A stretch of 64,000 nt of DNA from Devosia oryzisoli (lineage in GTDB: Bacteria > Pseudomonadota > Alphaproteobacteria > Rhizobiales > Devosiaceae): contig NZ_JACYFU010000002.1 of the NCBI RefSeq assembly GCF_014837245.1, positions 930,001-994,000 on the forward strand, in the 5' to 3' direction. The notes below the pieces were generated by a model. That model was not told the DNA's origin and ran no database searches. It saw only the letters and a program-made list of their open reading frames with translations. Position 1 is the stretch's first letter; the number at the start of each line of letters is the position of its first letter. The translations under genes and the position numbers were made by a program. Shown here piece by piece: positions 1-64,000 of this stretch.

Positions 1-1
1 C

Positions 2-154
2 CTTGTCACCGGCTTTGTTGTCATGGGACTGACCAACGCGATGTTCGGTATTTTGAACGTGACAACCTCCTACGCTGGCCTGAGTGTCATCGCGGGCCTG
101 CTGGCTGGTTCGATCACAAACGAGCATCAGGTTGGCCGCCTACAAAACCCGTAG
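2..154 (+). CDS. C-terminal end of a membrane protein (O-antigen ligase/polymerase-like), partial
   Basis: An open frame enters from the left edge and stops at a TAG at 152-154, giving about 50 residues. They are strongly hydrophobic (GFVVMGLTNAMFG, then GLSVIAGLLAG) and end in a short polar tail. The pattern LGLTNAMFG followed by a last membrane helix resembles the C-terminus of O-antigen ligase or polymerase proteins, which fits the polysaccharide locus that follows. Only the tail is visible, so the family is a guess; that it codes for a membrane protein is more secure. IS3-family debris begins about 50 bp beyond the stop. Confidence 0.45.
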   Translation, partial: LVTGFVVMGLTNAMFGILNVTTSYAGLSVIAGLLAGSITNEHQVGRLQNP

Positions 155-199
155 CAAGTGTTATCGCGTGTTTGCCTGGTCCTCGGTGTTCGGACCTCC

Positions 200-920
200 G
201 CGGCAGAGCCGATCAGACGCCGGGGTATGGAACTGGCGGTGCACTTGGTCGAGCGGACAGGGAGCCGTTTTGTCGCTGGTCGTTGTGCGGACCGGTTTGC
301 TGCGAATGACACCCTGCAGGCCGAGGTTCCGCATCAGCCCTTGCACCGCGCAATGCGCAACATCGAACCCTTCCCGCTGCATCTGCCGCCAAACTTTGCG
401 GACGCCATAGACCGAGAAGTTCTCGGCAAAGACCCGCATGACCTGCTTGAGGCTTCTATCGCGCTGGGCACGGGCCGACAGCCGCGAGGCACCACGGCGT
501 TGAGCGACATGCTCATGATAGGTGGATGGGGCGACTGGCAGGTCTTCGCAGATCGGCTCGACCCATAATGCCCAGGATGCTCGTCGATAAAGGAGATCAT
601 CGCTTCAGTGGGCGGTCGAGCTCCGCCTGGGCGAAATATGCGGAGGCTTTGCGCAGGATCTCGTTGGCCTGCCGCAGCTCCCGGTTCTCTCGCTCCAGTC
701 CTTGAGCTTCACCTTGCTGGGCACGCCAGCACGCCGGCCGCCATCGACCTCGGCCTTCTTCACCCCCTCGTTCAGGGTGTGGGCCGAACAGCCGATCTTC
801 TGGGAAACCGAAAACACGGCAGCCCAGCGCGACGGATACTTCCCGCCATGCCCCAGCACCATCCGCACCGCACGGGTCCGCACCTCGGGGGAAAACTTGT
901 TCGTTGTCTTGCTCATCAGG
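200..920 (-). mobile_element. Degenerate IS3-family element: broken orfA and truncated orfB
   Basis: On the minus strand, orfA starts at 916 ([20 protein letters not shown], a helix-turn-helix transposase N-terminus) and leaves its frame near 705-710, where the typical leucine-zipper segment moves to another frame. orfB begins at 600 ([13 protein letters not shown]) and is shifted by a missing base near 564. It then continues as RVFAENFSVYGVRKVWRQ and TTSDKTAPCPLDQV before IS similarity is lost near 205, ahead of the DDE catalytic core. Both genes are broken and most of the catalytic domain is missing, so the copy is inactive. Confidence 0.75.
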
Positions 921-985
921 CTCTATTCTACTTGGGAGTTAAAGCCTCCGAAAGTCCCGGTGCGGAGCAGTATTTGGCAAGTGCG

Positions 986-2533
986 CTATGAGGCTTGCTG
1001 CTGTGATGGAACAGATGGACCTCGGCGGTTCAAAGAACTAGTGATGATGATCAGTACCAGTGCAACACCGCCCCCATGTGAGACCATTACCGTCCACAAG
1101 TCGGAAGTGAGACTATTATAGGCAATGACGGCCAATAGTCCTGCTCCCATTGCGAAGAACACGCGGTTCGTGCGACGCATCGCCAACGCGGCAGCCAGGT
1201 CCACAGCCAGTGTCAGCGCAGTGGCCACCGCAAGTCCAAACCACCCAAAGTACGCGGGATAAGCGAAGAAGTAGCTCGTCGGGGTGGTACTCGTGCTGGT
1301 GACATCACCACCGGAATAAATGGCGCCATACTCACGATAGACCAGTGTAGTCGCATCGACGGAGTATCCGAGCAACCGAAGCGCCAAGGGCAGCGTGCCA
1401 ATTCCCGGAGATCCGTGTTCCTGAACATAGAGATGGTGCCACGCGGCGCCCTGGATGGGTATCACGAATGCCCGGTAGGCCAGAGCTTCCAAGTAGGTAG
1501 AAGCTCGTTCCACGGTTACGGCACGAATTTGAGGCGCCACCTGCGTTGGCAGCGGCGCGCCATCGTTGTCGAGTTGCGCAAGTACCGCCTCGACCTGATC
1601 AGAAGTCATAGTAAGCCCACCGGACGCCATTGAGCGCAACATTTCCCGACCGACTTCCCCAGCGCCAAGTTCGATTACACACGACTTGAAGTCGTAGGGG
1701 ATTAGACGACCGCCGCGCTCTCTTAGAAGTTCGAAAGAGGTCAACAAGACCACCAGCAAGATTGCTGAAAGCATCAGTAGGGCGAGTTTCGCGATAATGG
1801 TACGGCTCGCGCCGACGGCGCAATAGGCTACCACCACAAAGAGCGATACGAGCAGGCCCTTTGAGCCAGCGACCATCACTGCCGCAAAGCTTACCCCGAC
1901 AAGCATCAAGCAGGCGAGAAGTAGCACCAAGTTTCGGTCCTTAAGCGCGCGCAATGCCAGAACGACTGACACGCCGGCGACGGCCGGAGCCGCAGCATTG
2001 GCAACAGCTCCGTATGAGGAGGTCGCAACAGTCGAGCCAGCCAACTTAATCGTTACCTCGCGCGCTAGCAGTGTATTCGACGGGTCGAACAGCAAGGCGA
2101 ACAGGGCGGTACAGTAGTAAGGTACGAAAAGCAGAAAAGCACCCAACAGACCGAACATAGCAACCGTGGGTGCCGTTAGGTCGCTGAGCAACACCACGCG
2201 ATCCTGAGTTTGAGTTGGCTCCAGCTTGCGATTCAAAATGACCCACACAATCAGACACATGGTGGGCACATGCGCGCTAAAGGCGAAGAACCACGCATTT
2301 ACCAGCGACGACTCAACCTGCGACGAGTAAAGCGCCAGTGGCCATTGCATAATTAGGTTCAGCGCACCTGCGGATGTCACTGCGAATCGTCCTAGGCGCG
2401 CTGGCCTTCGAATGACCATCATCGCAAGCAGGGTGGTGCAAAGGAGTGCCACCGACCAATTCATCGCCGTAAAGGTGGAGAACGACGGCGCCTGAAGGAC
2501 TAGCGGATACACGATGGGAGGGTGCACGCTCAC
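986..2533 (-). CDS. Polytopic membrane protein, probable O-antigen polymerase (Wzy-like)
   Basis: About 515 residues with some ten or more hydrophobic segments (for example LVLLLACLMLVGVSFAAVMV) and one large polar loop in the second half. This is the usual layout of Wzy polymerases, which join flipped O-units in the periplasm. Wzy proteins share little sequence, so the call rests on topology and on sitting in a locus with a Wzx flippase and sugar-nucleotide genes. I chose the GTG at 2533 because GGAGG lies 9 bases before it; an upstream in-frame GTG at 2554 has no such signal. The gene runs against most of the locus and has IS debris on both sides, so it may have been acquired separately or rearranged. 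Confidence 0.6.
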   Translation of the reverse strand: MSVHPPIVYPLVLQAPSFSTFTAMNWSVALLCTTLLAMMVIRRPARLGRFAVTSAGALNLIMQWPLALYSSQVESSLVNAWFFAFSAHVPTMCLIVWVILNRKLEPTQTQDRVVLLSDLTAPTVAMFGLLGAFLLFVPYYCTALFALLFDPSNTLLAREVTIKLAGSTVATSSYGAVANAAAPAVAGVSVVLALRALKDRNLVLLLACLMLVGVSFAAVMVAGSKGLLVSLFVVVAYCAVGASRTIIAKLALLMLSAILLVVLLTSFELLRERGGRLIPYDFKSCVIELGAGEVGREMLRSMASGGLTMTSDQVEAVLAQLDNDGAPLPTQVAPQIRAVTVERASTYLEALAYRAFVIPIQGAAWHHLYVQEHGSPGIGTLPLALRLLGYSVDATTLVYREYGAIYSGGDVTSTSTTPTSYFFAYPAYFGWFGLAVATALTLAVDLAAALAMRRTNRVFFAMGAGLLAVIAYNSLTSDLWTVMVSHGGGVALVLIIITSSLNRRGPSVPSQQQAS

Positions 2534-2822
2534 AATCGCGAACCTCCGGTACACAACCCTTCTACAGTAGGGAGGTCGGGTAAAAACAAGACCCGCAACT
2601 TTACGTCGCCCCTAGCGGCTGTCGGTGGCATATCGGCTGTTCTCTGATGGATCGTCGATGTGAGGCGCCTTTGTCGCGGCAAGGCCCTTCTAGAGGTCTG
2701 CGCAACTACTTTGCAAGGGGTGAGCCAATCGCATCGCACGCTGGCCCAACGTGACCTGCCTCCCGCAAATCGGACCATTCTGAGCTGGAATTTTCCATTC
2801 AGCCGGGAGCAGGAGAGTTCCA

Positions 2823-3088
2823 TGAAGACGTCGAAGTTCACCGAAGGGCAGATCGCCTTTGTGCTCAAGCAGGCAGAGGATGGCACGCCGGTTGCCGAGG
2901 TGTGCCGCAAGGTCGGCATTGCCGAAGCCACGTTCTACAACTGGCGCCAGCGCTATGCGGACCTGATGCCCTCTGGGGTAAAGCGGCTGCGCCAGCTCGA
3001 GGAAGAGGACGCCAAGCTCAAGCGCATTGTCGCGGACCTTTCGCTGAACAAGGCCATGCTGCAGGATTTGCTGTCAAAAAAGCTCTGA
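2823..3088 (+). CDS. IS3-family transposase OrfA
   Basis: An 88-residue protein, MKTSKFTEGQIAFVLKQ..., with the helix-turn-helix of IS3 OrfA (VAEVCRKVGIAEATFYNWR, about residues 24-42) followed by a leucine-zipper-like stretch (LKRIVADLSLNKAMLQDLL). It binds the IS ends and, by programmed -1 frameshifting, is normally extended into OrfB. A six-A run followed by G at 3076-3082 just before the stop is the expected slippery site. This gene is intact; its partner is not. Confidence 0.85.
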
Positions 3089-3923
3089 GGCCTGCTGCGG
3101 GTCGACAGGTCGCTTTACCACTACAAGGGCAAGCGCGGCGAGCAGGCCGACCTGAAGCTTCTTATCAAGCAGATCTGCGAGACCCGCGTCCGCTATAGCT
3201 ATCGGCGGGTGCATGTGCTGCTGCGACGGGAGGGCTGGGAGGTGAACCCCCAAGAGAATCTATCGCCTCTACAAGGAGATGGGCCTGCAGCTGCGGGACA
3301 AGGTGCCGAAGCGACGGGTCGAAGCGAAGCTCCGCAACGATCGGACAACGGCGGCGATGACCAATCAGGTCTGGGCCATGGACTTGGTGCCCGACCAGTT
3401 GGCGACGGGGCGGAAGCTGCGCATCCTGACGATCGTGGACACCTTCTCGCGGTTCTCGCCCGCGGTTGATCCTCGGTTCAGCTACGGTGGGGAGGACGTG
3501 GTTCTGCCTCTGGAAAGGGTCTGTCGCCAGGTCGGCTATCCCCAATCGATCCGTGTCGATCAAGGCTCCGAGTTCATCTCGCGCGGCCTCGACCTATGGG
3601 CGTACCAGAAGGGTGTTGTGCTCGACTTCAGCCGACCGGGAAAGCCTACGGACAATGCCTTCATCGAGTTGTTCTACGGCAAGTTCCGGGCCGAGTGCCT
3701 GAACACCCACTGGTTCCTCAGCCTTGACGGCGCCAAGGCGAAGATGGAGGAATGGCGCAGGCACTACAACGAGGCCCCCCACACAGCGCCATCGGGACCA
3801 ACGCCCAATGTCGCCGCTGAACGTTTAGGTACAATACGGCCACCCCTGAGCATCAACGGCCGGAAAATCTCAAAAATCGGGGGGCGCGTCGCCAACAGCC
3901 CGACTCTACATCACGCTGGATAG
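3089..3923 (+). pseudogene. IS3-family transposase OrfB, frameshifted
   Basis: The DDE integrase half of the IS. It begins in one frame (VDRSLYHYKGKRGEQADLK, then RVRYSYRRVHVLLRREGWEV) and shifts at the C run near 3250. It continues in another frame with QVWAMDLVPDQLATGRKLR (first Asp), the IRVDQGSEFISR segment (second Asp) and GKPTDNAFIELFYGKFR (catalytic Glu). A second lesion near 3775 changes the usual YNEERPH into YNEAPH, and the C-terminus is lost. All catalytic residues can be read but not in one frame, so the transposase is dead. Confidence 0.8.
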
Positions 3924-3950
3924 AAATTGGGGGCAACGTCACTCACATCC

Positions 3951-4064
3951 ATGAAGATCATATCTTTTCTTATCGTACTCTTCCCTCTGACGGCATGTGC
4001 ACCTCAATGTAACGAGCGTTGCTCACGCGTTGCTAAGCCCGATGGCAGGTCAAAATGCCTCTAA
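3951..4064 (+). CDS. Small putative lipoprotein (37 aa)
   Basis: MKIISFLIVLFPLTACAPQC... has a lysine, a hydrophobic core and a lipobox-like LTAC (residues 14-17), then a short Cys-rich tail with four more cysteines. If real it would be a signal-peptidase II lipoprotein. Its end overlaps the start of the next gene by 10 bases, suggesting coupling. No clear ribosome-binding site is visible, and the IS right end lies 9 bp upstream, so it may be a relic or its original start may have been cut off. Function unknown. Confidence 0.35.
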   Translation: MKIISFLIVLFPLTACAPQCNERCSRVAKPDGRSKCL

Positions 4065-5728
4065 CCGCAAAAGTATGGCTTACTTGCGCCTTCGCATTCT
4101 CGGCAACAGGAATCGCTGAAGCTGTGGAGGTCATTGATATCGCTTCGGCATCCGGGCTGACGTTCAGCAGAGAGGCGATTACCGGGTATTTCGCCGTGCG
4201 TGACAGTGACGGCCCACTTGCCATCGATGTCGATACCCGCACGAATTTCTACCCCCAAGGAGCCTTCGAGTTTCAGGGCACCGCTTACTTATTGGTGTAC
4301 AACACCGCGGAGAACGTTCCGTCTGGCAGGCGTTTGTCGCGCGGCGCCGAGGGTAACGATCTCTACGCTGTGAAGGTGCTCGACGGTGCCATTTCGTTCG
4401 AGAAAGTAGCATCCCTGCCTGTTGGGATAGACATTCGTCTAGAGACGAGCATGGTCGGCGAAAAGCTCCTTGCTTGCGCGACAACGGCCTGTCTTAAGCT
4501 TGAAAAGGACTGGCTGGGAGACATTCGTTTTGAGCCCTACTCTGTACCGCCCGGCCACGAGTTGGTTGAAATGGCTGGCGAGTTCCAACTCATCCAAAAA
4601 GTCTACAATGACCAATTCGACGAAATGCCTGAGCCGGAAGATGCTATATTCTCTGTGTGCAAGGCTGAGCGCGCAATCGAAGAATGTTCGCTGGTACCTG
4701 CTGATCAAATTCCCTATGACCTGAACGACGACGGAAGCTACTCGGTCGCCTCAGATTTTGAAGAGCTACTTCGATACGACTATGATCGACTGGGGATCGC
4801 CAACTTTGGTCAGTCCAATTTAGAAGCCCGTATCGCATGGTCCAGCGTGTACTATCTGGCAGGTATGGCAGCGCTTCATCGCATGTCCATTTCTGATGAC
4901 TTCAAGAGCGAGGTCAAAAATCGGCTGACACGAGAAATCCAGGCGCTCGCTGAGCTGGCAGCAACGGCTTATCCTGGAATCGCGTCGCGCCGGTATTCAC
5001 TGGATCGCGAACCAATCACCTTCCTTTTGCATGTGGCGCGAACGGTGAAGGCCTTAGAGGCTGCCCGCGATGTTGTGGGCGATGAATTGGTGGACCGGGC
5101 GATAGTCCCGCTGCTGGCAGAGTTGCGGGCGCCCAGTACGACGGTCGAGATGGTTGCCGCATCGCCTAGAGCCGAACTGCAATATCGCCGTTACATGCCG
5201 TTTTGGGCAGACGGGTCCAACGTTCCCTGGAACTACCAGAACGGCTGGATAGAGGCTGTAGCTCTCACGGGTACGCCGAGAGCCCTTCGCCAACCAATTC
5301 AGCAGATGCTCACCACATTCATCAATGAAGAGCGCCTGTATTCTCGTCCAGATAAGTGGTCCTATGCCGGCGGGACGTTCAACACTGGTTGGACAGATGA
5401 TGTGTCCTCCAACACGCCTTCCTATGATGGACAGGCTGCGCTGAACATAATGGCCCATATCTCCTATCGGTCTATGGACGCCCTTGCAGTGCTTGCAGCA
5501 GAAAAGAATGGCATCGAGACCATGCCCCAATTCCAGGACTACGCGGCAAATCTTGTGTCTCGTGGCTTGTTGTATCCATTCGTCAACGAACAAATCACCC
5601 CGCCGGCGCCGATCCCATTGCACGTCGCCAGGCACTACGCGCGTTCCTGGCTACCCTGGCAGTTTCAGAACCAAGTTTGGGCATTCGACGCCATGGCGGG
5701 CGGCGCTGCCAGAGCCGTTTCGGAATAA
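4055..5728 (+). CDS. Secreted protein of unknown function (557 aa)
   Basis: The N-terminus MPLTAKVWLTCAFAFSATGIAEA is a convincing Sec signal peptide, with likely cleavage after AEA. The first about 230 mature residues look beta-rich. The remainder is helical, with segments such as IAWSSVYYLAGMAAL, WNYQNGWIEAVALTG and YDGQAALNIMAHISYRSMDA that look like the repeated helices of an (alpha/alpha) barrel, a fold common among polysaccharide lyases, epimerases and hydrolases. I do not recognise the family. The position inside a polysaccharide locus suggests periplasmic or extracellular glycan processing, but that is inference. A debris-filled gap of about 575 bp follows. Confidence 0.65.
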   Translation: MPLTAKVWLTCAFAFSATGIAEAVEVIDIASASGLTFSREAITGYFAVRDSDGPLAIDVDTRTNFYPQGAFEFQGTAYLLVYNTAENVPSGRRLSRGAEGNDLYAVKVLDGAISFEKVASLPVGIDIRLETSMVGEKLLACATTACLKLEKDWLGDIRFEPYSVPPGHELVEMAGEFQLIQKVYNDQFDEMPEPEDAIFSVCKAERAIEECSLVPADQIPYDLNDDGSYSVASDFEELLRYDYDRLGIANFGQSNLEARIAWSSVYYLAGMAALHRMSISDDFKSEVKNRLTREIQALAELAATAYPGIASRRYSLDREPITFLLHVARTVKALEAARDVVGDELVDRAIVPLLAELRAPSTTVEMVAASPRAELQYRRYMPFWADGSNVPWNYQNGWIEAVALTGTPRALRQPIQQMLTTFINEERLYSRPDKWSYAGGTFNTGWTDDVSSNTPSYDGQAALNIMAHISYRSMDALAVLAAEKNGIETMPQFQDYAANLVSRGLLYPFVNEQITPPAPIPLHVARHYARSWLPWQFQNQVWAFDAMAGGAARAVSE

Positions 5729-6303
5729 TTAAGCTGTGCGGTTGTCTGTTGATCGTAGGGTGAGCTTCGCGCTAATCCTCAGCTCTCGATGGACATCGCC
5801 GCAAAGATGCGCCACCAGGCACCCTTGTGGCTCCACCGGCTGAACCGGCGGAAGACACTGTATCGGGCAGATCCGCTAGGGCGACCCCGTGCGCACGATC
5901 CAAAGCAACGCTTCCACAAACGTTGTCGCGGCCCGACGAACCCCGCGTTCGCTGGTCGCCGATGATGTGGGCCGACATCCCCTCCCACTGGTCGCCACGA
6001 ATCAGACGGTCGAGAACACCCATGGCTGTCTCCAAGAAACAGCCTTGAATCTGATTTGCTCAACCATGGGAAGACCAAGAGTCCAAACCACCTAGTCGAC
6101 CGGGCAGAACATAATGAATATCGGCAGTTTCCACTGCCGTGGCTAGGAGTTCTCTGCGGCCGTCACAGCCTCATCCCTGCAATCTCCCCGGGCCGACGAG
6201 ACAACTCCAATGCCGCTAGAGAAAATACGTTCAGGGTGATATGGACCCTGCCAAAGTGCTACGGGAAGAGAAGCACACCTGCGGCCATATTCCAGGATGA
6301 TTG
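5729..6303. other. Non-coding gap with an IS5-family remnant
   Basis: This stretch has no intact gene. Its middle (about 5780-6020, minus strand) carries a broken IS5-family transposase, listed separately. The remainder, about 6020-6303, shows nothing I can assign and probably includes the leader of the nucleotide-sugar dehydrogenase gene. Confidence 0.6.
5780..6020 (-). pseudogene. IS5-family transposase remnant
   Basis: Read on the minus strand across frames, the pieces GDQWEGMSAHIIGDQ, then GRDN with FVEALLWIVRTGSP, then SVFRRFSRWSHKGAWWRIF reproduce the N-terminal domain of IS5-family (IS427-like) transposases. There is at least one frameshift after GRDN and an in-frame stop where the conserved Trp after GSP is expected. 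The catalytic region is absent, so this is a dead fragment. Confidence 0.65.
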
Positions 6304-7626
6304 ATGTCAACCACCACCTCAAACTCCGAATTGATCCGGCGCTTTGAAGATAAGTCTGCCACCATTGGGATCGTCGGCCTTGGCTATGTTGGCCTACCAC
6401 TCGTCCTGCGCTACGCTGAAGTCGGTTATAAGGTCATTGGTTTCGATATTGACCCCGATAAGGTTCGAACGCTGACTTCAGGGGAAAGCTACATAAGACA
6501 CATTTCCTCCGAACGGCTGGCTGATGCGAAAAGGTCCGGCTTCCTGGCCACAACCGACTTCAGCAAAGCGAGTGAGGTCGACGCACTAATCTTGTGTGTT
6601 CCGACCCCTCTTGACCACCATCGTGAACCGGACTTGAGCTTTGTGGTTGATACAGTGGATTCTCTGGTACCGTATCTGCGTGCAGATCAGGTCATTTCCC
6701 TGGAAAGCACGACCTACCCCGGAACCACTGAAGAAGAGCTTCTGCCTCGCATCGAGTCTCGTGGCTTCAAGGTCGGAAAGGACTATTTCCTAGTTTACTC
6801 GCCGGAGCGTGAGGATCCCGGCAACGTGAAATTTACGACCAATACGATTCCCAAGGTTTGTGGCGGCCACACGCAGGCTTGCCTCGAGGTCGGCCTGGCG
6901 CTTTATGGTCAAGTGATAGACCGGCTGGTCCCCGTCACGTCCACTCAGGCAGCTGAAATGACCAAGTTGCTTGAAAATATCCACCGTGCCGTGAACATCG
7001 GTCTCGTAAACGAGATGAAGATCGTGGCCGATCGAATGGGGATCGACATTCACGAAGTGATCCGGGCTGCCGCAACCAAGCCTTTCGGTTTCGTGCCGTA
7101 CTATCCTGGGCCCGGTCTCGGCGGGCACTGCATCCCGATCGATCCCTTCTATCTTACATGGAAAGCCCGAGAATATGGGGTGGCGACGCGTTTCATAGAG
7201 CTGGCCGGCGAAGTGAATTCGAGCATGCCAGACTATGTCGTCTCGAAGGTTACGGACGCGCTCAATCGCCAGCGCAAGTCGGTCAATGGCTCGTCGATCC
7301 TTATTCTAGGCATCGCCTACAAGAAGAATGTCGACGACATGCGGGAGTCCCCATCCGTTATCCTGATGGAGAAACTGCAGGCTTTAGGCGCCGATATTTC
7401 CTACAACGACCCGTATGTCCGAGTATTCCCCAAGCTTCGTGGCCACGCGCATTTTGACTTGTCGAGCGTCGAGCTTTCTGGCGAATCTCTCAAGGGCTAC
7501 GATTGCGTTTTGCTGGCTACCGACCACGACGAGTACGACTATTCTCTCATCCTCAAAAACGCCCAACTGATTGTAGACACACGCGGCCGCTACCTAGAGC
7601 CTGCAAGCAATGTCGTAAAGTCCTGA
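6304..7626 (+). CDS. wbpA: UDP-N-acetylglucosamine 6-dehydrogenase (nucleotide-sugar dehydrogenase)
   Basis: A member of the UDP-Glc/UDP-ManNAc dehydrogenase family that oxidises C6 of a nucleotide sugar to the uronic acid using NAD+. Visible are the Rossmann motif [19 protein letters not shown] near the N-terminus, the [13 protein letters not shown] segment, [20 protein letters not shown], and the active-site loop [17 protein letters not shown] with the catalytic Cys; the C-terminal domain follows. Length (440 aa) is normal. I use the ATG at 6304; a TTG directly before it is also in frame. Followed 3 bp later by wbpB-, wbpD- and wbpE-like genes, it should start the path from UDP-GlcNAc to UDP-2,3-diacetamido-2,3-dideoxy-glucuronate. 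Confidence 0.88.
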
Positions 7627-7628
7627 CC

Positions 7629-8690
7629 ATGCGCCACTTCCCTGCCCCAATTGTTGATCGCAACGTCCGCATCGCGCTTGTCGGTGCCGGCCGCATCGCT
7701 CAGAATCACATCGCCGCGATCGCGCAGCACGGAAACCGGGCGGAACTGGTCGACGTGTGCGACATCAACCCCGATGCTCTCGCCAAGGCCATCGAAGCTA
7801 CCGGCGCCCGAGGACATGCCAACCTCAGCGACATGCTAAAAACTACCACGGCAGACGCTGTCGTGCTGACGACTCCCAGCGGCCTGCACAGCGCACAAGC
7901 CCAGCAGGTCGCTGCTGCGGGTCTCAGTGTCATCACTGAGAAGCCGATGTCGACGCGTTGGCGGGATGGGCTCGAAATGGTCAAGGCGTGCGACGACGCC
8001 AATGTCCGGCTTTTCGTTGTCAAGCAGAACCGACGCAATGCTACATTGCAACTGCTCAAGAATGCGGTTTCGCAGCGGCGGTTTGGCCGCATCTACATGG
8101 TTAATATTAACGTCTTCTGGACACGCCCGCAGGACTACTACGATGCGGCCGACTGGCGCGGCACTTGGGAATTCGACGGCGGGGCCTTCATGAATCAGGC
8201 CAGCCACTATGTCGATCTGCTCGATTGGCTTGTGGGGCCAATCGAAAGCCTGCACGCCTACACGGGGACGCTTGCGCGCAATATCGAAGTGGAAGACACA
8301 GGCGTCGTCAGCATCAAATGGCGCTCGGGGGCTATGGGATCCATGAACGTGACCATGCTGACCTATCCGAAAAACTTAGAAGGCAGCATCACCATAATCG
8401 GTGAAAAGGGCACAGTTCGCGTGGGTGGTGTCGCGGTGAACGAAATCCAGCATTGGGAATTCGCCGAACCCCATGAAGACGACGCCAAGGTGGAGCATGC
8501 CAGCTACGAGACCACGTCGGTCTATGGTTTCGGTCATCCGCTCTACTACGACAACGTCATCAAGGTGCTCCGTGGCGAGGCAGAACCCGAAACCGATGGG
8601 CGCGAGGGCCTCAAGAGCCTTGAGACCTTGATCGCAATCTACATGTCTGGCCGTGATGGCCGCCGGGTCAACTTGCCGCTGGATTACTGA
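7629..8690 (+). CDS. wbpB: Gfo/Idh/MocA oxidoreductase, UDP-GlcNAcA 3-dehydrogenase
   Basis: The N-terminus [18 protein letters not shown] is the NAD(P)-binding fold of Gfo/Idh/MocA enzymes, followed by the EKPMS motif with the conserved Lys, and [20 protein letters not shown], which carries the active-site His. WbpB/WlbA oxidises C3 of UDP-GlcNAcA to a 3-keto sugar for the aminotransferase downstream. Size (353 aa) and gene order (wbpA, B, D, E) support the call. I took the ATG at 7629 because earlier in-frame starts lie inside wbpA. The stop overlaps the start of wbpD (TGATG). Confidence 0.88.
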
Positions 8691-9247
8691 TGTTCACGAT
8701 CCATCCCACCGCCATTGTCGATGACGGCGCCCAGATCGGCGAAGGCTCGCGCATCTGGCATTGGGTCCATGTGTCGGGTGGCGCCAGCATCGGTCGCGAC
8801 TGCTCGCTGGGTCAGAACGTCTATGTCGGCAACGATGTCGTCATTGGAAACAACGTCAAGATACAGAACAATGTGTCGGTTTATGACGCCGTACGGCTCG
8901 AGGACGATGTATTCTGCGGGCCCAGCATGGTGTTCACCAATGTCTACAATCCTCGCTCAGCGGTGAACAGGAAGGCCGAATATCGGCCGACCCTAGTTCG
9001 TCGGGGCGCAACCCTGGGCGCCAATTGCACCGTCGTTTGCGGTGTTACCATCGGCGAGCACGCCTTTGTCGGCGCGGGCGCGGTCATCAACAAGGACGTA
9101 CCGGACTATGCCCTCATGGTCGGTGTTCCTGCAAGGCGCATCGGCTGGATGTCAGAAAACGGAACGCGGCTCAAAGGGCTTGGTCGTGTGTCGGACACTG
9201 CCGGGGGCACATACGAAATCACCGAAGAAACTTGCAGGCGACTATGA
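8690..9247 (+). CDS. wbpD: UDP-2-acetamido-3-amino-glucuronate N-acetyltransferase
   Basis: A 185-aa left-handed beta-helix acyltransferase. Hexapeptide repeats run through most of the protein ([59 protein letters not shown]). It should transfer acetyl from acetyl-CoA to the 3-amino group made by WbpE. It is translationally coupled on both sides: its ATG overlaps the wbpB stop and its stop overlaps the wbpE ATG. The C-terminal about 35 residues leave the helix, as usual in the WbpD/WlbB group. Confidence 0.87.
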
Positions 9248-10356
9248 TAGAGACGATTCCCTTCATCGACCTCAAGACCCAGTACGCCGAACTCAAGCAG
9301 TCGATCGACGCGCGCATTCAGGCGGTACTTGACCATGGCCAGTACATTCTGGGCCCGGAAGTTGCAGAAATGGAGCAGAAGCTCGCCACCTATGTCGGCG
9401 TGCGCCACTGCATCAGCGTCTCCTCGGGTACCGAAGCGTTGCTGATTGCGCTGATGGCACTTGGCGTGGGTCCCGGAGACGAAGTCATCACCACGCCCTT
9501 TACCTTCGCTGCCACGGTGGAGGTGATCGTCCTTGTCGGGGCGATACCGGTTTTCGTCGATATCGAGCCGGATACCTACAATATCGATCCGGCCCTCGTC
9601 GAAGAGGCCATCACCTCGAAGACGAAGGCAATCATCCCGGTATCCCTGTACGGCCAGACCGCCGACATGATGTCGCTGCAGACCATCGCCGCCCGGCATG
9701 GCCTGCCGATCGTGGAAGACGCTGCCCAGAGCTTGGGGGCAACCCATCACGGGCGCCGTTCGTCCGGCCTGTCTGCATTCGGATGTGTGAGTTTCTTTCC
9801 ATCCAAGCCGCTGGGCTGCTACGGCGACGGGGGCGCTCTTTTGACGGACGACGACAATCTTGCAAAGATTGCGCGGGAAATCAGGGTGCATGGCCAGGAG
9901 CGCCGCTACGTCCATAGCCGCATCGGCGTCGGCGGACGGATGGATACTATACAGTGCGCTATCGTCCTCGCAAAGCTAGAACGGTTCGAATGGGAGATCG
10001 AGCGGCGCATCGCCCTGGGGCAGACCTACCTCGCTCGACTGCGTGGAAGCAACGCGGTTGGCCTGCCTGTCGTTCGACCGGAGAACACATCCGTTTGGGC
10101 GCAGTTCACAGTTCGGGTGGCGGACCGCTCGGCGGTCACCGAATCGCTCAAGAATGCTGGGGTGCCGACTGCCGTCCACTATCCCGTGCCGATGCACAAG
10201 CAGCCTGCCTATGCCGGCCTATGTCGGGTCCACGGCTCCTTGAAGAACACGGAAGAAGCTTCAGAAACCGTCATGAGCCTGCCCTTCCATCCCTATCTCA
10301 GCGACGAGATAGTCGAGAAGGTCGTCGATGCTCTGGTTGCCGCAGTCGATCGATAA
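9244..10356 (+). CDS. wbpE: PLP-dependent aminotransferase (UDP-3-keto-GlcNAcA 3-aminotransferase)
   Basis: A DegT/DnrJ/EryC1 aminotransferase of 370 aa. It has the [16 protein letters not shown] start typical of WbpE/Wlb[35 protein letters not shown] with the Asp that pairs with the PLP ring nitrogen, and the Schiff-base loop [15 protein letters not shown] with the catalytic Lys. It aminates C3 of the keto sugar made by WbpB, usually from glutamate. The ATG at 9244 overlaps the wbpD stop; longer in-frame starts would run deep into wbpD. With wbpA, B and D it completes UDP-GlcNAc(3NAc)A. Confidence 0.88.
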
Positions 10357-10445
10357 ACTAAGCAGATCGAAGGCACCAGCTATAGCTGCGCCAGCGAGAG
10401 CAACCTCTAGACGGTAAACATCCAGGCCCGAAGGGAACAATTGCT

Positions 10446-11690
10446 GTGCAAGCCCTGAAGTCCATTGCGGCCCGGATCAAACGCGACGATTTCGCCAACG
10501 GCGCAGCTATTCTCATGGCCGGGACGACAATATCCCAAGCTATTGTCGTGCTATGCAGTCCGATCTTGACACGCTTGTATTCGCCTGAAAATTTCGGGCT
10601 GTTGGCGATCTTTGTTTCGGCATGCTCAATATTGGGAGTCATGGCGACAGGACGGTACGAACTGGCCGTCCTGGTTCCCAAAGACGACCGCGACGGCTAC
10701 GCCCTTGTGGTTCTCTCCTGCCTGTTAAGCGTCATATTCTCGACGCTATCGCTGGTCGCACTCTTGTTCGCCGGTGTGCCGCTGGAGTATCTTTGGCTCC
10801 CCGGCGCGATCTTTTTGTCAACTACGATCAACTCGCTCAGTCAGTGGCGCAATCGTCAAGGCGAATTCCGCAATATTGCCACGTTTCGGTTGCTGGCAAG
10901 CAGCACTAATGCTGCGGTCAGCATAGCAGCTGGTTTTGCATTTGCTGAACAAGCTTGGGGTCTCATTGTCGGCTTACTGTTTAGCTACGTTGTCAGTCTG
11001 ACGTTCCTCGTACAGCGCCTCCCCGACATTCGAGCACTGCCGCTGCGGGCAGTAGCTCTCAGATACTCCAGGTTCCCGAAGTACCTAGTCGGAGCACACC
11101 TTATGAACGTGGGCTCGCAGCAGTTGCCACTGCTGCTGCTTGGCCCATTATTCGGGCTCACCGTTGCAGGCCTTTTCATGCTTACCTATAGAGCCATTAG
11201 CTTGCCTTTGCAGATCGTCGCCAGTGCGATTGGCGAAGTGTTCCGCAGCAGGGCGAGCAGAGAATTGCGGGAACTTGGCGAATGCAGAGCCACATATGTT
11301 TCCACTTTTGTCTGGCTTTTCGCTCTGTCCATGCCGACATTCGGCTTGTTCTTTTTGCTCTCCCCGGCCTTGTTTTCATCGATATTCGGAGACGAATGGA
11401 GGTCCTCGGGAGAGATTGCGAGAATATTGACGCCAATGTTTGCAATTCAGTTTGTGGCTTCTCCCTTAAGCAACATGTTCATCATCGCTGAACAGCAACG
11501 CCTGGATCTGTTTTGGCAAATCGGAATGTTCACTTCGGTGTCTCTGTCGTTCGCAATCGGGTTTGTGGCGGACGATTATATGCTAGCACTGATCCTCTAT
11601 AGTGCTGGATACACGATAATGCAGGCCATCAGCCTTTGGCTCACCTATAAATTCTCCAGCGGCTGGCGGGTACAAAATGCAAGTTCGTGA
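10446..11690 (+). CDS. wzx: Polysaccharide flippase (Wzx family)
   Basis: A 414-aa polytopic membrane protein. It opens with FANGAAILMAGTTISQAIVV and LTRLYSPENFGLLAIFVSA, the classic start of Wzx/MATE-type polysaccharide transporters, followed by about twelve hydrophobic helices. It should flip undecaprenyl-linked repeat units across the inner membrane for Wzy-dependent polymerisation. The start is a GTG at 10446 with an AAGGGAA-like ribosome site in front. It lies between the wbp genes and the glycosyltransferases. Confidence 0.82.
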   Translation: MQALKSIAARIKRDDFANGAAILMAGTTISQAIVVLCSPILTRLYSPENFGLLAIFVSACSILGVMATGRYELAVLVPKDDRDGYALVVLSCLLSVIFSTLSLVALLFAGVPLEYLWLPGAIFLSTTINSLSQWRNRQGEFRNIATFRLLASSTNAAVSIAAGFAFAEQAWGLIVGLLFSYVVSLTFLVQRLPDIRALPLRAVALRYSRFPKYLVGAHLMNVGSQQLPLLLLGPLFGLTVAGLFMLTYRAISLPLQIVASAIGEVFRSRASRELRELGECRATYVSTFVWLFALSMPTFGLFFLLSPALFSSIFGDEWRSSGEIARILTPMFAIQFVASPLSNMFIIAEQQRLDLFWQIGMFTSVSLSFAIGFVADDYMLALILYSAGYTIMQAISLWLTYKFSSGWRVQNASS

Positions 11691-11741
11691 TTTCATTCCT
11701 TCCGGGTGCGCGCCACTCGCCCCCGTGTCGTGGTGTCGGCC

Positions 11742-12860
11742 ATGAGATGCCTGCATATCGCAACACTTCATCCGCGGCACGATTCACGTATCCTGACAAA
11801 GGAATGCGTCAGTCTTGCGAGGGCCGGGCATGACGTCACCCTCTTGGTCGGGGACGGGGTCGGCGAAGAGCAGCTTGGCAACGTCAAAATCTTGGACATG
11901 GGCCTTCCGCGCGGGAAGCTAGCAAGCCGGGTAGTGCCGATGTGGCGGGCTATGCGGCACGTGCGCAGAACAACCCCGGACATCGTGCATTTCCACGACC
12001 CGATGTTCCTGCCTTTTGCGATCATGCTGGCGATAATGCGGGTGCGGGTGATCTACGACGTCCATGAGGATTATCCTCGGCAGGTCATGACTTGGCGGTT
12101 CGGCTGGCCGATCCGATACACGGCGAGCGTCGTCTATGGGCTGCTCGAATGGCTGGGTGGCTTCGCCTTTAGCAAGATCGTTGCCGTCACTCCGACCATC
12201 GCCGACAGGTTCCCGCCTGCCAAGACCATTCTGGTGCGAAATTTCCCGCTTCTGGACGAACTGCACGCGCCGGATCCAACGCCAATGGCGGAGCGTCCGG
12301 AGGAGTTCACCTATGTGGGCTCAATTACAGAAGAACGGAACATTTTTGGCATGATCGAAGCAGTGGCCCGCGTTCCGGGACGCCGCGCTAGGTTGCGCCT
12401 GGCGGGAGATTTCTCCTCTGCCGAAATTAAGGAGCAGGCCCAAAAAATGCCTGAATGGGCCAGCGTGACCTTTGAGGGTTGGGCCTCGCGCGCCCAGGTG
12501 GCAGCGATACTAGCGGACGGGCGCGCAGGCCTAGTGGTGCTCAAGCCGGTTCCGCACGAAATGGTTACCCTGCCCATCAAGCTTTTCGAATACATGGCCG
12601 CGGGCATGCCGGTCATCGCGTCCGACTTCCCCCTGTGGCGGGACATTGTCGAGGAAGCACAGTGCGGGGTGCTGGTGGACCCGACCCGGGTCGATGACCT
12701 GGTGCGGGCTATGCAGTCGGTCCTTGAAGATCCAGCAGAGGCGCAGGCGATGGGTGCGCGAGGGCGCAGGGCAGTTGTAGACAAGTACAATTGGGATTTC
12801 GAGGCAGTCAGACTGATCGATTGCTACCGCACCATCGGATCCGCCTCCCGATCCGCCTGA
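11742..12860 (+). CDS. Glycosyltransferase family 4 (copy 1 of a tandem pair)
   Basis: A GT-B-fold glycosyltransferase of 372 aa. The N-terminal acceptor domain has IATLHPRHDSRI and VIYDVHEDYPRQ. The C-terminal donor domain has FTYVGSITEERNI, GLVVLKPVPHEM and KLFEYMAAGMPVIASDF, the GT4 signature with the donor-binding Glu. The ATG at 11742 matches the start of the paralogue at 12960, so an upstream GTG at 11706 is rejected. It probably adds one residue of the O-unit on the cytoplasmic face of the inner membrane. The downstream neighbour is a close paralogue, most alike in the donor half. Confidence 0.82.
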   Translation: MRCLHIATLHPRHDSRILTKECVSLARAGHDVTLLVGDGVGEEQLGNVKILDMGLPRGKLASRVVPMWRAMRHVRRTTPDIVHFHDPMFLPFAIMLAIMRVRVIYDVHEDYPRQVMTWRFGWPIRYTASVVYGLLEWLGGFAFSKIVAVTPTIADRFPPAKTILVRNFPLLDELHAPDPTPMAERPEEFTYVGSITEERNIFGMIEAVARVPGRRARLRLAGDFSSAEIKEQAQKMPEWASVTFEGWASRAQVAAILADGRAGLVVLKPVPHEMVTLPIKLFEYMAAGMPVIASDFPLWRDIVEEAQCGVLVDPTRVDDLVRAMQSVLEDPAEAQAMGARGRRAVVDKYNWDFEAVRLIDCYRTIGSASRSA

Positions 12861-12959
12861 AATGCGACCACTAATATCTAGCGCGCCCGGTAAACTCATG
12901 TCCTACAAATCTCTCTTAGGATCGCAACAGACCGACACGCACACCCTAGCGGCACCATC

Positions 12960-14117
12960 ATGATCATTCATTTTACCACCGTGCATCCGCGCGACGACTC
13001 GCGCATTCGATCCAAGCAGGTCGACACCCTGGCCAGGACTTTGTCCGAAGAGGTCGCCCTTTATGTACAGGACGGCCTTGGGGACGAAATAGACAGCAAG
13101 TCAGGTTACCGGATCGTCGACACCGGGCCTAAGCTCAGTCGTATACCGCGTCTCACCAAGGGGGGATGGCGTATGATGTCGGCGATCAGGCGTGCCAAGC
13201 CTACGGTCGCCCATTTCCACGACCCCGAACTGTTGCCTTGGGCGCTGCTTCTGCGATTGTGGGGCATCAAGGTCGTCTACGACGTTCACGAGGACGTGCC
13301 CCAGCAGGTGTCCCGCAATCCAGTTCTCCCCGGATGGGCGAAGGCGGTGCTGCCGCCTTTCGTCACACTGGTGGAATGGATCGGCGCCCGGCTCATCAAC
13401 GGCATAGTCGCGACATCGCCGACCATTGCGAACCGGTTTCCGGCACACAAGACAGTGCTTGTACGCAACTTTCCACTGCTCGACGAACTGCACGCGCCGG
13501 CGCCTACGCCGATGGCGGAACGCGCGCCGGAATTCACCTATATCGGTTCGATCTCGGAAGACCGAAACATCTACCGCATGATGGAAGCGGTGGCGCTGGT
13601 TCCCGGCGGTCAGACCAGGCTACGACTAGCTGGTGGCTTCGCCTCGGCCGAGACCCAGCGCCGGGCGGAGCAGATGCCCGAATGGTCCAGCGTCAGGTTC
13701 GAGGGATGGGTGTCTCGTGAAGGCGTCGCAAATATCCTCGCGGACGGGCGAGCAGGGCTTGTGGTGCTCAAGCCAGTGCCTCACGAGATGCTGACCTTGC
13801 CCATCAAGCTCTTCGAGTATATGGCGGCGGGTATGCCGGTGATTTCCTCCGATTTTCCGATGTGGCGCGAGATCGTCGACGAAGCCCAGTGCGGATTGCT
13901 GATCGACCCGCTGCGGTCCGAAGAACTTGTGCGGGCCATGCAGGCGATCCTCGACGATCCAGCTGAAGCTCAGGCCATGGGCGTACGGGGGCGAAAGGCA
14001 GTCGTCGAAAAGTACAACTGGGATCGCGAAGCGCAGACCTTGCTGAAACTCTATCAGGAGCGTCTGGGAGTTGCTATACGGTCGAATTCGTCGGAATCGG
14101 CAGCAATTTCTCCGTAA
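12960..14117 (+). CDS. Glycosyltransferase family 4 (copy 2 of a tandem pair)
   Basis: A 385-aa GT4 enzyme aligning end to end with its upstream neighbour. It starts MIIHFTTVHPRDDSRI and has VVYDVHEDVPQQ, RNFPLLDELHAPAPTPMAER, ILADGRAGLVVLKPVPHEM and LFEYMAAGMPVISSDFPMW. The donor halves share long identical runs while the acceptor halves are clearly more diverged, which fits the same donor sugar being added to different acceptors. A 99-bp spacer separates the two genes. Cytoplasmic or membrane-peripheral, acting on the lipid-linked O-unit. Confidence 0.82.
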   Translation: MIIHFTTVHPRDDSRIRSKQVDTLARTLSEEVALYVQDGLGDEIDSKSGYRIVDTGPKLSRIPRLTKGGWRMMSAIRRAKPTVAHFHDPELLPWALLLRLWGIKVVYDVHEDVPQQVSRNPVLPGWAKAVLPPFVTLVEWIGARLINGIVATSPTIANRFPAHKTVLVRNFPLLDELHAPAPTPMAERAPEFTYIGSISEDRNIYRMMEAVALVPGGQTRLRLAGGFASAETQRRAEQMPEWSSVRFEGWVSREGVANILADGRAGLVVLKPVPHEMLTLPIKLFEYMAAGMPVISSDFPMWREIVDEAQCGLLIDPLRSEELVRAMQAILDDPAEAQAMGVRGRKAVVEKYNWDREAQTLLKLYQERLGVAIRSNSSESAAISP

Positions 14118-14197
14118 GCGGGCGCTGAAATTTTCTGGTCAGAGGTTCAGCCAATTCGGCATTGCGACAGACATAGAAGCAAAGAAGTAAACTATCC

Positions 14198-16012
14198 ATG
14201 TGCGGCATTTTTGGCATCATTTCATCGTCGGCGTTCCCAAAGACCGACTTGCTGGCACTGGCCACTTTTGCCCAGCAGCGCGGCCGCGACTCAAGCGGGC
14301 TGATGATTTTCCAGAATGGTAGCTACCATATTCGGCGCGCGGACTATCCGATCGTCAAGCTGCTGCCGGAAGCGAAGATAGACAGCCCGTCCCTAGTGAT
14401 TGGACACAGTCGCCTGATCACTAATGGCCTCAATGACAATCAGCCCGTTCTTCGCGAAGGGATCTGCGTTCTGCATAACGGCATTATAGTGAACCACGGG
14501 GAAATTTGGGACAAGATCGGCAAGACCCCCACGCTGCAGATCGACACCGAGGTGATCCCGGCCATTGCCGCGGCGACGCTGGAATCGGGCGGCAGCGTGA
14601 TGGACATTCCCGCGCGCGTTCTCGAACTGTGCCGGGGCGTGGTGGCCTGCGCGATGGTGATCCCGCATCTGGGCAAGCTCATCCTCTTTTCCAACAATGG
14701 CAGCTTGTATGTCGCCTCCAAGAATGGCGCGACCTATTTCTCCTCGGAAAGCTATCCTCTGCAAATGATAGATGCCGGCGAAATCCGACAGATCAAAGAC
14801 GACATTGTCGTTCTGGACGTGGCTGTCTCGGACGCTGAGATTGCAGTAGCTGACAAGGTCGAGCGCAGGATCGACCTCATCCCCGCCTTCACGCATTCGG
14901 CTGCCGAAGAAAGCATGCTGGTTTATCCCAAGCACGATCTTCGCCGCTGCACGAAGTGCATTCTCCCGGAGACGATGCCCTTTATCGCCTTCGACGAAGA
15001 CGGCGTCTGCAACTATTGCAAGAACTACAAATCACGGAACAAGGCCAAGCCGCGCGAGGAGATCTTCGCGCTTGTCGAACCCTTCCGCCGCAAGTCGGGC
15101 AATGATTGCATCGTTCCCTTCTCGGGAGGGCGCGACAGTTGCTATGGCCTGCACCTGATCGTCAAGGAACTGGGCATGAGTCCGGTGACCTACACATATG
15201 ACTGGGGCATGGTGACGGACCTCGGGCGGCGCAACATCAGCCGCATGTCTGCAGAACTCGGCGTAGAAAACATCATTGTAGCGGCCGACATCACCAAAAA
15301 ACGCGACAACATCAAGAAGAACTTGAAGGCCTGGTTGAAGTCGCCGCATCTGGGGATGATCAGCATTCTAACTGCTGGTGACAAGCACTTCTTCCGCTAT
15401 GTCGAGACCATCAAGAAACAGACCGGCATCAGCCTGAACCTTTGGGGGATCAACCCGCTCGAGGTGACGCATTTCAAGGCCGGCTTTCTCGGTGTTCCGC
15501 CGGATTTTGCCGAAGAACGCGTCTATCAGAGCGGCGCAATGAAGCAGATCCGCTATCAGACCCTGCGGCTTGGCGCGATGCTGCAGAGCCCGGGATATTT
15601 CAACAGTTCGCTGTGGGACACGCTTTCGGGCGAATACTACCGGAGCTTCTCCAAGAAGTCGGACTATTTTCACGTATTCGACTACTGGACCTGGGAAGAG
15701 CACACCGTCGACGAGTGCCTGAAGCAATATGACTGGGAACTGGCGCCGGATACGAACACGACTTGGCGGATCGGCGACGGCACAGCGGCCTTCTACAATT
15801 ATATTTACTACACCGTTGCCGGCTTTACCGAACACGACACGTTTCGCTCCAACCAGATACGCGAAGGACAGCTGACCCGCGAGGAAGCCATTTTGCTCGT
15901 GGAGGACGAGAACCGTCCGCGGTATACGAACATCAGGTGGTATCTGGATGCTGTCGGGCTGGACTTCTCGGAAACCATTCGAGTCGTAAACGATATTCCG
16001 CGTCTGCACTGA
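14198..16012 (+). CDS. Fusion of class II glutaminase and N-acetyl-sugar amidotransferase (WbpG/PseA-like)
   Basis: A 604-aa two-domain enzyme. Residues 1 to about 230 are an Ntn-type class II glutamine amidotransferase: MCGIFGIIS with catalytic Cys2, QQRGRDSSG, and GHSRLITNG. A Cys-pair segment follows at about 250-275 (CTKCILPETMPF, CNYC). Then comes an ATP-pyrophosphatase domain with the PP-loop SGGRDS at about 309-314 and the WbpG-type stretch WGINPLEVTHFKAGF. WbpG/PseA enzymes convert an acetamido (or carboxyl) group to an amidine or amide with ammonia and ATP. In Pseudomonas, HisH/HisF-like partners supply the ammonia; here the glutaminase seems to be built in. The likely substrate is the GlcNAc3NAcA-type uronate from this locus. 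Confidence 0.78.
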   Translation: MCGIFGIISSSAFPKTDLLALATFAQQRGRDSSGLMIFQNGSYHIRRADYPIVKLLPEAKIDSPSLVIGHSRLITNGLNDNQPVLREGICVLHNGIIVNHGEIWDKIGKTPTLQIDTEVIPAIAAATLESGGSVMDIPARVLELCRGVVACAMVIPHLGKLILFSNNGSLYVASKNGATYFSSESYPLQMIDAGEIRQIKDDIVVLDVAVSDAEIAVADKVERRIDLIPAFTHSAAEESMLVYPKHDLRRCTKCILPETMPFIAFDEDGVCNYCKNYKSRNKAKPREEIFALVEPFRRKSGNDCIVPFSGGRDSCYGLHLIVKELGMSPVTYTYDWGMVTDLGRRNISRMSAELGVENIIVAADITKKRDNIKKNLKAWLKSPHLGMISILTAGDKHFFRYVETIKKQTGISLNLWGINPLEVTHFKAGFLGVPPDFAEERVYQSGAMKQIRYQTLRLGAMLQSPGYFNSSLWDTLSGEYYRSFSKKSDYFHVFDYWTWEEHTVDECLKQYDWELAPDTNTTWRIGDGTAAFYNYIYYTVAGFTEHDTFRSNQIREGQLTREEAILLVEDENRPRYTNIRWYLDAVGLDFSETIRVVNDIPRLH

Positions 16013-16019
16013 CACCGTT

Positions 16020-17255
16020 TTGGCCTGCGTGTGGTACATATCCAAGTATTTGTCCTTCCCCAGGCAGGGTCGGGTCGGTTTGCGCGGATTCATGCTGCTG
16101 CGCGAAATGGTGAGGCAAGGCCATGAGTGCCTGGCCATCACTTCGGATTCCAACCACCTGATTGAGCCACCGGTTTTTTCGGGGGACACTCTGGACGAGA
16201 CGATGGAGGGGGTGAATATCAGGTGGATCAAGACCCGCGATTATCTCGGCGCTAAGTCGCTGGGACGCATACTTAGCTGGTTCGATTTCGAGTGGCGGTT
16301 CTGGCGCATGCGCAAGGAGAGTCTCGCGACGCCGGACGCGGTTATCGTATCCAGCCTGTCGCTGCTGACAATCTTCAATGGCCTGCTGCTCCGCAGACGG
16401 TACAAATGCCGACTGATTTTCGAGGTGCGCGACATTTGGCCACTCACCATCGTGGCAGAGGGCGGCTTCAGCCCCTTCAACCCCTTCGTGATAGCTCTCG
16501 GCATGGTCGAAAAGCTGGCCTATCGGACCAGCGACGCCATTGTCGGGACTATGCCCAACCTTAGTCAACATGTCGAAGAAGTGTCCGGTTCGCGCAAGCC
16601 CGTCTTTTGCATACCAATGGGCATCGATCCGGCGGCATTGGCGGAGCCCCGGCCATTGCCAGACGATTACGTCGCCGAAAACATCCCGCAGGGCAAGTTT
16701 ACCGTCTGCCATGCAGGGACGATCGGCATAACGAACGCGCTCGATACGCTTTTCGAGTGTGCCGCAGCCATGCAGGATAGGCCCGATATCCATTTTCTCG
16801 TCGTTGGCGACGGAGACCTCAAGGAGCATTTCCGCGCCCGCTATGGCCACCTGCCCAATGTTGGGTTTGCCCCTGCCGTACCCAAGGACATGGTCCAGTC
16901 CGTATTGCAGCGCTGCGATCTCGCCTATTTCTCCACCCATCCTTCCGCAGTTTGGAAGTTCGGTCAGTCATTGAACAAGGTTGTGGACTACATGCTTGCC
17001 GGCAAGCCGGTGGTCGCGTCCTACTCCGGCTATCCTTCGATGATCGATGAAGCGGGCAGCGGCGTGTTCGTCCCCGCCGGCGACGTCGCCGCACTGAGGG
17101 CGGAGATCGAGCGCATGGCGGCGCTGCCGCACGAACAGCGAACAGCCATGGGCGAGGCCGGGCGACGCTGGATCGTCGAGAATCGCTCCTATGCCACGCT
17201 TGCGGCGGACTATCTCGCCATTGCGATGGGCCATGCGCGCAGGCGGAACGCATGA
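16020..17255 (+). CDS. Glycosyltransferase family 4 (WbuB-like)
   Basis: A GT-B enzyme of about 411 aa: YISKYLSFPRQGRVGLRGFM with the loop that positions the acceptor, IFEVRDIWPLTIVAEGGF (the RDxWP element of WbuB-type transferases), FTVCHAGTIGITNALDTL, and a C-terminal donor site around NKVVDYMLAGKPVVASYSG. The start is uncertain: a TTG at 16020 and a GTG at 16029 are both possible, neither with a clear ribosome site, 7 bp after the amidotransferase stop. It overlaps the next gene by 4 bp. WbuB-type enzymes often add the second sugar next to a PglC/WcaJ-type initiating transferase, which is exactly the downstream gene. Confidence 0.78.
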   Translation: MACVWYISKYLSFPRQGRVGLRGFMLLREMVRQGHECLAITSDSNHLIEPPVFSGDTLDETMEGVNIRWIKTRDYLGAKSLGRILSWFDFEWRFWRMRKESLATPDAVIVSSLSLLTIFNGLLLRRRYKCRLIFEVRDIWPLTIVAEGGFSPFNPFVIALGMVEKLAYRTSDAIVGTMPNLSQHVEEVSGSRKPVFCIPMGIDPAALAEPRPLPDDYVAENIPQGKFTVCHAGTIGITNALDTLFECAAAMQDRPDIHFLVVGDGDLKEHFRARYGHLPNVGFAPAVPKDMVQSVLQRCDLAYFSTHPSAVWKFGQSLNKVVDYMLAGKPVVASYSGYPSMIDEAGSGVFVPAGDVAALRAEIERMAALPHEQRTAMGEAGRRWIVENRSYATLAADYLAIAMGHARRRNA

Positions 17256-17845
17256 ACAAGCGCTTCCTGGACATGGTGCTTTCGGGCCTGTCGCTGGTCC
17301 TGCTCTCCCCGATCTTGCTGGTGCTCGCGATCATGATCAGGATCAAGCTGGGGTCACCGGTGCTGTTCGCCCAAACGCGGCCGGGACTGCACGGCAAACC
17401 GTTCCGTATGTTCAAGTTCCGGACGATGACCGATGCGCGCGATCCGGCGGGAAACCTGTTGCCCGATGCGGACAGGCTGCCTCGGTTCGGCAGGGTTCTG
17501 CGCTCGACCAGCCTCGATGAGCTTCCGGAATTGTGGAACGTCCTCATGGGCGAGATGAGCCTCGTCGGCCCTCGGCCCTTGCTGATGGAATACCTGCCGC
17601 TATATTCGGCTCGCCAGGCCCGACGGCACAATGTTCGTCCAGGCATAACCGGCTGGGCCCAAGTTAATGGACGAAACGCCATCAGCTGGCGCGAGAAGTT
17701 CGAGCTCGACGTCTGGTATGTTGAGAACCAGTCGCTCGCCCTCGACGCAAAGATCATTTTTCTGACACTTGCCAAGGTGATCCGGCGCGACGGGGTGACG
17801 GCAGACAATTTGGCGACGGTCAAGCGATTTGAAGGTAACCCATGA
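17252..17845 (+). CDS. pglC: Initiating sugar-phosphate transferase (PglC-like)
   Basis: A 197-aa monotopic phosphoglycosyltransferase. A single N-terminal membrane segment (VLSGLSLVLLSPILLVLAIM) is followed by PGLHGKPFRMFKFRTM, then the catalytic region LDELPELWNVLMGEMSLVGPRP with the Asp-Glu pair, and RPGITGWAQVNGRN. The short form without extra N-terminal helices is the PglC/WecP-like minimal type. It moves a sugar-1-phosphate onto undecaprenyl phosphate, starting the O-unit. Coupled by overlaps to its neighbours; with pglD-, pglE- and pglF-like genes, the sugar is probably di-N-acetylbacillosamine or a related trideoxy sugar. Confidence 0.85.
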   Translation: MNKRFLDMVLSGLSLVLLSPILLVLAIMIRIKLGSPVLFAQTRPGLHGKPFRMFKFRTMTDARDPAGNLLPDADRLPRFGRVLRSTSLDELPELWNVLMGEMSLVGPRPLLMEYLPLYSARQARRHNVRPGITGWAQVNGRNAISWREKFELDVWYVENQSLALDAKIIFLTLAKVIRRDGVTADNLATVKRFEGNP

Positions 17846-18459
17846 AGCATCTGGCCATTCTCGGGGCGGGCGGCCATGGCCGGGTCGTGGCGGAGAGCGC
17901 CGCGGCCACAGGTTGGCGCATCAGTTTCTTCGATGATGCGCGGACCGGCCGGGTCGATGGGCACCTTGTCGCGGGCTCGGCATCCGACCTCAAGGGCGCC
18001 GCGACCGGCTATGACGGCATCTTGGTGGCGATCGGCACCAACCGGACGCGCCTCAACTGGATCAAATGTTTGCGCTCGTCAGGAGCGACCATTGTCACGG
18101 TCATCGATCCTTCCAGCAAGGTGAGCGCCTCGGCGGTTGTCGGCGCGGGGACATACTTAGCCAGCGGCAGCATGGTGGGCACAGGCGCCCGCCTCGGGGA
18201 AGGCTGTATTGTCAACACCGCGGCGACCGTCGATCATGACTGCGACCTGGCCGACGGCGTTCACCTCTCGCCCGGAGTGCATCTGTCCGGCAACGTCACA
18301 ATCGGGGAGGCCAGCTGGCTTGGAACGGGCTGCTCAGTGCGCAATGACATTGTCATAGGCCGTGACGTCGTGGCAGGCGTGGGCAGCGCCATAGTGAGCG
18401 ATGTCGCAAATGACCAGACGGTCGTTGGTGTACCGGCCCGGCCAATGGGGAGACTATAG
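17842..18459 (+). CDS. pglD: Sugar O/N-acyltransferase (PglD/NeuD family)
   Basis: A 205-aa protein with an N-terminal Rossmann-like UDP-sugar domain (LAILGAGGHGRVVAESAAAT) and a C-terminal left-handed beta-helix (GTGARLGEGCIVNTAATVDH, then VHLSGNVTIGEASWLGTG). The His in ATVDHDC is the catalytic base of PglD-type enzymes. It should acetylate the 4-amino group of UDP-4-amino-4,6-dideoxy-GlcNAc. Its ATG overlaps the pglC stop (ATGA) and its stop overlaps the GTG of the aminotransferase, so the three genes are read as a unit. Confidence 0.83.
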   Translation: MKHLAILGAGGHGRVVAESAAATGWRISFFDDARTGRVDGHLVAGSASDLKGAATGYDGILVAIGTNRTRLNWIKCLRSSGATIVTVIDPSSKVSASAVVGAGTYLASGSMVGTGARLGEGCIVNTAATVDHDCDLADGVHLSPGVHLSGNVTIGEASWLGTGCSVRNDIVIGRDVVAGVGSAIVSDVANDQTVVGVPARPMGRL

Positions 18460-19646
18460 TGCTCAGTACCCCCTTCTCTCCTTGGCCGAGTTATACGCCC
18501 GAGGAGATTAACGCAGTTTCCGAGGTTCTGGCCTCGAACCGCGTCAACTACTGGACCGGCGATGTCTGCCGGCGTTTCGAACGGGCTTTCGCCGACTATG
18601 TCGGCTCACGCCATGCCGTTGCTCTGGCCAATGGCACGCTGGCGCTGGATGTGGCGCTTAAGGCGCTCGGCATAGGGCCAGGCGATGAAGTCGTCGTCAC
18701 GCCGCGTACCTTCATGGCCTCGGCCTCAACGGTCGTCACGGCAGGGGCCAGTCCCGTATTCTGTGACGTGGATCGCGACACCCAGAATATCACGGCAGAA
18801 ACCATCGCGCGGGTCCTGTCGCCTCGCACCAGGGCGATCATTCCCGTGCACCTGGCCGGCATGCCGTGCGACATGGACCCGATTATGAGCTTGGCCCGTG
18901 AGCATGGCTTGGCCGTGATCGAAGACTGTGCCCAAGCTCATGGAGCAACCTACAAGGGCCGCAGCGTCGGCACGATCGGGCATGTCGGCGCGTGGTCATT
19001 CTGCCAGGACAAGATCATGACCACCGGCGGCGAAGGAGGGATGGTCACCACCGACGACGAAAAGCTCTGGTCGGCGATGTGGTCGTACAAGGACCATGGC
19101 AAGAGCTGGGAAGCGGTCCACGAACGTCGCCACCCGCCAGGTCCGCGTCTAGTGCATGACAGCTTCGGGACCAATTGGCGCATGCTCGAGATGCAGGCCG
19201 CGATTGGTCTGGTCCAACTCGAGCGCATGCCGGAATGGACGGCGAGACGGACACAGATCGCTGACAGCATCGGCCAGCGACTGCTTCGCTACCGCCTCAT
19301 CCGGCTCCCCGAAGTGCCAAGGTTTGCGCGCCATGCTTACTACAGGCTCTATGCGTTCATCCGCCCCGAGCACCTTGCGGAGGGCTGGAGCCGGGACCGC
19401 GTAATCGATGAGATCGTCGCTCGGGGGGTGCCCTGCATGCACGGTTCGCAATCGGAGGTCTATCTTGAACGTGCCTTTGAGCAGACGCCCTGGCGCCCCA
19501 CTGCGCGACTTCCGGTCGCGCGCGAACTGGGAGAGACCGGCATGGCCTTTTTTACCCATCCCACAATCACTGACGCTGAGATCGCCAAAACCTGCGACGT
19601 GATCGACGAAGTGATGTCCCTTGCCAGCGCTCCCCGCGGCTGCTAA
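18459..19646 (+). CDS. pglE: DegT-family aminotransferase (PglE-like)
   Basis: A 395-aa PLP enzyme starting at a GTG that overlaps the previous stop. It has ALANGTLALDVALKALGIG, the PLP-binding EDCAQAHGATYKG, and the Lys loop SFCQDKIMTTGGEGGMVTT. In a pgl-type set it would aminate C4 of the 4-keto-6-deoxy sugar produced by the dehydratase encoded opposite. It converges with that gene, the two stop codons overlapping by 4 bp. The exact product (bacillosamine-type or another 4-amino sugar) cannot be settled from sequence alone. Confidence 0.8.
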   Translation: MLSTPFSPWPSYTPEEINAVSEVLASNRVNYWTGDVCRRFERAFADYVGSRHAVALANGTLALDVALKALGIGPGDEVVVTPRTFMASASTVVTAGASPVFCDVDRDTQNITAETIARVLSPRTRAIIPVHLAGMPCDMDPIMSLAREHGLAVIEDCAQAHGATYKGRSVGTIGHVGAWSFCQDKIMTTGGEGGMVTTDDEKLWSAMWSYKDHGKSWEAVHERRHPPGPRLVHDSFGTNWRMLEMQAAIGLVQLERMPEWTARRTQIADSIGQRLLRYRLIRLPEVPRFARHAYYRLYAFIRPEHLAEGWSRDRVIDEIVARGVPCMHGSQSEVYLERAFEQTPWRPTARLPVARELGETGMAFFTHPTITDAEIAKTCDVIDEVMSLASAPRGC

Positions 19647-21511
19647 CCGGTCGCTGCAACCAGTTCGAAAAGGATGTGGCGCGCGCGCGCCTCGTCATTC
19701 GCTTCCAGCGCCGAACTCAGCGCCGCGAGCGAGGTGGAGATATCCACCGGCACTTCGCGCGAGGCTGCGCGCATGATCTTGGCGTGCTCGGTGACCTGTG
19801 CGGAACTCGCATCGTAGAAAAGTTCTTCATAGAGCTTCTCGCCTGGGCGCTTGCCCGTCACGACGATTTCAATGTCGCCGCCAGGATTGGCCTCACTGCG
19901 CACCGTCAACCCCGCGAGCCGGACCATGTTCTCCGCGAGTTCGGAGATGAGCATGGGCTCCCCCATGTCGAGCAGAAACACGTCGCCGCCGCGCGACAAT
20001 GCGCCGGCCTGCACGATCAGTTCTGCGGCCTCCTCGATGGACATGAAGTAGCGCGTCATTGCCGCGTCCGTCAGTGTCACCGGGCCACCATTGGCTATTT
20101 GCTTCTTGAACAGCGGCACGACAGAACCGTTGGAGCCTAGGACGTTGCCAAACCGAACGGCACAGAACTGTTGTCCCGTGCCTCGCTCCCCGGCGCGAGC
20201 AGCCACATCGCCTACGATCAGTTCCGCCCAGCGCTTGGTGGCGCCCATCACGTTGGTCGGGCGAACGGCCTTGTCAGTCGAAATCAGCACAAAGTGTTCG
20301 ACGCCTTGCGCGAACGCGGACTCGGCCACAGTGGCCGTGCCGAAAACATTGTTCTTTATGCCCTCAAGGGCATTAGCCTCGACTAGTGGCACGTGCTTGT
20401 GTGCGGCAGCGTGGAAAACAACCTGAACGTCGTTACGTCTAAGAGCCTCGTCTATCCGGGTTGGATCGGCTACCGAACCCAATACTGGGACCACGATGAG
20501 ATCTGGAACCTCGGCCAACTGCTGCTCGATTTGATAGAGAGCGAATTCATTGGCTTCAAGAAGCACAAGTCGCTGGGGCTTCCATAGCGCGATCTTGCGA
20601 CACAATTCTGAACCAATTGAGCCACCTGCACCGGTCACCATTATGGATCGTCCAACCACAAGCTGCCGAATTAGCGTCGGGTCGGGAGGCACGGACGATC
20701 GGCCCAGCAATTCGACGACGTCGATTTCCTTGATCTGACTGACTAGGTATTTCCCGGTCACAAGGTCAACGATGGAAGGCAAAGCGCGTATCTTGAGACC
20801 ATAAGTCCCCACAGACGCGACGATCTCTTTGCGTCTTTGTGCAGTCAATGACGGGATGGAAAGAATGACATCGCTAACGCCATACTCACTCGCCAAGTCG
20901 CCTAATCGCTCAGGCGCGTACACTTTTATGCCACCAATTTCACGACGGTGCAGGAGGCGGTTGTCATCGAGAAATCCGGCAATTCGATGCGTGCTACGGA
21001 GCGACTGGGCCAGTTGCAGGCCTGCGTCGCCCGCGCCGTATATAACAACGGCCTTTTGCTCGACCAGCTTCTTATCAAAGTGAGGCAAGAAGGCCCATTT
21101 CGCAGCGAACCGGCTACCAGCGATAATGAAGGTACCTATTCCCAAGTAGATAATGGGAACAGAACGAGGGACCACTATATGGAAGGCGATCTGTGACAAA
21201 AAGATCAACACCACCCATACCATGACTGCCAGAAGCATCGCACGTAGAATGGTCCACATCGCGCGCTCAGGCAGGTAACGAACGATAGCGCGATAGAGCC
21301 CAAGTCGGATAAAAACTGGAATTGTAATCAACGGGGCAGATACAATAACCCATATTTGCCCTACGGTTCCAGGGAAATAGAATCCGTCATATCTGAGAGA
21401 AAAACCAGCCCATAGCGATAGGCACAGCGCAAAAAAATCGAAGACTACAAGTATTGCCTGCTTATAGCGGCGCGGCAGCGACAAAATTTGTGCGCGAGCG
21501 CGGTCTATCAT
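19643..21511 (-). CDS. pglF: UDP-GlcNAc 4,6-dehydratase, membrane form (PglF/WbpM/CapD-like)
   Basis: About 622 aa. Four N-terminal membrane helices (ILVVFDFFALCLSLWAGFSL and others) are followed by a first CoA-binding-like domain (AVVIYGAGDAGLQLAQSL) and a catalytic SDR domain with MVTGAGGSIGSELCRKIAL. The second part also has HAAAHKHVPLVE and ISTDKAVRPTNVMGATKR, the WbpM/PglF version of the SDR active site where Met replaces Tyr. It removes water from UDP-GlcNAc to give the 4-keto-6-deoxy intermediate for pglE and pglD. I prefer the ATG at 21511 over the in-frame TTG at 21535. Confidence 0.88.
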   Translation of the reverse strand: MIDRARAQILSLPRRYKQAILVVFDFFALCLSLWAGFSLRYDGFYFPGTVGQIWVIVSAPLITIPVFIRLGLYRAIVRYLPERAMWTILRAMLLAVMVWVVLIFLSQIAFHIVVPRSVPIIYLGIGTFIIAGSRFAAKWAFLPHFDKKLVEQKAVVIYGAGDAGLQLAQSLRSTHRIAGFLDDNRLLHRREIGGIKVYAPERLGDLASEYGVSDVILSIPSLTAQRRKEIVASVGTYGLKIRALPSIVDLVTGKYLVSQIKEIDVVELLGRSSVPPDPTLIRQLVVGRSIMVTGAGGSIGSELCRKIALWKPQRLVLLEANEFALYQIEQQLAEVPDLIVVPVLGSVADPTRIDEALRRNDVQVVFHAAAHKHVPLVEANALEGIKNNVFGTATVAESAFAQGVEHFVLISTDKAVRPTNVMGATKRWAELIVGDVAARAGERGTGQQFCAVRFGNVLGSNGSVVPLFKKQIANGGPVTLTDAAMTRYFMSIEEAAELIVQAGALSRGGDVFLLDMGEPMLISELAENMVRLAGLTVRSEANPGGDIEIVVTGKRPGEKLYEELFYDASSAQVTEHAKIMRAASREVPVDISTSLAALSSALEANDEARARHILFELVAATG

Positions 21512-21688
21512 TTTATATTTCCGTAGTCTTTGCAATCGTCCTCACGATCGCTGTGCTAGGCAACCGATGATCGGCGGCTCCGATTAGCATAGAAGAGTTC
21601 TCATGTCATGTCTGAGTGGAGCCCCTAGACGCGCGCAAAATTTGTAAGAAGCGGGTTCGCTCCGACACGTCCCAGCAGGGAACAGTGA

Positions 21689-22156
21689 CTACGCCCAGAC
21701 GTCGAGATCGAGATTTTCCACATAGCGCGCCACGACAATCGTCCATTCGTCGACCATCACCCTCCCATCCTCATGACCTGCAGAACACCGCGACCATTGA
21801 GCACCAATTGCTGTCCGGCACCCACGCGAAGCGAATGGCCGGAAACTTTGGTTGATCCTCCTGTCTGCAACTCCGCGCGTTTGGAGAGCTTCTTGAGCAC
21901 CGGCCGATGGTGAGAGGATCGAGGTATCTCCATGATCGCCCGTCCGGGACTGGGATGATCGGGCGACCGGGCCATGAGGTCACCGAGTCTAGCCGAACCC
22001 GTCTCGTCGATCGCGGCAAGGATGGCGATCTGACTGTCGACACTAAGACGCGGATCGGCGACGAGCCCTTAGGGCCATGACCGACCGGGTGTGGAGGATA
22101 TCGCTCGAAGCGATCTTGCGGGCGGGCGCATCAGCGCCCAAAATGGCATCAGCCAT
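21689..22156 (-). pseudogene. Degenerate tyrosine recombinase (integrase) fragment
   Basis: An ATG at 22156 with a strong AGGAG site opens MADAILGADAPARKIASSDI but stops after about 37 codons. In the neighbouring frame the reading continues as RLSVDSQIAILAAIDETG, SHHRPVLKKLSKRAEL and VSGHSLRVGAGQQLVLNG, where HSLR is the His-x-x-Arg box of tyrosine recombinases. Where MGGW is expected, a stop intervenes, then ARYVENLDLDVW supplies the nucleophile Tyr in yet another frame. At least two lesions make it non-functional. The first about 37 residues are not typical of integrases and may be a join. Confidence 0.6.
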
Positions 22157-23010
22157 TGGGTGTCTCCTGTGTGAGCAGTGAGTACCCTTGGCTAGGCTGG
22201 CAAGGTGTTAGCGCACCTTGCAAGCCGCCTCTGGTGCGCCTGAACGAACCAGCGCTTCATAGGGAGACCCGGCCTCGGGGCCGGCCCGGAATTGGACCGA
22301 CGCTGATCAGGAGAGCCAACGTTCTTCGTCCTATCAACGGCAATGCTTGTGCTTTGTTCTCAGGACTAAGGCGCCTCGAGGATGGTTCGGCGACTTGCCA
22401 GGGACCGGCCAGTGATTGCGCAATTCTAGCCCCTTGGACAGGCCGGGTTTCCCGCAAATGATCGATAACGCCGGTCCATAGCCTAGCTTCAGCTGTTAGG
22501 CACATGCTGACCGTTGAATTGCCTGGTCTCAAAGCCTTTCAGATCTGTGGCTGCGATCATGATCGCTCAGTATCTGGCGTACGAGCCGCCTTGCGTCTTC
22601 AAAGGTCGTCGAATGCCCCTATTTGCGCGACGAAAACTCGTTCGGCAAATTTCGCAAGCCGTTCGAGCCGATCAACCAGTTCCATGAGCTTGTGAGAGCG
22701 ACGCCATGTGATGTCGAAAACCGGTCAGGCGGGATACAGGGACAACCCGTCGAATGTCTGAGGCACCAATAGCCTGAATTCCAGATTGGGCCCCTGTTTG
22801 CCGACCCCATCGGGGCCAGCAGCCTCTAACGGCTGCATCAACATGCCGGACGGAAGATTGCACCCGACCAATGCGCCAGACCGCCGACCGGCTGGTCGGA
22901 CCGGTCCTGTTCGAGGCTCGGCAAAAACACCACCACCGCTCGTATCCGTCGTCCCCGTGAAAGCGGGAAGGAGTACAGAAAGCGGATTGAGAAATGGAAC
23001 CCGGACCCGC
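22157..23010. other. Decayed region without recognisable genes
   Basis: About 0.85 kb with no intact gene I can support. A perfect 8-bp stem with a 6-base loop lies at 22200-22221 (GCAAGGTG/CACCTTGC). A short coding-looking stretch on the minus strand near 22515-22696 (MELVDRLERLAKFAERVFVA, then EDARRLVRQILSDHDR after a frameshift) may be the relic of a small accessory gene. The rest reads as eroded mobile-element DNA between the integrase and primase remnants. Confidence 0.5.
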
Positions 23011-23082
23011 GGTAACACGGTAACAGAGGTAACAGCTGCCGTGGCCGTGGCGTGGGCGGGTTACCAGGTTACCGCTGTTATC
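23011..23082. repeat. Symmetric GGTAACA repeat array (three direct, three inverted)
   Basis: GGTAACA occurs at 23011, 23019 and 23028. The opposite orientation (GGTTACC, GGTTACC, TGTTATC) follows at 23059, 23067 and 23076. Both halves have the same 8- and 9-bp steps, and the centre is near 23046. The right half overlaps the last codons of the broken DUF927 gene. It could fold as a long imperfect hairpin and act as a terminator, or be a protein-binding array of a former replication or transfer module. Confidence 0.55.
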
Positions 23083-25318
23083 TCGGGTCCAGATCGATGA
23101 TGTAGAATTTCTGCAGCTTACCGCCCGGCGGCCGTGCCGGCGCATGCCTTAGCATCCCGATGCGGATCAACTCGCCTTTCATGCAAAGGGCCGGGATCTG
23201 GCCACACAAGGCGCGCCATCCCTCGGGCAGAAGGTAGGCCACGTGCGGCCTGGCGCGGATATAACCCAACACGGTCCCCGGCCTCTCTCCGGCCTCCCAA
23301 GGCGTCAGCATGCCGATATTCAGCTCCAACCAGAACCGCGCCACTTCAACAGGAGAGACCGGCCGGTGCTGGACACGCGCCTTATGCCAGTCCCATGCGC
23401 AGACGGCCACGCCCGCCATGCCGCTGCCTTCCGACCACGGCAGCACCCCAAATCTGCTGGCCACCTCGCAGGCGGCGGCGAGCAATCCCAGGTTGGAAAA
23501 GACCCGGCGGGTGATGCCATCCGCATCGTCAGGGAGATGGTCCGCGATGAAGCGCTCACGATAGGTGGCCAGCAAGGCCCGGGACCGATCGGCGTCCTCG
23601 GCGAGAGCCGCAACAAAGGCCTGCTCGACTTCGCCCAGCGAGGCCTCCGCGGCGCGGTTGAGATAGTCGGACAGTTCCGCACCGCTGGCATGGCCATGCA
23701 ATGTGTCGAACAATCCATGCCTCTTGCCGGCATCCGCGTTGAGATCGATCAGCCGCACCGCCTGTCCCTCGCGCATGACCGGCGCACCCGCGCGCTCGGC
23801 GATCTTGTCTTCGAGGCCGATCTCCCCCGATGACAGGAAGGTCAGTTGCCAGGTCTGGGTGGGCAGACCCCGGCCAGTACTCCCCGATCGTTCACGCCCT
23901 GCTCCATTCCCCAGCAGATATCCCGCCTATACGGCTGCATCGGGTGCGATCTGCGCGAGCTCGTCGAGGAAGAGGGTACGATGATGGTGGCGCGCCGCGA
24001 CCGCTTCCAGTCCCGCCTCGGTGGCACTCCAGGAGCGGATCTCCTTACGCGGCGGGCCATATATGGACCCAGCCACTCGAAGGCCTGTCGACTTGCCGAT
24101 GCTGGAAGGACCGCGCAGGTGAACACCAAAACTAGCCTGGCCCTGCAGCAGGCCGATGGCCAGGCCACCCAAGGCTGCGCCAACGGCAATCGTCAACCGG
24201 CTGTTGCCCTCGGCGAAAGCCGCAATGTCCCGCCGCCAGGAATCGAGCGCATGGGGCGCTGTACGCATGGCTGGCCTGAAAACTCCCTGCCGTACCGGCA
24301 GTGCACCTTTATCCGAGCCAATAGTGCCGTGCGATCCGACATAGTGATCGCCATGCCAACCACCACGGTCCACGACCATGAACCTGCGTTCGACCTGCGT
24401 TCGGGCGAGCTCGGCCACCAGCGCCGGCGCCAGATCCGGGCGAGCCAGATCGAGGCCCTGCGTCGACGAGGCGACCGATCACCTTGCGTGGATACAGGAG
24501 CATATGCTCCTCGGGCACGGTCATTTGCCGCTCGCGCCCATCACGATCACAAAACCACAGGACGCGGCGCCAGCCGACCTGCCGCTCGTCATGAGCAAGG
24601 GCAACAGCAGCGACCGGACCGCTGACCCGAGTCGATCCAAGCTTCTCAGGAGACATCAGCCAGGCACCGGAACGGCGCACGACCAAGCCTTTCGGCATTG
24701 CGACCTTGTGAAAAGCCACTATGGGGTCATCGATCCAGGAGCGGATGGCGCCTGGGCCACGAATAGCATGGAGCTCAGCCCAGCCGACATATGGGGGCGG
24801 GACGATGACCTCCTCCAGCCTATCGCCGGCGCTAGCCATCTGGCCGAAAGTGGCGACGCAATTCTGGGCGACCAGCACCTTCATCCCCGGATGCGTCGCC
24901 AGCAGCCGGTGGCGCAGATTTGCTGCATCCGCTTCAGGTGGAAGATGCAGGACACAAAGCCCAACGCCACATGTATCGCCATGGCATCCGCGAGCCCGCC
25001 TCGAACAATGATGGCCTCGGCAGCGCGGCGCAGGCTGCCCAGTAGGACCGGGGCGTCCACTGCCTTTGGGGGCCAGGCATCGCTGGCGCCCGAAGGGTCG
25101 ACAAGGCGGAGGCCGACGATGGTTTCGGAAAGATCGGACAGCGGCGCCACAACATAACGCCCGATCTGCCGGAGCATCATCGGCGGCAACCTGTGCCGCT
25201 CAAGATAGGCATGCGAAGGATCTGCGGCCGGGCAGCGCGCCCATGCAAAGGCGACGTCCGACGCGCTGTCGGCGGTAGGTGGCTCGAGGGTCAGGTCATG
25301 GTTGTAATGCGCATTCAT
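23078..25318 (-). pseudogene. TOPRIM/DUF927 primase-helicase, shattered
   Basis: On the minus strand the N-terminus (about 25318-24880: MNAHYNHDLTLE, HAYLERHRLPPMMLRQIGRY, AAEAIIVRGGLADAMAIHV) resembles a TOPRIM primase half. The middle (about 24900-24440) continues in another frame. The ATPase part follows in a third (about 24418-23927): LRGPSSIGKSTGLRVAGSIY is the Walker A region and HHHRTLFLDELAQIAPDA the Walker B of DUF927 helicases. A stop at about 23927 separates it from the C-terminus (23776-23078, VRLIDLNADAGKRHGLFDTL). Such genes start replication of integrative elements and phage-plasmids; this one has at least three lesions. Confidence 0.7.
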
Positions 25319-25579
25319 GCACGTAAGGTGAGGCCATCCCTGGCAAGGCACAAACACCGGTATCGCGACCATAGTCTTCTGCCCCCAGGTACCAAACGCT
25401 TAACGATGAGATAGGCGTTCTGGTGGACCTCGTTGGTCCGAAATGGGGCCGGTGAATGAGCAGCCGCGCGGGAGGGTGCGCGCGGTGAGATAACGGCAAG
25501 GCATCGGTCGCCACGGCTTGATTGAGGATCGCCTGGTTCAGGCGTTCCCTTTTGGCTCCTTCAACCCGGGAGCCAAACA

Positions 25580-25976
25580 ATGACCACAATTCTTTCCAAC
25601 GTCCCCGTCAGCCCGCTGAGCCAGAAGCTGATCGACGACATGAACATGCGCGACTTCTTGGTGGCGACCCAGCGCAACCACATCCGTGACTTGAGCGCTT
25701 CGCCAGCTTCCTGCGGCGACCGCCGGATACCGCGACCACCGAAGATGTTCGCCAGTTCCAGATGGCCCAGAGTGAGGCCGGCGTGCCGGTGCCCCCCATG
25801 AACAGCGTGGTCTAGGCGCTGCGGTTCTTCTTCACCAATACCCTCGATCGGCCCGATCCGGCGCGCAAGCTGGTGCGGGTGAGCCGCCCCGCAACCTGCC
25901 GGTGGTGTTGAGCCGTAACGAGGTGGCGCGTCTGCTCAACGCCACCACCAGCCTCACGCACCAAGCGGCGCTGTGA
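25580..25976 (+). pseudogene. Tyrosine recombinase N-terminal remnant
   Basis: MTTILSNVPVSPLSQKLIDD...RNHIRDLS is the SAM-like DNA-binding domain of the tyrosine recombinases often found beside IS91-type elements. A frameshift near 25697 moves reading to FASFLRRPPDTATTEDVRQF, a stop occurs at 25813, and the similarity continues as ALRFFFTNTLDRPDPARKL, then NLPVVLSRNEVARLLNATTS in a further frame. The catalytic domain is missing. It is oriented away from the broken primase gene. Confidence 0.65.
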
Positions 25977-26193
25977 CATTGGTAGGGAAGCACAACTCGC
26001 CACAGCAGACCCACGTATGGCAGCAAGCTCGGTGACGATCTTGGTCCGCCGATCCGGGATAAACCCGTAGGGAGCAACGGCCGACCACACCGAGTGCGCT
26101 CGACGCGTCATCGACCCTTGCGGCGACAAGCCTTTTGTCCCCCTCACGGGCGGGTCCGAGCGTCTTTGCCTGCGTAAGTGATCGCCGCCCCGC
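25977..26193. other. Boundary segment, no gene seen
   Basis: About 0.2 kb between the recombinase remnant and the promoter of the transport operon. No convincing gene is visible on either strand; it is probably the edge of the decayed mobile region. Confidence 0.4.
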
Positions 26194-26239
26194 TTGACAA
26201 GGCGAGGCCCCATGCGCAATCTGCTAAAGAAATTTAGCA
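26194..26239 (+). promoter_or_regulatory. Promoter with a LacI-type operator for the first sulfatase/ABC operon
   Basis: TTGACA at 26194-26199 is a perfect -35 box. At 17-bp spacing lies a weak -10 (CAATCT, 26217-26222). The perfect inverted repeat TGCTAAA-GAAA-TTTAGCA at 26222-26239 directly follows and overlaps it, where a repressor would block the polymerase. The leader to the first gene is about 200 nt. Confidence 0.5.
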
Positions 26240-26240
26240 A

Positions 26241-26262
26241 CGCCGGCAGGAGGATGCCGGCG
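26241..26262 (+). promoter_or_regulatory. Leader hairpin with a GGAGGA loop
   Basis: CGCCGGCA and TGCCGGCG form a perfect 8-bp stem with GGAGGA as the loop, just after the putative operator. No U tract follows, so it is more likely a leader structure than a terminator. The loop looks like a ribosome-binding site and is followed by a short reading frame starting at 26254 that I cannot assign. Confidence 0.35.
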
Positions 26263-26424
26263 GTGGGCGTTCAGCGGCATCGGAGGCTTCTGCCGCCACG
26301 GCTTCGGGCCGTGCGGAGGGATGTGTCGTGCTGCGTCGCCGGGGGGACTGATGGCAAACAAGGCTGATCTCAGCTGGTTCAGTGAGGCAGAGGCCACTTC
26401 GCTTTGCCCGCAGGCGGCATTCCC

Positions 26425-27390
26425 ATGCGCCGCGACGGGGGCGGAGCAATGGCGGTGAGCCGAGGGGGACGGGCGTGGCCGTTGCGAAGCCGGGGCGTGG
26501 GACGGAGTGCCTCGAGCGTCGGTGACTGGCGCGCGGCGCTAGTGTTCCTTACCCCATGGCTCCTGGGCATGGTCCTGCTCACGGCGCTGCCGATGATCGG
26601 CTCGGCGGTGCTCTCATTCACCAATTACGACCTGCTCTCGGTGCCGCGCTGGGTCGGCACGGCGAACTACCAGAGGCTGCTCACACGGGACGCGCGCTAC
26701 CTGCATTCGCTCGAGGTCACCACGGTCTATGTGCTGGTTTCGGTGCCCCTCTCGGTGACTGTTGCCCTCATCATAGCGGTGAGCCTTTCGGCGACCACGC
26801 GGCTCGCCAATTTCTTCCGCGGCGTCTTCTACCTGCCCTCGCTGTTGGGCGGCAGTGTCGCCATCGGCGTGCTTTGGCGGCAACTGTTCGGTTCGGACGG
26901 GCTGGTCAACGCGGTGCTGGGCGTGTTCGGCGCCGAGGGCACGAGCTGGATCGGCGACCCGCGTTACGCGCTCAGCACGCTCATCCTGCTCCATGTGTGG
27001 CAGTTCGGGGCGCCCATGGTGATCTTCCTCGCCGGGGTGCGACAAATCCCCAAGGAGGTCGTGGAAGCCACCATCATGGATGGCGCCAATCCGGTGCAGC
27101 GCTTCTTCCGCATCACGCTGCCGCTCCTCAGCCCGCTGATCCTGTTCAACCTCGTCATGCAAACCATCACGGCCTTCCAGGCCTTCGTGCCGGCCTATGT
27201 CATCAGCGATGGCACCGGCGGGCCGGTGGATTCGACGCTGTTCTACACGCTCTACCTCTACCTCGAGGGTTTTCGGAATTTCCGCATGGGCTACGCCATG
27301 GCGATGGCCTGGATCCTGCTCTTCATCATCGGCGCGTTCACGGCCCTGGCGTTCTGGGCGTCGCGCTTCTGGGTCCATTACGAGAGCTAG
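26425..27390 (+). CDS. Carbohydrate ABC transporter permease (MalF/UgpA type)
   Basis: About 321 aa with six membrane helices (ALVFLTPWLLGMVLLTALPM first). The EAA loop that docks on the ATPase is VEATIMDGANPVQRFFRITL, near residues 220-240. MalF-type members of the CUT1 family form the pore with a MalG-type partner, which is the next gene. The ATG at 26425 has an AGGCGG-like site 7 bases upstream; an ATG at 26449 is an alternative. It is first in a plus-strand operon of permease, permease, binding protein, sulfatase and ATPase. Confidence 0.88.
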   Translation: MRRDGGGAMAVSRGGRAWPLRSRGVGRSASSVGDWRAALVFLTPWLLGMVLLTALPMIGSAVLSFTNYDLLSVPRWVGTANYQRLLTRDARYLHSLEVTTVYVLVSVPLSVTVALIIAVSLSATTRLANFFRGVFYLPSLLGGSVAIGVLWRQLFGSDGLVNAVLGVFGAEGTSWIGDPRYALSTLILLHVWQFGAPMVIFLAGVRQIPKEVVEATIMDGANPVQRFFRITLPLLSPLILFNLVMQTITAFQAFVPAYVISDGTGGPVDSTLFYTLYLYLEGFRNFRMGYAMAMAWILLFIIGAFTALAFWASRFWVHYES

Positions 27391-27399
27391 GAGGCCGCC

Positions 27400-28251
27400 A
27401 TGACGTCGATTTCCCAGCGGTCCAGCGGCGGCCGCACCGTCCGTCTCGTTGCCCTCGTGGCCGTTGCGCTGCTGATGAGCTATCCGCTGCTCTGGCTGGT
27501 GGCCAGTTCCTTCAAGCCCGAACAGCTCATCTTCAGCGAGCCGGGCCTCATTCCCTCGAGCTTCACCTGGGCCAACTATGCGGACGGATGGACCCGGGTC
27601 GGCATCCCATTCGGGGCCTTCATGCTCAACTCGGCCGTGATCTGCATCCTCTCGATCGTGGGCAACCTCTTTTCCTGCTCGCTGGCGGCCTATGCCTTCG
27701 CGCGGTTGCAGTTCCCGTTCTCCAAGATCGCCTTCGGGCTGATGCTGGTTACCCTGATGCTGCCGTTCCACGTGACCGTGCTGCCGCAATACATCGTCTT
27801 CCAGAACCTGGGGATGGTGAATACCATCCTGCCGCTGGTGCTGCCGAAATTCTTCGCGGTCGATGCCTTCTTCATCTTCCTCCTGGTGCAGTTCATCCGC
27901 GGCGTTCCGCGCGATCTCGACCAGGCCGCGGAGATGGACGGGTGCAACAAGTACCAAATCTTTTTCTACATCATCTTCCCGATCTGCAGGCCGGCGCTGG
28001 TGCTAGTGGCCATCTTCACCTTCCTCTGGACGTGGAACGACTTCTTCTCGCAGCTAATCTATCTCAGCCAGGTGGAGCGCTACACCGCGCCGCTCGCGCT
28101 CAACCTCTTCATCGACGCCACCAGCGGGGAGTCGGCGTGGGGCATGCTGTTCGCCATGTCCGTCGTCACGCTGCTGCCGCTCTTCATTCTCTTCGTCATC
28201 TTCCAGAAACAGATTGCCGAAGGCATCGCCACGACCGGGCTGAAAGGGTGA
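27400..28251 (+). CDS. Carbohydrate ABC transporter permease (MalG/UgpE type)
   Basis: A 283-aa inner-membrane protein with six helices and the N-terminal SYPLLWLVASSFKP signature of MalG-type permeases. The EAA loop DQAAEMDGCNKYQIFFYIIF lies in the second half, and EGIATTGLKG at the C-terminus is typical of the family. A GGAGG site precedes the ATG. It starts 9 bp after its partner and completes the channel of a CUT1 importer. Confidence 0.9.
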   Translation: MTSISQRSSGGRTVRLVALVAVALLMSYPLLWLVASSFKPEQLIFSEPGLIPSSFTWANYADGWTRVGIPFGAFMLNSAVICILSIVGNLFSCSLAAYAFARLQFPFSKIAFGLMLVTLMLPFHVTVLPQYIVFQNLGMVNTILPLVLPKFFAVDAFFIFLLVQFIRGVPRDLDQAAEMDGCNKYQIFFYIIFPICRPALVLVAIFTFLWTWNDFFSQLIYLSQVERYTAPLALNLFIDATSGESAWGMLFAMSVVTLLPLFILFVIFQKQIAEGIATTGLKG

Positions 28252-28290
28252 GCCCGTGCGTCAACAAGAACCCTTGAGGAGGACTACACC

Positions 28291-29577
28291 ATGACCAAAG
28301 GACCGCGCCTGGATCGCCGCGAGGTGATCAAGCTCAGCATCGGGGGCGCCGTCGCGCTCTGGCTGGGGTCGAACATCCCCGCCTTCGCCCAGTCGACGCC
28401 CATCAAGGCGGCCTGGTATGGCGGGCAGGACACGCATGACCGCATGCAGAAGGCGCTGGCGCTGTTCACCGAGAAGAACCCCGATATTCCGGTCTCGGTG
28501 GAATTCGCCCCGTTCGGCGATTTCTATGACCGGCTGCCCGTGCAGTATTCGGGCGGCGGCGCTCCGGACATGCACCGCCACTCCATGACCTATCTGTTCG
28601 ACTATATCGAGCGCGGCCAGCTGGCCGATCTGACGCCCTTTATCGGCAGCGTCATCGATACCAGCGCGCTTTACCCCGGCGTCGTCGAGATCGGCACCAT
28701 GGGCGATACGGTCAACGCCATCGGCAACAACCAGATCGCGGTCGGGCTGTTCTACAACCAGGCCAAGCTCGACGCGGCCGGCGTCACCGGATCGCTGGAC
28801 AACCTCACCTGGGACAGCTTCCGGGAAATGGCCATCGCGCTCGGCCAGGCCGGCGGCGAGGGCCACTACGGCGTCAACGACGCCGGCGGCTTTGCGGGCC
28901 TGTTCGAAGTGTTCCTGACGCAGCGTGGCAAGTCGCTCTACGGTCAGGAAGGCGGGCTCGGCTTTGAAAAGGCCGACCTCATCGACTGGCTGACCTATTG
29001 GCAGGCCCTGCGCGCCGAGCGCGGTGCACCACCCCCAGCCGTGACGGCGGAAAGCGCCGGCTTCCAGAACGCCCCCATGGTCCGCGACCTCGCCGCCATG
29101 CAGATCGGCTGGAACCAGCAGCTCGTGTTCTTCCAGGCCCTGATGACCGAGGAGTTGGGGATCAACGCCTGCCCGAGCCTCGCGGACGGCGCCAACAACG
29201 GCCACCTGATCCGCGCGCTGGACTTCTGGGTCTGCCCCGCCCGTTCGGCCAATGTCGAGCAGTCGGCCAAGCTGATCAATTTCCTCCTCAACGACGAGGA
29301 GGCCATCGCCATCCTCGGGCTGACGCTGGGCGGTCCGGCATCGGACAAGGCAGCGGCGATCCTGGCGGAAACGTCCGACGCGCCCAGCACGAAGGTGCTG
29401 AACTATCTCAACGACCTACGCGCCGTGGCCTCGCCGGAGACGCCGCGCTGGATCAAGGGGCACGGCGAGATGGAAGCCCTGCTCGGCCGCCTCAACGGCG
29501 AAGTCGGGTTCGAGCGGACGACGCCGGAAGCGGCCGCCGATTCCTATTTCGACGAAGCCGATTTCGTCCTCGGCTGA
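28291..29577 (+). CDS. Extracellular sugar-binding protein of the first ABC importer
   Basis: A 428-aa periplasmic solute-binding protein. The N-terminus has a twin-arginine-like DRREVIKLSIGGAVALWLGS and a cleavage site after AFA. The mature part has the MalE-like fold (NPDIPVSVEFAPFGDFYDRL, YSGGGAPDMHRHSMTYLFDY). A strong GAGGAG site precedes the ATG at 28291. It captures the substrate, likely a sulfated oligosaccharide given the adjacent sulfatase, and delivers it to the two permeases. A GC-rich hairpin follows its stop. Confidence 0.88.
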   Translation: MTKGPRLDRREVIKLSIGGAVALWLGSNIPAFAQSTPIKAAWYGGQDTHDRMQKALALFTEKNPDIPVSVEFAPFGDFYDRLPVQYSGGGAPDMHRHSMTYLFDYIERGQLADLTPFIGSVIDTSALYPGVVEIGTMGDTVNAIGNNQIAVGLFYNQAKLDAAGVTGSLDNLTWDSFREMAIALGQAGGEGHYGVNDAGGFAGLFEVFLTQRGKSLYGQEGGLGFEKADLIDWLTYWQALRAERGAPPPAVTAESAGFQNAPMVRDLAAMQIGWNQQLVFFQALMTEELGINACPSLADGANNGHLIRALDFWVCPARSANVEQSAKLINFLLNDEEAIAILGLTLGGPASDKAAAILAETSDAPSTKVLNYLNDLRAVASPETPRWIKGHGEMEALLGRLNGEVGFERTTPEAAADSYFDEADFVLG

Positions 29578-29590
29578 CGCCCGAACCTCC

Positions 29591-29615
29591 GGACGGGGCT
29601 GACCAGGCCCCGTCC
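29591..29615 (+). promoter_or_regulatory. Intercistronic hairpin after the binding-protein gene
   Basis: GGACGGGGC and GCCCCGTCC form a perfect 9-bp stem around a 7-base loop. It begins 14 bp after the binding-protein stop. No T run follows. Such structures often stabilise the upstream message and lower downstream expression, giving more binding protein than enzyme. Confidence 0.5.
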
Positions 29616-29638
29616 CCCTCACGCCCGGAGACACCAGA

Positions 29639-31114
29639 TTGGCCCAGACCGCCAAGCCCAATATCGTGCTGATCATGACCGACCAGCAGCGCGCCGATTT
29701 CTTCGCCTCGGAGGGCTTTCCGGCCGACACGATGCCGTTCGTCGAAGCGCTGGGCGCCACCGGCACCCGCTTCCGGCGCGCCTATACGCCCATGCCCACC
29801 TGCACGCCGGCGCGTTCGAGCCTCCTCACCGGGCGCTTCCCCAAGGCCAGCCGCGTCAAGCAGAACTGGAGCCCGGCCGAAAGCATCACCTTCAGCAAGG
29901 ACCTGCCTGGCATGCTGCGGGACGCGGGCTACAGCGTCAATCTGGCGGGCAAGAACCACAGCTATCTCGAGGCGGGCGCCTTCGATTTCCACGGCGGCCC
30001 CTATAGCCACACAAACGGCCCGGCCGATCGCGCCAATGCGCAGGAGCAGGCCTTCGACCAGTGGCTGTTCGATCTCGACCATCACGTCGCCGATGCGCCG
30101 ACGCCGTTCCCGCTGGAAAACCAGCTGTGCTATCGCATCGTCAGCGACGCCATCACCTGCGTCGATAAAAACCGCGAAAAACCCTTCTTCCTGTGGCTCT
30201 CGCTGCCCGAGCCGCACAATCCCTACCAGGCGCCCGAACCCTATTATTCCATGTTCTCGCCCGAGGACATGCCGGAACGGGTCGGCTCGCCGCAATCCAC
30301 CATCGCCCGCGGCGGCCACTGGCAGTGGCTGCAGACCCTGTTCGAGGAAAAGCGGCCTGGCTATGACGCGGAGTGGCGCAAATACCGCGCCGTCTATGCC
30401 GGCATGCTGCGCATGATCGACGACCAGGTGGCGCGCTTTGTCGACCATCTCAAGGCCAGTGGCCAGTTCGACAACACCATCCTCATTTTCCTCTCCGATC
30501 ACGGCGATTATGCCGGGGATCACGGACTGCAGCGCAAGGGCGCGGGCCTGCCCGAATGCCTCGTGCGCGTCCCCCTGATCATCCGCGGACCGGGGGTCCA
30601 GCAGGACCTCAACGAGACCGACTTCGTCTCGCTGGTCGATCTCTTCCCGACGCTGTGCGAGGCGCTGGGCCGGGATATTCCCTTCGGCGTGCAGGGCCGC
30701 AGTCTCTGGCCGATGCTCACCGGCGAGAGGTATCCGGCCGCGGAGTTTTCCAGCATCTATGCCGAGCTCGGCATCGGCAGCCTGCCCTATGTCACCGACG
30801 AGCGCCCGGAGCTGCATTTTCCCTATGAGGGAAAAGTCATCGACGAGCTCAATTCGGTGACCCAGAGCGGCAATCTCAAGATGGTGCGCAAGGGGCGCTG
30901 GAAGCTGCTGTTCGACGTCATGGGACATGGCGAACTGTACGACCTCGAGGCCGACCCCGGGGAGCTGGACAATCTCTTCGGCCAGCCGCAGCACGCCCAG
31001 ACGCAGATGGACATGCTGCAAACCTTGCTCGCCTGGAGCATCAGGACCGAGGACAGCCTGCCCCGGGCCAAGTACCTGCCCAAGGTGCCGGAGCACGGCT
31101 GGTACCATGCCTGA
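29639..31114 (+). CDS. Sulfatase (formylglycine-dependent, type I), cytoplasmic
   Basis: About 491 aa of the alkaline-phosphatase superfamily. NIVLIMTDQQRADFF gives the N-terminal metal-binding Asp. TPMPTCTPARSSLLTGRFP holds the CxPxR motif whose Cys becomes formylglycine. IFLSDHGDYAGDHGLQRKG supplies further metal ligands. It starts at a TTG with GGAG 9 bases upstream. No signal peptide is present, so desulfation should take place inside the cell after import, or the enzyme is matured by a cytoplasmic formylglycine-generating enzyme. It lies between the binding protein and ATPase genes of the transporter. Confidence 0.87.
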   Translation: MAQTAKPNIVLIMTDQQRADFFASEGFPADTMPFVEALGATGTRFRRAYTPMPTCTPARSSLLTGRFPKASRVKQNWSPAESITFSKDLPGMLRDAGYSVNLAGKNHSYLEAGAFDFHGGPYSHTNGPADRANAQEQAFDQWLFDLDHHVADAPTPFPLENQLCYRIVSDAITCVDKNREKPFFLWLSLPEPHNPYQAPEPYYSMFSPEDMPERVGSPQSTIARGGHWQWLQTLFEEKRPGYDAEWRKYRAVYAGMLRMIDDQVARFVDHLKASGQFDNTILIFLSDHGDYAGDHGLQRKGAGLPECLVRVPLIIRGPGVQQDLNETDFVSLVDLFPTLCEALGRDIPFGVQGRSLWPMLTGERYPAAEFSSIYAELGIGSLPYVTDERPELHFPYEGKVIDELNSVTQSGNLKMVRKGRWKLLFDVMGHGELYDLEADPGELDNLFGQPQHAQTQMDMLQTLLAWSIRTEDSLPRAKYLPKVPEHGWYHA

Positions 31115-31150
31115 TCGCCCGGATCCAGAACCCGCATCGGAGTGCCTCGC

Positions 31151-32242
31151 ATGAGCGCCATTGGTCTGAAAGATGTCCGCAAGTCGTACGGATCGGTGGA
31201 AGTCATTTCCTCCATCGACCTCGACATCGAACAGGGCGAATTCGTGGTCTTTGTCGGCCCCTCGGGCTGTGGCAAATCCACCCTGCTTCGGATGATCGCC
31301 GGGCTCGAGGGCATCGACGGCGGCACGCTCAGCATCGATGGCGTCGTGGCCAACGACATTGCGCCAGCCCGGCGCGGCATTGCCATGGTGTTCCAGTCCT
31401 ACGCGCTCTACCCGCACATGAGCGTTTATGAAAACCTGGCTTTCAGCCTGCGCATCGCCCATGTCGACAAGGCGGAAATCGACCGGCGGGTGCGCAATGC
31501 CGCCGCCATGCTGCAGCTAGAGCCATACCTCTCCCGTCGCCCGCGGGCGCTTTCAGGCGGGCAGCGGCAGCGGGTCGCCATCGGCCGTGCCATCGTGCGT
31601 GAGGCCAAGGTGTTTCTTTTCGACGAGCCGCTGTCGAACCTTGATGCCGCCCTGCGCGTGGCCACGCGCATCGAGATCGCCAAGCTCAAGGAGCGGCTGC
31701 CGGACACGACCATGATTTATGTCACGCACGATCAGGTCGAGGCGATGACCCTGGCCGACCGCATCGTGGTGCTCAATGGCGGCAATGTCGAGCAGGTCGG
31801 CCGGCCCGTCGAGTTGTACGAGTCTCCGGCGAACCTGTTCGTGGCCGGCTTCATCGGCTCACCGGCAATGAACTTCCTACCCTGCCGGCTCGAACATCAA
31901 GGTGAGCGGACGCTGGTTCAAATCGACGGCGCCGAACAGACGGCCATCGCCTTCGGCAGCGGCGGCCGCTCCGGCGCCGAAGCGGGTACGCTGGGCGTGC
32001 GCCCCGAAAGCCTGCACATTGCCGAGGCAGGCGCGGCGCTGATCACTGGCATGGTGGAACTCGTCGAACATCTGGGAGAGGTTACCATCCTCTATGTCGC
32101 CGCCGGATTGGGGCAGCCGGTGCTGGCCAAACTGTCCAAGACGCAGGACTTTGCCAAGGGCGACCGGGTGAGCCTGTCTGCCGCCTCGACCGACCTTTAC
32201 GCCTTCGACGCCAGCGGCGACGCGCTGCCGCGGCTCGGCTGA
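31151..32242 (+). CDS. ABC transporter ATPase of the UgpC/MalK type
   Basis: A 363-aa ATPase: Walker [15 protein letters not shown]-loop [12 protein letters not shown], signature [15 protein letters not shown], Walker [13 protein letters not shown], switch His in [11 protein letters not shown]-terminal TOBE-type regulatory domain follows. Start: ATG with GGAG 8 bases before; a GTG at 31142 is also in frame. It is the only ATPase gene in the locus although two permease pairs are present, so it probably energises both, as promiscuous UgpC/MsmK proteins are known to do. Its 3' end overlaps the converging LacI gene by 46 bp. Confidence 0.9.
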
Positions 32243-33291
32243 TCGGTTTTCCTGCCGGCCGGCCGTTCGGGTTGTGCCGTCGTGGCGCGCGGGATAAGCG
32301 GGCAGCGCACCGAAATAATCTGGGGCGGGTCGGGCGGCCGGTCGCCAAGGAGAATGTCGAGCGCGCGCTCGGCCATGCTGGCGTGCGGCAGGAGCATGGT
32401 TGAAAGGCCGTGATGACGGGCGAACTCTCGATCGTCCATCCCGAGGATGGCGACATCCTGCGGCACCCGCAGCCCGGCTTCAGCTATGGCGACGAGGGCG
32501 CCCCGCGCCAGCATGTCGTTCTGGCAAAAAACCCCATCGGGTGGAATCTCCCGGGCGAGCAGCTCCGTCATCGCCCGGTGGCCGAGCTCATGTCCCCAGT
32601 CACCATGGATCACCATCGCCGGATCGAGAGTCAGCCCGGCCGACCTCACGCCGCGGCGAAATCCCGATAGCCGCCGCTGGGCACTGGAATGCCAGGCATC
32701 CCCGGTGATCGTAGCCAGCCGTCGGCAGCCGGTCTGCACCAGATATTGCGCTGCGGCAAAGCCCGCCGCCCGTTCGCCGGGAATGATGGCCGTACCCGCG
32801 CCATCGCGCCGGAAGCAGTTGACGTAGACATGGCGGAAGCCATCCAGTCCCGCAGCCGGATGCACGGCGGCGGTGAAGGTGTTGGCATAGACCACGTGCC
32901 GCACGCCCAGGCGCGTCAGCGACTGCAGGGCCTCTTCTTCTCGTTCGATGACGCCATCAGTCACGAACACGGCCAGTTGCATGGCGGCGGACCGCGCCGT
33001 GACGTGCAGGCCATCGATGATGTCGATGGGATAGGCGGAGGAAATCTCGTTAATCAGCACACCCACGATGGGCACGCCGTCTTTGGCGAGTTCGTGGAGG
33101 AGCGGGCCAGGGGAATAGCCCAGCTGCTGGGCGGTCTCGATGACATGGCGGCGCGTGGCGTCGGGGATGCGCACCCCCGTGACATTGTTCAGCACGAGCG
33201 ACACCGTGGTCTGGGAGACCCCGGCGCGGCGCGCCACATCGATCATCTTCACGCGCTTCTTCACGCCCGTCTCATCTTGCCGACCCGCCAC
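32197..33291 (-). CDS. LacI-family transcriptional regulator (first)
   Basis: A 364-aa LacI/GalR repressor. The N-terminal helix-turn-helix is [20 protein letters not shown], followed by the hinge region ([15 protein letters not shown]) and a periplasmic-binding-protein-like effector domain ([40 protein letters not shown]). It starts at a GTG at 33291; GTG 33264 is possible. A palindrome CCTGTT-N6-AACAGG lies about 45 bp upstream and suits autoregulation. It probably senses an imported glycan product and controls the transport operons. Confidence 0.88.
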
Positions 33292-33335
33292 TCGCCCATG
33301 ACCCTTCCGGCGCGGTGCGGTGCGGGCCCCACGAC

Positions 33336-33353
33336 CCTGTTTCTGATAACAGG
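33336..33353. promoter_or_regulatory. Palindromic operator upstream of the first LacI gene
   Basis: CCTGTT-TCTGAT-AACAGG is a perfect 6-bp inverted repeat of the size and symmetry bound by LacI-family dimers. Its right side, ATAACAGG, recurs in the divergent promoter region near 40,479, suggesting that one or both regulators recognise related sites. Confidence 0.5.
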
Positions 33354-33527
33354 TTTATGCGGTTTGGGGAGCGCCAGTTTGTCCAGCAACACGGCTTTCG
33401 GCAACCAGCGCTGTGCGCGCCCGATCATCCCTGGTGGACCGGCCCCGGCGTTGCCGCGCGGTGGCCTTCCCCCAGGGGACGGTCAACCGCCTCGCCGCGT
33501 CTGCCGCACAGGCGGGTCGAACCGTTC

Positions 33528-35603
33528 TTATGGGCCGGCGCTGTCGAGCATCAGCTTGATATAGGTGCCGCCCACGACAGGCCGGCTGCGGAAACCACCG
33601 ACGCCGATCTGCTTGCCGGTCTGCGTGTCGAACCAGTCGGACAACGGCACGCGCTGTGGCGCCGCGTCGAGCCACGCCGCCACGGGCTGCAGCAGCTCCT
33701 CGAAGTCCGCCTGGTCGCCGGTGAGGCAGGCGGTCCAGACCAGCCAGTCGAGCTTGGTGTAGTGCGCGCGATTATCGAGCGGCAGGCCGTAGCGGTCCTG
33801 CCGGCTTCGATAGGCGGCCACTTCCTTGCGCGCGATCTCGGCCGGGAACAGCCCGAGGCCCAGGATGCGATCCCAGATGAGGTTGTACTTCTGGCTCCAT
33901 GATCCGGCCTGGTCGAAGGCCAACCGGAACGCTGCGCCATCATCGGCCAATTTGGGCCATTGTGCCGCCCAGTCGCGGGCCACTGCAAAATACTTCTCCG
34001 CCTCTGCCGTCTTGCCCAGGCGCTGGCAGATCTTGCCGAAGGCGCCGATGCCGATGATGGCCTTGATCGACAGATTGGTGTTGTGCGGCAGGTGGCCGGC
34101 AAAGTCGTCGGTACAGAGCTGGTTTTCCGGATCGATGCCGCTTTCGACGAGATAGCGCGCCCACTTTTCCCACAGCGGCCAGAACTCCTCGACGAAGCGG
34201 GTGTCGTTGGTCCGCTGCAGCAGCGCGGCGGCGAGGATCAGCATGTTGCCGCTTTCCTCGTAGGGCATCTGATTGTGTTCGGTCAGTTCGCCTCCGCCAT
34301 AGACCTGCCCGTTGGCCAGCGGGAACTGCCCCACATCGTGCGGCGCGTAGGGGAACGGCCAAGCGCCGCCCGCGGCATAGGCGCAGATCGGGCGCATCTG
34401 GGCTTCCAGCAGCGCCGGATTGAAATGCAGAAAGAAGGGCGCGGACGGGTAGGTCAGGTCCACCGTTCCGAGACATCCATTGGAAGAGTTCTCCTTGGAG
34501 AAGTAGAGCAGGCTGCCATCGAGATCGGCCACCAGCGCGTGTCCGCCAAGGCACTGGCGGAAGGCCAGGATGCCGATGCGCGCATAGGTATCGCCACCCG
34601 CACGGGTCAGTTGCCCGACGAGATCGTCGTCATAGGCGACTGCCCGGGCACAGAGGGCCTCTCGCTCCGCCCAGGCCTGCTCCACAAGGCCGATGGCCGA
34701 CTGCCCCTTGCGGCTCCAGAACGGGCGCAGGCGGCGGTGAAAGTATTCGAGCGCATAGACCTGGTCGTAGGCCACGAGCAGCCGGAACGCTTGCGGGGCC
34801 GAACCGACAGCCCCGAAGTCCCGGCTCCAGGCGGAGACATTGTAGGCCGGGCGCTCCTGGTGAATGCCGCTGGCGTTGATATTCAGTCCCCGGTGCCCGT
34901 GACTGGGCAGGGGTAGCGGCCGGCCGTCGCGCACGTCGTCGCGGGCCGGAATGGTGCCGGTCTGGGCAAAGCTGTCGCGCAGGGTTCGCGCGTCGCCGAA
35001 GGCGCTGTCGACAGCCACGCCCGGCTCGGCGGAGGTATAGAGGTAGCCCCAGTCGATCTGCACTTCGTCGCCGGACTGGTGCAATGGCGTCTGCTCGCGG
35101 GCGCCCACGAAGAGCGCCTCGACCGTGCCGGCCCGATGGCGACCCCAGATCACGTCGGTTTCCGCGTTGCCGGTGACCCAGTTGGTGCTCCAGTCGATAT
35201 AGGCGGAGACGGTGTGCGACTTACCGTCGATGGCAGCGACCTCGATATCGACGTAGCTCGCCGGCCGGGCCATCAACTCCACGTCCTCGGGAAAACTGGG
35301 CGTGGTGAACGTCAGGGTCAGCGCGACGCCATCTGCCTCAAAGCGGTAGAGGGTGCGAAGCGGGGTCACTTCGCGCCCCGTCTGGCGCATGGCGGGCACG
35401 TCGACGCCGGTGCGCGTGACAAGGCCCATGAACCGGTACGCCTTGCCGTCGATATGGGCCATGCCGGCCATGGACTGGTTCTTGCCCGTCCAGTGCGTGG
35501 GCCAGGACTGGGTCAATTCATCGGTGTGCGACCAGACGCTCATGAACGGATCGTGGACGATGAGCGGCGTTGCGGGCGCGCGGGCGGTACGGGGATCGGT
35601 CAT
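33528..35603 (-). CDS. DUF4965/DUF5127-type ('glutaminase A'-like) probable glycoside hydrolase
   Basis: A 691-aa protein. The N-terminal beta-rich domain starts TPLIVHDPFMSVWSHTDELT. A large helical domain follows, probably an (alpha/alpha) barrel (EHNQMPYEESGNMLILAAAL, then ALLQRTNDTRFVEEFWPLWE, and SIKAIIGIGAFGKICQRLG). This layout matches the DUF4964/DUF5127/DUF4965 family, often labelled glutaminase but frequently found in glycan-utilisation loci. No signal peptide is seen. As the last gene after two permeases, a binding protein and a sulfatase, it probably cleaves the desulfated oligosaccharide in the cytoplasm. The substrate cannot be read from sequence. Confidence 0.75.
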   Translation of the reverse strand: MTDPRTARAPATPLIVHDPFMSVWSHTDELTQSWPTHWTGKNQSMAGMAHIDGKAYRFMGLVTRTGVDVPAMRQTGREVTPLRTLYRFEADGVALTLTFTTPSFPEDVELMARPASYVDIEVAAIDGKSHTVSAYIDWSTNWVTGNAETDVIWGRHRAGTVEALFVGAREQTPLHQSGDEVQIDWGYLYTSAEPGVAVDSAFGDARTLRDSFAQTGTIPARDDVRDGRPLPLPSHGHRGLNINASGIHQERPAYNVSAWSRDFGAVGSAPQAFRLLVAYDQVYALEYFHRRLRPFWSRKGQSAIGLVEQAWAEREALCARAVAYDDDLVGQLTRAGGDTYARIGILAFRQCLGGHALVADLDGSLLYFSKENSSNGCLGTVDLTYPSAPFFLHFNPALLEAQMRPICAYAAGGAWPFPYAPHDVGQFPLANGQVYGGGELTEHNQMPYEESGNMLILAAALLQRTNDTRFVEEFWPLWEKWARYLVESGIDPENQLCTDDFAGHLPHNTNLSIKAIIGIGAFGKICQRLGKTAEAEKYFAVARDWAAQWPKLADDGAAFRLAFDQAGSWSQKYNLIWDRILGLGLFPAEIARKEVAAYRSRQDRYGLPLDNRAHYTKLDWLVWTACLTGDQADFEELLQPVAAWLDAAPQRVPLSDWFDTQTGKQIGVGGFRSRPVVGGTYIKLMLDSAGP

Positions 35604-35620
35604 GGGTCTCTCTCGCGGGA

Positions 35621-37075
35621 CTACCAGGGGGCGCGGCGCAGCGGCAGCGGGTCGACGGTAAAGGCCATCCGGTCACAGAGGCGCTGCAGGAGTTCTGCCT
35701 TTTCCGCCAGATGATCCGGGTCGTCCCACAGATTGGTGGTTTCTCCGGGGTCCGCCAAGAGGTCATAGAGCTCGCCGCGCCGGTCGCCATGGCTCACCAC
35801 GAGCTTCATCGTCTCGGTGCGCAGCATGGTGGCAAACGGCAGGTGCGGTTCGCGGTGCCAGGGCATGGCGTTGTAGTATTCACAATAGACGTCCTCGACC
35901 CCGGTCTGCGTCTCCTGGCCGGTGAGTAGCGGCCAGAGCGACCGGCCCTGCATGCCCGGCCAGATCTCCACCCCCGCCGCCTCGAGCAGGGTCGGCGCGA
36001 TGTCGACCAGTTCCACCAGCCCATCGATGCGGCGGGCGGGAATGTGCCCCGGCCAGGAGATCGCGAGTGGAACATGGACGCTGGGTTCGTAGAAGAACGG
36101 CCCCTTGAGGTAGACCCCGTGGTCACCGAGCAGTTCGCCGTGGTCGGACATGAAGATGACGATGGTGTTGTCGAGCTGGCCGGTCTCGCGCAGCGCCTCG
36201 AACATGCGGCCCACCTGGTCGTCGATGAGATCGCACATGGCGAAATAGGCGGCCCGTACCAGCCGGTGGTCGTGGTCAGTCATCTCGTCATAGGACATCC
36301 CGGCATTGCCGCCATAGGCACCCTCATGGTCGATCTTCTGGAAGGCGGGCTTGTCCTCGAGTTCACCCGGCCGGTAATTGGGCAGTTCGATCTCATCGAG
36401 CCGGTCCAGATAGCGGTCAAGATATTCGGCTGGCGGATCGAAGGGGTGATGCGGGTCAAAGAAATTGACCGAGAACAGCCAGGGCCGGCCGGCGCCCTGA
36501 TGCGCCTTGACGAAGTTGATGGCCTTGTCGGCGCACCAGGTGGTCTGGTGGTTCTGCGCCTCGGGGCCGGCCTTGACATATTTCGAGCCGCGATAGGGGT
36601 CGGCGGTGTAATCAGCGCCGCGCTCGAGCAGCCAGAGGTTGTATTCGTTGAGCGGCCAGTTTTGCGCGCTGCCGTAGTGTCCCGGGTGATGCGACCAGTG
36701 AAACGCCGTGTACCCATCGTTGATGCGCGGCTCGCTGACCGGCGCCACGCTGGGATTGGCCGCCGAGATGTGCAGCTTGCCCGACAGGCCGCAGGTATAG
36801 CCGTTGTCGGCCAGGAGCCGCGTGACCAGCATTTCGTCGGGCGGCATGTCCTGCCCGTTCTGGCGGGTTCGGGTGGTGCGCGGATAGCGCCCCGTGAGGA
36901 AACTGGCGCGGCTCGGGGTGCAGACCGGGGACTGGCAGTAAGCGCCGGAGAACCACGCCGCATCGGCAAAGAGCTTGTCGAGCACCGGGGTTCGCACATG
37001 GCGGTTGCCGGTGACGCCCAAGGTATCCCAGCGTTGCTGGTCGGTGCAGATCCACAAGATGTTTGGCTGGGCCAT
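35621..37075 (-). CDS. Sulfatase (formylglycine-dependent, type I), second
   Basis: A 484-aa sulfatase: NILWICTDQQRWDTLG (metal Asp), SPVCTPSRASFLTGRYP with the CxPxR formylglycine motif, LSGKLH, and VIFMSDHGELLGDHGVYLKG with the late metal ligands. It begins directly at the fold with no signal peptide, so it should be cytoplasmic. It differs clearly from the first sulfatase and probably attacks a different sulfate position. It sits between the MalG-type permease gene and the DUF4965 hydrolase gene, each within about 20 bp, in one minus-strand operon. Confidence 0.88.
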   Translation of the reverse strand: MAQPNILWICTDQQRWDTLGVTGNRHVRTPVLDKLFADAAWFSGAYCQSPVCTPSRASFLTGRYPRTTRTRQNGQDMPPDEMLVTRLLADNGYTCGLSGKLHISAANPSVAPVSEPRINDGYTAFHWSHHPGHYGSAQNWPLNEYNLWLLERGADYTADPYRGSKYVKAGPEAQNHQTTWCADKAINFVKAHQGAGRPWLFSVNFFDPHHPFDPPAEYLDRYLDRLDEIELPNYRPGELEDKPAFQKIDHEGAYGGNAGMSYDEMTDHDHRLVRAAYFAMCDLIDDQVGRMFEALRETGQLDNTIVIFMSDHGELLGDHGVYLKGPFFYEPSVHVPLAISWPGHIPARRIDGLVELVDIAPTLLEAAGVEIWPGMQGRSLWPLLTGQETQTGVEDVYCEYYNAMPWHREPHLPFATMLRTETMKLVVSHGDRRGELYDLLADPGETTNLWDDPDHLAEKAELLQRLCDRMAFTVDPLPLRRAPW

Positions 37076-37095
37076 GATTGTTCCTGGGGCAGGGC

Positions 37096-37932
37096 TCAGG
37101 CCTTGACGGCCCCGGCGATGCCCTCGACGAAATAGCGCTGGACGAAGAAGAAGAAGACGATCACCGGCAGCAGCGAGATGGTGGCTGCCGCCGCCATGCC
37201 GGACCAGTCGGTTTCATTGGTGCCCACGAAGGCGAGCATGCCCACCGGCAGTGTGCGCAACTCGGGCGTGCCGAAGGTGAAGACGAGGGGGATAAGAAAC
37301 GCGTTCCACGCGGCAAGGAATGTCAGTACCGTCACGGTGGCCGTCACCGGCCCGGCCAGCGGCAGCATGATATAGAAGAAGATGCGCAGGAACCCGGCCC
37401 CATCCATGAAGGCGGCCTCTTCGAGTTCGCGCGGCAGGCCGCGGAAATATCCGGCATAAAGCAGGATCGCCGCCGATTGGCCGCTGCCGGCCAGCGCCAG
37501 GATGATGCCCCAGTGGCCGTTGAGCAGCCCCAGCGCGCTGGTGAGATCGACGATGGGGATCACCGTCAGCCCCGCCGGCACCACCAGCGTGGCGCCCAGA
37601 ATGCCGATGATCACCTTGCGCCCGACGAAGTCGTGCCGCCCCAGCACGTAGCCCGAGAGTGCCGTGTGAAACACCACCACCACCACCGTGCCGATGGTGA
37701 CGAAGAAGGTGTTGAGCATGTACCGGGAGAACCCCGCCTGCCCCCAGGCCCGCGCATAGTTCTCCCACACCGGAACGTCGGGCAGCAGGTTGAGCCCCTT
37801 GGAGAAAACCTCGAGCGGCGATTTCAGCGAGGCCGAGACCAGCCAGAGAAAGGGATAGACCCACACCAGACAGAGCGCGACGAGCGCCACGTAGCGCAGG
37901 ATGGTCCAGCCGGCGGGCCGGCGGAGGCTCAT
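37096..37932 (-). CDS. Carbohydrate ABC transporter permease (MalG type), second importer
   Basis: A 278-aa six-helix permease: LVWVYPFLWLVSASLKSPLE at the N-terminus, EAA loop EEAAFMDGAGFLRIFFYIML, and a typical RYFVEGIAGAVKA end. I use the ATG at 37932; the GTG at 37941 overlaps the upstream stop and is also possible. A much longer frame runs on into the upstream gene in another reading phase and is not real. It forms the channel together with the MalF-type gene upstream. Confidence 0.88.
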   Translation of the reverse strand: MSLRRPAGWTILRYVALVALCLVWVYPFLWLVSASLKSPLEVFSKGLNLLPDVPVWENYARAWGQAGFSRYMLNTFFVTIGTVVVVVFHTALSGYVLGRHDFVGRKVIIGILGATLVVPAGLTVIPIVDLTSALGLLNGHWGIILALAGSGQSAAILLYAGYFRGLPRELEEAAFMDGAGFLRIFFYIMLPLAGPVTATVTVLTFLAAWNAFLIPLVFTFGTPELRTLPVGMLAFVGTNETDWSGMAAAATISLLPVIVFFFFVQRYFVEGIAGAVKA

Positions 37933-37937
37933 GGTGC

Positions 37938-38858
37938 TCACTGGTCGTGCCTCCCGCTCCGGACGCGGCGCAGCGCAATGATCTGCACCGCCGCCACCGC
38001 GATGAACATGATGCCGAAGAAGATCGCCGCCGCGGAGGCATAGCCGAGCCGCGGCACGTTGGAGGTGAAGGCCTGGCGATAGACGTAAATATCGATGACC
38101 TCGGTGGCGTAGAACGGCCCGCCGCCGGTCAGGGTCAGCATGAGATCGAACACGTTGGTTGCGTCGATCACCGTGATCAGCGTGATGATGAGCGTGAACG
38201 GGGTCAGGAGCGGCAGGGTGATGCAGCGGAACTGCCGCCAGGGTCCCGCGCCATCGAGTTCGGCCGCTTCGTAAAGATCGCGCGGAATGGTCTGGAGCGC
38301 CGCCAGCCAATAGATCAGCGTGATGCCCAGCCACTTCCACACCCAGATGCCGACGGCGCTGTAGAGCGCCAGCGCCGCGCTGCCGAGAAAGTTGAGCGGC
38401 TGCCCGAGGATATGCGAATTGAGCAGCGCGATGTTGAGCGGGCCACCCGTCGGATCGAGCACATAGCGCATCACCACCCCGACGATCGCGGCCGTGGTGA
38501 CCACGGGCAGGAAGATCGCCGTGCGGAACACCCGCACCAGCGGAAAATGCGCGTTGAGGATGATGGCCAGCAGCAGCGCCAGCCCGACGCGCAGGGGCAC
38601 CGCCAGAACCAGGAACACCACGGTGTTCTTGAAAGCATTCCAGAACAGCGGATCGGCCAGAAGTTCATTGTAGTTGGCCAGCCCGATGAAGCTGCCGGCG
38701 CGCTCGAACCCGTTCCAGTCGAGGAACGAGAACCAGATGCTGGCGACCACGGGATAGATGGTGAAAGCCCCGACCAGCGTCAGGGTGGGCAACAGGAAGA
38801 CGTAGATCCACCTGTCGGCCCAGATGCGTGCCATCACCGGCTTGGAGTTTTGCTGCAT
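37938..38858 (-). CDS. Carbohydrate ABC transporter permease (MalF type), second importer
   Basis: A 306-aa six-helix permease: WIYVFLLPTLTLVGAFTIYP, ANYNELLADPLFWNAFKNTV, EAA loop YEAAELDGAGPWRQFRCITL, and GGGPFYATEVIDIYVYRQAF, a stretch typical of CUT1 MalF proteins. It lies 32 bp after the binding-protein gene and its stop abuts or overlaps the start of the MalG-type partner. The operon has no ATPase gene of its own. Confidence 0.88.
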   Translation of the reverse strand: MQQNSKPVMARIWADRWIYVFLLPTLTLVGAFTIYPVVASIWFSFLDWNGFERAGSFIGLANYNELLADPLFWNAFKNTVVFLVLAVPLRVGLALLLAIILNAHFPLVRVFRTAIFLPVVTTAAIVGVVMRYVLDPTGGPLNIALLNSHILGQPLNFLGSAALALYSAVGIWVWKWLGITLIYWLAALQTIPRDLYEAAELDGAGPWRQFRCITLPLLTPFTLIITLITVIDATNVFDLMLTLTGGGPFYATEVIDIYVYRQAFTSNVPRLGYASAAAIFFGIMFIAVAAVQIIALRRVRSGRHDQ

Positions 38859-38890
38859 AGGTCGCGGTTCCGAGCCGGCTAAGGCGAAGC

Positions 38891-40342
38891 CTAGTACTTG
38901 TCGGCGGTGAAATCTTCGCCGGGCTGCCAGGCTTCGAACACCCAGTCGTCGCGCGACACTTCGGCACCCTTGCCCTTGGCCGCCTCTATGGCGCGGTCGC
39001 GTTCGCGGTTCATCTGGTCGGCATATTGCTGCAGGATCGGTTTTGGATCGCTGAAGGCCCCGCTAAAGGCGCCCTGCAGGATTTCCCCAAGGCCCGGAGT
39101 GACGTCGCGCATTTCCGCATAGACCTGGCCAACAGCGGTGTTGCGCACCAAGGGATCGGGGGCGATGCGCACATACTCCTGGTAGCCGGTGACGACCTTT
39201 TTATAGGCAGGGTGGACGTTGGCGCGCTCGACGGCAGTCGGGTCGAGCGGCGGCTGGTCCATGCGCTCGGCCAGCGCCACATAATACTCGTCCGTGGTGA
39301 GCATCTGCAGCACCTGCGTCACGAGGTCGGGGTGCTGGGACTGCGCCGACATGTAGAAGGTGCCGGTGCTCGGGGCGCGATAGTTGAAGGCGCTGGCCTT
39401 GTCCTTGGGATAGGGCACCTGGCCGGTGACGCTGATCAGGTCGATCTGCTCCTTGAAGCTGCCGTTGAGCACGCCGCTGTTCCAGGGTCCGTCAAAGAAC
39501 ATCGCGGCCTCGCCGGCGACCCAGCGGGATCGCCCCTGCCGGGCGTCGACCGACGACGATGCAGGGTGGAGCGACCCATCCTTCTGGAAGGACATCAGGA
39601 ACTCCAGCGCGTCGAGGAAGGGCTGGGACGCATGCGCGTAGTCGCCGGTCTTCCAGTCGACCTCGCCAGCGGCGCCGGCGGCCTGGGCCAGATCGATGAG
39701 ATGGGCCTTCATGCGGTCGCCGAACTGCAGCGGCAGGATCAATCCGTACTTGCCGTCCTTGGTGGCGCCCAGCGCGGCCTTGCGCGCGTCGTCCCAGCTT
39801 TCCGGCCCGGTTTCGGCATCCATGCCGGCTGCGGCGAGATCGTCCTTGAAAAACCACAGCGACGTCGAGGTCTGCCTTATGGCGAAGATGGGGAAGCTGT
39901 AGGGCTTGCCGTCGAAGTTGGTGAACCCCTCGGCCAGCGCTTCCTTCTGGAACGGCTTGTCGAAGACAAAGCTGTCGGCGAGGGGCTGGAACCAGCCCGC
40001 GGCCTGCAGGGAATTGATGGTTGCGGCATTGCCATTCGGCACACTGAACACATCCGGCAGCTGGTTGCTGCGGAACGCCAGCTGCAGCGACTGCATCATG
40101 TCGGCGGGATTGCCCGGGGTGTACTCCACCTTGGCCGGGTTGGCGGCCGCGAAATCGGTCCAGACCTTCTCGTGCAGCGGGATCAGCGGCTGGAAGATGT
40201 CCCACCACTTGATGGTGGCGGTATCCTGGGCGAACGCCCTGCCCGGCAGCAAGCCGGCCGCACCAAGCATCGCCATGCCCTGCAGCAGCGTACGCCGGCT
40301 CAGCCCGGCAGATGGCGCAGCGCCATCCCGTGAAATGGTCAT
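38891..40342 (-). CDS. Extracellular sugar-binding protein of the second ABC importer
   Basis: About 483 aa. The N-terminus LSRRTLLQGMAMLGAAGLLPG carries a twin-arginine-type signal with cleavage after AFA. The mature protein is a family-1 solute-binding protein (WWDIFQPLIPLHEKVWTDFA, FRSNQLPDVFSVPNGNAATI, AMFFDGPWNSGVLNG). I chose the ATG at 40342, which has GGAGGA 8 bases upstream; the ATG at 40348 is too close to that site. It is first in the minus-strand operon of binding protein, two permeases, sulfatase and hydrolase. Confidence 0.86.
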   Translation of the reverse strand: MTISRDGAAPSAGLSRRTLLQGMAMLGAAGLLPGRAFAQDTATIKWWDIFQPLIPLHEKVWTDFAAANPAKVEYTPGNPADMMQSLQLAFRSNQLPDVFSVPNGNAATINSLQAAGWFQPLADSFVFDKPFQKEALAEGFTNFDGKPYSFPIFAIRQTSTSLWFFKDDLAAAGMDAETGPESWDDARKAALGATKDGKYGLILPLQFGDRMKAHLIDLAQAAGAAGEVDWKTGDYAHASQPFLDALEFLMSFQKDGSLHPASSSVDARQGRSRWVAGEAAMFFDGPWNSGVLNGSFKEQIDLISVTGQVPYPKDKASAFNYRAPSTGTFYMSAQSQHPDLVTQVLQMLTTDEYYVALAERMDQPPLDPTAVERANVHPAYKKVVTGYQEYVRIAPDPLVRNTAVGQVYAEMRDVTPGLGEILQGAFSGAFSDPKPILQQYADQMNRERDRAIEAAKGKGAEVSRDDWVFEAWQPGEDFTADKY

Positions 40343-40432
40343 TTCCATTCTCCTCCCGGCCACCCCTTGGATGGCATCGACATCGGATCGAGCCCGTGCC
40401 GGGCCGACCCTGCGCTCCTCCAGCACGCCAGG

Positions 40433-40484
40433 ATGCTAGTAGTTATTTATAACTGTTGTCAACACGGGTTAGTGTTTTATAACA
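40433..40484. promoter_or_regulatory. Divergent promoters with three palindromic operator-like sites
   Basis: Toward the minus strand: TTGACA (40457-40462) and TAGCAT (40433-40438), 18-bp spacing, for the binding-protein operon. Toward the plus strand: TTGTCA (40456-40461) and TATAAC (40478-40483), 16-bp spacing, for the LacI gene. The two -35 boxes share the palindrome TGTTGTCAACA (40454-40464). GTTATTTATAAC (40442-40453) fills one spacer and TGTTTTATAACA (40473-40484) covers the other -10. The layout fits joint repression of both directions by the LacI protein encoded next to it. Confidence 0.6.
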
Positions 40485-40556
40485 GGACAGGCCCTGCGGG
40501 TATCGTGCGATTTCCTTTTGGCGAAAGCTGCGATATTCCTCGGTCGGGAGGGGCAA

Positions 40557-41657
40557 GTGAACAGACGCAAGACGGAAAAGGCCAGCGCCCGCCCGACCAT
40601 GGTTGACGTGGCAAAGTTGGCTGGAGTCAGCCAGGCCACCGTCTCCATGGTGCTCAACGAAACCGGCGGCACGCGGGTGACCGAAAAGACGCGGGCACTG
40701 GTGCGCGACGCGGCCGAGGCGCTCGGCTATCGCGTGTGGATGCGCGCGCCGGTCGGCAGCGGCGGCCTGCAGGCCATCGGCTTCGTCATCGACGACAGCA
40801 CCTCCAATCCCATCGTCAACCGGGCCATCGACGCGGCGCGCCAGTTGGCCTGGGAGAACGAGGCAGTGCTGGTGGTGCTTCCCACCCAGAACGACGAGCG
40901 TCTCCGGGCGGCGGCGCTGGAGCTGCTCTTTGCCCACCGGGTCGTGGGGGTCGTCTTCGCCGCCTTCTTCACGCGCGAATACACCCTGCCGCAGAAACTG
41001 AGCTCGGTGCCCGTCGTCCTCATCAACTGCCACACCAAGGGGGACCAGGCCCCTGCCATCCTGCCCGCCCACGCCCTGGGCGCCGAAACCGCGGTGCGCC
41101 ACCTCACGGCCCAGCGGCACCGGCGCATCGCCTTCATCAGCGGCGAGAGCTGGATGGAAGCAAGCAAGGACCGGTTGCGCGGCTACAAGCGCGGCCTCAA
41201 GGCGGCCGGCATCGCCTTCGACCCGGGACTGGTCCGCACCGGAAACTGGACGCTTTCGGGTGGCCACGACTGCACGCGCGAACTTCTCGCCCTGCCCGAG
41301 CCGCCGACGGCGATCTTCTGCGCGAGCGACGAGATGGCCATCGGCTGCTACGAGGCCATCAAGGAAGCGGGCCTGTCCATTCCGCACGACATTTCAGTCG
41401 TGGGTTTTGACGATGCCCCATCCTCGCGCCATCTCGAGCCGCCGCTGACCACGATCCTGGTTCCGCACGAAGACATGGGGCGGCGCGCCATAACCCACAT
41501 CTATGCCAAGCGCGAAGGCCAGGACCGCAGCGGCATCATCAGCGGGCGCCTGCAGATCGAATGCCCGCTGGTTGAGAGAAAATCCGTCGCGCCGCCGCGA
41601 GCATCACGTGCCCCCGCGGCACAGCGCACCGACCACGACACAAGCTCAAGCGCATGA
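40557..41657 (+). CDS. LacI-family transcriptional regulator (second)
   Basis: A 366-aa LacI/GalR repressor: helix-turn-helix MVDVAKLAGVSQATVSMVLN, hinge TRALVRDAAEALGYRVW, and effector domain with IGFVIDDSTSNPIVNRAIDA and AIFCASDEMAIGCYEAIKEA. It starts at a GTG with GGGAGGGG a few bases upstream; an earlier in-frame TTG at 40518 adds residues before the DNA-binding domain and lies nearer the promoter. It is divergent from the second importer operon and very likely controls it through the palindromes between the two. Confidence 0.88.
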   Translation: MNRRKTEKASARPTMVDVAKLAGVSQATVSMVLNETGGTRVTEKTRALVRDAAEALGYRVWMRAPVGSGGLQAIGFVIDDSTSNPIVNRAIDAARQLAWENEAVLVVLPTQNDERLRAAALELLFAHRVVGVVFAAFFTREYTLPQKLSSVPVVLINCHTKGDQAPAILPAHALGAETAVRHLTAQRHRRIAFISGESWMEASKDRLRGYKRGLKAAGIAFDPGLVRTGNWTLSGGHDCTRELLALPEPPTAIFCASDEMAIGCYEAIKEAGLSIPHDISVVGFDDAPSSRHLEPPLTTILVPHEDMGRRAITHIYAKREGQDRSGIISGRLQIECPLVERKSVAPPRASRAPAAQRTDHDTSSSA

Positions 41658-41667
41658 AGGAACACCA

Positions 41668-42090
41668 ATGAACCAGCTTGAATGCGCACTGCGGACCGCG
41701 CTGGACGTGCACGAAGGTCAGCTCGACAAGGGCGGCTCGCCCTACATTCTCCACCCCATCCGGGTGATGATGCAGATGGAGACCGAACCGGAGCGCGTAG
41801 TGGCGCTGTTGCATGACAGCGTTGAAGACGGCGACGAGTTTGATCTCGCCCAGGTCGAAGCGAAGTTCGGCGGCAGAATTGCATCCGCCGTCGAGGCCAT
41901 CACCAAGCGCGAGAACGAGCCCTACCAGACCTATCTCGGGCGAGTCAAAAGCGACGCCATCGCCACTAAGGTGAAGTTGGCGGACATCAAGGACAACAGC
42001 GACATCATGCGCCTGGGGCGCGCGCTCGACGACAAGGACAGGGTGCGGCTGGAAAAATATCGGCTCGCCAGAATGTTCCTCGAAGCCTGA
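41668..42090 (+). CDS. Small HD-domain protein (RelA/SpoT-hydrolase-like)
   Basis: A 140-aa single-domain protein. YILHPIRVMMQMETEPERVV and ALLHDSVEDGDEFDLAQVEA give the His and His-Asp of the HD metal site, and AIATKVKLADIKDNSD resembles the later conserved Lys/Asn-Asp region of the ppGpp-hydrolase half of RelA/SpoT. There is no synthetase domain, so it is like a small alarmone hydrolase or a related phosphohydrolase. A GAAGGA site precedes the ATG. It is the last chromosomal gene before the Tn7-like left end, which starts 73 bp after its stop. Confidence 0.78.
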   Translation: MNQLECALRTALDVHEGQLDKGGSPYILHPIRVMMQMETEPERVVALLHDSVEDGDEFDLAQVEAKFGGRIASAVEAITKRENEPYQTYLGRVKSDAIATKVKLADIKDNSDIMRLGRALDDKDRVRLEKYRLARMFLEA

Positions 42091-42163
42091 GCGACCCGCC
42101 ATTCTGACCAAAGCAGCCATTATAACGCAGCGTTTGCGAGGAAATACCCCGGCGCAAAACCAC

Positions 42164-42290
42164 TGTCGATACCAAATGTATGCGGGTCGCCTAAGCCTCT
42201 GAAATTGCTTGAAGCACCAAATTCTTATGGGTCGATTTACCAAAGACTTTTGGGTCGATGTGTGCAGATTGCCAAAGGTTTTTGGGTCGC
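42164..42290. repeat. Left end of a Tn7-like transposon with four TnsB-site-like repeats
   Basis: The end begins TGTCGA at 42164. Four 20-bp repeats follow, all in the same orientation: 42171-42190, 42216-42235, 42239-42258 and 42271-42290. Their consensus is RCCAAANNNTTNTGGGTCGM, with CCAAA and GGGTCG invariant apart from one base, and spacing is uneven (45, 23, 32 bp). This matches the multiple TnsB-binding sites at the ends of Tn7-like elements, with 5'-TGT at the tip. The 5 bp outside the tip are ACCAC, the expected target duplication; the other copy would lie past the right edge of the window. Confidence 0.8.
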
Positions 42291-42459
42291 TTTCCACAAA
42301 AGTCCACTCTCCAACCGGCGCCTCTAATTGGTTTTCCAGAGAACGCATTTAGCTTCTTGAACGAATCCGGCATCCGGACGAACGTCACAGCGGGCATCTG
42401 CGCGCTCATGTCGCTTGCATGAGGCTGGTGTAGGGTGGCGTGCAGATAGAGGGGCGCAA

Positions 42460-44025
42460 ATGACCGATAACTCACCGCAAAAATTGCAGTGGTCGAAATT
42501 GCTCTCCAAAGAGCGCTGGCCGCGGGAGACCCCGGAGGAGGAAGGCGACACCACGCGGCCAGACTGGATGACCGTCAGCCGCACCGAGACAGAGCGTGAC
42601 TACGATCGCATTCTCTTCGCCACCCCAACACGGCGCTTAGGAGATAAGACGCAGGTGTTCCCGCTGGAGAAGAATGAAAGCGTCCGGAACCGACTTACTC
42701 ATAGTCACGAAGTAGCGAACTTGGCCCGCTCCATCGGCACCCATCTGGTCCATAGCGAACTCGGAAATCTGATCATAGAGGACGCGATCAGCGGCGGTGA
42801 ATGGAAGGAGGATGAGGTTAAGCGTGCCGTACCGGCCATTTTGGCGGCCGTAGGGTTGGCACACGATATGGGAAACCCTCCCTTCGGCCATCAGGGTGAA
42901 GCCGCCATTCGAGACTGGGTAACTTCGAGGGAGCCGACCCTCTTTCAGGTGCGCGAGGATACTGCCGGATACTCGGCTGGAGATCTAATCAAGGCTGACG
43001 TAGACCGGCTTACTAAGCAGCACCGCGAAGACTTCCGGCAGTTCGAGGGAAACGCACAAACCCTACGGACCCTGACGCGCCTGCAGGTGGTCAAAGATAA
43101 CCGTGGGCTCAACCTGACCTTTGGAACTCTCGCCGCAACGATGAAATACACCGTGGCGTCTGATCATGTGATTTCCGAGGCGCCCGCGCACGGGAAAAAG
43201 GTCGGCTACTTTGCGGCCGAAGCAGATCTCGTAGCGACAGTACGGACAGCAACGGGGCTATCGCATGGCGAGATGCGACATCCGCTAACCTACCTGATGG
43301 AAGCGTGTGACGATACCGCTTACTCCATAGTCGACATTGAGGATGCCGTTAAGAAACAGATCGTCTCTTTTGCCGACCTGATTGACTGGTTGAAGAATGA
43401 CGAAACGCTGAAGGAAGACGAGCTTGCCCAGTGGGTCCTCGCGCAAGCTGAGGCTGGAGCCAACTCTGCCCGCCGGGCGAAGCTATCTTCTGCGGAATTT
43501 AACGACGTCTCGATGCAGATTTTCCGGGCTTCAGCCATAACCGCGTTTGTAGCAGCCACGATCAAGTGCTTCACTGCGCATTACGATGCCATTATGACAA
43601 CGGGCCTTGAGAAGTCCCTGCTAGACGTGAGCCTTGCAGCACCTCTTGCAAAGTCCATGAAGAAATTTGCCTTCAACAATGCCTACAAGCATCGCGAAGT
43701 GCTGAAGATTGAGCTCAACGGTTTCAACACCATCCATGGTCTGATGGACATGTTGTGGCGTGGCATCAGCGAACGAGAGAGCTTTGCCGATCCAAAATCA
43801 CCCCGAACCACGCCATTCACTCGCTACGCCTACAGCCGCATCAGCGAAAATTATCGGCGCGTCTTCGAAGGGCGAGACACTGCCAAGCGGGCAAGCGATG
43901 ACGCCCTGCCGATCCGTTACCGTGAACTGCAGCTGCTGACAGATATGGTCGCAGGTATGACTGACCAGTACGCGATCGACCTCTACAACGAACTGAAGGG
44001 CTTCCATGTCGGCGCTTCCGCATAG
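42460..44025 (+). CDS. dGTPase-like HD-domain triphosphohydrolase
   Basis: About 521 aa. The N-terminal RDYDRILFATPTRRLGDKTQ and NRLTHSHEVANLARSIG, then VGLAHDMGNPPFGHQGEAAI (HD pair at about 135-136), are hallmark dGTPase sequences; a later Asp comes in EACDDTAYSIVDIED. The enzyme hydrolyses dGTP (or other dNTPs) to nucleoside and triphosphate. dGTPases acting as anti-phage enzymes by draining dNTPs are known. The ATG at 42460 was chosen over earlier in-frame starts that add residues unlike the family. It is the first cargo gene inside the left end and overlaps the next gene by 20 bp. Confidence 0.85.
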   Translation: MTDNSPQKLQWSKLLSKERWPRETPEEEGDTTRPDWMTVSRTETERDYDRILFATPTRRLGDKTQVFPLEKNESVRNRLTHSHEVANLARSIGTHLVHSELGNLIIEDAISGGEWKEDEVKRAVPAILAAVGLAHDMGNPPFGHQGEAAIRDWVTSREPTLFQVREDTAGYSAGDLIKADVDRLTKQHREDFRQFEGNAQTLRTLTRLQVVKDNRGLNLTFGTLAATMKYTVASDHVISEAPAHGKKVGYFAAEADLVATVRTATGLSHGEMRHPLTYLMEACDDTAYSIVDIEDAVKKQIVSFADLIDWLKNDETLKEDELAQWVLAQAEAGANSARRAKLSSAEFNDVSMQIFRASAITAFVAATIKCFTAHYDAIMTTGLEKSLLDVSLAAPLAKSMKKFAFNNAYKHREVLKIELNGFNTIHGLMDMLWRGISERESFADPKSPRTTPFTRYAYSRISENYRRVFEGRDTAKRASDDALPIRYRELQLLTDMVAGMTDQYAIDLYNELKGFHVGASA

Positions 44026-44827
44026 ATCCGACGCCCGCACTCTGCTGCGCAAACGGGCGCACTACTTCTTCTCAACTGCCAGGAAGCGCAGGTCGGAAGT
44101 CGCGGCCTTTGCTGCCGACCTCGAGAAGTTGGGAGAGACCGTCGCCATCGGCGGCTTTCTTCGTGATCTTCACCTGAATGGCAATCGCCATTTCTCGTCG
44201 GACGTTGACTTCGTCGTCAACCCCCACTCTTTGACCGACTTCGAGCGGATGATGCGCTCGATGGATGCAGTTCGAAACAGATTTGGCGGCTACGCGATTC
44301 AGCAATCGCGCTGGAAGGTAGAGGTGTGGCCTCTCGCGTTAACGTGGGCTTCGGTCGAGAAGTATGTAGATGTTCGATCCATCAGCGATCTACTCAAGGT
44401 AACGTTTTTCACTTGGGATTCGGTTCTGTACTCCGTGTCACACGGCAGGATCATCACTACCGAGGATTACTTCGATAACGTCGGTAAACGCCTCCTAGAC
44501 GTTAACCTTCGTCCGAATCCCAATCCCGTCGGCAATGCGGTACGGGCAATCAGGTACGCTCACAAATGGCGTGCCGCTATTGGGAAACAATTGGCCATCC
44601 ACATAGCTCAACAAGTTAAAGACGTCGGCTGGGACCAGCTTGCCAAGTATGAGAGGCAGTCATTCCCCCAACCGATTTTGGCGTTTCTCGATGGCGAATC
44701 CATCCAGTCTGCGATCGATAAGTTCATCGAAGCGGATGAGCAAAGCCATCAATTGTTCGGGGACCCCGCTCAGTTGACGCTGGCTCTGGGAGCCCTGTCT
44801 TCATCACCGGAGAGCGAACGGCACTGA
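44006..44827 (+). CDS. Polymerase-beta-fold nucleotidyltransferase (CCA-enzyme-head-like)
   Basis: A 273-aa protein. AIGGFLRDLHLNGNRHFSSDVDFVV contains the GG...RD and DxD motifs (Asp at about 66 and 68) found in CCA-adding and poly(A)-polymerase heads and other minimal nucleotidyltransferases; the rest is helical. It starts within the end of the dGTPase gene, so the two are translationally coupled. Its substrate is unknown. The pairing suggests a two-part defence or toxin system in which the transferase modifies RNA or protein while the dGTPase acts on the nucleotide pool; this is inference. Confidence 0.7.
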   Translation: MSALPHRSDARTLLRKRAHYFFSTARKRRSEVAAFAADLEKLGETVAIGGFLRDLHLNGNRHFSSDVDFVVNPHSLTDFERMMRSMDAVRNRFGGYAIQQSRWKVEVWPLALTWASVEKYVDVRSISDLLKVTFFTWDSVLYSVSHGRIITTEDYFDNVGKRLLDVNLRPNPNPVGNAVRAIRYAHKWRAAIGKQLAIHIAQQVKDVGWDQLAKYERQSFPQPILAFLDGESIQSAIDKFIEADEQSHQLFGDPAQLTLALGALSSSPESERH

Positions 44828-44867
44828 GTTTTCTGCGGGCGCAACGACTCGGAGGAGCCAATTAGCT

Positions 44868-45662
44868 CTAGGCGTCGACCATGGCCTCATGCAGCTTCAG
44901 CATAGTGACCACGCCTTCGCCTGGGACGCGAAACGACTGCTCGGTGATCTCGTATCGATCGGCGCCGTTCGTGTTGAACCAGGCGTCGGCACCAATCTTT
45001 CGCGGAAAACCCTCGTCGCGCGCATCGGGATTGTGAAGCAACTCGAATGCAAAGCTCTCGGCGTCCAGCTCGTCGCGGGGGAACCAGTACCCAGGGATTT
45101 TCTTTGCCGCCCTGAACCATTTTCTGCCGGCGCTGGCATGGTGGTGGATCATCATCAGATTGGGATACCGATCGCTGTCGATTACCCGGATCAACGTAGC
45201 TGTAAGGCTGCACTGAAACCGTTCTGCAATCGCCTTCAGCGCCTTAAGGTCCATCTTCGGGTGCTGCTTGCATGCTTCCTTGAAAAGCGGCCACGGCATA
45301 AGGAGGTCGGCAGCGTACTGGTCCGCGATCCGCTCCACCTGGTTATTCTTGGAGTACTTTCCTATGTCGGTTGAGCGGCAAGCTACCGTCTGTCCGCGAT
45401 GCTGCGCCCAGTGACCCAACTCGTGGGCGATAGAAAATCGCACACGGGAGGGCATAGAGTCCGGTAACACCGAGATGATGCCACGGTCGCCCAGACCGGT
45501 GATCATCGCTTCGCAGCTCTTCAGACGGCGACGCTTGATCTTCAAACCAGCGTAGTAGGCAATAGCTTCAATATCGATGTCTTCAGCACGCTCGATTCCT
45601 AACGAGCTCAGCAAGGCATCCGGTCGAAGATTCGTAGGGAGTGGATCAATCCTCTTCATCAC
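44868..45662 (-). CDS. ImmA/IrrE-family metallopeptidase
   Basis: A 264-aa protein with RFSIAHELGHWAQHRG (HExxH, His80-Glu81...His84) and the downstream QVERIADQYAADLLMP stretch with the third zinc ligand, the standard ImmA/IrrE core; a C-terminal region of unknown role follows. Family members cleave repressors or sigma/anti-sigma partners to switch on mobile-element or stress genes. Its start overlaps the end of the preceding acidic-protein gene by 17 bp. It is last in a minus-strand set (sigma factor, small acidic protein, peptidase) running away from the ubiquitin-like operon. Confidence 0.85.
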   Translation of the reverse strand: MMKRIDPLPTNLRPDALLSSLGIERAEDIDIEAIAYYAGLKIKRRRLKSCEAMITGLGDRGIISVLPDSMPSRVRFSIAHELGHWAQHRGQTVACRSTDIGKYSKNNQVERIADQYAADLLMPWPLFKEACKQHPKMDLKALKAIAERFQCSLTATLIRVIDSDRYPNLMMIHHHASAGRKWFRAAKKIPGYWFPRDELDAESFAFELLHNPDARDEGFPRKIGADAWFNTNGADRYEITEQSFRVPGEGVVTMLKLHEAMVDA

Positions 45663-46017
45663 GGACTTCCGCCTCCAGCTCCGCTATATCTTCTGCTATT
45701 GCATCCAAATCGGCGTCCATAGTGCCGTCTCCGAAACGCGCCGCCAACGTCACTTGGGCCGATGTATCACCGGCTTTTGCACGAGCCAGAAGCCGCCTAG
45801 CATTTTCTAGGTCGAGAACAGTTGCCGACGCCCCTTGTTTAAGTGACGAACCTGCCTTCGCTCGCTCCAAACGGGCTCGTGCCAGCTTTTTCTCACCAGC
45901 TGCTATCGCATCGTTGAACATGTTGAGATTGTCCTGATCATCAGGATTTACATGTTCTTCGCCGGACAGAATAAAATCTATCAAGCTATCCATTTGATCT
46001 TTCTTGTGGTCAGCCAT
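45646..46017 (-). CDS. Small acidic protein of unknown function
   Basis: A 123-aa, largely helical, Asp/Glu-rich protein (MADHKKDQMDSLIDFILSGE at the start; ATVLDLENARRLLARAKAGD in the middle; an acidic C-terminus). I recognise no family. Its ATG at 46017 lies within the last bases of the sigma-factor gene, and it overlaps the ImmA/IrrE gene at its other end. That position between a sigma factor and a peptidase is where an anti-sigma factor or a cleavable regulator would sit, but this is only a guess. Confidence 0.6.
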   Translation of the reverse strand: MADHKKDQMDSLIDFILSGEEHVNPDDQDNLNMFNDAIAAGEKKLARARLERAKAGSSLKQGASATVLDLENARRLLARAKAGDTSAQVTLAARFGDGTMDADLDAIAEDIAELEAEVRDEED

Positions 46018-46765
46018 GAGACTGTCCCTCCCTCGCGCGATACGCGGCGATAAACTTGTCCACCTGACGCTTGAACCGGGTCCGCAGTGCAGCCAGCCTC
46101 TTGGTGTCAACACCAATGGTGCCTTCAAGCTCTTCACCGCGGAGACCTTCCTGAAGGCCCATCAGGAGCATCTGCATTTCTTCGTCGCCTTCAAAATGCC
46201 GATCCAGGTGGTCATACATCTCTTCCACAAGGGCCTTCTGCTGGAGCTCCAGGGTGTTGTCGGCCGCCTCAACATCCAGCACCTGGTCACCCGCCAACGC
46301 CGAATATCCGCCGGCGATTTTCTCCACCTTCCGGGAGTCGGGGAGGAAGGACGCGTCGGAAGCCAGGCTTTTCATTACCCCCGCAAAGAACTGGACGAAG
46401 CTCTGGCTTCGCTTCCAGCGCCTCGTGCCGCTTACCGTTCTGACATAGGCCTCGCTGATGAGCTCGTCTGCGGACGCGAGATTTTCCCGAGCCGCCAGGA
46501 TCCGGGCAATCCGACCCAAACTTACTCGGTCAGTGTCGCATAGCGTCTGGAAGGCCTCACGAGCTTTCTCCGCCTCGTAATGTTCGTCATCAGATATGTC
46601 AGCTTGGTCCACCGAGCTCTCCGTGGAATTTGGCAGTCTTGTATCTTGCCCGCGCCACTCTATTTTTTCTACCTCTCCATCTGTACTTATCTTGCGCTCG
46701 AGGCGGCGAATTCCGACACGAGATTTTTCTTTGTCGGAATCTGCTGGCTCGAACGCATCCCTCAT
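46010..46765 (-). CDS. ECF-like RNA polymerase sigma factor
   Basis: About 251 aa. The segment around ASADELISEAYVRTVSGTRR and SFVQFFAGVMKSLASDASF resembles sigma-70 region 2 of ECF-type factors. The C-terminal LQEGLRGEELEGTIGVDTKR with LRTRFKRQVDKF resembles the region 4 helix-turn-helix. An about 65-residue charged N-terminal extension precedes them. I used the ATG at 46765. It is divergent from the ubiquitin-like operon, with only 44 bp between the two start codons, so it may direct transcription of that operon or of itself. Confidence 0.65.
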   Translation of the reverse strand: MRDAFEPADSDKEKSRVGIRRLERKISTDGEVEKIEWRGQDTRLPNSTESSVDQADISDDEHYEAEKAREAFQTLCDTDRVSLGRIARILAARENLASADELISEAYVRTVSGTRRWKRSQSFVQFFAGVMKSLASDASFLPDSRKVEKIAGGYSALAGDQVLDVEAADNTLELQQKALVEEMYDHLDRHFEGDEEMQMLLMGLQEGLRGEELEGTIGVDTKRLAALRTRFKRQVDKFIAAYRAREGQSHG

Positions 46766-46809
46766 AGGGACGGCTCGCCGTCGTAACCACAAGCTATGAG
46801 GGCTTGAAG

Positions 46810-47916
46810 ATGACCAGCAATGAAAACACCGTCGCGCTTGGCCGCGGCAACCGCACTGTCACCGTTGAGATCGCCAGAACGGACCTTGCCTTCCACCCCG
46901 TCGAGATCGATACCGCCACTCCTACCGGCGGCAAGATCGCCAAGGTGGCCGGCTTCAACTCCGACCAGCACCCCCATGTGATGCAGTGGCTGCCGGACGG
47001 TGACCTCGAGGACATCCGCGTCCAGGAAGAAGCCGACTTGAGCAAGAGCATCAAGTTCATCGTCGCCGAGAACAGCAGCTCCCACCGCATCACGATCAAC
47101 GACGAAACCCTCGACTGGCCCGCAGACGTGATCTCTGGCGCAGTGGTGCGCAAGCTGGGCAAGATCGACCCGGCGGACGACATCTACCTGGAGCGCGATG
47201 ATGAGCCGGACCTTCTTGTCCGGGACCAGGACCTCATCAAGATCAAGGCAGAGGGTGTCGAGGAGTTCAAGAGCCGCAAGCCGGACGTCTGGAAGCTCAA
47301 TGTGCAGGGCAAGGTGATCGTCTCGAAGTCGTCGACGATCTCCGCAGCCGATGCGATGGCCGAGGCGAACTTCGATCCCAATGCCTGGATCATGATCCTG
47401 AAGGTGCAGGGGCAGCCGAAGCGTCAGCTGCAGCCCAGCGACGTGATTGATCTCACTACACCGGGCATTGAGAAGATCCGGCTCACTGCCAAGGACGTCA
47501 ACAACGGCGAGGCGCCTCCTGCGCCCCGCCGTGACTTCGCCCTCCAGTCGGTAGACGAACAGTACCTCGACGCGTTGGGTTTCCGCTGGGAAACCGACGC
47601 CACCGGCCGCTGGCTCATCATTCACGACTACCCGGTGTCGCCCGGGTACACGGTTACTAAGGTGACGCTGGCCATCCAGGTTCTGCCGACTTACCCGCAG
47701 ACCCAGATCGACATGTTCTACGTGTATCCGGCACTGGTGCGTCGGACCGGCGGCGCGATTCCCGCCACCCAGACCACGGCGACCATTCGGGGTCTCTCCT
47801 TCCAGCGTTGGTCGCGCCACCGCGGGGCTGGCTCCAAGTGGAACCCCAAGACTGACAACGTGATCACCCACCTCGCCATCGTGGAGTCCGCCATCGCCAA
47901 AGAGGTGGGGCAATGA
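46810..47916 (+). CDS. Multi-ubiquitin-like protein fused to an E2-like domain
   Basis: About 368 aa. Three consecutive beta-grasp (multiubiquitin-type) domains can be seen at about 12-80 (VEIARTDLAFHPVEIDTATP), 90-150 (HRITINDETLDWPADVISGA) and 160-230 (WKLNVQGKVIVSKSSTISAA). An E2-family-E-like domain follows at about 248-368: YLDALGFRWETDATGRWLII, LPTYPQTQIDMFYVYPAL, and GLSFQRWSRHRGAGSKWNPK. The whole protein has no cysteine, so a normal E2 thioester is impossible. It starts at an ATG just downstream of a short divergent promoter gap and overlaps the JAB-E1 gene by 4 bp. Confidence 0.82.
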   Translation: MTSNENTVALGRGNRTVTVEIARTDLAFHPVEIDTATPTGGKIAKVAGFNSDQHPHVMQWLPDGDLEDIRVQEEADLSKSIKFIVAENSSSHRITINDETLDWPADVISGAVVRKLGKIDPADDIYLERDDEPDLLVRDQDLIKIKAEGVEEFKSRKPDVWKLNVQGKVIVSKSSTISAADAMAEANFDPNAWIMILKVQGQPKRQLQPSDVIDLTTPGIEKIRLTAKDVNNGEAPPAPRRDFALQSVDEQYLDALGFRWETDATGRWLIIHDYPVSPGYTVTKVTLAIQVLPTYPQTQIDMFYVYPALVRRTGGAIPATQTTATIRGLSFQRWSRHRGAGSKWNPKTDNVITHLAIVESAIAKEVGQ

Positions 47917-49310
47917 CGCCGAACATCACGCTTGCCTTCGCCGGCGTTACCCATACAGCCCTTAAGCGTCACTTGTTCCCTGGTGACGGCAATGAAGCTG
48001 CCGCCGTCCTTCTGTGCTCTGCTTCGCCGGGTCCACGCGACCGGTTGATCGTCCGCGAGGTGATCATGGTTCCGCACGCTGACTGCAAACGCTGGCCCGA
48101 CTACATCACCTGGCCGGGTAGCTATATCGAAGATGCCATTGATTCAGCGGAAGCCGATGGCTTGACGATCGTGCTGCTGCACTCTCACCCAGGCGGATGG
48201 CTGGACTTTTCGAGCATCGATGACGACAGCGACGCACGGGTTATTCCCGGGCTCCTCGAGGCACTGGGAGATCGTCACGGCTCGGCTATCATGACGCCCG
48301 ATGGCGCGGTCCGAGCCAGGCTTTACAACCGTGACATGAATTGCATGCCTGTGGACCTTGTCACCGTGTCGGGAGACGACATCCTCTACTTCTGGAACGA
48401 CGCCATCGCTGATGGACTATTGGCTCCGCGGCCGCTGGCATTTACTGGGCCGATGACAAAGGAGTTGTCGAGGCTTTCAGCGGCAGTCATCGGAGTATCC
48501 GGCACCGGGTCCATCGTGGCAGAGCAGTTGGCGCGGCTCGGCTTCGGCCAGATTGTCCTGATCGATTATGATCTGGTGGAAAAGAAGAACCTCAACCGCA
48601 TCCTGAACTCGACGACCGCAGATGCTGCTGCCCGTCGCCCCAAGGTTGAGATGTTCGCCGACGCCATCGAGACCTACCGTGGCCCGGGAGTCGCCCTACC
48701 AATCGACCAAACGATCAACAGTCGCGATGGCGTCCTCGCGGCCGCCCAATGCGACCTTCTTTTTAGCTGCGTGGACAGCCAGGAAGGGCGGCAGATACTG
48801 GACCTGGTGTGTTCGGCGTTTGTCATGCCGCTTTTCGACGTGGGCGTGACCATCCCGACTCATGAAGGCAACGGGGCGGTGGAGATTATCGACGTTTGCG
48901 GGCGCGTGGATTACGTGCAGCCCGGGGGTGCATCGCTGGCCGATCGCGACGTCTACACCCAGGAGGGCATACGGGCGGAGTTCCTTCGCCAGACCAACTC
49001 CGAAGCATTCGAGGCAGAACTCGCGGACGGGTACATCAAGGGCATCGTGGAAGAAGCTCCGTCGGTGATCACTCTCAACATGCGGGCCGCCGCGGCAGTC
49101 GCCACTGAGTTCCTGGCGCGGGTCTATGCTTTTCGCCAGGAGCCCAACAGGCACTATGCCAGGACGAAGTTCAGTCTCGCCGATTGCGAGGAAACGTATT
49201 GGTCGGAAGACGCCTTCCCCTCTGAACGCGACGACCTGCTTGGGCGTGGTGCATCGGAACCTCTTCTCGGGCTTCCTTCGCTTGCAGCCCAGCGGAGGGA
49301 TGCAGCATGA
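47913..49310 (+). CDS. JAB deubiquitinase-like / E1 ubiquitin-activating-like fusion
   Basis: A 465-aa two-domain protein. The N-terminal JAB/JAMM metallopeptidase domain has Glu28 and LLHSHPGGWLDFSSIDDDSD (H-x-H-P...S-x-x-D; His90, His92, Asp103). The C-terminal ThiF/E1 domain starts at about 190: VIGVSGTGSIVAEQLARLGF (nucleotide loop), VLIDYDLVEKKNLNRIL (Asp, Asn and Arg of the adenylation site). It should adenylate a ubiquitin-like C-terminus and also trim or remove the modifier. It is coupled at both ends (4-bp overlaps) to the multiubiquitin-E2 and DUF6527 genes. Confidence 0.87.
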   Translation: MTPNITLAFAGVTHTALKRHLFPGDGNEAAAVLLCSASPGPRDRLIVREVIMVPHADCKRWPDYITWPGSYIEDAIDSAEADGLTIVLLHSHPGGWLDFSSIDDDSDARVIPGLLEALGDRHGSAIMTPDGAVRARLYNRDMNCMPVDLVTVSGDDILYFWNDAIADGLLAPRPLAFTGPMTKELSRLSAAVIGVSGTGSIVAEQLARLGFGQIVLIDYDLVEKKNLNRILNSTTADAAARRPKVEMFADAIETYRGPGVALPIDQTINSRDGVLAAAQCDLLFSCVDSQEGRQILDLVCSAFVMPLFDVGVTIPTHEGNGAVEIIDVCGRVDYVQPGGASLADRDVYTQEGIRAEFLRQTNSEAFEAELADGYIKGIVEEAPSVITLNMRAAAAVATEFLARVYAFRQEPNRHYARTKFSLADCEETYWSEDAFPSERDDLLGRGASEPLLGLPSLAAQRRDAA

Positions 49311-49651
49311 AATTTCTGGAGTTCTGGGTCAGGCGGCTCCGCAGGCTTTGGGATCGTTACGGTCCGGCCCGAGGGCTGATCGTTGTTGAAGGCGACACGT
49401 TGCCAGAGGGATTGCCTCGCCGGGACCTCGTTCTGCTGCGCGAGGACGGAGAGAACTGGAGCATCGGGATGCGTTGCCCATGTGGATGCGGTGCCACCAT
49501 CGAACTCATGGTCATACCTGAAGCAAGGCCCCGGTGGTCGATTACCACCGATGCGCAACGTCGGCCGACGCTTCATCCTTCGGTTTGGCGGAAAACCGGT
49601 TGCAAGTCCCACTTCTGGGTGCGTGAAGGACGAATACAGTGGTGTGACTAG
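49307..49651 (+). CDS. DUF6527 family protein of the ubiquitin-like operon
   Basis: A 114-aa protein with a compact Cys-rich centre, CPCGCGATIELMV (Cys57, 59 and 61), then LHPSVW, TGCKSHFWVREGRIQWC (Cys99, Cys113). It looks like a small zinc-binding fold. DUF6527 proteins are regular partners of multiubiquitin/ThiF operons; their role is unknown, and a target-recognition or adaptor function is possible. Its ATG overlaps the E1 stop. It converges with the tniQ gene 27 bp further on. Confidence 0.75.
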   Translation: MKFLEFWVRRLRRLWDRYGPARGLIVVEGDTLPEGLPRRDLVLLREDGENWSIGMRCPCGCGATIELMVIPEARPRWSITTDAQRRPTLHPSVWRKTGCKSHFWVREGRIQWCD

Positions 49652-49678
49652 GGAGCGCTATGAGCTCGGCGGATCTCA

Positions 49679-51589
49679 TCACAGCAGCGGCTCTACCTTG
49701 GCGCGGTCATAGAGCAGCCCGCCCTTGACCTCGAGGTCGATCGCCGGCTGCACACCATTCACAGCGAGCCAGTTCCGGAGTTGGAGGCGTGATCGCCCGC
49801 TGCGAATGCCGATCTCGTTGGTCAGCACGTACTTGCCGGCGAATTCCATCACTTGGGCGTAGGGCACCATCTTGTCGGCGTCGACCGACAGCAGGCCGGC
49901 TTCAACGCAGGCGGTGAACACCGGATAAACGTAGATCCCCAGCATCAGGTTGGCATTGCCGATGGTGACGCGATCGAGGTCAGGTGCCGGAAGCTCGTAC
50001 AGGCGCTTGAGCAGGCGCTCTCGATCGATGTCGCTCGCCCTGACGGACACCGCCTCGGTCACTCCCCTTGTGGGCTCCTTGTGCAGAAAGGAGTTCACCC
50101 GATTGTAGAAGATGTCCTCCCACAACGGGAACCATGGCCGCCGGCCCGCCGGGAACATGAGCATGGCCTCACCGAAGGTCACGTAGCCTGGCTGCTTCTT
50201 CACCCGCGGGAAGATCTCCACGTAGTAGTCGAAGAGGTCGGTGATATCGCTGCCGTGGTAGTGTCTTCCCTCCAGGGTAAGGGTCGCTTCCACCCCTTGC
50301 GCCGGCTTCAACCACAGGCTGCTTGCGAAATCCTGGATCGCGTCCACGGGGAGCCCCAGGCGCCACCCCAAGGTCGACTCGGACACCAGCTGCTTGTAGT
50401 TGCGCAGGATGGCCTCGCCCTGCCACTTCATCAGGTTCAGCGGCGAGAACTCGGCCTCCTCCCCCCGCATGGTGAAAACATCAGGGTGCCGGGTGACCTT
50501 GAGCATCAGGCCATAGTCCACATTGAACTTGGCACAGAGCTCCTTTGCACCGACATATGCCTCGGATCGATATGCAGCGTTGCGTGGGACACCCTGGCGG
50601 GAAGCACTGGCTCGGAAGTAGCTCGCCGTGGCAGAAGCGATGATGTCCTTGGTGTCCAGATCGAGGTGAGGGTCTCTGCGCAGATTTCCGAGAGCACCCA
50701 GTTCTTTGTGAATGCCCCACTTGTTGCCACGTCGGTCGACACTGGCAGCCTGGGCTTCACAGAGCTTCAGAAAGCCTCGGGGCCAAGTGATGATGGCTCT
50801 CCCGGCTGCAGCCAAGGCGGATGGCTCAATCCCTCGGATACGACCGCGATTGATATTCGTAGGATCCAGCGGCCGCTGCGTATCGTGGTTAAGCATCAGC
50901 GCCGCGCCGATCGCCACGGCGAGCTCAAACAACTGCCCGCGATCCAGTACGCTGAGGCTGTCGTGCAGCGACGGCATGGTTCCGCGCCGCCGCTCCGGAT
51001 CGGGATCGATGAGAGCCGTAACGAAATCCAGCGCCGCTTCGTCTGCCACCTCTACGAGCTCTTGCGGGAAATCCCGCAAGTCTACCTTCGAGACAGGCAG
51101 CCCGTATTCGTCCTCCCCGACACAGTGCTCGCAGAACTCCACCCCCCATGTCCGGGTGAACCCGAGATCATTGCCGCAGACGGGGCAGGCCGAGAGCAGA
51201 ATCTCCTTGGTCGACGGATCAAAGGTAAGCGGGCGCAGGCTCCAGACAGCCTTGATATATGGTGAGGCGCACAGTGCCCGGGGCGAGAGCCGGCGCCTCA
51301 ATGGTTCCCGGTGCTTCGCTCGCAAGTTGGTTCCGAAGAAGTCGATGTGACGGTCGCCGCGAGCAGGGTAGTACAACGGCTGAAGGAGGTCCGGGTTGGT
51401 GCCAAGCACCTGCGCCAAGCCACTGGCAGTTCCGGCGGACTGCATGGCGATTGACTCCGGCCGAAAACTGCCGACATCGGCCAATGCGAGCACATCGCGA
51501 GCGTGCGGGTAGACGTTGACACTGGCGGCCCGCGCCACCAGGCCCGCCAGATTTTCGTCGGGCATCGGGGTCACGGGCCGAACGAGCAT
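49679..51589 (-). CDS. tniQ: TniQ/TnsD-like target-selection protein
   Basis: About 636 aa. The N-terminal TniQ domain begins LVRPVTPMPDENLAGLVARA and has a zinc finger CPVCGNDLGFTRTWGVEFC, then EHC (Cys135, 138, 153, 156). The long C-terminal region, with several helix-turn-helix-like parts, makes it larger than minimal TniQ proteins and more like TnsD/TnsF, which bind a fixed attachment site. Its ATG overlaps the tnsC stop (TGATG), so I did not use the longer upstream start. It ends 27 bp from the converging DUF6527 gene. The attachment site is probably outside the window. Confidence 0.82.
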   Translation of the reverse strand: MLVRPVTPMPDENLAGLVARAASVNVYPHARDVLALADVGSFRPESIAMQSAGTASGLAQVLGTNPDLLQPLYYPARGDRHIDFFGTNLRAKHREPLRRRLSPRALCASPYIKAVWSLRPLTFDPSTKEILLSACPVCGNDLGFTRTWGVEFCEHCVGEDEYGLPVSKVDLRDFPQELVEVADEAALDFVTALIDPDPERRRGTMPSLHDSLSVLDRGQLFELAVAIGAALMLNHDTQRPLDPTNINRGRIRGIEPSALAAAGRAIITWPRGFLKLCEAQAASVDRRGNKWGIHKELGALGNLRRDPHLDLDTKDIIASATASYFRASASRQGVPRNAAYRSEAYVGAKELCAKFNVDYGLMLKVTRHPDVFTMRGEEAEFSPLNLMKWQGEAILRNYKQLVSESTLGWRLGLPVDAIQDFASSLWLKPAQGVEATLTLEGRHYHGSDITDLFDYYVEIFPRVKKQPGYVTFGEAMLMFPAGRRPWFPLWEDIFYNRVNSFLHKEPTRGVTEAVSVRASDIDRERLLKRLYELPAPDLDRVTIGNANLMLGIYVYPVFTACVEAGLLSVDADKMVPYAQVMEFAGKYVLTNEIGIRSGRSRLQLRNWLAVNGVQPAIDLEVKGGLLYDRAKVEPLL

Positions 51590-52632
51590 CACGCGGCCTG
51601 CCCGTTGACGGTGCCGCCCGCAACGCCTTCGCGGAAGGGGTTGTAGGTGCACATGTTGTTGGGAATCGCCCGGGTATCTACTGCGAGTGCAAGATCGTCG
51701 TATTCGACGCGGGTGCCATCCCGATCAAGGGCGTGAAACACCGCTTGTTCAAGGATGCGGGAGACGATACCCAGGCAGCCGCCCGACGCCGCCCACAACC
51801 GGTGAGGGATGTCGTTCTCGATGAGCTTGGTCTCCTCGGGAAGGAGCTCGTGCTCTTGGAGGAGCGCCGACGCCTCGATGCAATACTCGAGGAAGATTTC
51901 CTGATCCTTCGCCGAACTCCACTTGAGTGGCGAGAAGTCGATCTTTCCCATCTCCCGGTTGGTCAACTGCCGATCAATGGTGATGTGGTCCCGAGCAGCC
52001 GGGATGCCCACGAAGACCATCGGCACAAGGCCACGGATCAGCATGGTCTTCAGCGTGTCACTAACCTCCGTGCTCCGGATGATGTTGGACTTCTCCCTCT
52101 TCCCTTGCTTCACCTCGCTAGTTGCAAGGTGCTGCAGCTCGTCGAGGATGACGAGTTCCGTCTGTCGACCGAATGGCTGGCCGGTCACCGGATCCTTGAA
52201 CGTCCCCGAGAGATATTCGTACACGCGGCGCATGAGCACCGGCCCGCTTCCACTGTCGGCGCGAGGATCGCCAAGCTGGGTCAGGATGTCGACCGCCAGA
52301 GATCGCTTCGACGCGTTGGGCGAGAGGGTCACGTGGAGCACGATCCTCTGTTGCCTGGCGATCTCTTCGCGATCCATGTCCGCCGGGAACAGGCCACGCT
52401 CGATGGCCTCGGGGACAACCTTGTCCTCAATATAGGTGGTGATGGCCGTCGACTTGCCTGAATGCGTAGGCGCAAAGAACTCGATGTAGCGCTTGGGCCT
52501 GTTGGGGACCAGCCGGCCGAACTCCCGCGCCTCATCAAGCTTGTCGTGAACCTCCGGGATGCGCGGATGGTAGATGCGCATCATCTCGAACGCGGCTTCT
52601 ACGGCGCTGCGTCGCGGCTTGATGTAGCTCAT
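51589..52632 (-). CDS. tnsC: TnsC/TniB-type AAA+ transposition regulator
   Basis: A 347-aa AAA+ ATPase: Walker A YIEFFAPTHSGKSTAITTY (Lys60), Walker B ELVILDELQHLATSE (Asp164-Glu165), and sensor-like LVPMVFVGIPAARDH. TnsC forms ATP-dependent filaments on target DNA marked by TniQ/TnsD and recruits the TnsA-TnsB transposase. Its ATG overlaps the tnsB stop by 4 bases and its stop overlaps the tniQ start, so the set is made in fixed proportion. Confidence 0.88.
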   Translation of the reverse strand: MSYIKPRRSAVEAAFEMMRIYHPRIPEVHDKLDEAREFGRLVPNRPKRYIEFFAPTHSGKSTAITTYIEDKVVPEAIERGLFPADMDREEIARQQRIVLHVTLSPNASKRSLAVDILTQLGDPRADSGSGPVLMRRVYEYLSGTFKDPVTGQPFGRQTELVILDELQHLATSEVKQGKREKSNIIRSTEVSDTLKTMLIRGLVPMVFVGIPAARDHITIDRQLTNREMGKIDFSPLKWSSAKDQEIFLEYCIEASALLQEHELLPEETKLIENDIPHRLWAASGGCLGIVSRILEQAVFHALDRDGTRVEYDDLALAVDTRAIPNNMCTYNPFREGVAGGTVNGQAA

Positions 52633-55022
52633 GTCTGATCTCCCTTGTTACTCTTCTTGGCGGCGAGCCTTGCTCTCACCCTGGCGGCGATTGCCTCGGC
52701 GTCGACCACCACCTCCAACGCGGTACCCGGCAAGCCGGGGGGTCTGGGTGGGGCCGACTTCGCCTCTGCGGATTGTTCCTTGGCTTGGCGGTTCCGTTCA
52801 CGATTGGCCGCAGCCTTCCTTTGCCCGGCCTTGCCTCCGAAGGGCTTACCCTTCTTCACCTCGATCGCCTCTGGCGCACGTCTTGCGGCGGTGTCGTAAA
52901 CCACGCCGTGTTGATCATCGCGGGCGACCATGTCCACGTTGTCGCCGGGCATCAGTTCGGGCTCTGGTTCGACGCGAGCGTAGGTTCGCTTAGCGGGTCC
53001 CTTCATGGTCGGCAGGAGGTCCTTAAGGAACTTCCGGTACTCGACACGGGCCTTGGCCATATCCGCATCGGAATGGAAGTCGAGGTTCCGCTTCGTTGCA
53101 AACGCCTTGATGAGGTCCGCACCATACCAAGAGAGATTCTTGGAATAGGCCTGGCGGACGTTCGGCAATGTTACGTACTCCCGTTCAGTCGGATCCCATA
53201 CGTGCACCTTGGAGACGTCACCCGGATCCCACGACACTCGAACCATGACTGTGCGGGTTGAGGTCTTGCTGTGACGCTGTGCCCTTTCCTTGCCGAAGCG
53301 AGCGAGCCGGTTCATCAGCCTCGTGGTCAGCTCAGGATCGTGGAAGCGATGTCCCCAAACGAACACCCCCTCAGCGCTGAGCTGGCAGTTCTTCCCCTTG
53401 CCGAAAATCCTGTCGAGCAGTCCGACTGCATCGACCGTCGCCCTCTTGTGCTGCTCGATACCGCGACGCCACTTGAGGGCCGGGGCGATGCCCATTCCCT
53501 CGCCGGTATGAACCTCCAGGTGATAGAGGTTGACGATGGCGTTCCACATCGCCTTCTCAAGCAGGTACAGGGGGAAGACAGCTTCGACTTCCGGCTTCAG
53601 CTCCAGGGCCTGGCGCTCCTGCGGCGTGAGCGGCAACCCGCCGGGGAGCTTGTGCCAGATGACGGAGTTGAGGGTGCCGAAGGCACGTTCCACATAGGCC
53701 TTGTATGTCGGCATCTTCACCGGCGCCCATTCGACGTCGATACCGGCCGCTTCGCAGGCTGACTGGAACGAGGGGCTGACGAATTCCTTGCCGTTGTCGA
53801 CAATGATGGTGAAGGGCTTGCCCCAACCGTCGGCCGCTCCCTTGTCGTAGCCGTACGTCTCCCAGAGGAATTCCTTCTTGCGGACGACCTGCCTCAGGCA
53901 CCGTGCGACGGTGCTGACACTGGGTGGATCGAAGCCAAGCACGGCGCCGAGGATCATCCGGGAATACACGTCGAGTGCCAGCGTGAGGTACGGCCGCACA
54001 ACGAAGGCCGGCTCTCCGTGCTCGTCGTGGACCACCGCCCACACATCCACCTGGGTGTGGTCGAACATGACGTATTCCAGCGGGCGGGTGGCTTCGATCG
54101 CCTTGCCGCGGCCGCGGAAGCGACGGTTGGCGTTCTTTACTCCATATCGCTGGGCCCAGTGCCACCAGTCGGCATTCTGGTGGATCCACAGCCGGATCGT
54201 CTCGCCGCAGGGGATGGGGTGGTTCGACTTCCGGGGCTTCTTCGTCCGCTTAAGTCGGCCGTTCGCATCGCGATTGTCCACGTGCACGTCGACCGCAGCG
54301 CCTTCGATCTCCTTGAGTGGAAGGTAGTGCTCTTCGTCAATGCTTTCTGCCTCGGCGGCGAACTGCGCCAGGGCGTCGCCGATGGCGAAAGACTGATCGT
54401 CCCAATATGCCTCGATGGCCCGGTTCGCAGCTTCAACGACATCCTTCGGCCACCGCCGTTCTCTGTCGAGGGTGTCTCGGCGCTTGATGAAGTGGGTGAG
54501 GTGCCGTGCACCGGGCGTGCCGCATTCATCCACGGCCCGGAGCAGGCTGCTGGGAGAGGGCTTCCATGTGAACCCCTTCTCCATCGCCTCCGGCAGATGG
54601 TCCTTAATGAACTTCTCGATGCCCAGCCGTCCCCGTCCTACGTCCGGGGAGTCGTCGTACTTCATCACGTAGAAGCGGAGCGTGCGACGACGTTCGAGGT
54701 GTTCCTGCTGCTGGAGGCGCGCCCTGCGTTCCTTCAGAGTGATGTTCGGGTCGTCAGGGTCGAGGATTGTCCGCGGATCGATGTCGTGATCTTCAATGAT
54801 CTGCCGGTCTGCATCGAGGCGGATACGATTGGCCCTGCCATCTGAACGCATCTGGTCGAAGACGTCAGCGTCGACATAAATCTCCAGGTCTGTCCCCTCT
54901 CGCTTGAACTTGAGGCGACCGTCCCGCATCTCCTTGGCGAATTCGGCGAGCACCGGACCGTCGAATTCCGGGATTTGCAGCGAATACAGTTCGCCAACTG
55001 TGACATCGATCTGCGTCACCAT
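52629..55022 (-). CDS. tnsB: TnsB-type DDE transposase
   Basis: A 797-aa Mu/Tn7-type transposase. The N-terminal DNA-binding part is followed by an RNase H-like core with the DDE residues at Asp326 (HTQVDVWAVV), Asp409 (TIIVDNGKEFVSPSF) and Glu445 (YKAYVERAFGTLNSVIW), 35 residues between the last two. A beta-barrel and basic C-terminal tail (ending in Lys/Pro-rich sequence for TnsC contact) follow. It binds the 20-bp end repeats and cuts and joins the 3' ends. Its start overlaps the tnsA stop by 7 bases. Confidence 0.92.
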   Translation of the reverse strand: MVTQIDVTVGELYSLQIPEFDGPVLAEFAKEMRDGRLKFKREGTDLEIYVDADVFDQMRSDGRANRIRLDADRQIIEDHDIDPRTILDPDDPNITLKERRARLQQQEHLERRRTLRFYVMKYDDSPDVGRGRLGIEKFIKDHLPEAMEKGFTWKPSPSSLLRAVDECGTPGARHLTHFIKRRDTLDRERRWPKDVVEAANRAIEAYWDDQSFAIGDALAQFAAEAESIDEEHYLPLKEIEGAAVDVHVDNRDANGRLKRTKKPRKSNHPIPCGETIRLWIHQNADWWHWAQRYGVKNANRRFRGRGKAIEATRPLEYVMFDHTQVDVWAVVHDEHGEPAFVVRPYLTLALDVYSRMILGAVLGFDPPSVSTVARCLRQVVRKKEFLWETYGYDKGAADGWGKPFTIIVDNGKEFVSPSFQSACEAAGIDVEWAPVKMPTYKAYVERAFGTLNSVIWHKLPGGLPLTPQERQALELKPEVEAVFPLYLLEKAMWNAIVNLYHLEVHTGEGMGIAPALKWRRGIEQHKRATVDAVGLLDRIFGKGKNCQLSAEGVFVWGHRFHDPELTTRLMNRLARFGKERAQRHSKTSTRTVMVRVSWDPGDVSKVHVWDPTEREYVTLPNVRQAYSKNLSWYGADLIKAFATKRNLDFHSDADMAKARVEYRKFLKDLLPTMKGPAKRTYARVEPEPELMPGDNVDMVARDDQHGVVYDTAARRAPEAIEVKKGKPFGGKAGQRKAAANRERNRQAKEQSAEAKSAPPRPPGLPGTALEVVVDAEAIAARVRARLAAKKSNKGDQT

Positions 55023-55867
55023 GGGTGCGCACCCGGCAGTTCGAAGATCGCCATGTCGTCAGGCATCTTCATGATCGGCGACTCGGGCAGAAGCTGATGG
55101 CGGAGATCGATGCTGATGATACGGCGGACATGCAGGGCAGCACACTTGCCCAAACTGGAAGCGCCACCGCCAAGCTCAAGCAGCAGCTCCATGAGCATTG
55201 GAGTTGGGTTGCGCCCGAACACCGTCCGCACCCGATCAATGTCCCCGGGTGAGATGGCTACGTCATGGTCCAGGCAGAGCTGTCGGACCGATGACGCGAT
55301 CCGGTCGTTATCGAGGTCATGCGAGCGCACTACGGTGACGAAGTGCCAGTTGATGAATTCGTACACCTGACGGGCGAGCTGGAGCTTGCGTTCGTACAGT
55401 GGATCATCGATGCGAGGATCGTTGTCGTCCTTCACCTCCACCACAAGCCGTACATCGTGAGTGCGGTCGGATGGCTTCCATTGCGTGACGGCCTCGGAGA
55501 ACGGAACACCGGCCTGCACCTGCCGCACAATATGGGCATCGACGGTCAACAAGAGATCCGGCCGATACATCCACTCCTTGGAGTACCCGGTTACCTTCAT
55601 GAACAATTCATGTGGCTGGGCGAGGAGACGCAGTACAGGAGACGCCACCTCGCAGAGATTGATCATCGGACGCTCGGCCTTGACCGATTCCCAAGGCATG
55701 GAGCGCATCCCGGCCTTGATGCAGACCTTCGTGCCGACAACGTGCGGTTCGCGCCCGGTGATGAGATCTACGATCGGGGTGCCATTCTTCATGTACTCAA
55801 TGCGAGCGAAGGTTCTGAGTTGATCCACCTCGAGCTGGCGCTTTACGCGCTCGTATCCGGCGGCCAT
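55016..55867 (-). CDS. tnsA: TnsA-type endonuclease
   Basis: About 283 aa, close to Tn7 TnsA (273). The restriction-endonuclease-like core is visible as NLCEVASPVLRLLAQPHELF (Glu), MYRPDLLLTV (Asp) and VRLVVEVKDDNDP (E-x-K). TnsA cuts the 5' ends of the transposon so that, with TnsB, the element leaves by cut-and-paste. I chose the ATG at 55867 with GAGG 9 bases upstream; the open frame extends further but no good start is seen there. It is first in the tnsA-tnsB-tnsC-tniQ operon, after the hairpin at 56015. Confidence 0.82.
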   Translation of the reverse strand: MAAGYERVKRQLEVDQLRTFARIEYMKNGTPIVDLITGREPHVVGTKVCIKAGMRSMPWESVKAERPMINLCEVASPVLRLLAQPHELFMKVTGYSKEWMYRPDLLLTVDAHIVRQVQAGVPFSEAVTQWKPSDRTHDVRLVVEVKDDNDPRIDDPLYERKLQLARQVYEFINWHFVTVVRSHDLDNDRIASSVRQLCLDHDVAISPGDIDRVRTVFGRNPTPMLMELLLELGGGASSLGKCAALHVRRIISIDLRHQLLPESPIMKMPDDMAIFELPGAHPW

Positions 55868-56014
55868 TTCAAAGAGCCTCGGAAGCGGCGCTGTGAAGAA
55901 GCGCGAAGCTGAACAAGGATTGGAATTCGGAATGCGGCATAAAACTCCCCCGTGTGTCAGTTCTAGAGGGCGAATTCTTTGGAAATGCTGAGCCAGCAAG
56001 GCTAACGAGTGCTT

Positions 56015-56038
56015 GCTATGGCGCTGTCGCGCCATAGC
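56015..56038 (-). terminator. Hairpin terminator between the M41-protease operon and tnsA
   Basis: GCTATGGCGC and GCGCCATAGC form a perfect 10-bp stem with a 4-base loop, 14 bp after the stop of the 79-aa gene. On the plus strand CTTTTCT follows, so it is better as a terminator in that direction. On the minus strand it would still separate the protease operon from tnsA. Confidence 0.55.
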
Positions 56039-56052
56039 TTTTCTGCAGTTGG

Positions 56053-56292
56053 TCAGGACCCGTCCGGCGTCTCGGCGGGTCTGTCGCGACGGCGCCTGGC
56101 CAGCGGGAACCGCACCACCTGTTGGCCGGTGCGTTCCTCTTCCGGAATGCCGACCTTCCGCTCGGCATCGCATTGCACGGTCAGCGCGATGGCGAGCAGG
56201 GCGCGATGGGCGGCCTCCTCGAAGCTCTCCTCGCCGAGTTCGTCGTGAACCCGGAGGAGACGGGTCAGCACGCGGATCAGCAACTCATCCAT
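56053..56292 (-). CDS. Small partner protein of the AAA+/M41 protease
   Basis: A 79-aa protein. The start MDELLIRVLTRLLRVHDELG and the continuation ESFEEAAHRALLAIALTVQC are amphipathic helices; the tail is basic and Arg-rich (RRRRDR). It overlaps the end of the large protease gene by 8 bp. No known family is recognised. Coupling suggests an adaptor, inhibitor or DNA-contacting partner of the protease. Confidence 0.55.
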   Translation of the reverse strand: MDELLIRVLTRLLRVHDELGEESFEEAAHRALLAIALTVQCDAERKVGIPEEERTGQQVVRFPLARRRRDRPAETPDGS

Positions 56293-58249
56293 TGCTGCCT
56301 CCCAGGAGCTTGACCGTGCCCGTCCGCTCGGCGCGGCGGCAGATCGCCACGAACTGATCGCCGGTGAGATGCCGCTGCTTGAGCAGCGCCTCGGCGACCC
56401 GTTCCACGACGGTGGCATTGTCACGCACGATCTCGAGGGTGTTGGCATAAAGCCGCTGCAGGTCCTCTTCGACGGTCTTCGCCAGCACCGGATCAAGGGT
56501 CAGCAGCTGCTTGACCTCCTGCGGTGAGGAGCGGTGCAGGAGCCGATCACCGAGACCAAGCGAGGTGTGCACCAGGGCCAGCATGTAGGTGGCCTGCGCC
56601 AGGTCGCTGGTTTCACCGCCGCCGGCGCCGCTGCTCACCGAGTTGAGCAGAACCTCTTCACCGCACCGCCCGGCCAGGAGAACCATGGCACGGTGTTCGA
56701 TGTCGCGCCGTGCGATGGCGTCCTCGGCAACCAGCGACATCGTGGTGCTGCCACCCTCCGAGGGCTTGCGGCTGATCGTGGTCACACAGTCGACGGAACC
56801 TGGCATGAGGACATGACTGACCACGGCATGGGCGGCTTCATGGACGGCGATCCGCCGCACCAAACCTGGCGGGCGGTTATCCGGCGGCGCCACCTGGTTG
56901 AACAGGTCCTGCAGGGTGACCGAGCGGTTCTGCTGGCGCGCGGCGAGACGAGCCGACTTCACCCAGTCATGCACGTCGGCACCGCTGGCGCCCACGCCCA
57001 GCTTGGCGACGACCTCCAGGTCGGCATCAGGCAGGTCCTTGCCGAGATGCTGGCGGATGATGCCTGCCAGCGCCGTCGCATCCGGCTTCCGGATATGGAT
57101 GATCTTCGACAACCGGCCCGGGCGAACCAGAGCCGCGTCGAGCTTCTCGGGATGGTTGGTGGCACCGACGACGATCAGCTTCGAGCTGTCACCCGAGGTG
57201 GCGCTGTCGAGCTTGAGCAGCATGTGCCCGACAACCGGGATCCACCACGATGAATGCCGATCAGCATTCGCACGGCTCGGAATCCCCTCGCACTCGTCCA
57301 AGAAAATCATGGCCGGTGCTACCGCTGCGGCTGCAGCAAAGACCTCATCGATCTGCTTGATGATGCTGTCGAGATACCCGGCGCTATTGGAAAACCACTG
57401 GCTGACCGAGGTGGGGAAGAACGGGATGCCGGCAGACTTGGCCAGGCTGCGGGCAAAAGTGGTCTTGCCCAGGCCGGGTTCAGAGGCCAACACCGCGGTG
57501 CGCTGGATGGCCGAAAAGTCCAGCTTGCCAGCACGCCAGGCGTCAATATCCGAGATCAGGGCCTTGGCCCATCCCTCCAGTTCCTCGCCATAACCGAAGA
57601 GCTCCTCGACAGGAGGTACGTCCTCGAGCCCGGGCGAGGCCTCCGACTTCGCCTTGGAAGCGGCCACCAGACGCTCGACACATGCCTTGGCCGTGCTGCC
57701 GGTGCGGATGGCACTGCAGATGTCCGAGTAATCCAACCCATGGGAGATGCCCGCGGTCATGGAGCGCGGATACCGACCGGTGGCCATCTTGATGGCCTGC
57801 CGCAGGAGTTCGTCATCCGGGTGATCGATCTTGAGGCGGATGTCGGCCGAGGCGGTCATGGCCTTGGGCAGGTAATCCAGGTTCTGCGTGACCCCGATGA
57901 TACGGCCCCCATTGGCCATCGCGAGGATGGCCTGGTCCGAGATGGTCATGCCATTCATGGACTTGCGGGGCGGTTCGCTCACCGCATGGGCGAACGTCCA
58001 CTCGCCCAGACGCTTGGCCGCACGCATGAGCGGTTGCACCCACTCGGCGCTCGGTGCCTCGATGATCATGCTGGTGGTGCGGTCGCGGCGCAGGCGGGCG
58101 AGATGTCCCGGCATCAACGCGAGGCGGATCATGAGCTCGGGGAGCGTCTGTGTGGGTGGACGATGCGAGGACTTGCTCCGCATCACCTCGGCATCGATCG
58201 CGTCCATCTCTTCCACGGAGATGTCGTCGTAGTCGTCATTGTCAGCCAT
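56285..58249 (-). CDS. FtsH-like AAA+ ATPase with M41 metalloprotease, no membrane anchor
   Basis: A 654-aa protein. An about 240-residue N-terminal region without hydrophobic helices is followed by an AAA+ module: Walker A LASEPGLGKTTFARSLA (Lys262), Walker B PAMIFLDECEG, and VVGATNHPEKLDAALVRPGR. Then comes an M41 peptidase with HEAAH at 470-474 and the third ligand Asp at about 549 (GETSDLAQAT). FtsH itself is membrane-bound; this one should be cytosolic. It probably unfolds and degrades specific proteins, perhaps transposition or phage proteins. It forms an operon with the 79-aa gene and is divergent from the RHH/helicase side. Confidence 0.83.
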   Translation of the reverse strand: MADNDDYDDISVEEMDAIDAEVMRSKSSHRPPTQTLPELMIRLALMPGHLARLRRDRTTSMIIEAPSAEWVQPLMRAAKRLGEWTFAHAVSEPPRKSMNGMTISDQAILAMANGGRIIGVTQNLDYLPKAMTASADIRLKIDHPDDELLRQAIKMATGRYPRSMTAGISHGLDYSDICSAIRTGSTAKACVERLVAASKAKSEASPGLEDVPPVEELFGYGEELEGWAKALISDIDAWRAGKLDFSAIQRTAVLASEPGLGKTTFARSLAKSAGIPFFPTSVSQWFSNSAGYLDSIIKQIDEVFAAAAAVAPAMIFLDECEGIPSRANADRHSSWWIPVVGHMLLKLDSATSGDSSKLIVVGATNHPEKLDAALVRPGRLSKIIHIRKPDATALAGIIRQHLGKDLPDADLEVVAKLGVGASGADVHDWVKSARLAARQQNRSVTLQDLFNQVAPPDNRPPGLVRRIAVHEAAHAVVSHVLMPGSVDCVTTISRKPSEGGSTTMSLVAEDAIARRDIEHRAMVLLAGRCGEEVLLNSVSSGAGGGETSDLAQATYMLALVHTSLGLGDRLLHRSSPQEVKQLLTLDPVLAKTVEEDLQRLYANTLEIVRDNATVVERVAEALLKQRHLTGDQFVAICRRAERTGTVKLLGGSNG

Positions 58250-58794
58250 TGCTGCCTCGTTCTCCGGCAGGCAAATGGCCGAGCGACTACGCGCCCGCCA
58301 AACCTGGCCGGTTGCATGGGCGCGGTCTGCGCCCGGGATTAAAGATGTTCATGGGGTGCTCAGAAAAGGGGACGTTTGCCCCATAGTCGGTGGTCTATCC
58401 GGCCACGGGCCAGACGCACGGAAACGCAAGCAGTCGAGAGCCGCTTTCGCGTCTCCAGATCAGCTTCGCCGTCGTTGGTGATTGGATTGAACATGGGAGG
58501 GTACCCGGTGAGGCCCTCCCGAAAACTGCAGCTAGAGGTGCAGTCCGGAACGCTGGAGGACAACGCGATCCGAGCGGCTGCCGGTGGGCGCCGCCTGTAG
58601 GTTCTCGCGTTTGGATATCGTCTTCTGCGGGTTCATGACGGGAACAGATAGAGAACCTGAAAAGTGGTGTCAACAGGGTTCCTTGCAGCAGCGTCGTTCC
58701 TCTAGACGACACCACCCTCTCGAAGTAGGATGATAGATAGCTAAGTCGCTAGACGTGTAAACGTTTAAAGATCTAGCTATCTAGATGTTTGGAA
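58250..58794. promoter_or_regulatory. Divergent intergenic region with CTAG-rich palindromes
   Basis: A 545-bp gap with no convincing gene. Its right part holds a perfect 9-bp inverted repeat, AGATAGCTA (58735-58743) and TAGCTATCT (58774-58782), the 8-bp palindrome AAACGTTT, and several CTAG-containing words (TCTAGAC, GCTAGAC, TCTAGCT, TCTAGATG). They end directly before the ribbon-helix-helix-like gene, where such proteins usually bind. The left part shows nothing I can assign. Confidence 0.5.
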
Positions 58795-58995
58795 ATGCGG
58801 GGTACTACGCTAATGGTGGAGCGCGAGGCAACGGCTGAGCGCCGACGGCGGGATGGACGAAGAGCGTTGCTGGTCTACATGGACGCAGCGCTCATAAAGA
58901 AGTTGAAGAAGGCGGCGCTCGACGAAGACTGCAACGCCTATGAGATCGTGGAACAGGCAACCAAAGAATGGCTAGGTCGCAAGAAATCCGAGTGA
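58795..58995 (+). CDS. Ribbon-helix-helix-like small regulator
   Basis: About 66 aa. The basic N-terminus is followed by RRALLVYMDAALIKKLKKAA and LDEDCNAYEIVEQATKEWL, a short strand then two helices, the shape of CopG/Arc/ParG-type DNA-binding proteins. The start is uncertain (ATG 58795 or ATG 58813). The palindromic cluster just upstream suggests autoregulation, and the helicase gene follows after 80 bp. It could be an antitoxin, a partition-type regulator or the local repressor of the helicase cargo. Confidence 0.6.
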   Translation: MRGTTLMVEREATAERRRRDGRRALLVYMDAALIKKLKKAALDEDCNAYEIVEQATKEWLGRKKSE

Positions 58996-59075
58996 CCTCG
59001 AACCTCGATTTGAGACGTTGAGCATTGACAAAGAGCCCGTCTGCCCAGAGCCTTTATTGATACTTGGGGGCCAAA

Positions 59076-62000
59076 ATGGACGTTTTCGATCTCGCACGGT
59101 CATTGGTTGACCAATACGAGGGCTTCAGCCGGTCGTTCGCTACTATCCGCTCGGCTGACATCAAGGCACAGATCGATTCCGAATATGCCTCTCGCAGGTT
59201 CTGGCCTGAGCCCGTCATTCAGATCAACCCTGAGTACAAGTCTGGCGCGAGCGTAGACGAACTCGTCGACGACGGCATACTGCACCCTGGGTGCGGAGAC
59301 ATTTTTAGGGGTTGGACCCTCCGGCACCATCAGCAGCTCGCTGCCCAGTTCGGTGCTGAGGGCAAGGACTTCATCGTCACCACCGGGACGGGCTCGGGCA
59401 AGTCGCTGTGTTTTTTCATCCCGATAATCAGCGCTGCGCTGAGTGCCCGATCCGGGGGGAAGCGCAAGACGCGGGCGATCATCGTCTATCCCATGAATGC
59501 CTTGGCGAACTCCCAGCAGGAGGAGCTGGCCAAGTACTTTGCGGGGCAGCCTGAGCACCTGCAGGTCAGCTACGCCAGATTCACGGGTCAGGAATCTGAA
59601 CAGGACCGCCGCTACATCGCAGACAACCCGCCCGACATCCTGCTCACGAACTTCGTGATGCTCGAGCTGCTGATGACGCGGCAGGATGAGGTTGACCGGA
59701 AGGTTATCGAGAACTGCGAAGGTCTGTCCACGCTGGTACTGGACGAACTTCACACTTACCGAGGTCGACAAGGCGCTGATGTCGCCATGCTGGTTCGACG
59801 TCTTCGCCGGCGCCTGGCACCCACAGGACTGCAGTGCATTGGCACGTCCGCTACCATGACCAGCGACGACCGCCCAGAAAAGACCGTATCCAAGGTCGCC
59901 TCAAAGCTGTTTGCCTGCGAAATCCCGGCGAGCCGGGTGATCACCGAGCGCCTCGAGCGCCGTACCAACCCCACGCTGACGGCCCTGTCCGTGAGTGGGC
60001 GCCTCGCGGATGCAATCAACGCGCCGATCGACGAGCATGCTTCGAACGCTGAACTCGCCTCACATCCCGTCGCTATCTGGATCGAGACTGTCCTCGGTGT
60101 TGCACCCGGCAAGAAGGACGGCGTTCCGGACGGAACTTGGGTGCGTGCGATCCCCCGCTCGTTGACCGACGCCGCGGCGCTTCTCGCCGCCGACAGTGGA
60201 GTTCCCGCGGAAATCTGCAAGGCTTACCTGGAGCGCTTTCTCCTGCTGCTGGGCCAAAGCGAGGCGCTGCGCACTGGTGTGGGGAGTGACAAGGCCTTCC
60301 TCGGCGTTCGTCTGCACCAATTCATCTCCGGCGCGGGGCAGGTGTACATGACCCTGCAACCCGAAGGAGAACGGCGCGTCGTCTTCGACGGTCAGAAGTA
60401 CCTTCCCGACGAATCCGCCGACAAGCTCCTCTACCAGCTGCGCTTCTGCTCGAACTGCGGGCAGGAACACCTTCCGGTCACGCTCGTCCATTCTCCGTCC
60501 GGTCAGACCCTGGTCGAACGCGACATCGACGAAATGGCAGATGCCCCGGCTGATGACGGCTCGGAGGCCGGCTTTTTCATGCCGGTGCCGGCAGGCGGCC
60601 TCGAGTTCAGCGATCAGGTTTCGGACTACGCCGAGACCTGGGTCGAGACAACCAAGGCCGGGGTTCAGAAGCTGAAGTCGGAATACGCCAAGCGGCGGCA
60701 CCGCCACATGATGGTGCTGGCAAACGGACAGGTTGTGGACGCCGGCGGCACCGAGGGGTGGTTCCAGCCCGGCCGCTTCCGCTTCTGCCCGGCCTGCGGC
60801 GAAACCACCACTTCGCGCGGCACAGACCGCTCGCGGCTGGCTGGTCTCACAGCAGAGGGCCGTGGCTCGGCCAGCACCATCATCGTGGCTGCCATCCTCA
60901 ACTGGATGAACCGGCCCGAGTCAGGCCTCGAAGAGCACAACCGCAAGATCTTGGGATTCATCGACAATCGTCAGGACGCTGCGTTGCAGTCCGGGCACTT
61001 CAACGACTTCGTCTTCGTCTCGCTCCTGCGCGCGGCCACGCTGATGGCCCTGCAGGCAGCCGGCGACAGTGGGCTCGAAGACGCCCAAATCGGGGAGGTT
61101 CTGCAGAGGAGCCTCGGCTTCGACTCCCATCACCTCGGCCTCCGGGTCGAGTGGTTGTCGAACCCGGATCTCGAAGGCTCGGCCCTGCTCGATGCGGAGA
61201 AAACCCTCAGGGACGTGCTGCTGCACCGATTCTGGGTCGACCAGCTGCGCATCTGGCGCATAACGAACCCGAACCTGAACCGGCTCGAGCTGATGAAGGT
61301 CGAGTACAAGGGGCTCGCCGACATTGCGGGGAATGAACGAAAGTTCGCCGACGCCCACCATCTCCTGGCCAATGCCACTCCCGCACTCCGCGAGAAAGCG
61401 ATGCGGGAGTTGCTCGAGCACATGCGCAGGAACTTGGCGATCAAGACGGACGCCTTGGACGCGGCCCGTGTTCAGGCGCTCCAGGACCGCTCCCAGCAGC
61501 TGCTTCGGGCGCCCTGGATCCTGCCGCCTGAACATTCTCGCCAGGGCGCTGCGCTCTTCCTCAATCCACCGAGAAGAGCCGTTGCAGCGCGAGACGAGGC
61601 ACTTCGCGTCCGTTCCGGTCCGACCTCCACTCTGGGGCGCATCCTGCGCTCCGGCAAGCTTTGGGGCCACCGGCTCACGGTCGAGGAGTACGACTCCGTC
61701 CTGCGTGGACTGATCGGCGCCCTCGAGAACAACATCCTCGAGCGAAACAGCACTTTCGCTGGTGAAGCCAGCCCAAACTGGGTCATCCTGCCGAGCGCCT
61801 TTGTTTTCAAGCTGGGTGGAGGCCCCCGCGACGCTAACAAGGGGAACGCCTACTTTACCGAGCTTTACCAGGCCTTGGCGCAGATGCTGCGCAATCGTGA
61901 GCCGGCATTGTTCGGCCTGGAGGCGCGTGAACACACAGCCCAGGTGGAGCAGGTAACGCGCGAAGTCCGCGAGGCCCGTTTCCGCTTCAGGAAGGCGGAC

Positions 62001-64000
62001 GAGGATCGCCTCACCGGTCTGCCCAAGTTCACCGACAAGCTTAAGGAGCTGGCGGACACACCAACCTTCCTGCCGGTGATGTTCTGTTCTCCCACCATGG
62101 AACTCGGGGTGGACATCGCCGACCTGGATGCGGTGTTCCTGCGCAACGTACCGCCGACACCTGCCAATTATGCCCAGCGCAGCGGCCGGGCCGGACGAAA
62201 CGGCCAGGCTGCTTTGATCGTCACCTACTGCGCTGCGCAGTCGCCCCACGACCAGTATTACTTCAAGAACCAGGACGGTATCGTCGCCGGCCGCGTCAGG
62301 GCACCGACCATCGAACTGGAGAACCAGGACCTTATCGAAAGCCACCTGCAGGCGATCTGGCTTGCCGAAACGCAGGCTGTGCTCAGCGCCAAGATCTCGC
62401 AGGTTCTCGACCTCGAACACGATCGGGGCGCTCTCCATCCTGAGGTCGCCAGGGCAATTTCGTCGAGCGACGCCCAGAAGCGGGCGGCCTCGACTGCCAA
62501 GTCGATCCTCCACGCCGAGTTCGGAGAGAACGAAGCGGACCTGCCCTGGCTGGGGAAGGTCGATGCCTATGCTGATCGCGTCATGCGAGAGGCGCCCGAT
62601 CGCTTCAACAAGGCGTTCGGCCGCTGGCGTTCGCTCTTTGATTCCGCCGAGCGCCAGTACAACGACGCCGACAAGATGTTCCGCCGCTATGCCTCGACCC
62701 CAGATGAGCGCAAGCTCGCCAAGCGGTTGATGGCACAGGCCCAGAACCAGCTCGATCTCCTCCTGGCCGGCGAAGACAACCAGAGCTCGGACTATTTCAC
62801 CTACCGCTATCTGGCGACTGAAGGCTTTCTCCCCGGGTACAACTTCCCGCGCCTGCCGCTGACGGCGTTCGTCACTTCGCAGCGTGGTTCCAGCCGGAGC
62901 CGATCTCCCATTCAGCGCTCACGCTTTGTAGGCATATCCGAGTTCGGGCCACGCAGCCTCATCTACCACGAGGGGCGGGCTCATCGTGTCAACCGGGTGA
63001 TCATCCGGGCCGGCTCCCAGCAGCCCAACGGCGAGCTCTCTACGCAGGCCTTCGTCATCTGCAGGGAATGCGGATGCGCTCACGACGTCCCCAAGCCGGA
63101 CTTCTGCCGGAACTGTGGGACGACCTTGGCCGACGCGTCGGAAATCCGTGAGGGCTTCCGCATCGAAAACGTGGAGACGATCCCCACTGACCGCATCACC
63201 GCTAACGACGAGGACCGTCAGCGACAGGGCTTCGAAATCCGTACGGTGTTCGAGTGGCCTGTCCGGGACGCCGGACGCCTCGACGTGCGTCACGCGCAGC
63301 TCGTTGAAGCGGGCGAACCGTTCGCCGATCTCACTTTTGGCCCTGCGACGCTCATCCGGCGCTTCAACGTCGGTCTCCGGCGACGGGCCAAGGAAGACGG
63401 TCTTGGCTACCAGATCAATCCCGCCAACGGCTACTGGGTCGCAGCGGCCGATGACGAGGAGGCTGATGCCGTCCCTAATCCCAGCAAGGTCCGCCCCCAG
63501 ACCGTGGTCCCCTTCGTTGAGGACCGCAAGAATGCCCTGTTGCTTCGGTTCCGGGGCGACAAGCTGCCGGTGGAGGTGATGGCGACACTTCAACATGCAT
63601 TGCTCCGCGGCATCGAGATGACCTTCCAGCTCGAGGAGGGCGAGGTTCTCGGCGAACCTCTGCCCTCGCGTGACCAGCGCAACGCAATCCTCATCTACGA
63701 GGCAACCGAGGGCGGTGCCGGCGTGCTGACTCGGCTGGTCGACGAGGGCGACGACGCCCTGCAGCAGATGGTCCGTAGCGCGATTGAGATCTGCCATTTC
63801 GACCTTGATCACTTCAACCACCACGGCCAGTCTGCGGAAGAGTTGCGGGATTTGGGCGATCCGGGCTGCGTGGCGGGCTGCTACAAATGCCTGCTCTCTT
63901 ACTACAACCAGACCGACCACGATCACATCGATCGGCGCTCCGACCAGTTCAGGAACCTTCTGGCCCGTCTGGCCCGCGGCAAGGTGGAAGCCTCACTGAC
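59076..64000 (+). CDS. Large DEAD/DEAH-box helicase with DUF1998 end, runs off the window
   Basis: At least 1641 codons are open from the ATG at 59076 (GGGGG 5 bases upstream) to the edge. Helicase motifs: Walker A TGTGSGKS (103-110), DELH box (223-226), GTSATM, MELGVDIADLDAVFL, and motif VI QRSGRAGRNG (from 1034). Cys clusters lie at FCSNCGQEH, RFCPACGE and ICRECGC...FCRNCGTT. Near the end CVAGCYKCLLSYYNQTDHDH (from about 1598) is the DUF1998 signature. Such helicases occur in DISARM-like, Dpd-like and related defence loci. It should be an ATP-driven nucleic-acid translocase; partners may lie beyond 64 kb. Confidence 0.85.
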   Translation, partial: MDVFDLARSLVDQYEGFSRSFATIRSADIKAQIDSEYASRRFWPEPVIQINPEYKSGASVDELVDDGILHPGCGDIFRGWTLRHHQQLAAQFGAEGKDFIVTTGTGSGKSLCFFIPIISAALSARSGGKRKTRAIIVYPMNALANSQQEELAKYFAGQPEHLQVSYARFTGQESEQDRRYIADNPPDILLTNFVMLELLMTRQDEVDRKVIENCEGLSTLVLDELHTYRGRQGADVAMLVRRLRRRLAPTGLQCIGTSATMTSDDRPEKTVSKVASKLFACEIPASRVITERLERRTNPTLTALSVSGRLADAINAPIDEHASNAELASHPVAIWIETVLGVAPGKKDGVPDGTWVRAIPRSLTDAAALLAADSGVPAEICKAYLERFLLLLGQSEALRTGVGSDKAFLGVRLHQFISGAGQVYMTLQPEGERRVVFDGQKYLPDESADKLLYQLRFCSNCGQEHLPVTLVHSPSGQTLVERDIDEMADAPADDGSEAGFFMPVPAGGLEFSDQVSDYAETWVETTKAGVQKLKSEYAKRRHRHMMVLANGQVVDAGGTEGWFQPGRFRFCPACGETTTSRGTDRSRLAGLTAEGRGSASTIIVAAILNWMNRPESGLEEHNRKILGFIDNRQDAALQSGHFNDFVFVSLLRAATLMALQAAGDSGLEDAQIGEVLQRSLGFDSHHLGLRVEWLSNPDLEGSALLDAEKTLRDVLLHRFWVDQLRIWRITNPNLNRLELMKVEYKGLADIAGNERKFADAHHLLANATPALREKAMRELLEHMRRNLAIKTDALDAARVQALQDRSQQLLRAPWILPPEHSRQGAALFLNPPRRAVAARDEALRVRSGPTSTLGRILRSGKLWGHRLTVEEYDSVLRGLIGALENNILERNSTFAGEASPNWVILPSAFVFKLGGGPRDANKGNAYFTELYQALAQMLRNREPALFGLEAREHTAQVEQVTREVREARFRFRKADEDRLTGLPKFTDKLKELADTPTFLPVMFCSPTMELGVDIADLDAVFLRNVPPTPANYAQRSGRAGRNGQAALIVTYCAAQSPHDQYYFKNQDGIVAGRVRAPTIELENQDLIESHLQAIWLAETQAVLSAKISQVLDLEHDRGALHPEVARAISSSDAQKRAASTAKSILHAEFGENEADLPWLGKVDAYADRVMREAPDRFNKAFGRWRSLFDSAERQYNDADKMFRRYASTPDERKLAKRLMAQAQNQLDLLLAGEDNQSSDYFTYRYLATEGFLPGYNFPRLPLTAFVTSQRGSSRSRSPIQRSRFVGISEFGPRSLIYHEGRAHRVNRVIIRAGSQQPNGELSTQAFVICRECGCAHDVPKPDFCRNCGTTLADASEIREGFRIENVETIPTDRITANDEDRQRQGFEIRTVFEWPVRDAGRLDVRHAQLVEAGEPFADLTFGPATLIRRFNVGLRRRAKEDGLGYQINPANGYWVAAADDEEADAVPNPSKVRPQTVVPFVEDRKNALLLRFRGDKLPVEVMATLQHALLRGIEMTFQLEEGEVLGEPLPSRDQRNAILIYEATEGGAGVLTRLVDEGDDALQQMVRSAIEICHFDLDHFNHHGQSAEELRDLGDPGCVAGCYKCLLSYYNQTDHDHIDRRSDQFRNLLARLARGKVEASL

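Follow-up and report, generated by a model that had tools for sequence, protein, structure and literature searches.

A Bub operon and a candidate DNA-damage switch associated with a Tn7-like transposon of Devosia oryzisoli

The locus described here raises the question of what an operon built from ubiquitin-like, E2-like, E1-like and protease domains does in a Tn7-like transposon, and how its expression is controlled. It lies on contig NZ_JACYFU010000002.1 of Devosia oryzisoli; the window, i.e., the whole stretch of DNA analysed, is 64,000 nt long, and coordinates are window positions. The explanation that we favour, and regard as fairly probable, is that a Bub operon and its own regulator are carried as cargo by a 34.5-kb Tn7-like transposon next to a tRNA-Arg gene, and work through the steps proposed below.

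The Bub operon and its predicted chemistry

The operon consists of three genes:

46810..47916, plus strand: bubAB, a fusion of BubA (three ubiquitin-like beta-grasp domains) with BubB (an E2-like domain that lacks cysteine)
47913..49310, plus strand: bubCD, an N-terminal JAB/JAMM protease (BubD) fused to an E1-like adenylyltransferase (BubC)
49307..49651, plus strand: DUF6527 gene, a small protein with a putative zinc site (C-x3-C-x37-C-x2-H)

These genes have the same direction and overlapping stop and start codons. All three proteins have Pfam matches that exceed the curated cut-offs: BubAB matches Multi_ubiq (PF14452, in three stretches, E 1.8e-24) and Prok-E2_E (PF14462, E 1.4e-33), BubCD matches Prok-JAB (PF14464, E 3.1e-7) and ThiF (PF00899, E 4.8e-21), and the third protein matches PF20137 (E 3.5e-26). 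Sequence comparison with solved Bub chains in the PDB gave matches to BubA (9d59, E 2.2e-53), BubB (9eav, E 2.8e-39) and BubCD (9ea4, E 6.4e-149). Judged by these matches, the trio is a member of the bacterial ubiquitination-like (Bub) pathway, named as such in PMC13373217. Coordinates, Pfam and solved-chain matches thus bear out the first-pass annotation in its description of three coupled genes encoding three beta-grasp domains with an E2-like domain, a JAB-E1 fusion and DUF6527. Its label "E2-like" is right for the fold, as seen from Prok-E2_E and 9eav, but not in the sense of a cysteine E2: the last 130 residues of BubAB contain no cysteine, and BubB is a pseudo-E2.

The view that such systems are poorly described does not hold, since the pathway has been named, structures have been solved and the chemistry of the operon is not new: Iyer et al. 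had already predicted the same operon, as their type 6e, in 2006 (PMC1779556). Type 6e polyUbl operons have one to three Ubl repeats, an inactive E2/RWD domain that is fused or separate, a JAB-E1 fusion and a small metal-binding protein, and the window's operon has the same parts, including a small Cys/His protein. The two differ in the last two ligands of the putative metal site, whose order is reversed: the zinc signature printed in 2006 is C-x3-C-x35-38-H-x2-C, whereas all 16 aligned DUF6527 proteins finish in C-x2-H. In the pSYSX operon, the DUF6527 gene is plausibly the type 6e example sll6052; the record shows another locus tag. Structure modelling of DUF6527 (mean pLDDT 74) and comparison of the model with the PDB produced no match at E <=0.001 and none with Z >=5; SH2-like rows were not trusted. 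BubA, BubB and BubCD of Citrobacter are the subject of Gong 2025 and Ye 2026, as referenced in PMC13373217, and the window's trio has the same domains and fusions. A trio of this kind lies downstream of Enterobacter CapS (WP_001567865.1, named in PMC13373217). Unlike the known Bub pathway, the trio studied here is borne by a Tn7-like element and paired with a proposed switch made up of sigma-like, CapH-like and CapP proteins. The BilABCD system likewise combines Ubl, E1, E2 and JAB parts in one operon, but these are separate genes and, according to the review PMC11354881, the E2 of BilB has an active cysteine, which the E2 domain of the window lacks.

The junction between BubA and BubB reads NNG|E. 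Its glycine is kept in all 17 fused BubABs, followed by E in 15, D in one and R in one (the BubAB rows of loci L060 and L055 had been excised slightly long; before alignment, stop signs located at gene ends or beyond them were removed). In Synechocystis (L064) and Methylocystis (L071), where BubA is naturally a separate protein, it has TEG as its C-terminus, matching the junction, and in the PDB the matching glycine marks the end of the deposited BubA chain and the start of a deposited BubB chain. Because the glycine is kept in 17 of 17 fusions and two natural split BubAs end at it, the JAB domain probably cleaves the BubA-BubB fusion ahead of E1 activation.

The JAMM residues E28, H90, H92, S100 and D103 and the E1 residues G194, G197, G199, N226, N228, R229, K244 and D288 are invariant in the alignment of 19 BubCDs, so that an E1-like protein with an N-terminal JAB domain and intact active-site residues is encoded. 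We propose, with strong sequence support, that BubD would cleave the fusion between G and E of NNG|E and so leave BubA with a free C-terminal glycine, which BubC, given its conserved active-site residues, would then adenylate. The later steps are speculative. The cysteine-less BubB might serve for docking without being catalytic itself, and the E1 cysteine might be replaced by a Ser/Thr in an E1 loop (S341). Column 341 holds S in eight sequences, T in eight, N in two and C in one; the idea of such a replacement derives from the alignment and general background, and a text search for oxyester combined with three further words yielded no matching paper in the collection searched. C286, the sole invariant cysteine in the E1 half among the 19 aligned sequences, could be the nucleophile rather than S341. 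BubA might then be joined to targets, from which BubD could also remove it, and DUF6527, as a zinc protein, might select these targets. Alternatively, the three Ubl domains may be mainly a non-covalent scaffold or oligomer, with the E1 and JAB domains merely processing the fusion and no substrate being conjugated. The missing catalytic cysteine of BubB fits this, as does the title of a paper cited in the literature that mentions oligomerization of bacterial Ubls; given the invariance of the E1 adenylation residues and of the BubA terminal glycine, which speaks for conjugation, we consider it quite unlikely.

The Tn7-like transposon, its cargo and the distribution of Bub loci

Directly beyond the trio lie the genes expected of a Tn7-like element, and one of its ends is present in the window:

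42159-42163: ACCAC, left target duplication
42164..42290, plus strand: left end, terminal TGTCG repeat with TnsB-site-like repeats at 42172, 42217, 42240 and 42272
49679..51652, minus strand: TniQ-like target selector (Pfam TniQ E 0.015, below cut-off; gene order shared with homologues in L037 and L041)
51589..52632, minus strand: TniB/TnsC AAA+ ATPase (Pfam TniB E 1.8e-9; Tn6677 TnsC, 7rzy, E 5.9e-9)
52629..55022, minus strand: TniA/TnsB DDE transposase (Pfam rve E 3.1e-9; D, D and E residues located in the sequence)
55016..56173, minus strand: TnsA-like endonuclease (PD-...-EVK pattern; TnsA_like E 0.087)
56285..58249, minus strand: FtsH-like AAA+ M41 metalloprotease (Pfam AAA E 4.4e-22, Peptidase_M41 E 5.3e-16), beside the transposition genes

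The element thus has a TnsB-type transposase and a TnsC/TniB ATPase. Sequence similarity is weak for TniQ and TnsA: the TniQ-like profile matched only ribosomal zinc proteins in the PDB, and the TnsA-like protein, whose gene is in the position expected of tnsA, had no PDB relative. The right end is at extended coordinate 76668 (L042:12668), 12.7 kb beyond the window. Both ends carry terminal repeats with TnsB-site-like arrays and are flanked on their outer side by ACCAC, in line with the 5-bp target duplication typical of Tn7. The element so delimited is 34.5 kb long and is separated by 9 bp from the tRNA-Arg gene. The tni/tns genes, the end repeats at 42164 and 76668 and the matching duplication support the Tn7-like carriage proposed in the first pass. 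When the joined flanks were compared with 61 genomes, all with some match, no genome had both flanks together; among the matches listed, those outside the own genome fell on the tRNA part, except for one (G063) to the left flank alone (74%). Hence, the case for the ends rests on the repeats and the duplication.

Other candidate ends were set aside. Homology stops abruptly at 58676, for which the window contains no partner end; the position probably corresponds instead to the promoter of the FtsH-like gene, on its -35 side (TTGACA-N17-TATCTG, by eye). An inner right end at 74072 is flanked by TGAAG, a mismatch to the left duplication, and end-like stretches seen by eye near 76312 and 76393 are followed by ATCGC and ACAGC, not ACCAC.

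The element resembles the Tn7-like transposons described in PMC8649781 and PMC10293859 in its putative TnsABC/TniQ-type set, insertion by a tRNA gene and defence cargo. It differs from them in the FtsH-like protease beside the tns genes, a gene found in the same neighbourhood in related elements. In the main text, PMC8649781 (Benler 2021) has no mention of ubiquitin, ThiF, JAB or FtsH, and PMC10293859 (Mol Cell 2023) none of ubiquitin or FtsH. The cargo upstream and downstream includes:

42415..44025, plus strand: dGTPase-like HD hydrolase (PADLOC dGTPase E 2.1e-70; Pfam HD/HD_assoc)
44006..44827, plus strand: 273-aa protein of no recognised family (unmatched in Pfam and PADLOC under the limits applied), overlapping the dGTPase-like gene
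59064..64000, plus strand: DruE-like helicase, Druantia-type (PADLOC DruE E 4.2e-87)

The DruE-like gene opens a set of helicase, methylase and HNH genes that runs on past the window (L042), giving the element Druantia/DISARM-like genes besides the dGTPase-like one. These defence-type genes are circumstantial support for a possible defence role of Bub. They also bear on the idea that Bub is a stress or addiction module rather than an anti-phage system, in which DNA damage would lead to tagging and untagging of host proteins, helping the transposon to persist. For mobile E1/JAB operons, Iyer et al. suggested in 2006 that they act in addiction or protection, protection against phage by Bub operons has not been shown (PMC13373217) and the locus has a CapP-type switch. 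Set against this, the neighbourhood resembles defence cargo, and we give the idea appreciable, though minority, weight.

Bub loci are sporadic. In samples of the family (136 genomes), the class (385) and the phylum (349), Prok-E2_E exceeded its cut-off in 6, 3 and 4 genomes, respectively, the own genome counting in each, and BubCD relatives were found in 161 of 72,556 plasmid records; these low counts fit cargo rather than a housekeeping locus. A single-protein query, used without an alignment, returned only L008 from the genome contigs. The loci whose genomic context was examined were 16 plasmid Bub loci with annotation (L061-L076) and the unannotated L060, all hand-picked from match lists, and neighbour counts describe these chosen records, not a random sample. 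Seven chromosomal loci (L050, L051, L052, L056, L057, L100 and L101) were outside this reading, save for some searches with window genes, and L077, which has DUF6527 without an E1, was set aside as a Bub locus.

It may be asked whether the operon moves with the element at all, or entered it later on another mobile unit and merely sits between its ends. The same cassette occurs in S. meliloti (L060), with no tni match within the 31 kb read, and on a Mu-like viral contig (L087) between virion genes, with none within 16 kb, as such a later entry would have it. On the other side, the operon is enclosed by the two ends with their matching duplication and is 27 bases from tniQ, and another Bub trio adjoins tnsE on an Acinetobacter plasmid; we consider later entry unlikely.

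The regulatory triad and its candidate operator

Divergent to the Bub operon, the following features were found:

44868..45662, minus strand: CapP-like M78 (ImmA/IrrE) metallopeptidase (PADLOC capP E 2.8e-58; Pfam M78; PDB 7t5t CapP E 2.4e-11)
45646..46017, minus strand: CapH-like 123-aa protein (weak PADLOC capH E 0.019), overlapping both neighbours
46010..46792, minus strand: remote sigma-factor homologue (by comparison of its family profile with an ordinary ECF sigma factor)
46710..46740, strand not assigned: conserved inverted repeat ATTCCGACA-N13-TGTCGGAAT, candidate operator of divergent promoters

The divergent sigma-like/CapH-like/CapP triad and its conserved candidate operator are new, and recur on the Mu-like viral contig and on a Sinorhizobium megaplasmid. 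The operator occurs at 0 mismatches in one place of the own genome (one match per strand), is also present in L087 and L060, and has a related repeat in L055. The CapH-like protein has homologues in the first two and a weak one in L055; no HTH family was found for it. Because the operator falls in the 5' part of the annotated frame, the true start of the sigma-like gene is probably inside that frame. The M78 protease is of CapP type, and the locus resembles the CapH+CapP regulator in its divergent placement and its match to solved CapP; it differs in the extra sigma-like gene and in its weak CapH similarity.

The sigma-like protein seems remotely homologous to the sigma-70 family (ECF type) over regions 2 and 4, as seen by profile only. 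In hhalign, an ordinary ECF sigma factor, with its own Pfam matches of 4.4e-23 (r2) and 4.9e-16 (r4_2), was matched by a five-row profile of the sigma-like family with E 2.5e-6 and a probability of 88.8% over 129 columns; single sequences gave Sigma70_r2 values below the Pfam cut-off (E 0.019 here and 0.004 in the S. meliloti homologue), and a structure model (pLDDT 44) was unusable. A search of 289 genomes of the class with the sigma-like profile gave matches in five, including the own genome. One (L084) is an ordinary ECF sigma factor, which favours sigma homology, not the triad; L083 is a 315-aa frame with no Pfam match and no CapP match nearby, and the two weakest (L085 and L086) were not matched by any of the query genes from the window. 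In this sample, then, the triad did not turn up in any other setting.

These data suggest an unusual switch of the Bub operon that is apparently tied to DNA damage. The known CapP is activated by single-stranded DNA (PMC13373217); by analogy, the sigma-like protein would be freed (or inactivated) at the operator at 46710-46740, turning on bubAB-bubCD-duf6527. More specifically, and tentatively, as a possibility not far short of even, a mobile cassette of the genes for the sigma-like, CapH-like and CapP proteins, bubAB, bubCD, duf6527 and the operator may move among the Tn7-like transposon, a Mu-like prophage and megaplasmids, with CapP cutting an anti-sigma-like relative of CapH so that a dedicated sigma-like factor fires only the Bub promoter; this would be a new DNA-damage switch. 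It should be noted that the sigma-like protein may instead be an ordinary repressor, i.e., the functional CapH, and the small protein an accessory, which would make the triad a divergent CapH+CapP pair and not a sigma/anti-sigma switch. A palindromic operator between divergent genes, as for a dimeric repressor, and the clear presence of CapP would suit this reading; against it, the capH-type similarity, although weak, is on the small protein rather than on the sigma-like one, and over regions 2 and 4 the sigma-like family can be aligned with a genuine ECF sigma factor. This profile match lowers the repressor reading, which keeps a real if minority share of our belief, and raises that of the sigma switch.

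For the locus as a whole, the outcome of our favoured explanation would likely be a DNA-damage-triggered defence or stress response. Points against it are the invariant C286 and the asparagine at position 341 in 2 of 19 sequences, the CapH match of E 0.019, the sigma homology visible in profiles only, the weak TniQ and TnsA and the search of 61 genomes that gave no empty site for the transposon.

Bub is a prokaryotic relative of ubiquitination, and its presence as Tn7-like cargo beside defence-type genes, together with its insertion among virion genes of a Mu-like viral contig, connects this pathway with mobile-element conflict. Thanks to the conserved junction between BubA and BubB, processing can be tested directly, and the triad with its single-site operator offers a clean reporter for finding the trigger of the pathway.

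Identity and distribution of the ubiquitin-like operon

The first-pass annotation had placed a three-gene ubiquitin-like operon here, and both Pfam domains and PDB sequence matches bear it out:

46810-49651, plus strand: Bub trio of co-directional genes (bubAB, bubCD and the DUF6527 gene), each stop codon overlapping the next start codon

Pfam recognises Multi_ubiq three times and Prok-E2_E once in the first protein, JAB and ThiF/E1 domains in the second, and DUF6527 in the third, all above the cut-offs. In PDB sequence searches, the BubA and BubB parts match 9d59 (E 2.2e-53) and 9eav (E 2.8e-39), respectively, and BubCD matches 9ea4 (E 6.4e-149); because of these matches, the trio is assigned, by sequence, to the Bub pathway. 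The conjugation system, initially taken as poorly described, is thus of a known kind: Bub, predicted in 2006 as operon type 6e. As described by Iyer et al. 2006 (PMC1779556), type 6e combines between one and three Ubl repeats with an E2/RWD-like domain that is inactive and may or may not be fused to them, a JAB protein fused to E1, and a small protein that binds metal. PMC13373217 counts 544 Bub operons, of which 219 come with CapW or CapH plus CapP and 59 with CapK plus CapS. It refers to Gong 2025 and Ye 2026, and states that phage protection by Bub has so far not been demonstrated; the CapS accession studied in it, WP_001567865.1, lies upstream of a trio of the same kind on an Enterobacter plasmid. 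A role of Bub in defence is plausible.

Prok-E2_E scores above the cut-off in 6 of 136 family genomes, all of the same genus, in 3 of 385 class genomes and in 4 of 349 phylum genomes (own genome counted in each), and in none of 14 control genomes. BubCD relatives are carried by 161 of 72,556 plasmid records. Context was read for 16 chosen annotated plasmid Bub loci: in eight, a divergent upstream gene is annotated as an M78/DUF955 protease, three have a pair resembling CapK/CapS (in one case with intervening insertion sequences), four have an HTH gene whose partner is unnamed, and one has none of these regulator types; DUF6527 is annotated in 13.

BubAB junction, BubCD residues and DUF6527

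The window BubB has no cysteine, and therefore a Ubl thioester on the E2 domain is impossible. All 17 fused proteins have glycine just before the BubA-BubB junction; the residue after it is E in 15, D in one and R in one. BubA and BubB are separate genes in Synechocystis pSYSX and in Methylocystis, where both BubAs terminate in TEG at the equivalent position, and in the deposited structures a BubA chain stops, and a BubB chain begins, at the junction glycine. The natural reading of these sequences is that the JAB domain would process the fusion ahead of E1 activation. Across 19 aligned BubCDs, there is no variation at the JAMM residues E28, H90, H92, S100 and D103 or at the E1 residues G194, G197, G199, N226, N228, R229, K244 and D288. 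The E1 half has a single invariant cysteine, C286, and column 341 in a later E1 loop is S in eight, T in eight, N in two and C in one; either C286 or a hydroxyl residue may carry the Ubl on E1.

All 16 aligned DUF6527 proteins share C57, C61, C99 and H102, and P, S and W positions are also conserved. The spacing in the window protein is C-x3-C-x37-C-x2-H, whereas the last pair of the type 6e small protein is printed as H-x2-C in the 2006 paper. The example given there is Synechocystis sll6052 (PMC1779556), which we ourselves link to the DUF6527 gene at the same place in the pSYSX Bub operon. Sequence searches found no convincing PDB relative; the predicted fold, a helix plus beta strands at moderate confidence, had no clear structural relative either. 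DUF6527 is probably not exclusive to Bub, and the family seems to live outside it too, because relatives are present on six viral contigs that match none of the remaining window genes and on a plasmid of Shinella where no ThiF gene adjoins. In three of the 16 annotated plasmid loci, all on Rhizobium plasmids, the gene after DUF6527 is annotated as a subunit of a ClpP-like protease, which suggests that tagged proteins are degraded.

The Tn7-like transposon and its protease module

That a Tn7-like transposon carries the trio, as was proposed from the sequence alone, is now more strongly supported by its ends and by the ACCAC duplication, the five bases flanking both ends on the outer side of a 34,505-bp element. 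Cargo names below are family assignments from sequence, not functions:

42164: left end, TGTCGATACCAAATGTATGCGGGTCG, then repeated CCAAA-CTT-TGGGTCG sites
56285-58249: FtsH-like AAA+ M41 protease gene, beside the transposition genes
Extended coordinate 76668, in the next contig stretch: right end, inverted, TGTCGGGCCAAATCGTGTGTGGGTCG
Cargo: dGTPase-like gene (PADLOC, E 2.1e-70)
Cargo: 273-aa gene, family not recognised
Cargo: DruE-like helicase (E 4.2e-87)
Cargo: DpdE/DrmD-like helicase (E 1.9e-182)
Cargo: DrmMI/type IIG-like methylase (E 5.6e-60)
Cargo: HNH protein (E 6.2e-22)

The trio is followed by TniQ-like, TniB/TnsC, TniA/TnsB, TnsA-like and FtsH-like genes. TniB/TnsC matches Tn6677 TnsC (E 5.9e-9), TniA/TnsB carries a D, D, E set and the TnsA-like gene carries PD...EVK; TniQ and TnsA, weakly similar in sequence, are assigned mostly by gene order. 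A tRNA-Arg(CCG) lies nine bases from the duplication (L042:12683-12759, in the stretch following the window). Three more right-end-like stretches inside the element (extended 74072, ~76312 and ~76393), with flanks that differ from ACCAC, may be left over from previous insertions at this tRNA. A joined-flank search yielded no empty target site among the matches listed. A distant Bub locus of genome G018 is bounded by a tRNA-Arg and a 3' fragment of it, a second case in which this tRNA is used. On Acinetobacter pXBB1-8, a Bub trio surrounded by insertion sequences lies 46 bases from tnsE, with no further tns gene annotated within the 42 kb read; this is a second link of Bub to Tn7-like elements, and perhaps a remnant. 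The own genome holds a second related Tn7-like gene set (L041, G000:C1:248025-250049), its TniA 44% identical.

ClpX remodels the Mu transposition complex and, by analogy, the FtsH-like protease may remodel that of the element. The gene adjoins TnsA/TniA-type genes in the window and at L036, L037/L038, L040, L041 and L043, all of the same genus, and is shown without such a neighbour at L039, a co-occurrence count biased by the choice of these seven places for their match to the FtsH-like gene or TniA. A GTTC-N7-GTTC motif, the pattern of the alphaproteobacterial LexA box, coincides in part with the putative -10 element upstream of the FtsH-like gene (58642-58676) and is present, by eye, in five of six homologous promoter regions, L039 having N6. 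In genome G051 (L036:7038-9538), the FtsH-like region is 90% identical to that of the window and the adjoining TniA only 27%, as if the protease module had been exchanged between elements. Beside a related FtsH-containing element, a run of large genes (L043:51-10423) resembles a BREX set, judged by eye from protein starts.

Regulators, candidate operator and a Mu-like carrier

Three mutually overlapping genes diverge from bubAB:

46010-46792, minus strand: sigma-like gene
45646-46017, minus strand: CapH-like gene
44868-45662, minus strand: CapP gene

The CapP assignment is clear and the CapH similarity weak. The sigma-like protein gives a weak sigma match as a single sequence; remote sigma homology is likely, because regions 2 and 4 of an ordinary ECF sigma factor both align to a five-member family profile (E 2.5e-6, probability 88.8%). 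When the frames of 26 loci were searched with phmmer, homologues of the sigma-like and CapH-like proteins were found in S. meliloti pSINMEB01 (L060) and in L055, of the same genus as the window (CapH weak), and CapP homologues in these two and in L072 (Pontibacter). L072 has the same three-gene layout, its first two genes giving no match to the triad proteins in this search. L087, from a viral contig, carries all three as well.

The window, L087 and L060 share an inverted repeat between the divergent genes, ATTCCGACA...TGTCGGAAT, a candidate operator whose spacers measure 13, 11 and 12, respectively; the own genome has it at a single location. In 2000 single-base shuffles of each of the three regions, a nine-base repeat with spacer 8-20 arose 11, 13 and 9 times. 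A related repeat, TCGGACAT-N19-ATGTCCGA, encloses a similar T-run in L055, and no comparable repeat was found in the divergent region of L072. In a BubCD tree (n=21), the window, L087 and L060 cluster with support 0.84, and L055 lies elsewhere, adjoining CapKS-type loci; regulators therefore seem to have been swapped among Bub loci.

L087, part of a 44.5-kb IMG/VR contig, holds the whole cassette, with identities to the window of 62% (sigma-like), 61% (CapH-like), 88% (CapP), 75% (BubAB), 74% (BubCD) and 75% (DUF6527). On one side of the cassette is a minor head protein gene (PHROG 220, E 4.7e-84), on the other a gene for a head maturation protease (PHROG 328, E 2.5e-90), and neck and baseplate genes lie farther away; from this gene order and the PHROG families, we read the contig as Mu-like. 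Two conserved patterns searched against IMG/VR gave this BubCD relative and no other, a lower bound for that collection; among 50,697 phage records, a protein search gave none.

On the side of conjugation chemistry, this is a known kind of system and not new. The new points are the Tn7-like vehicle, the cassette with its candidate operator and the Mu-like carrier.
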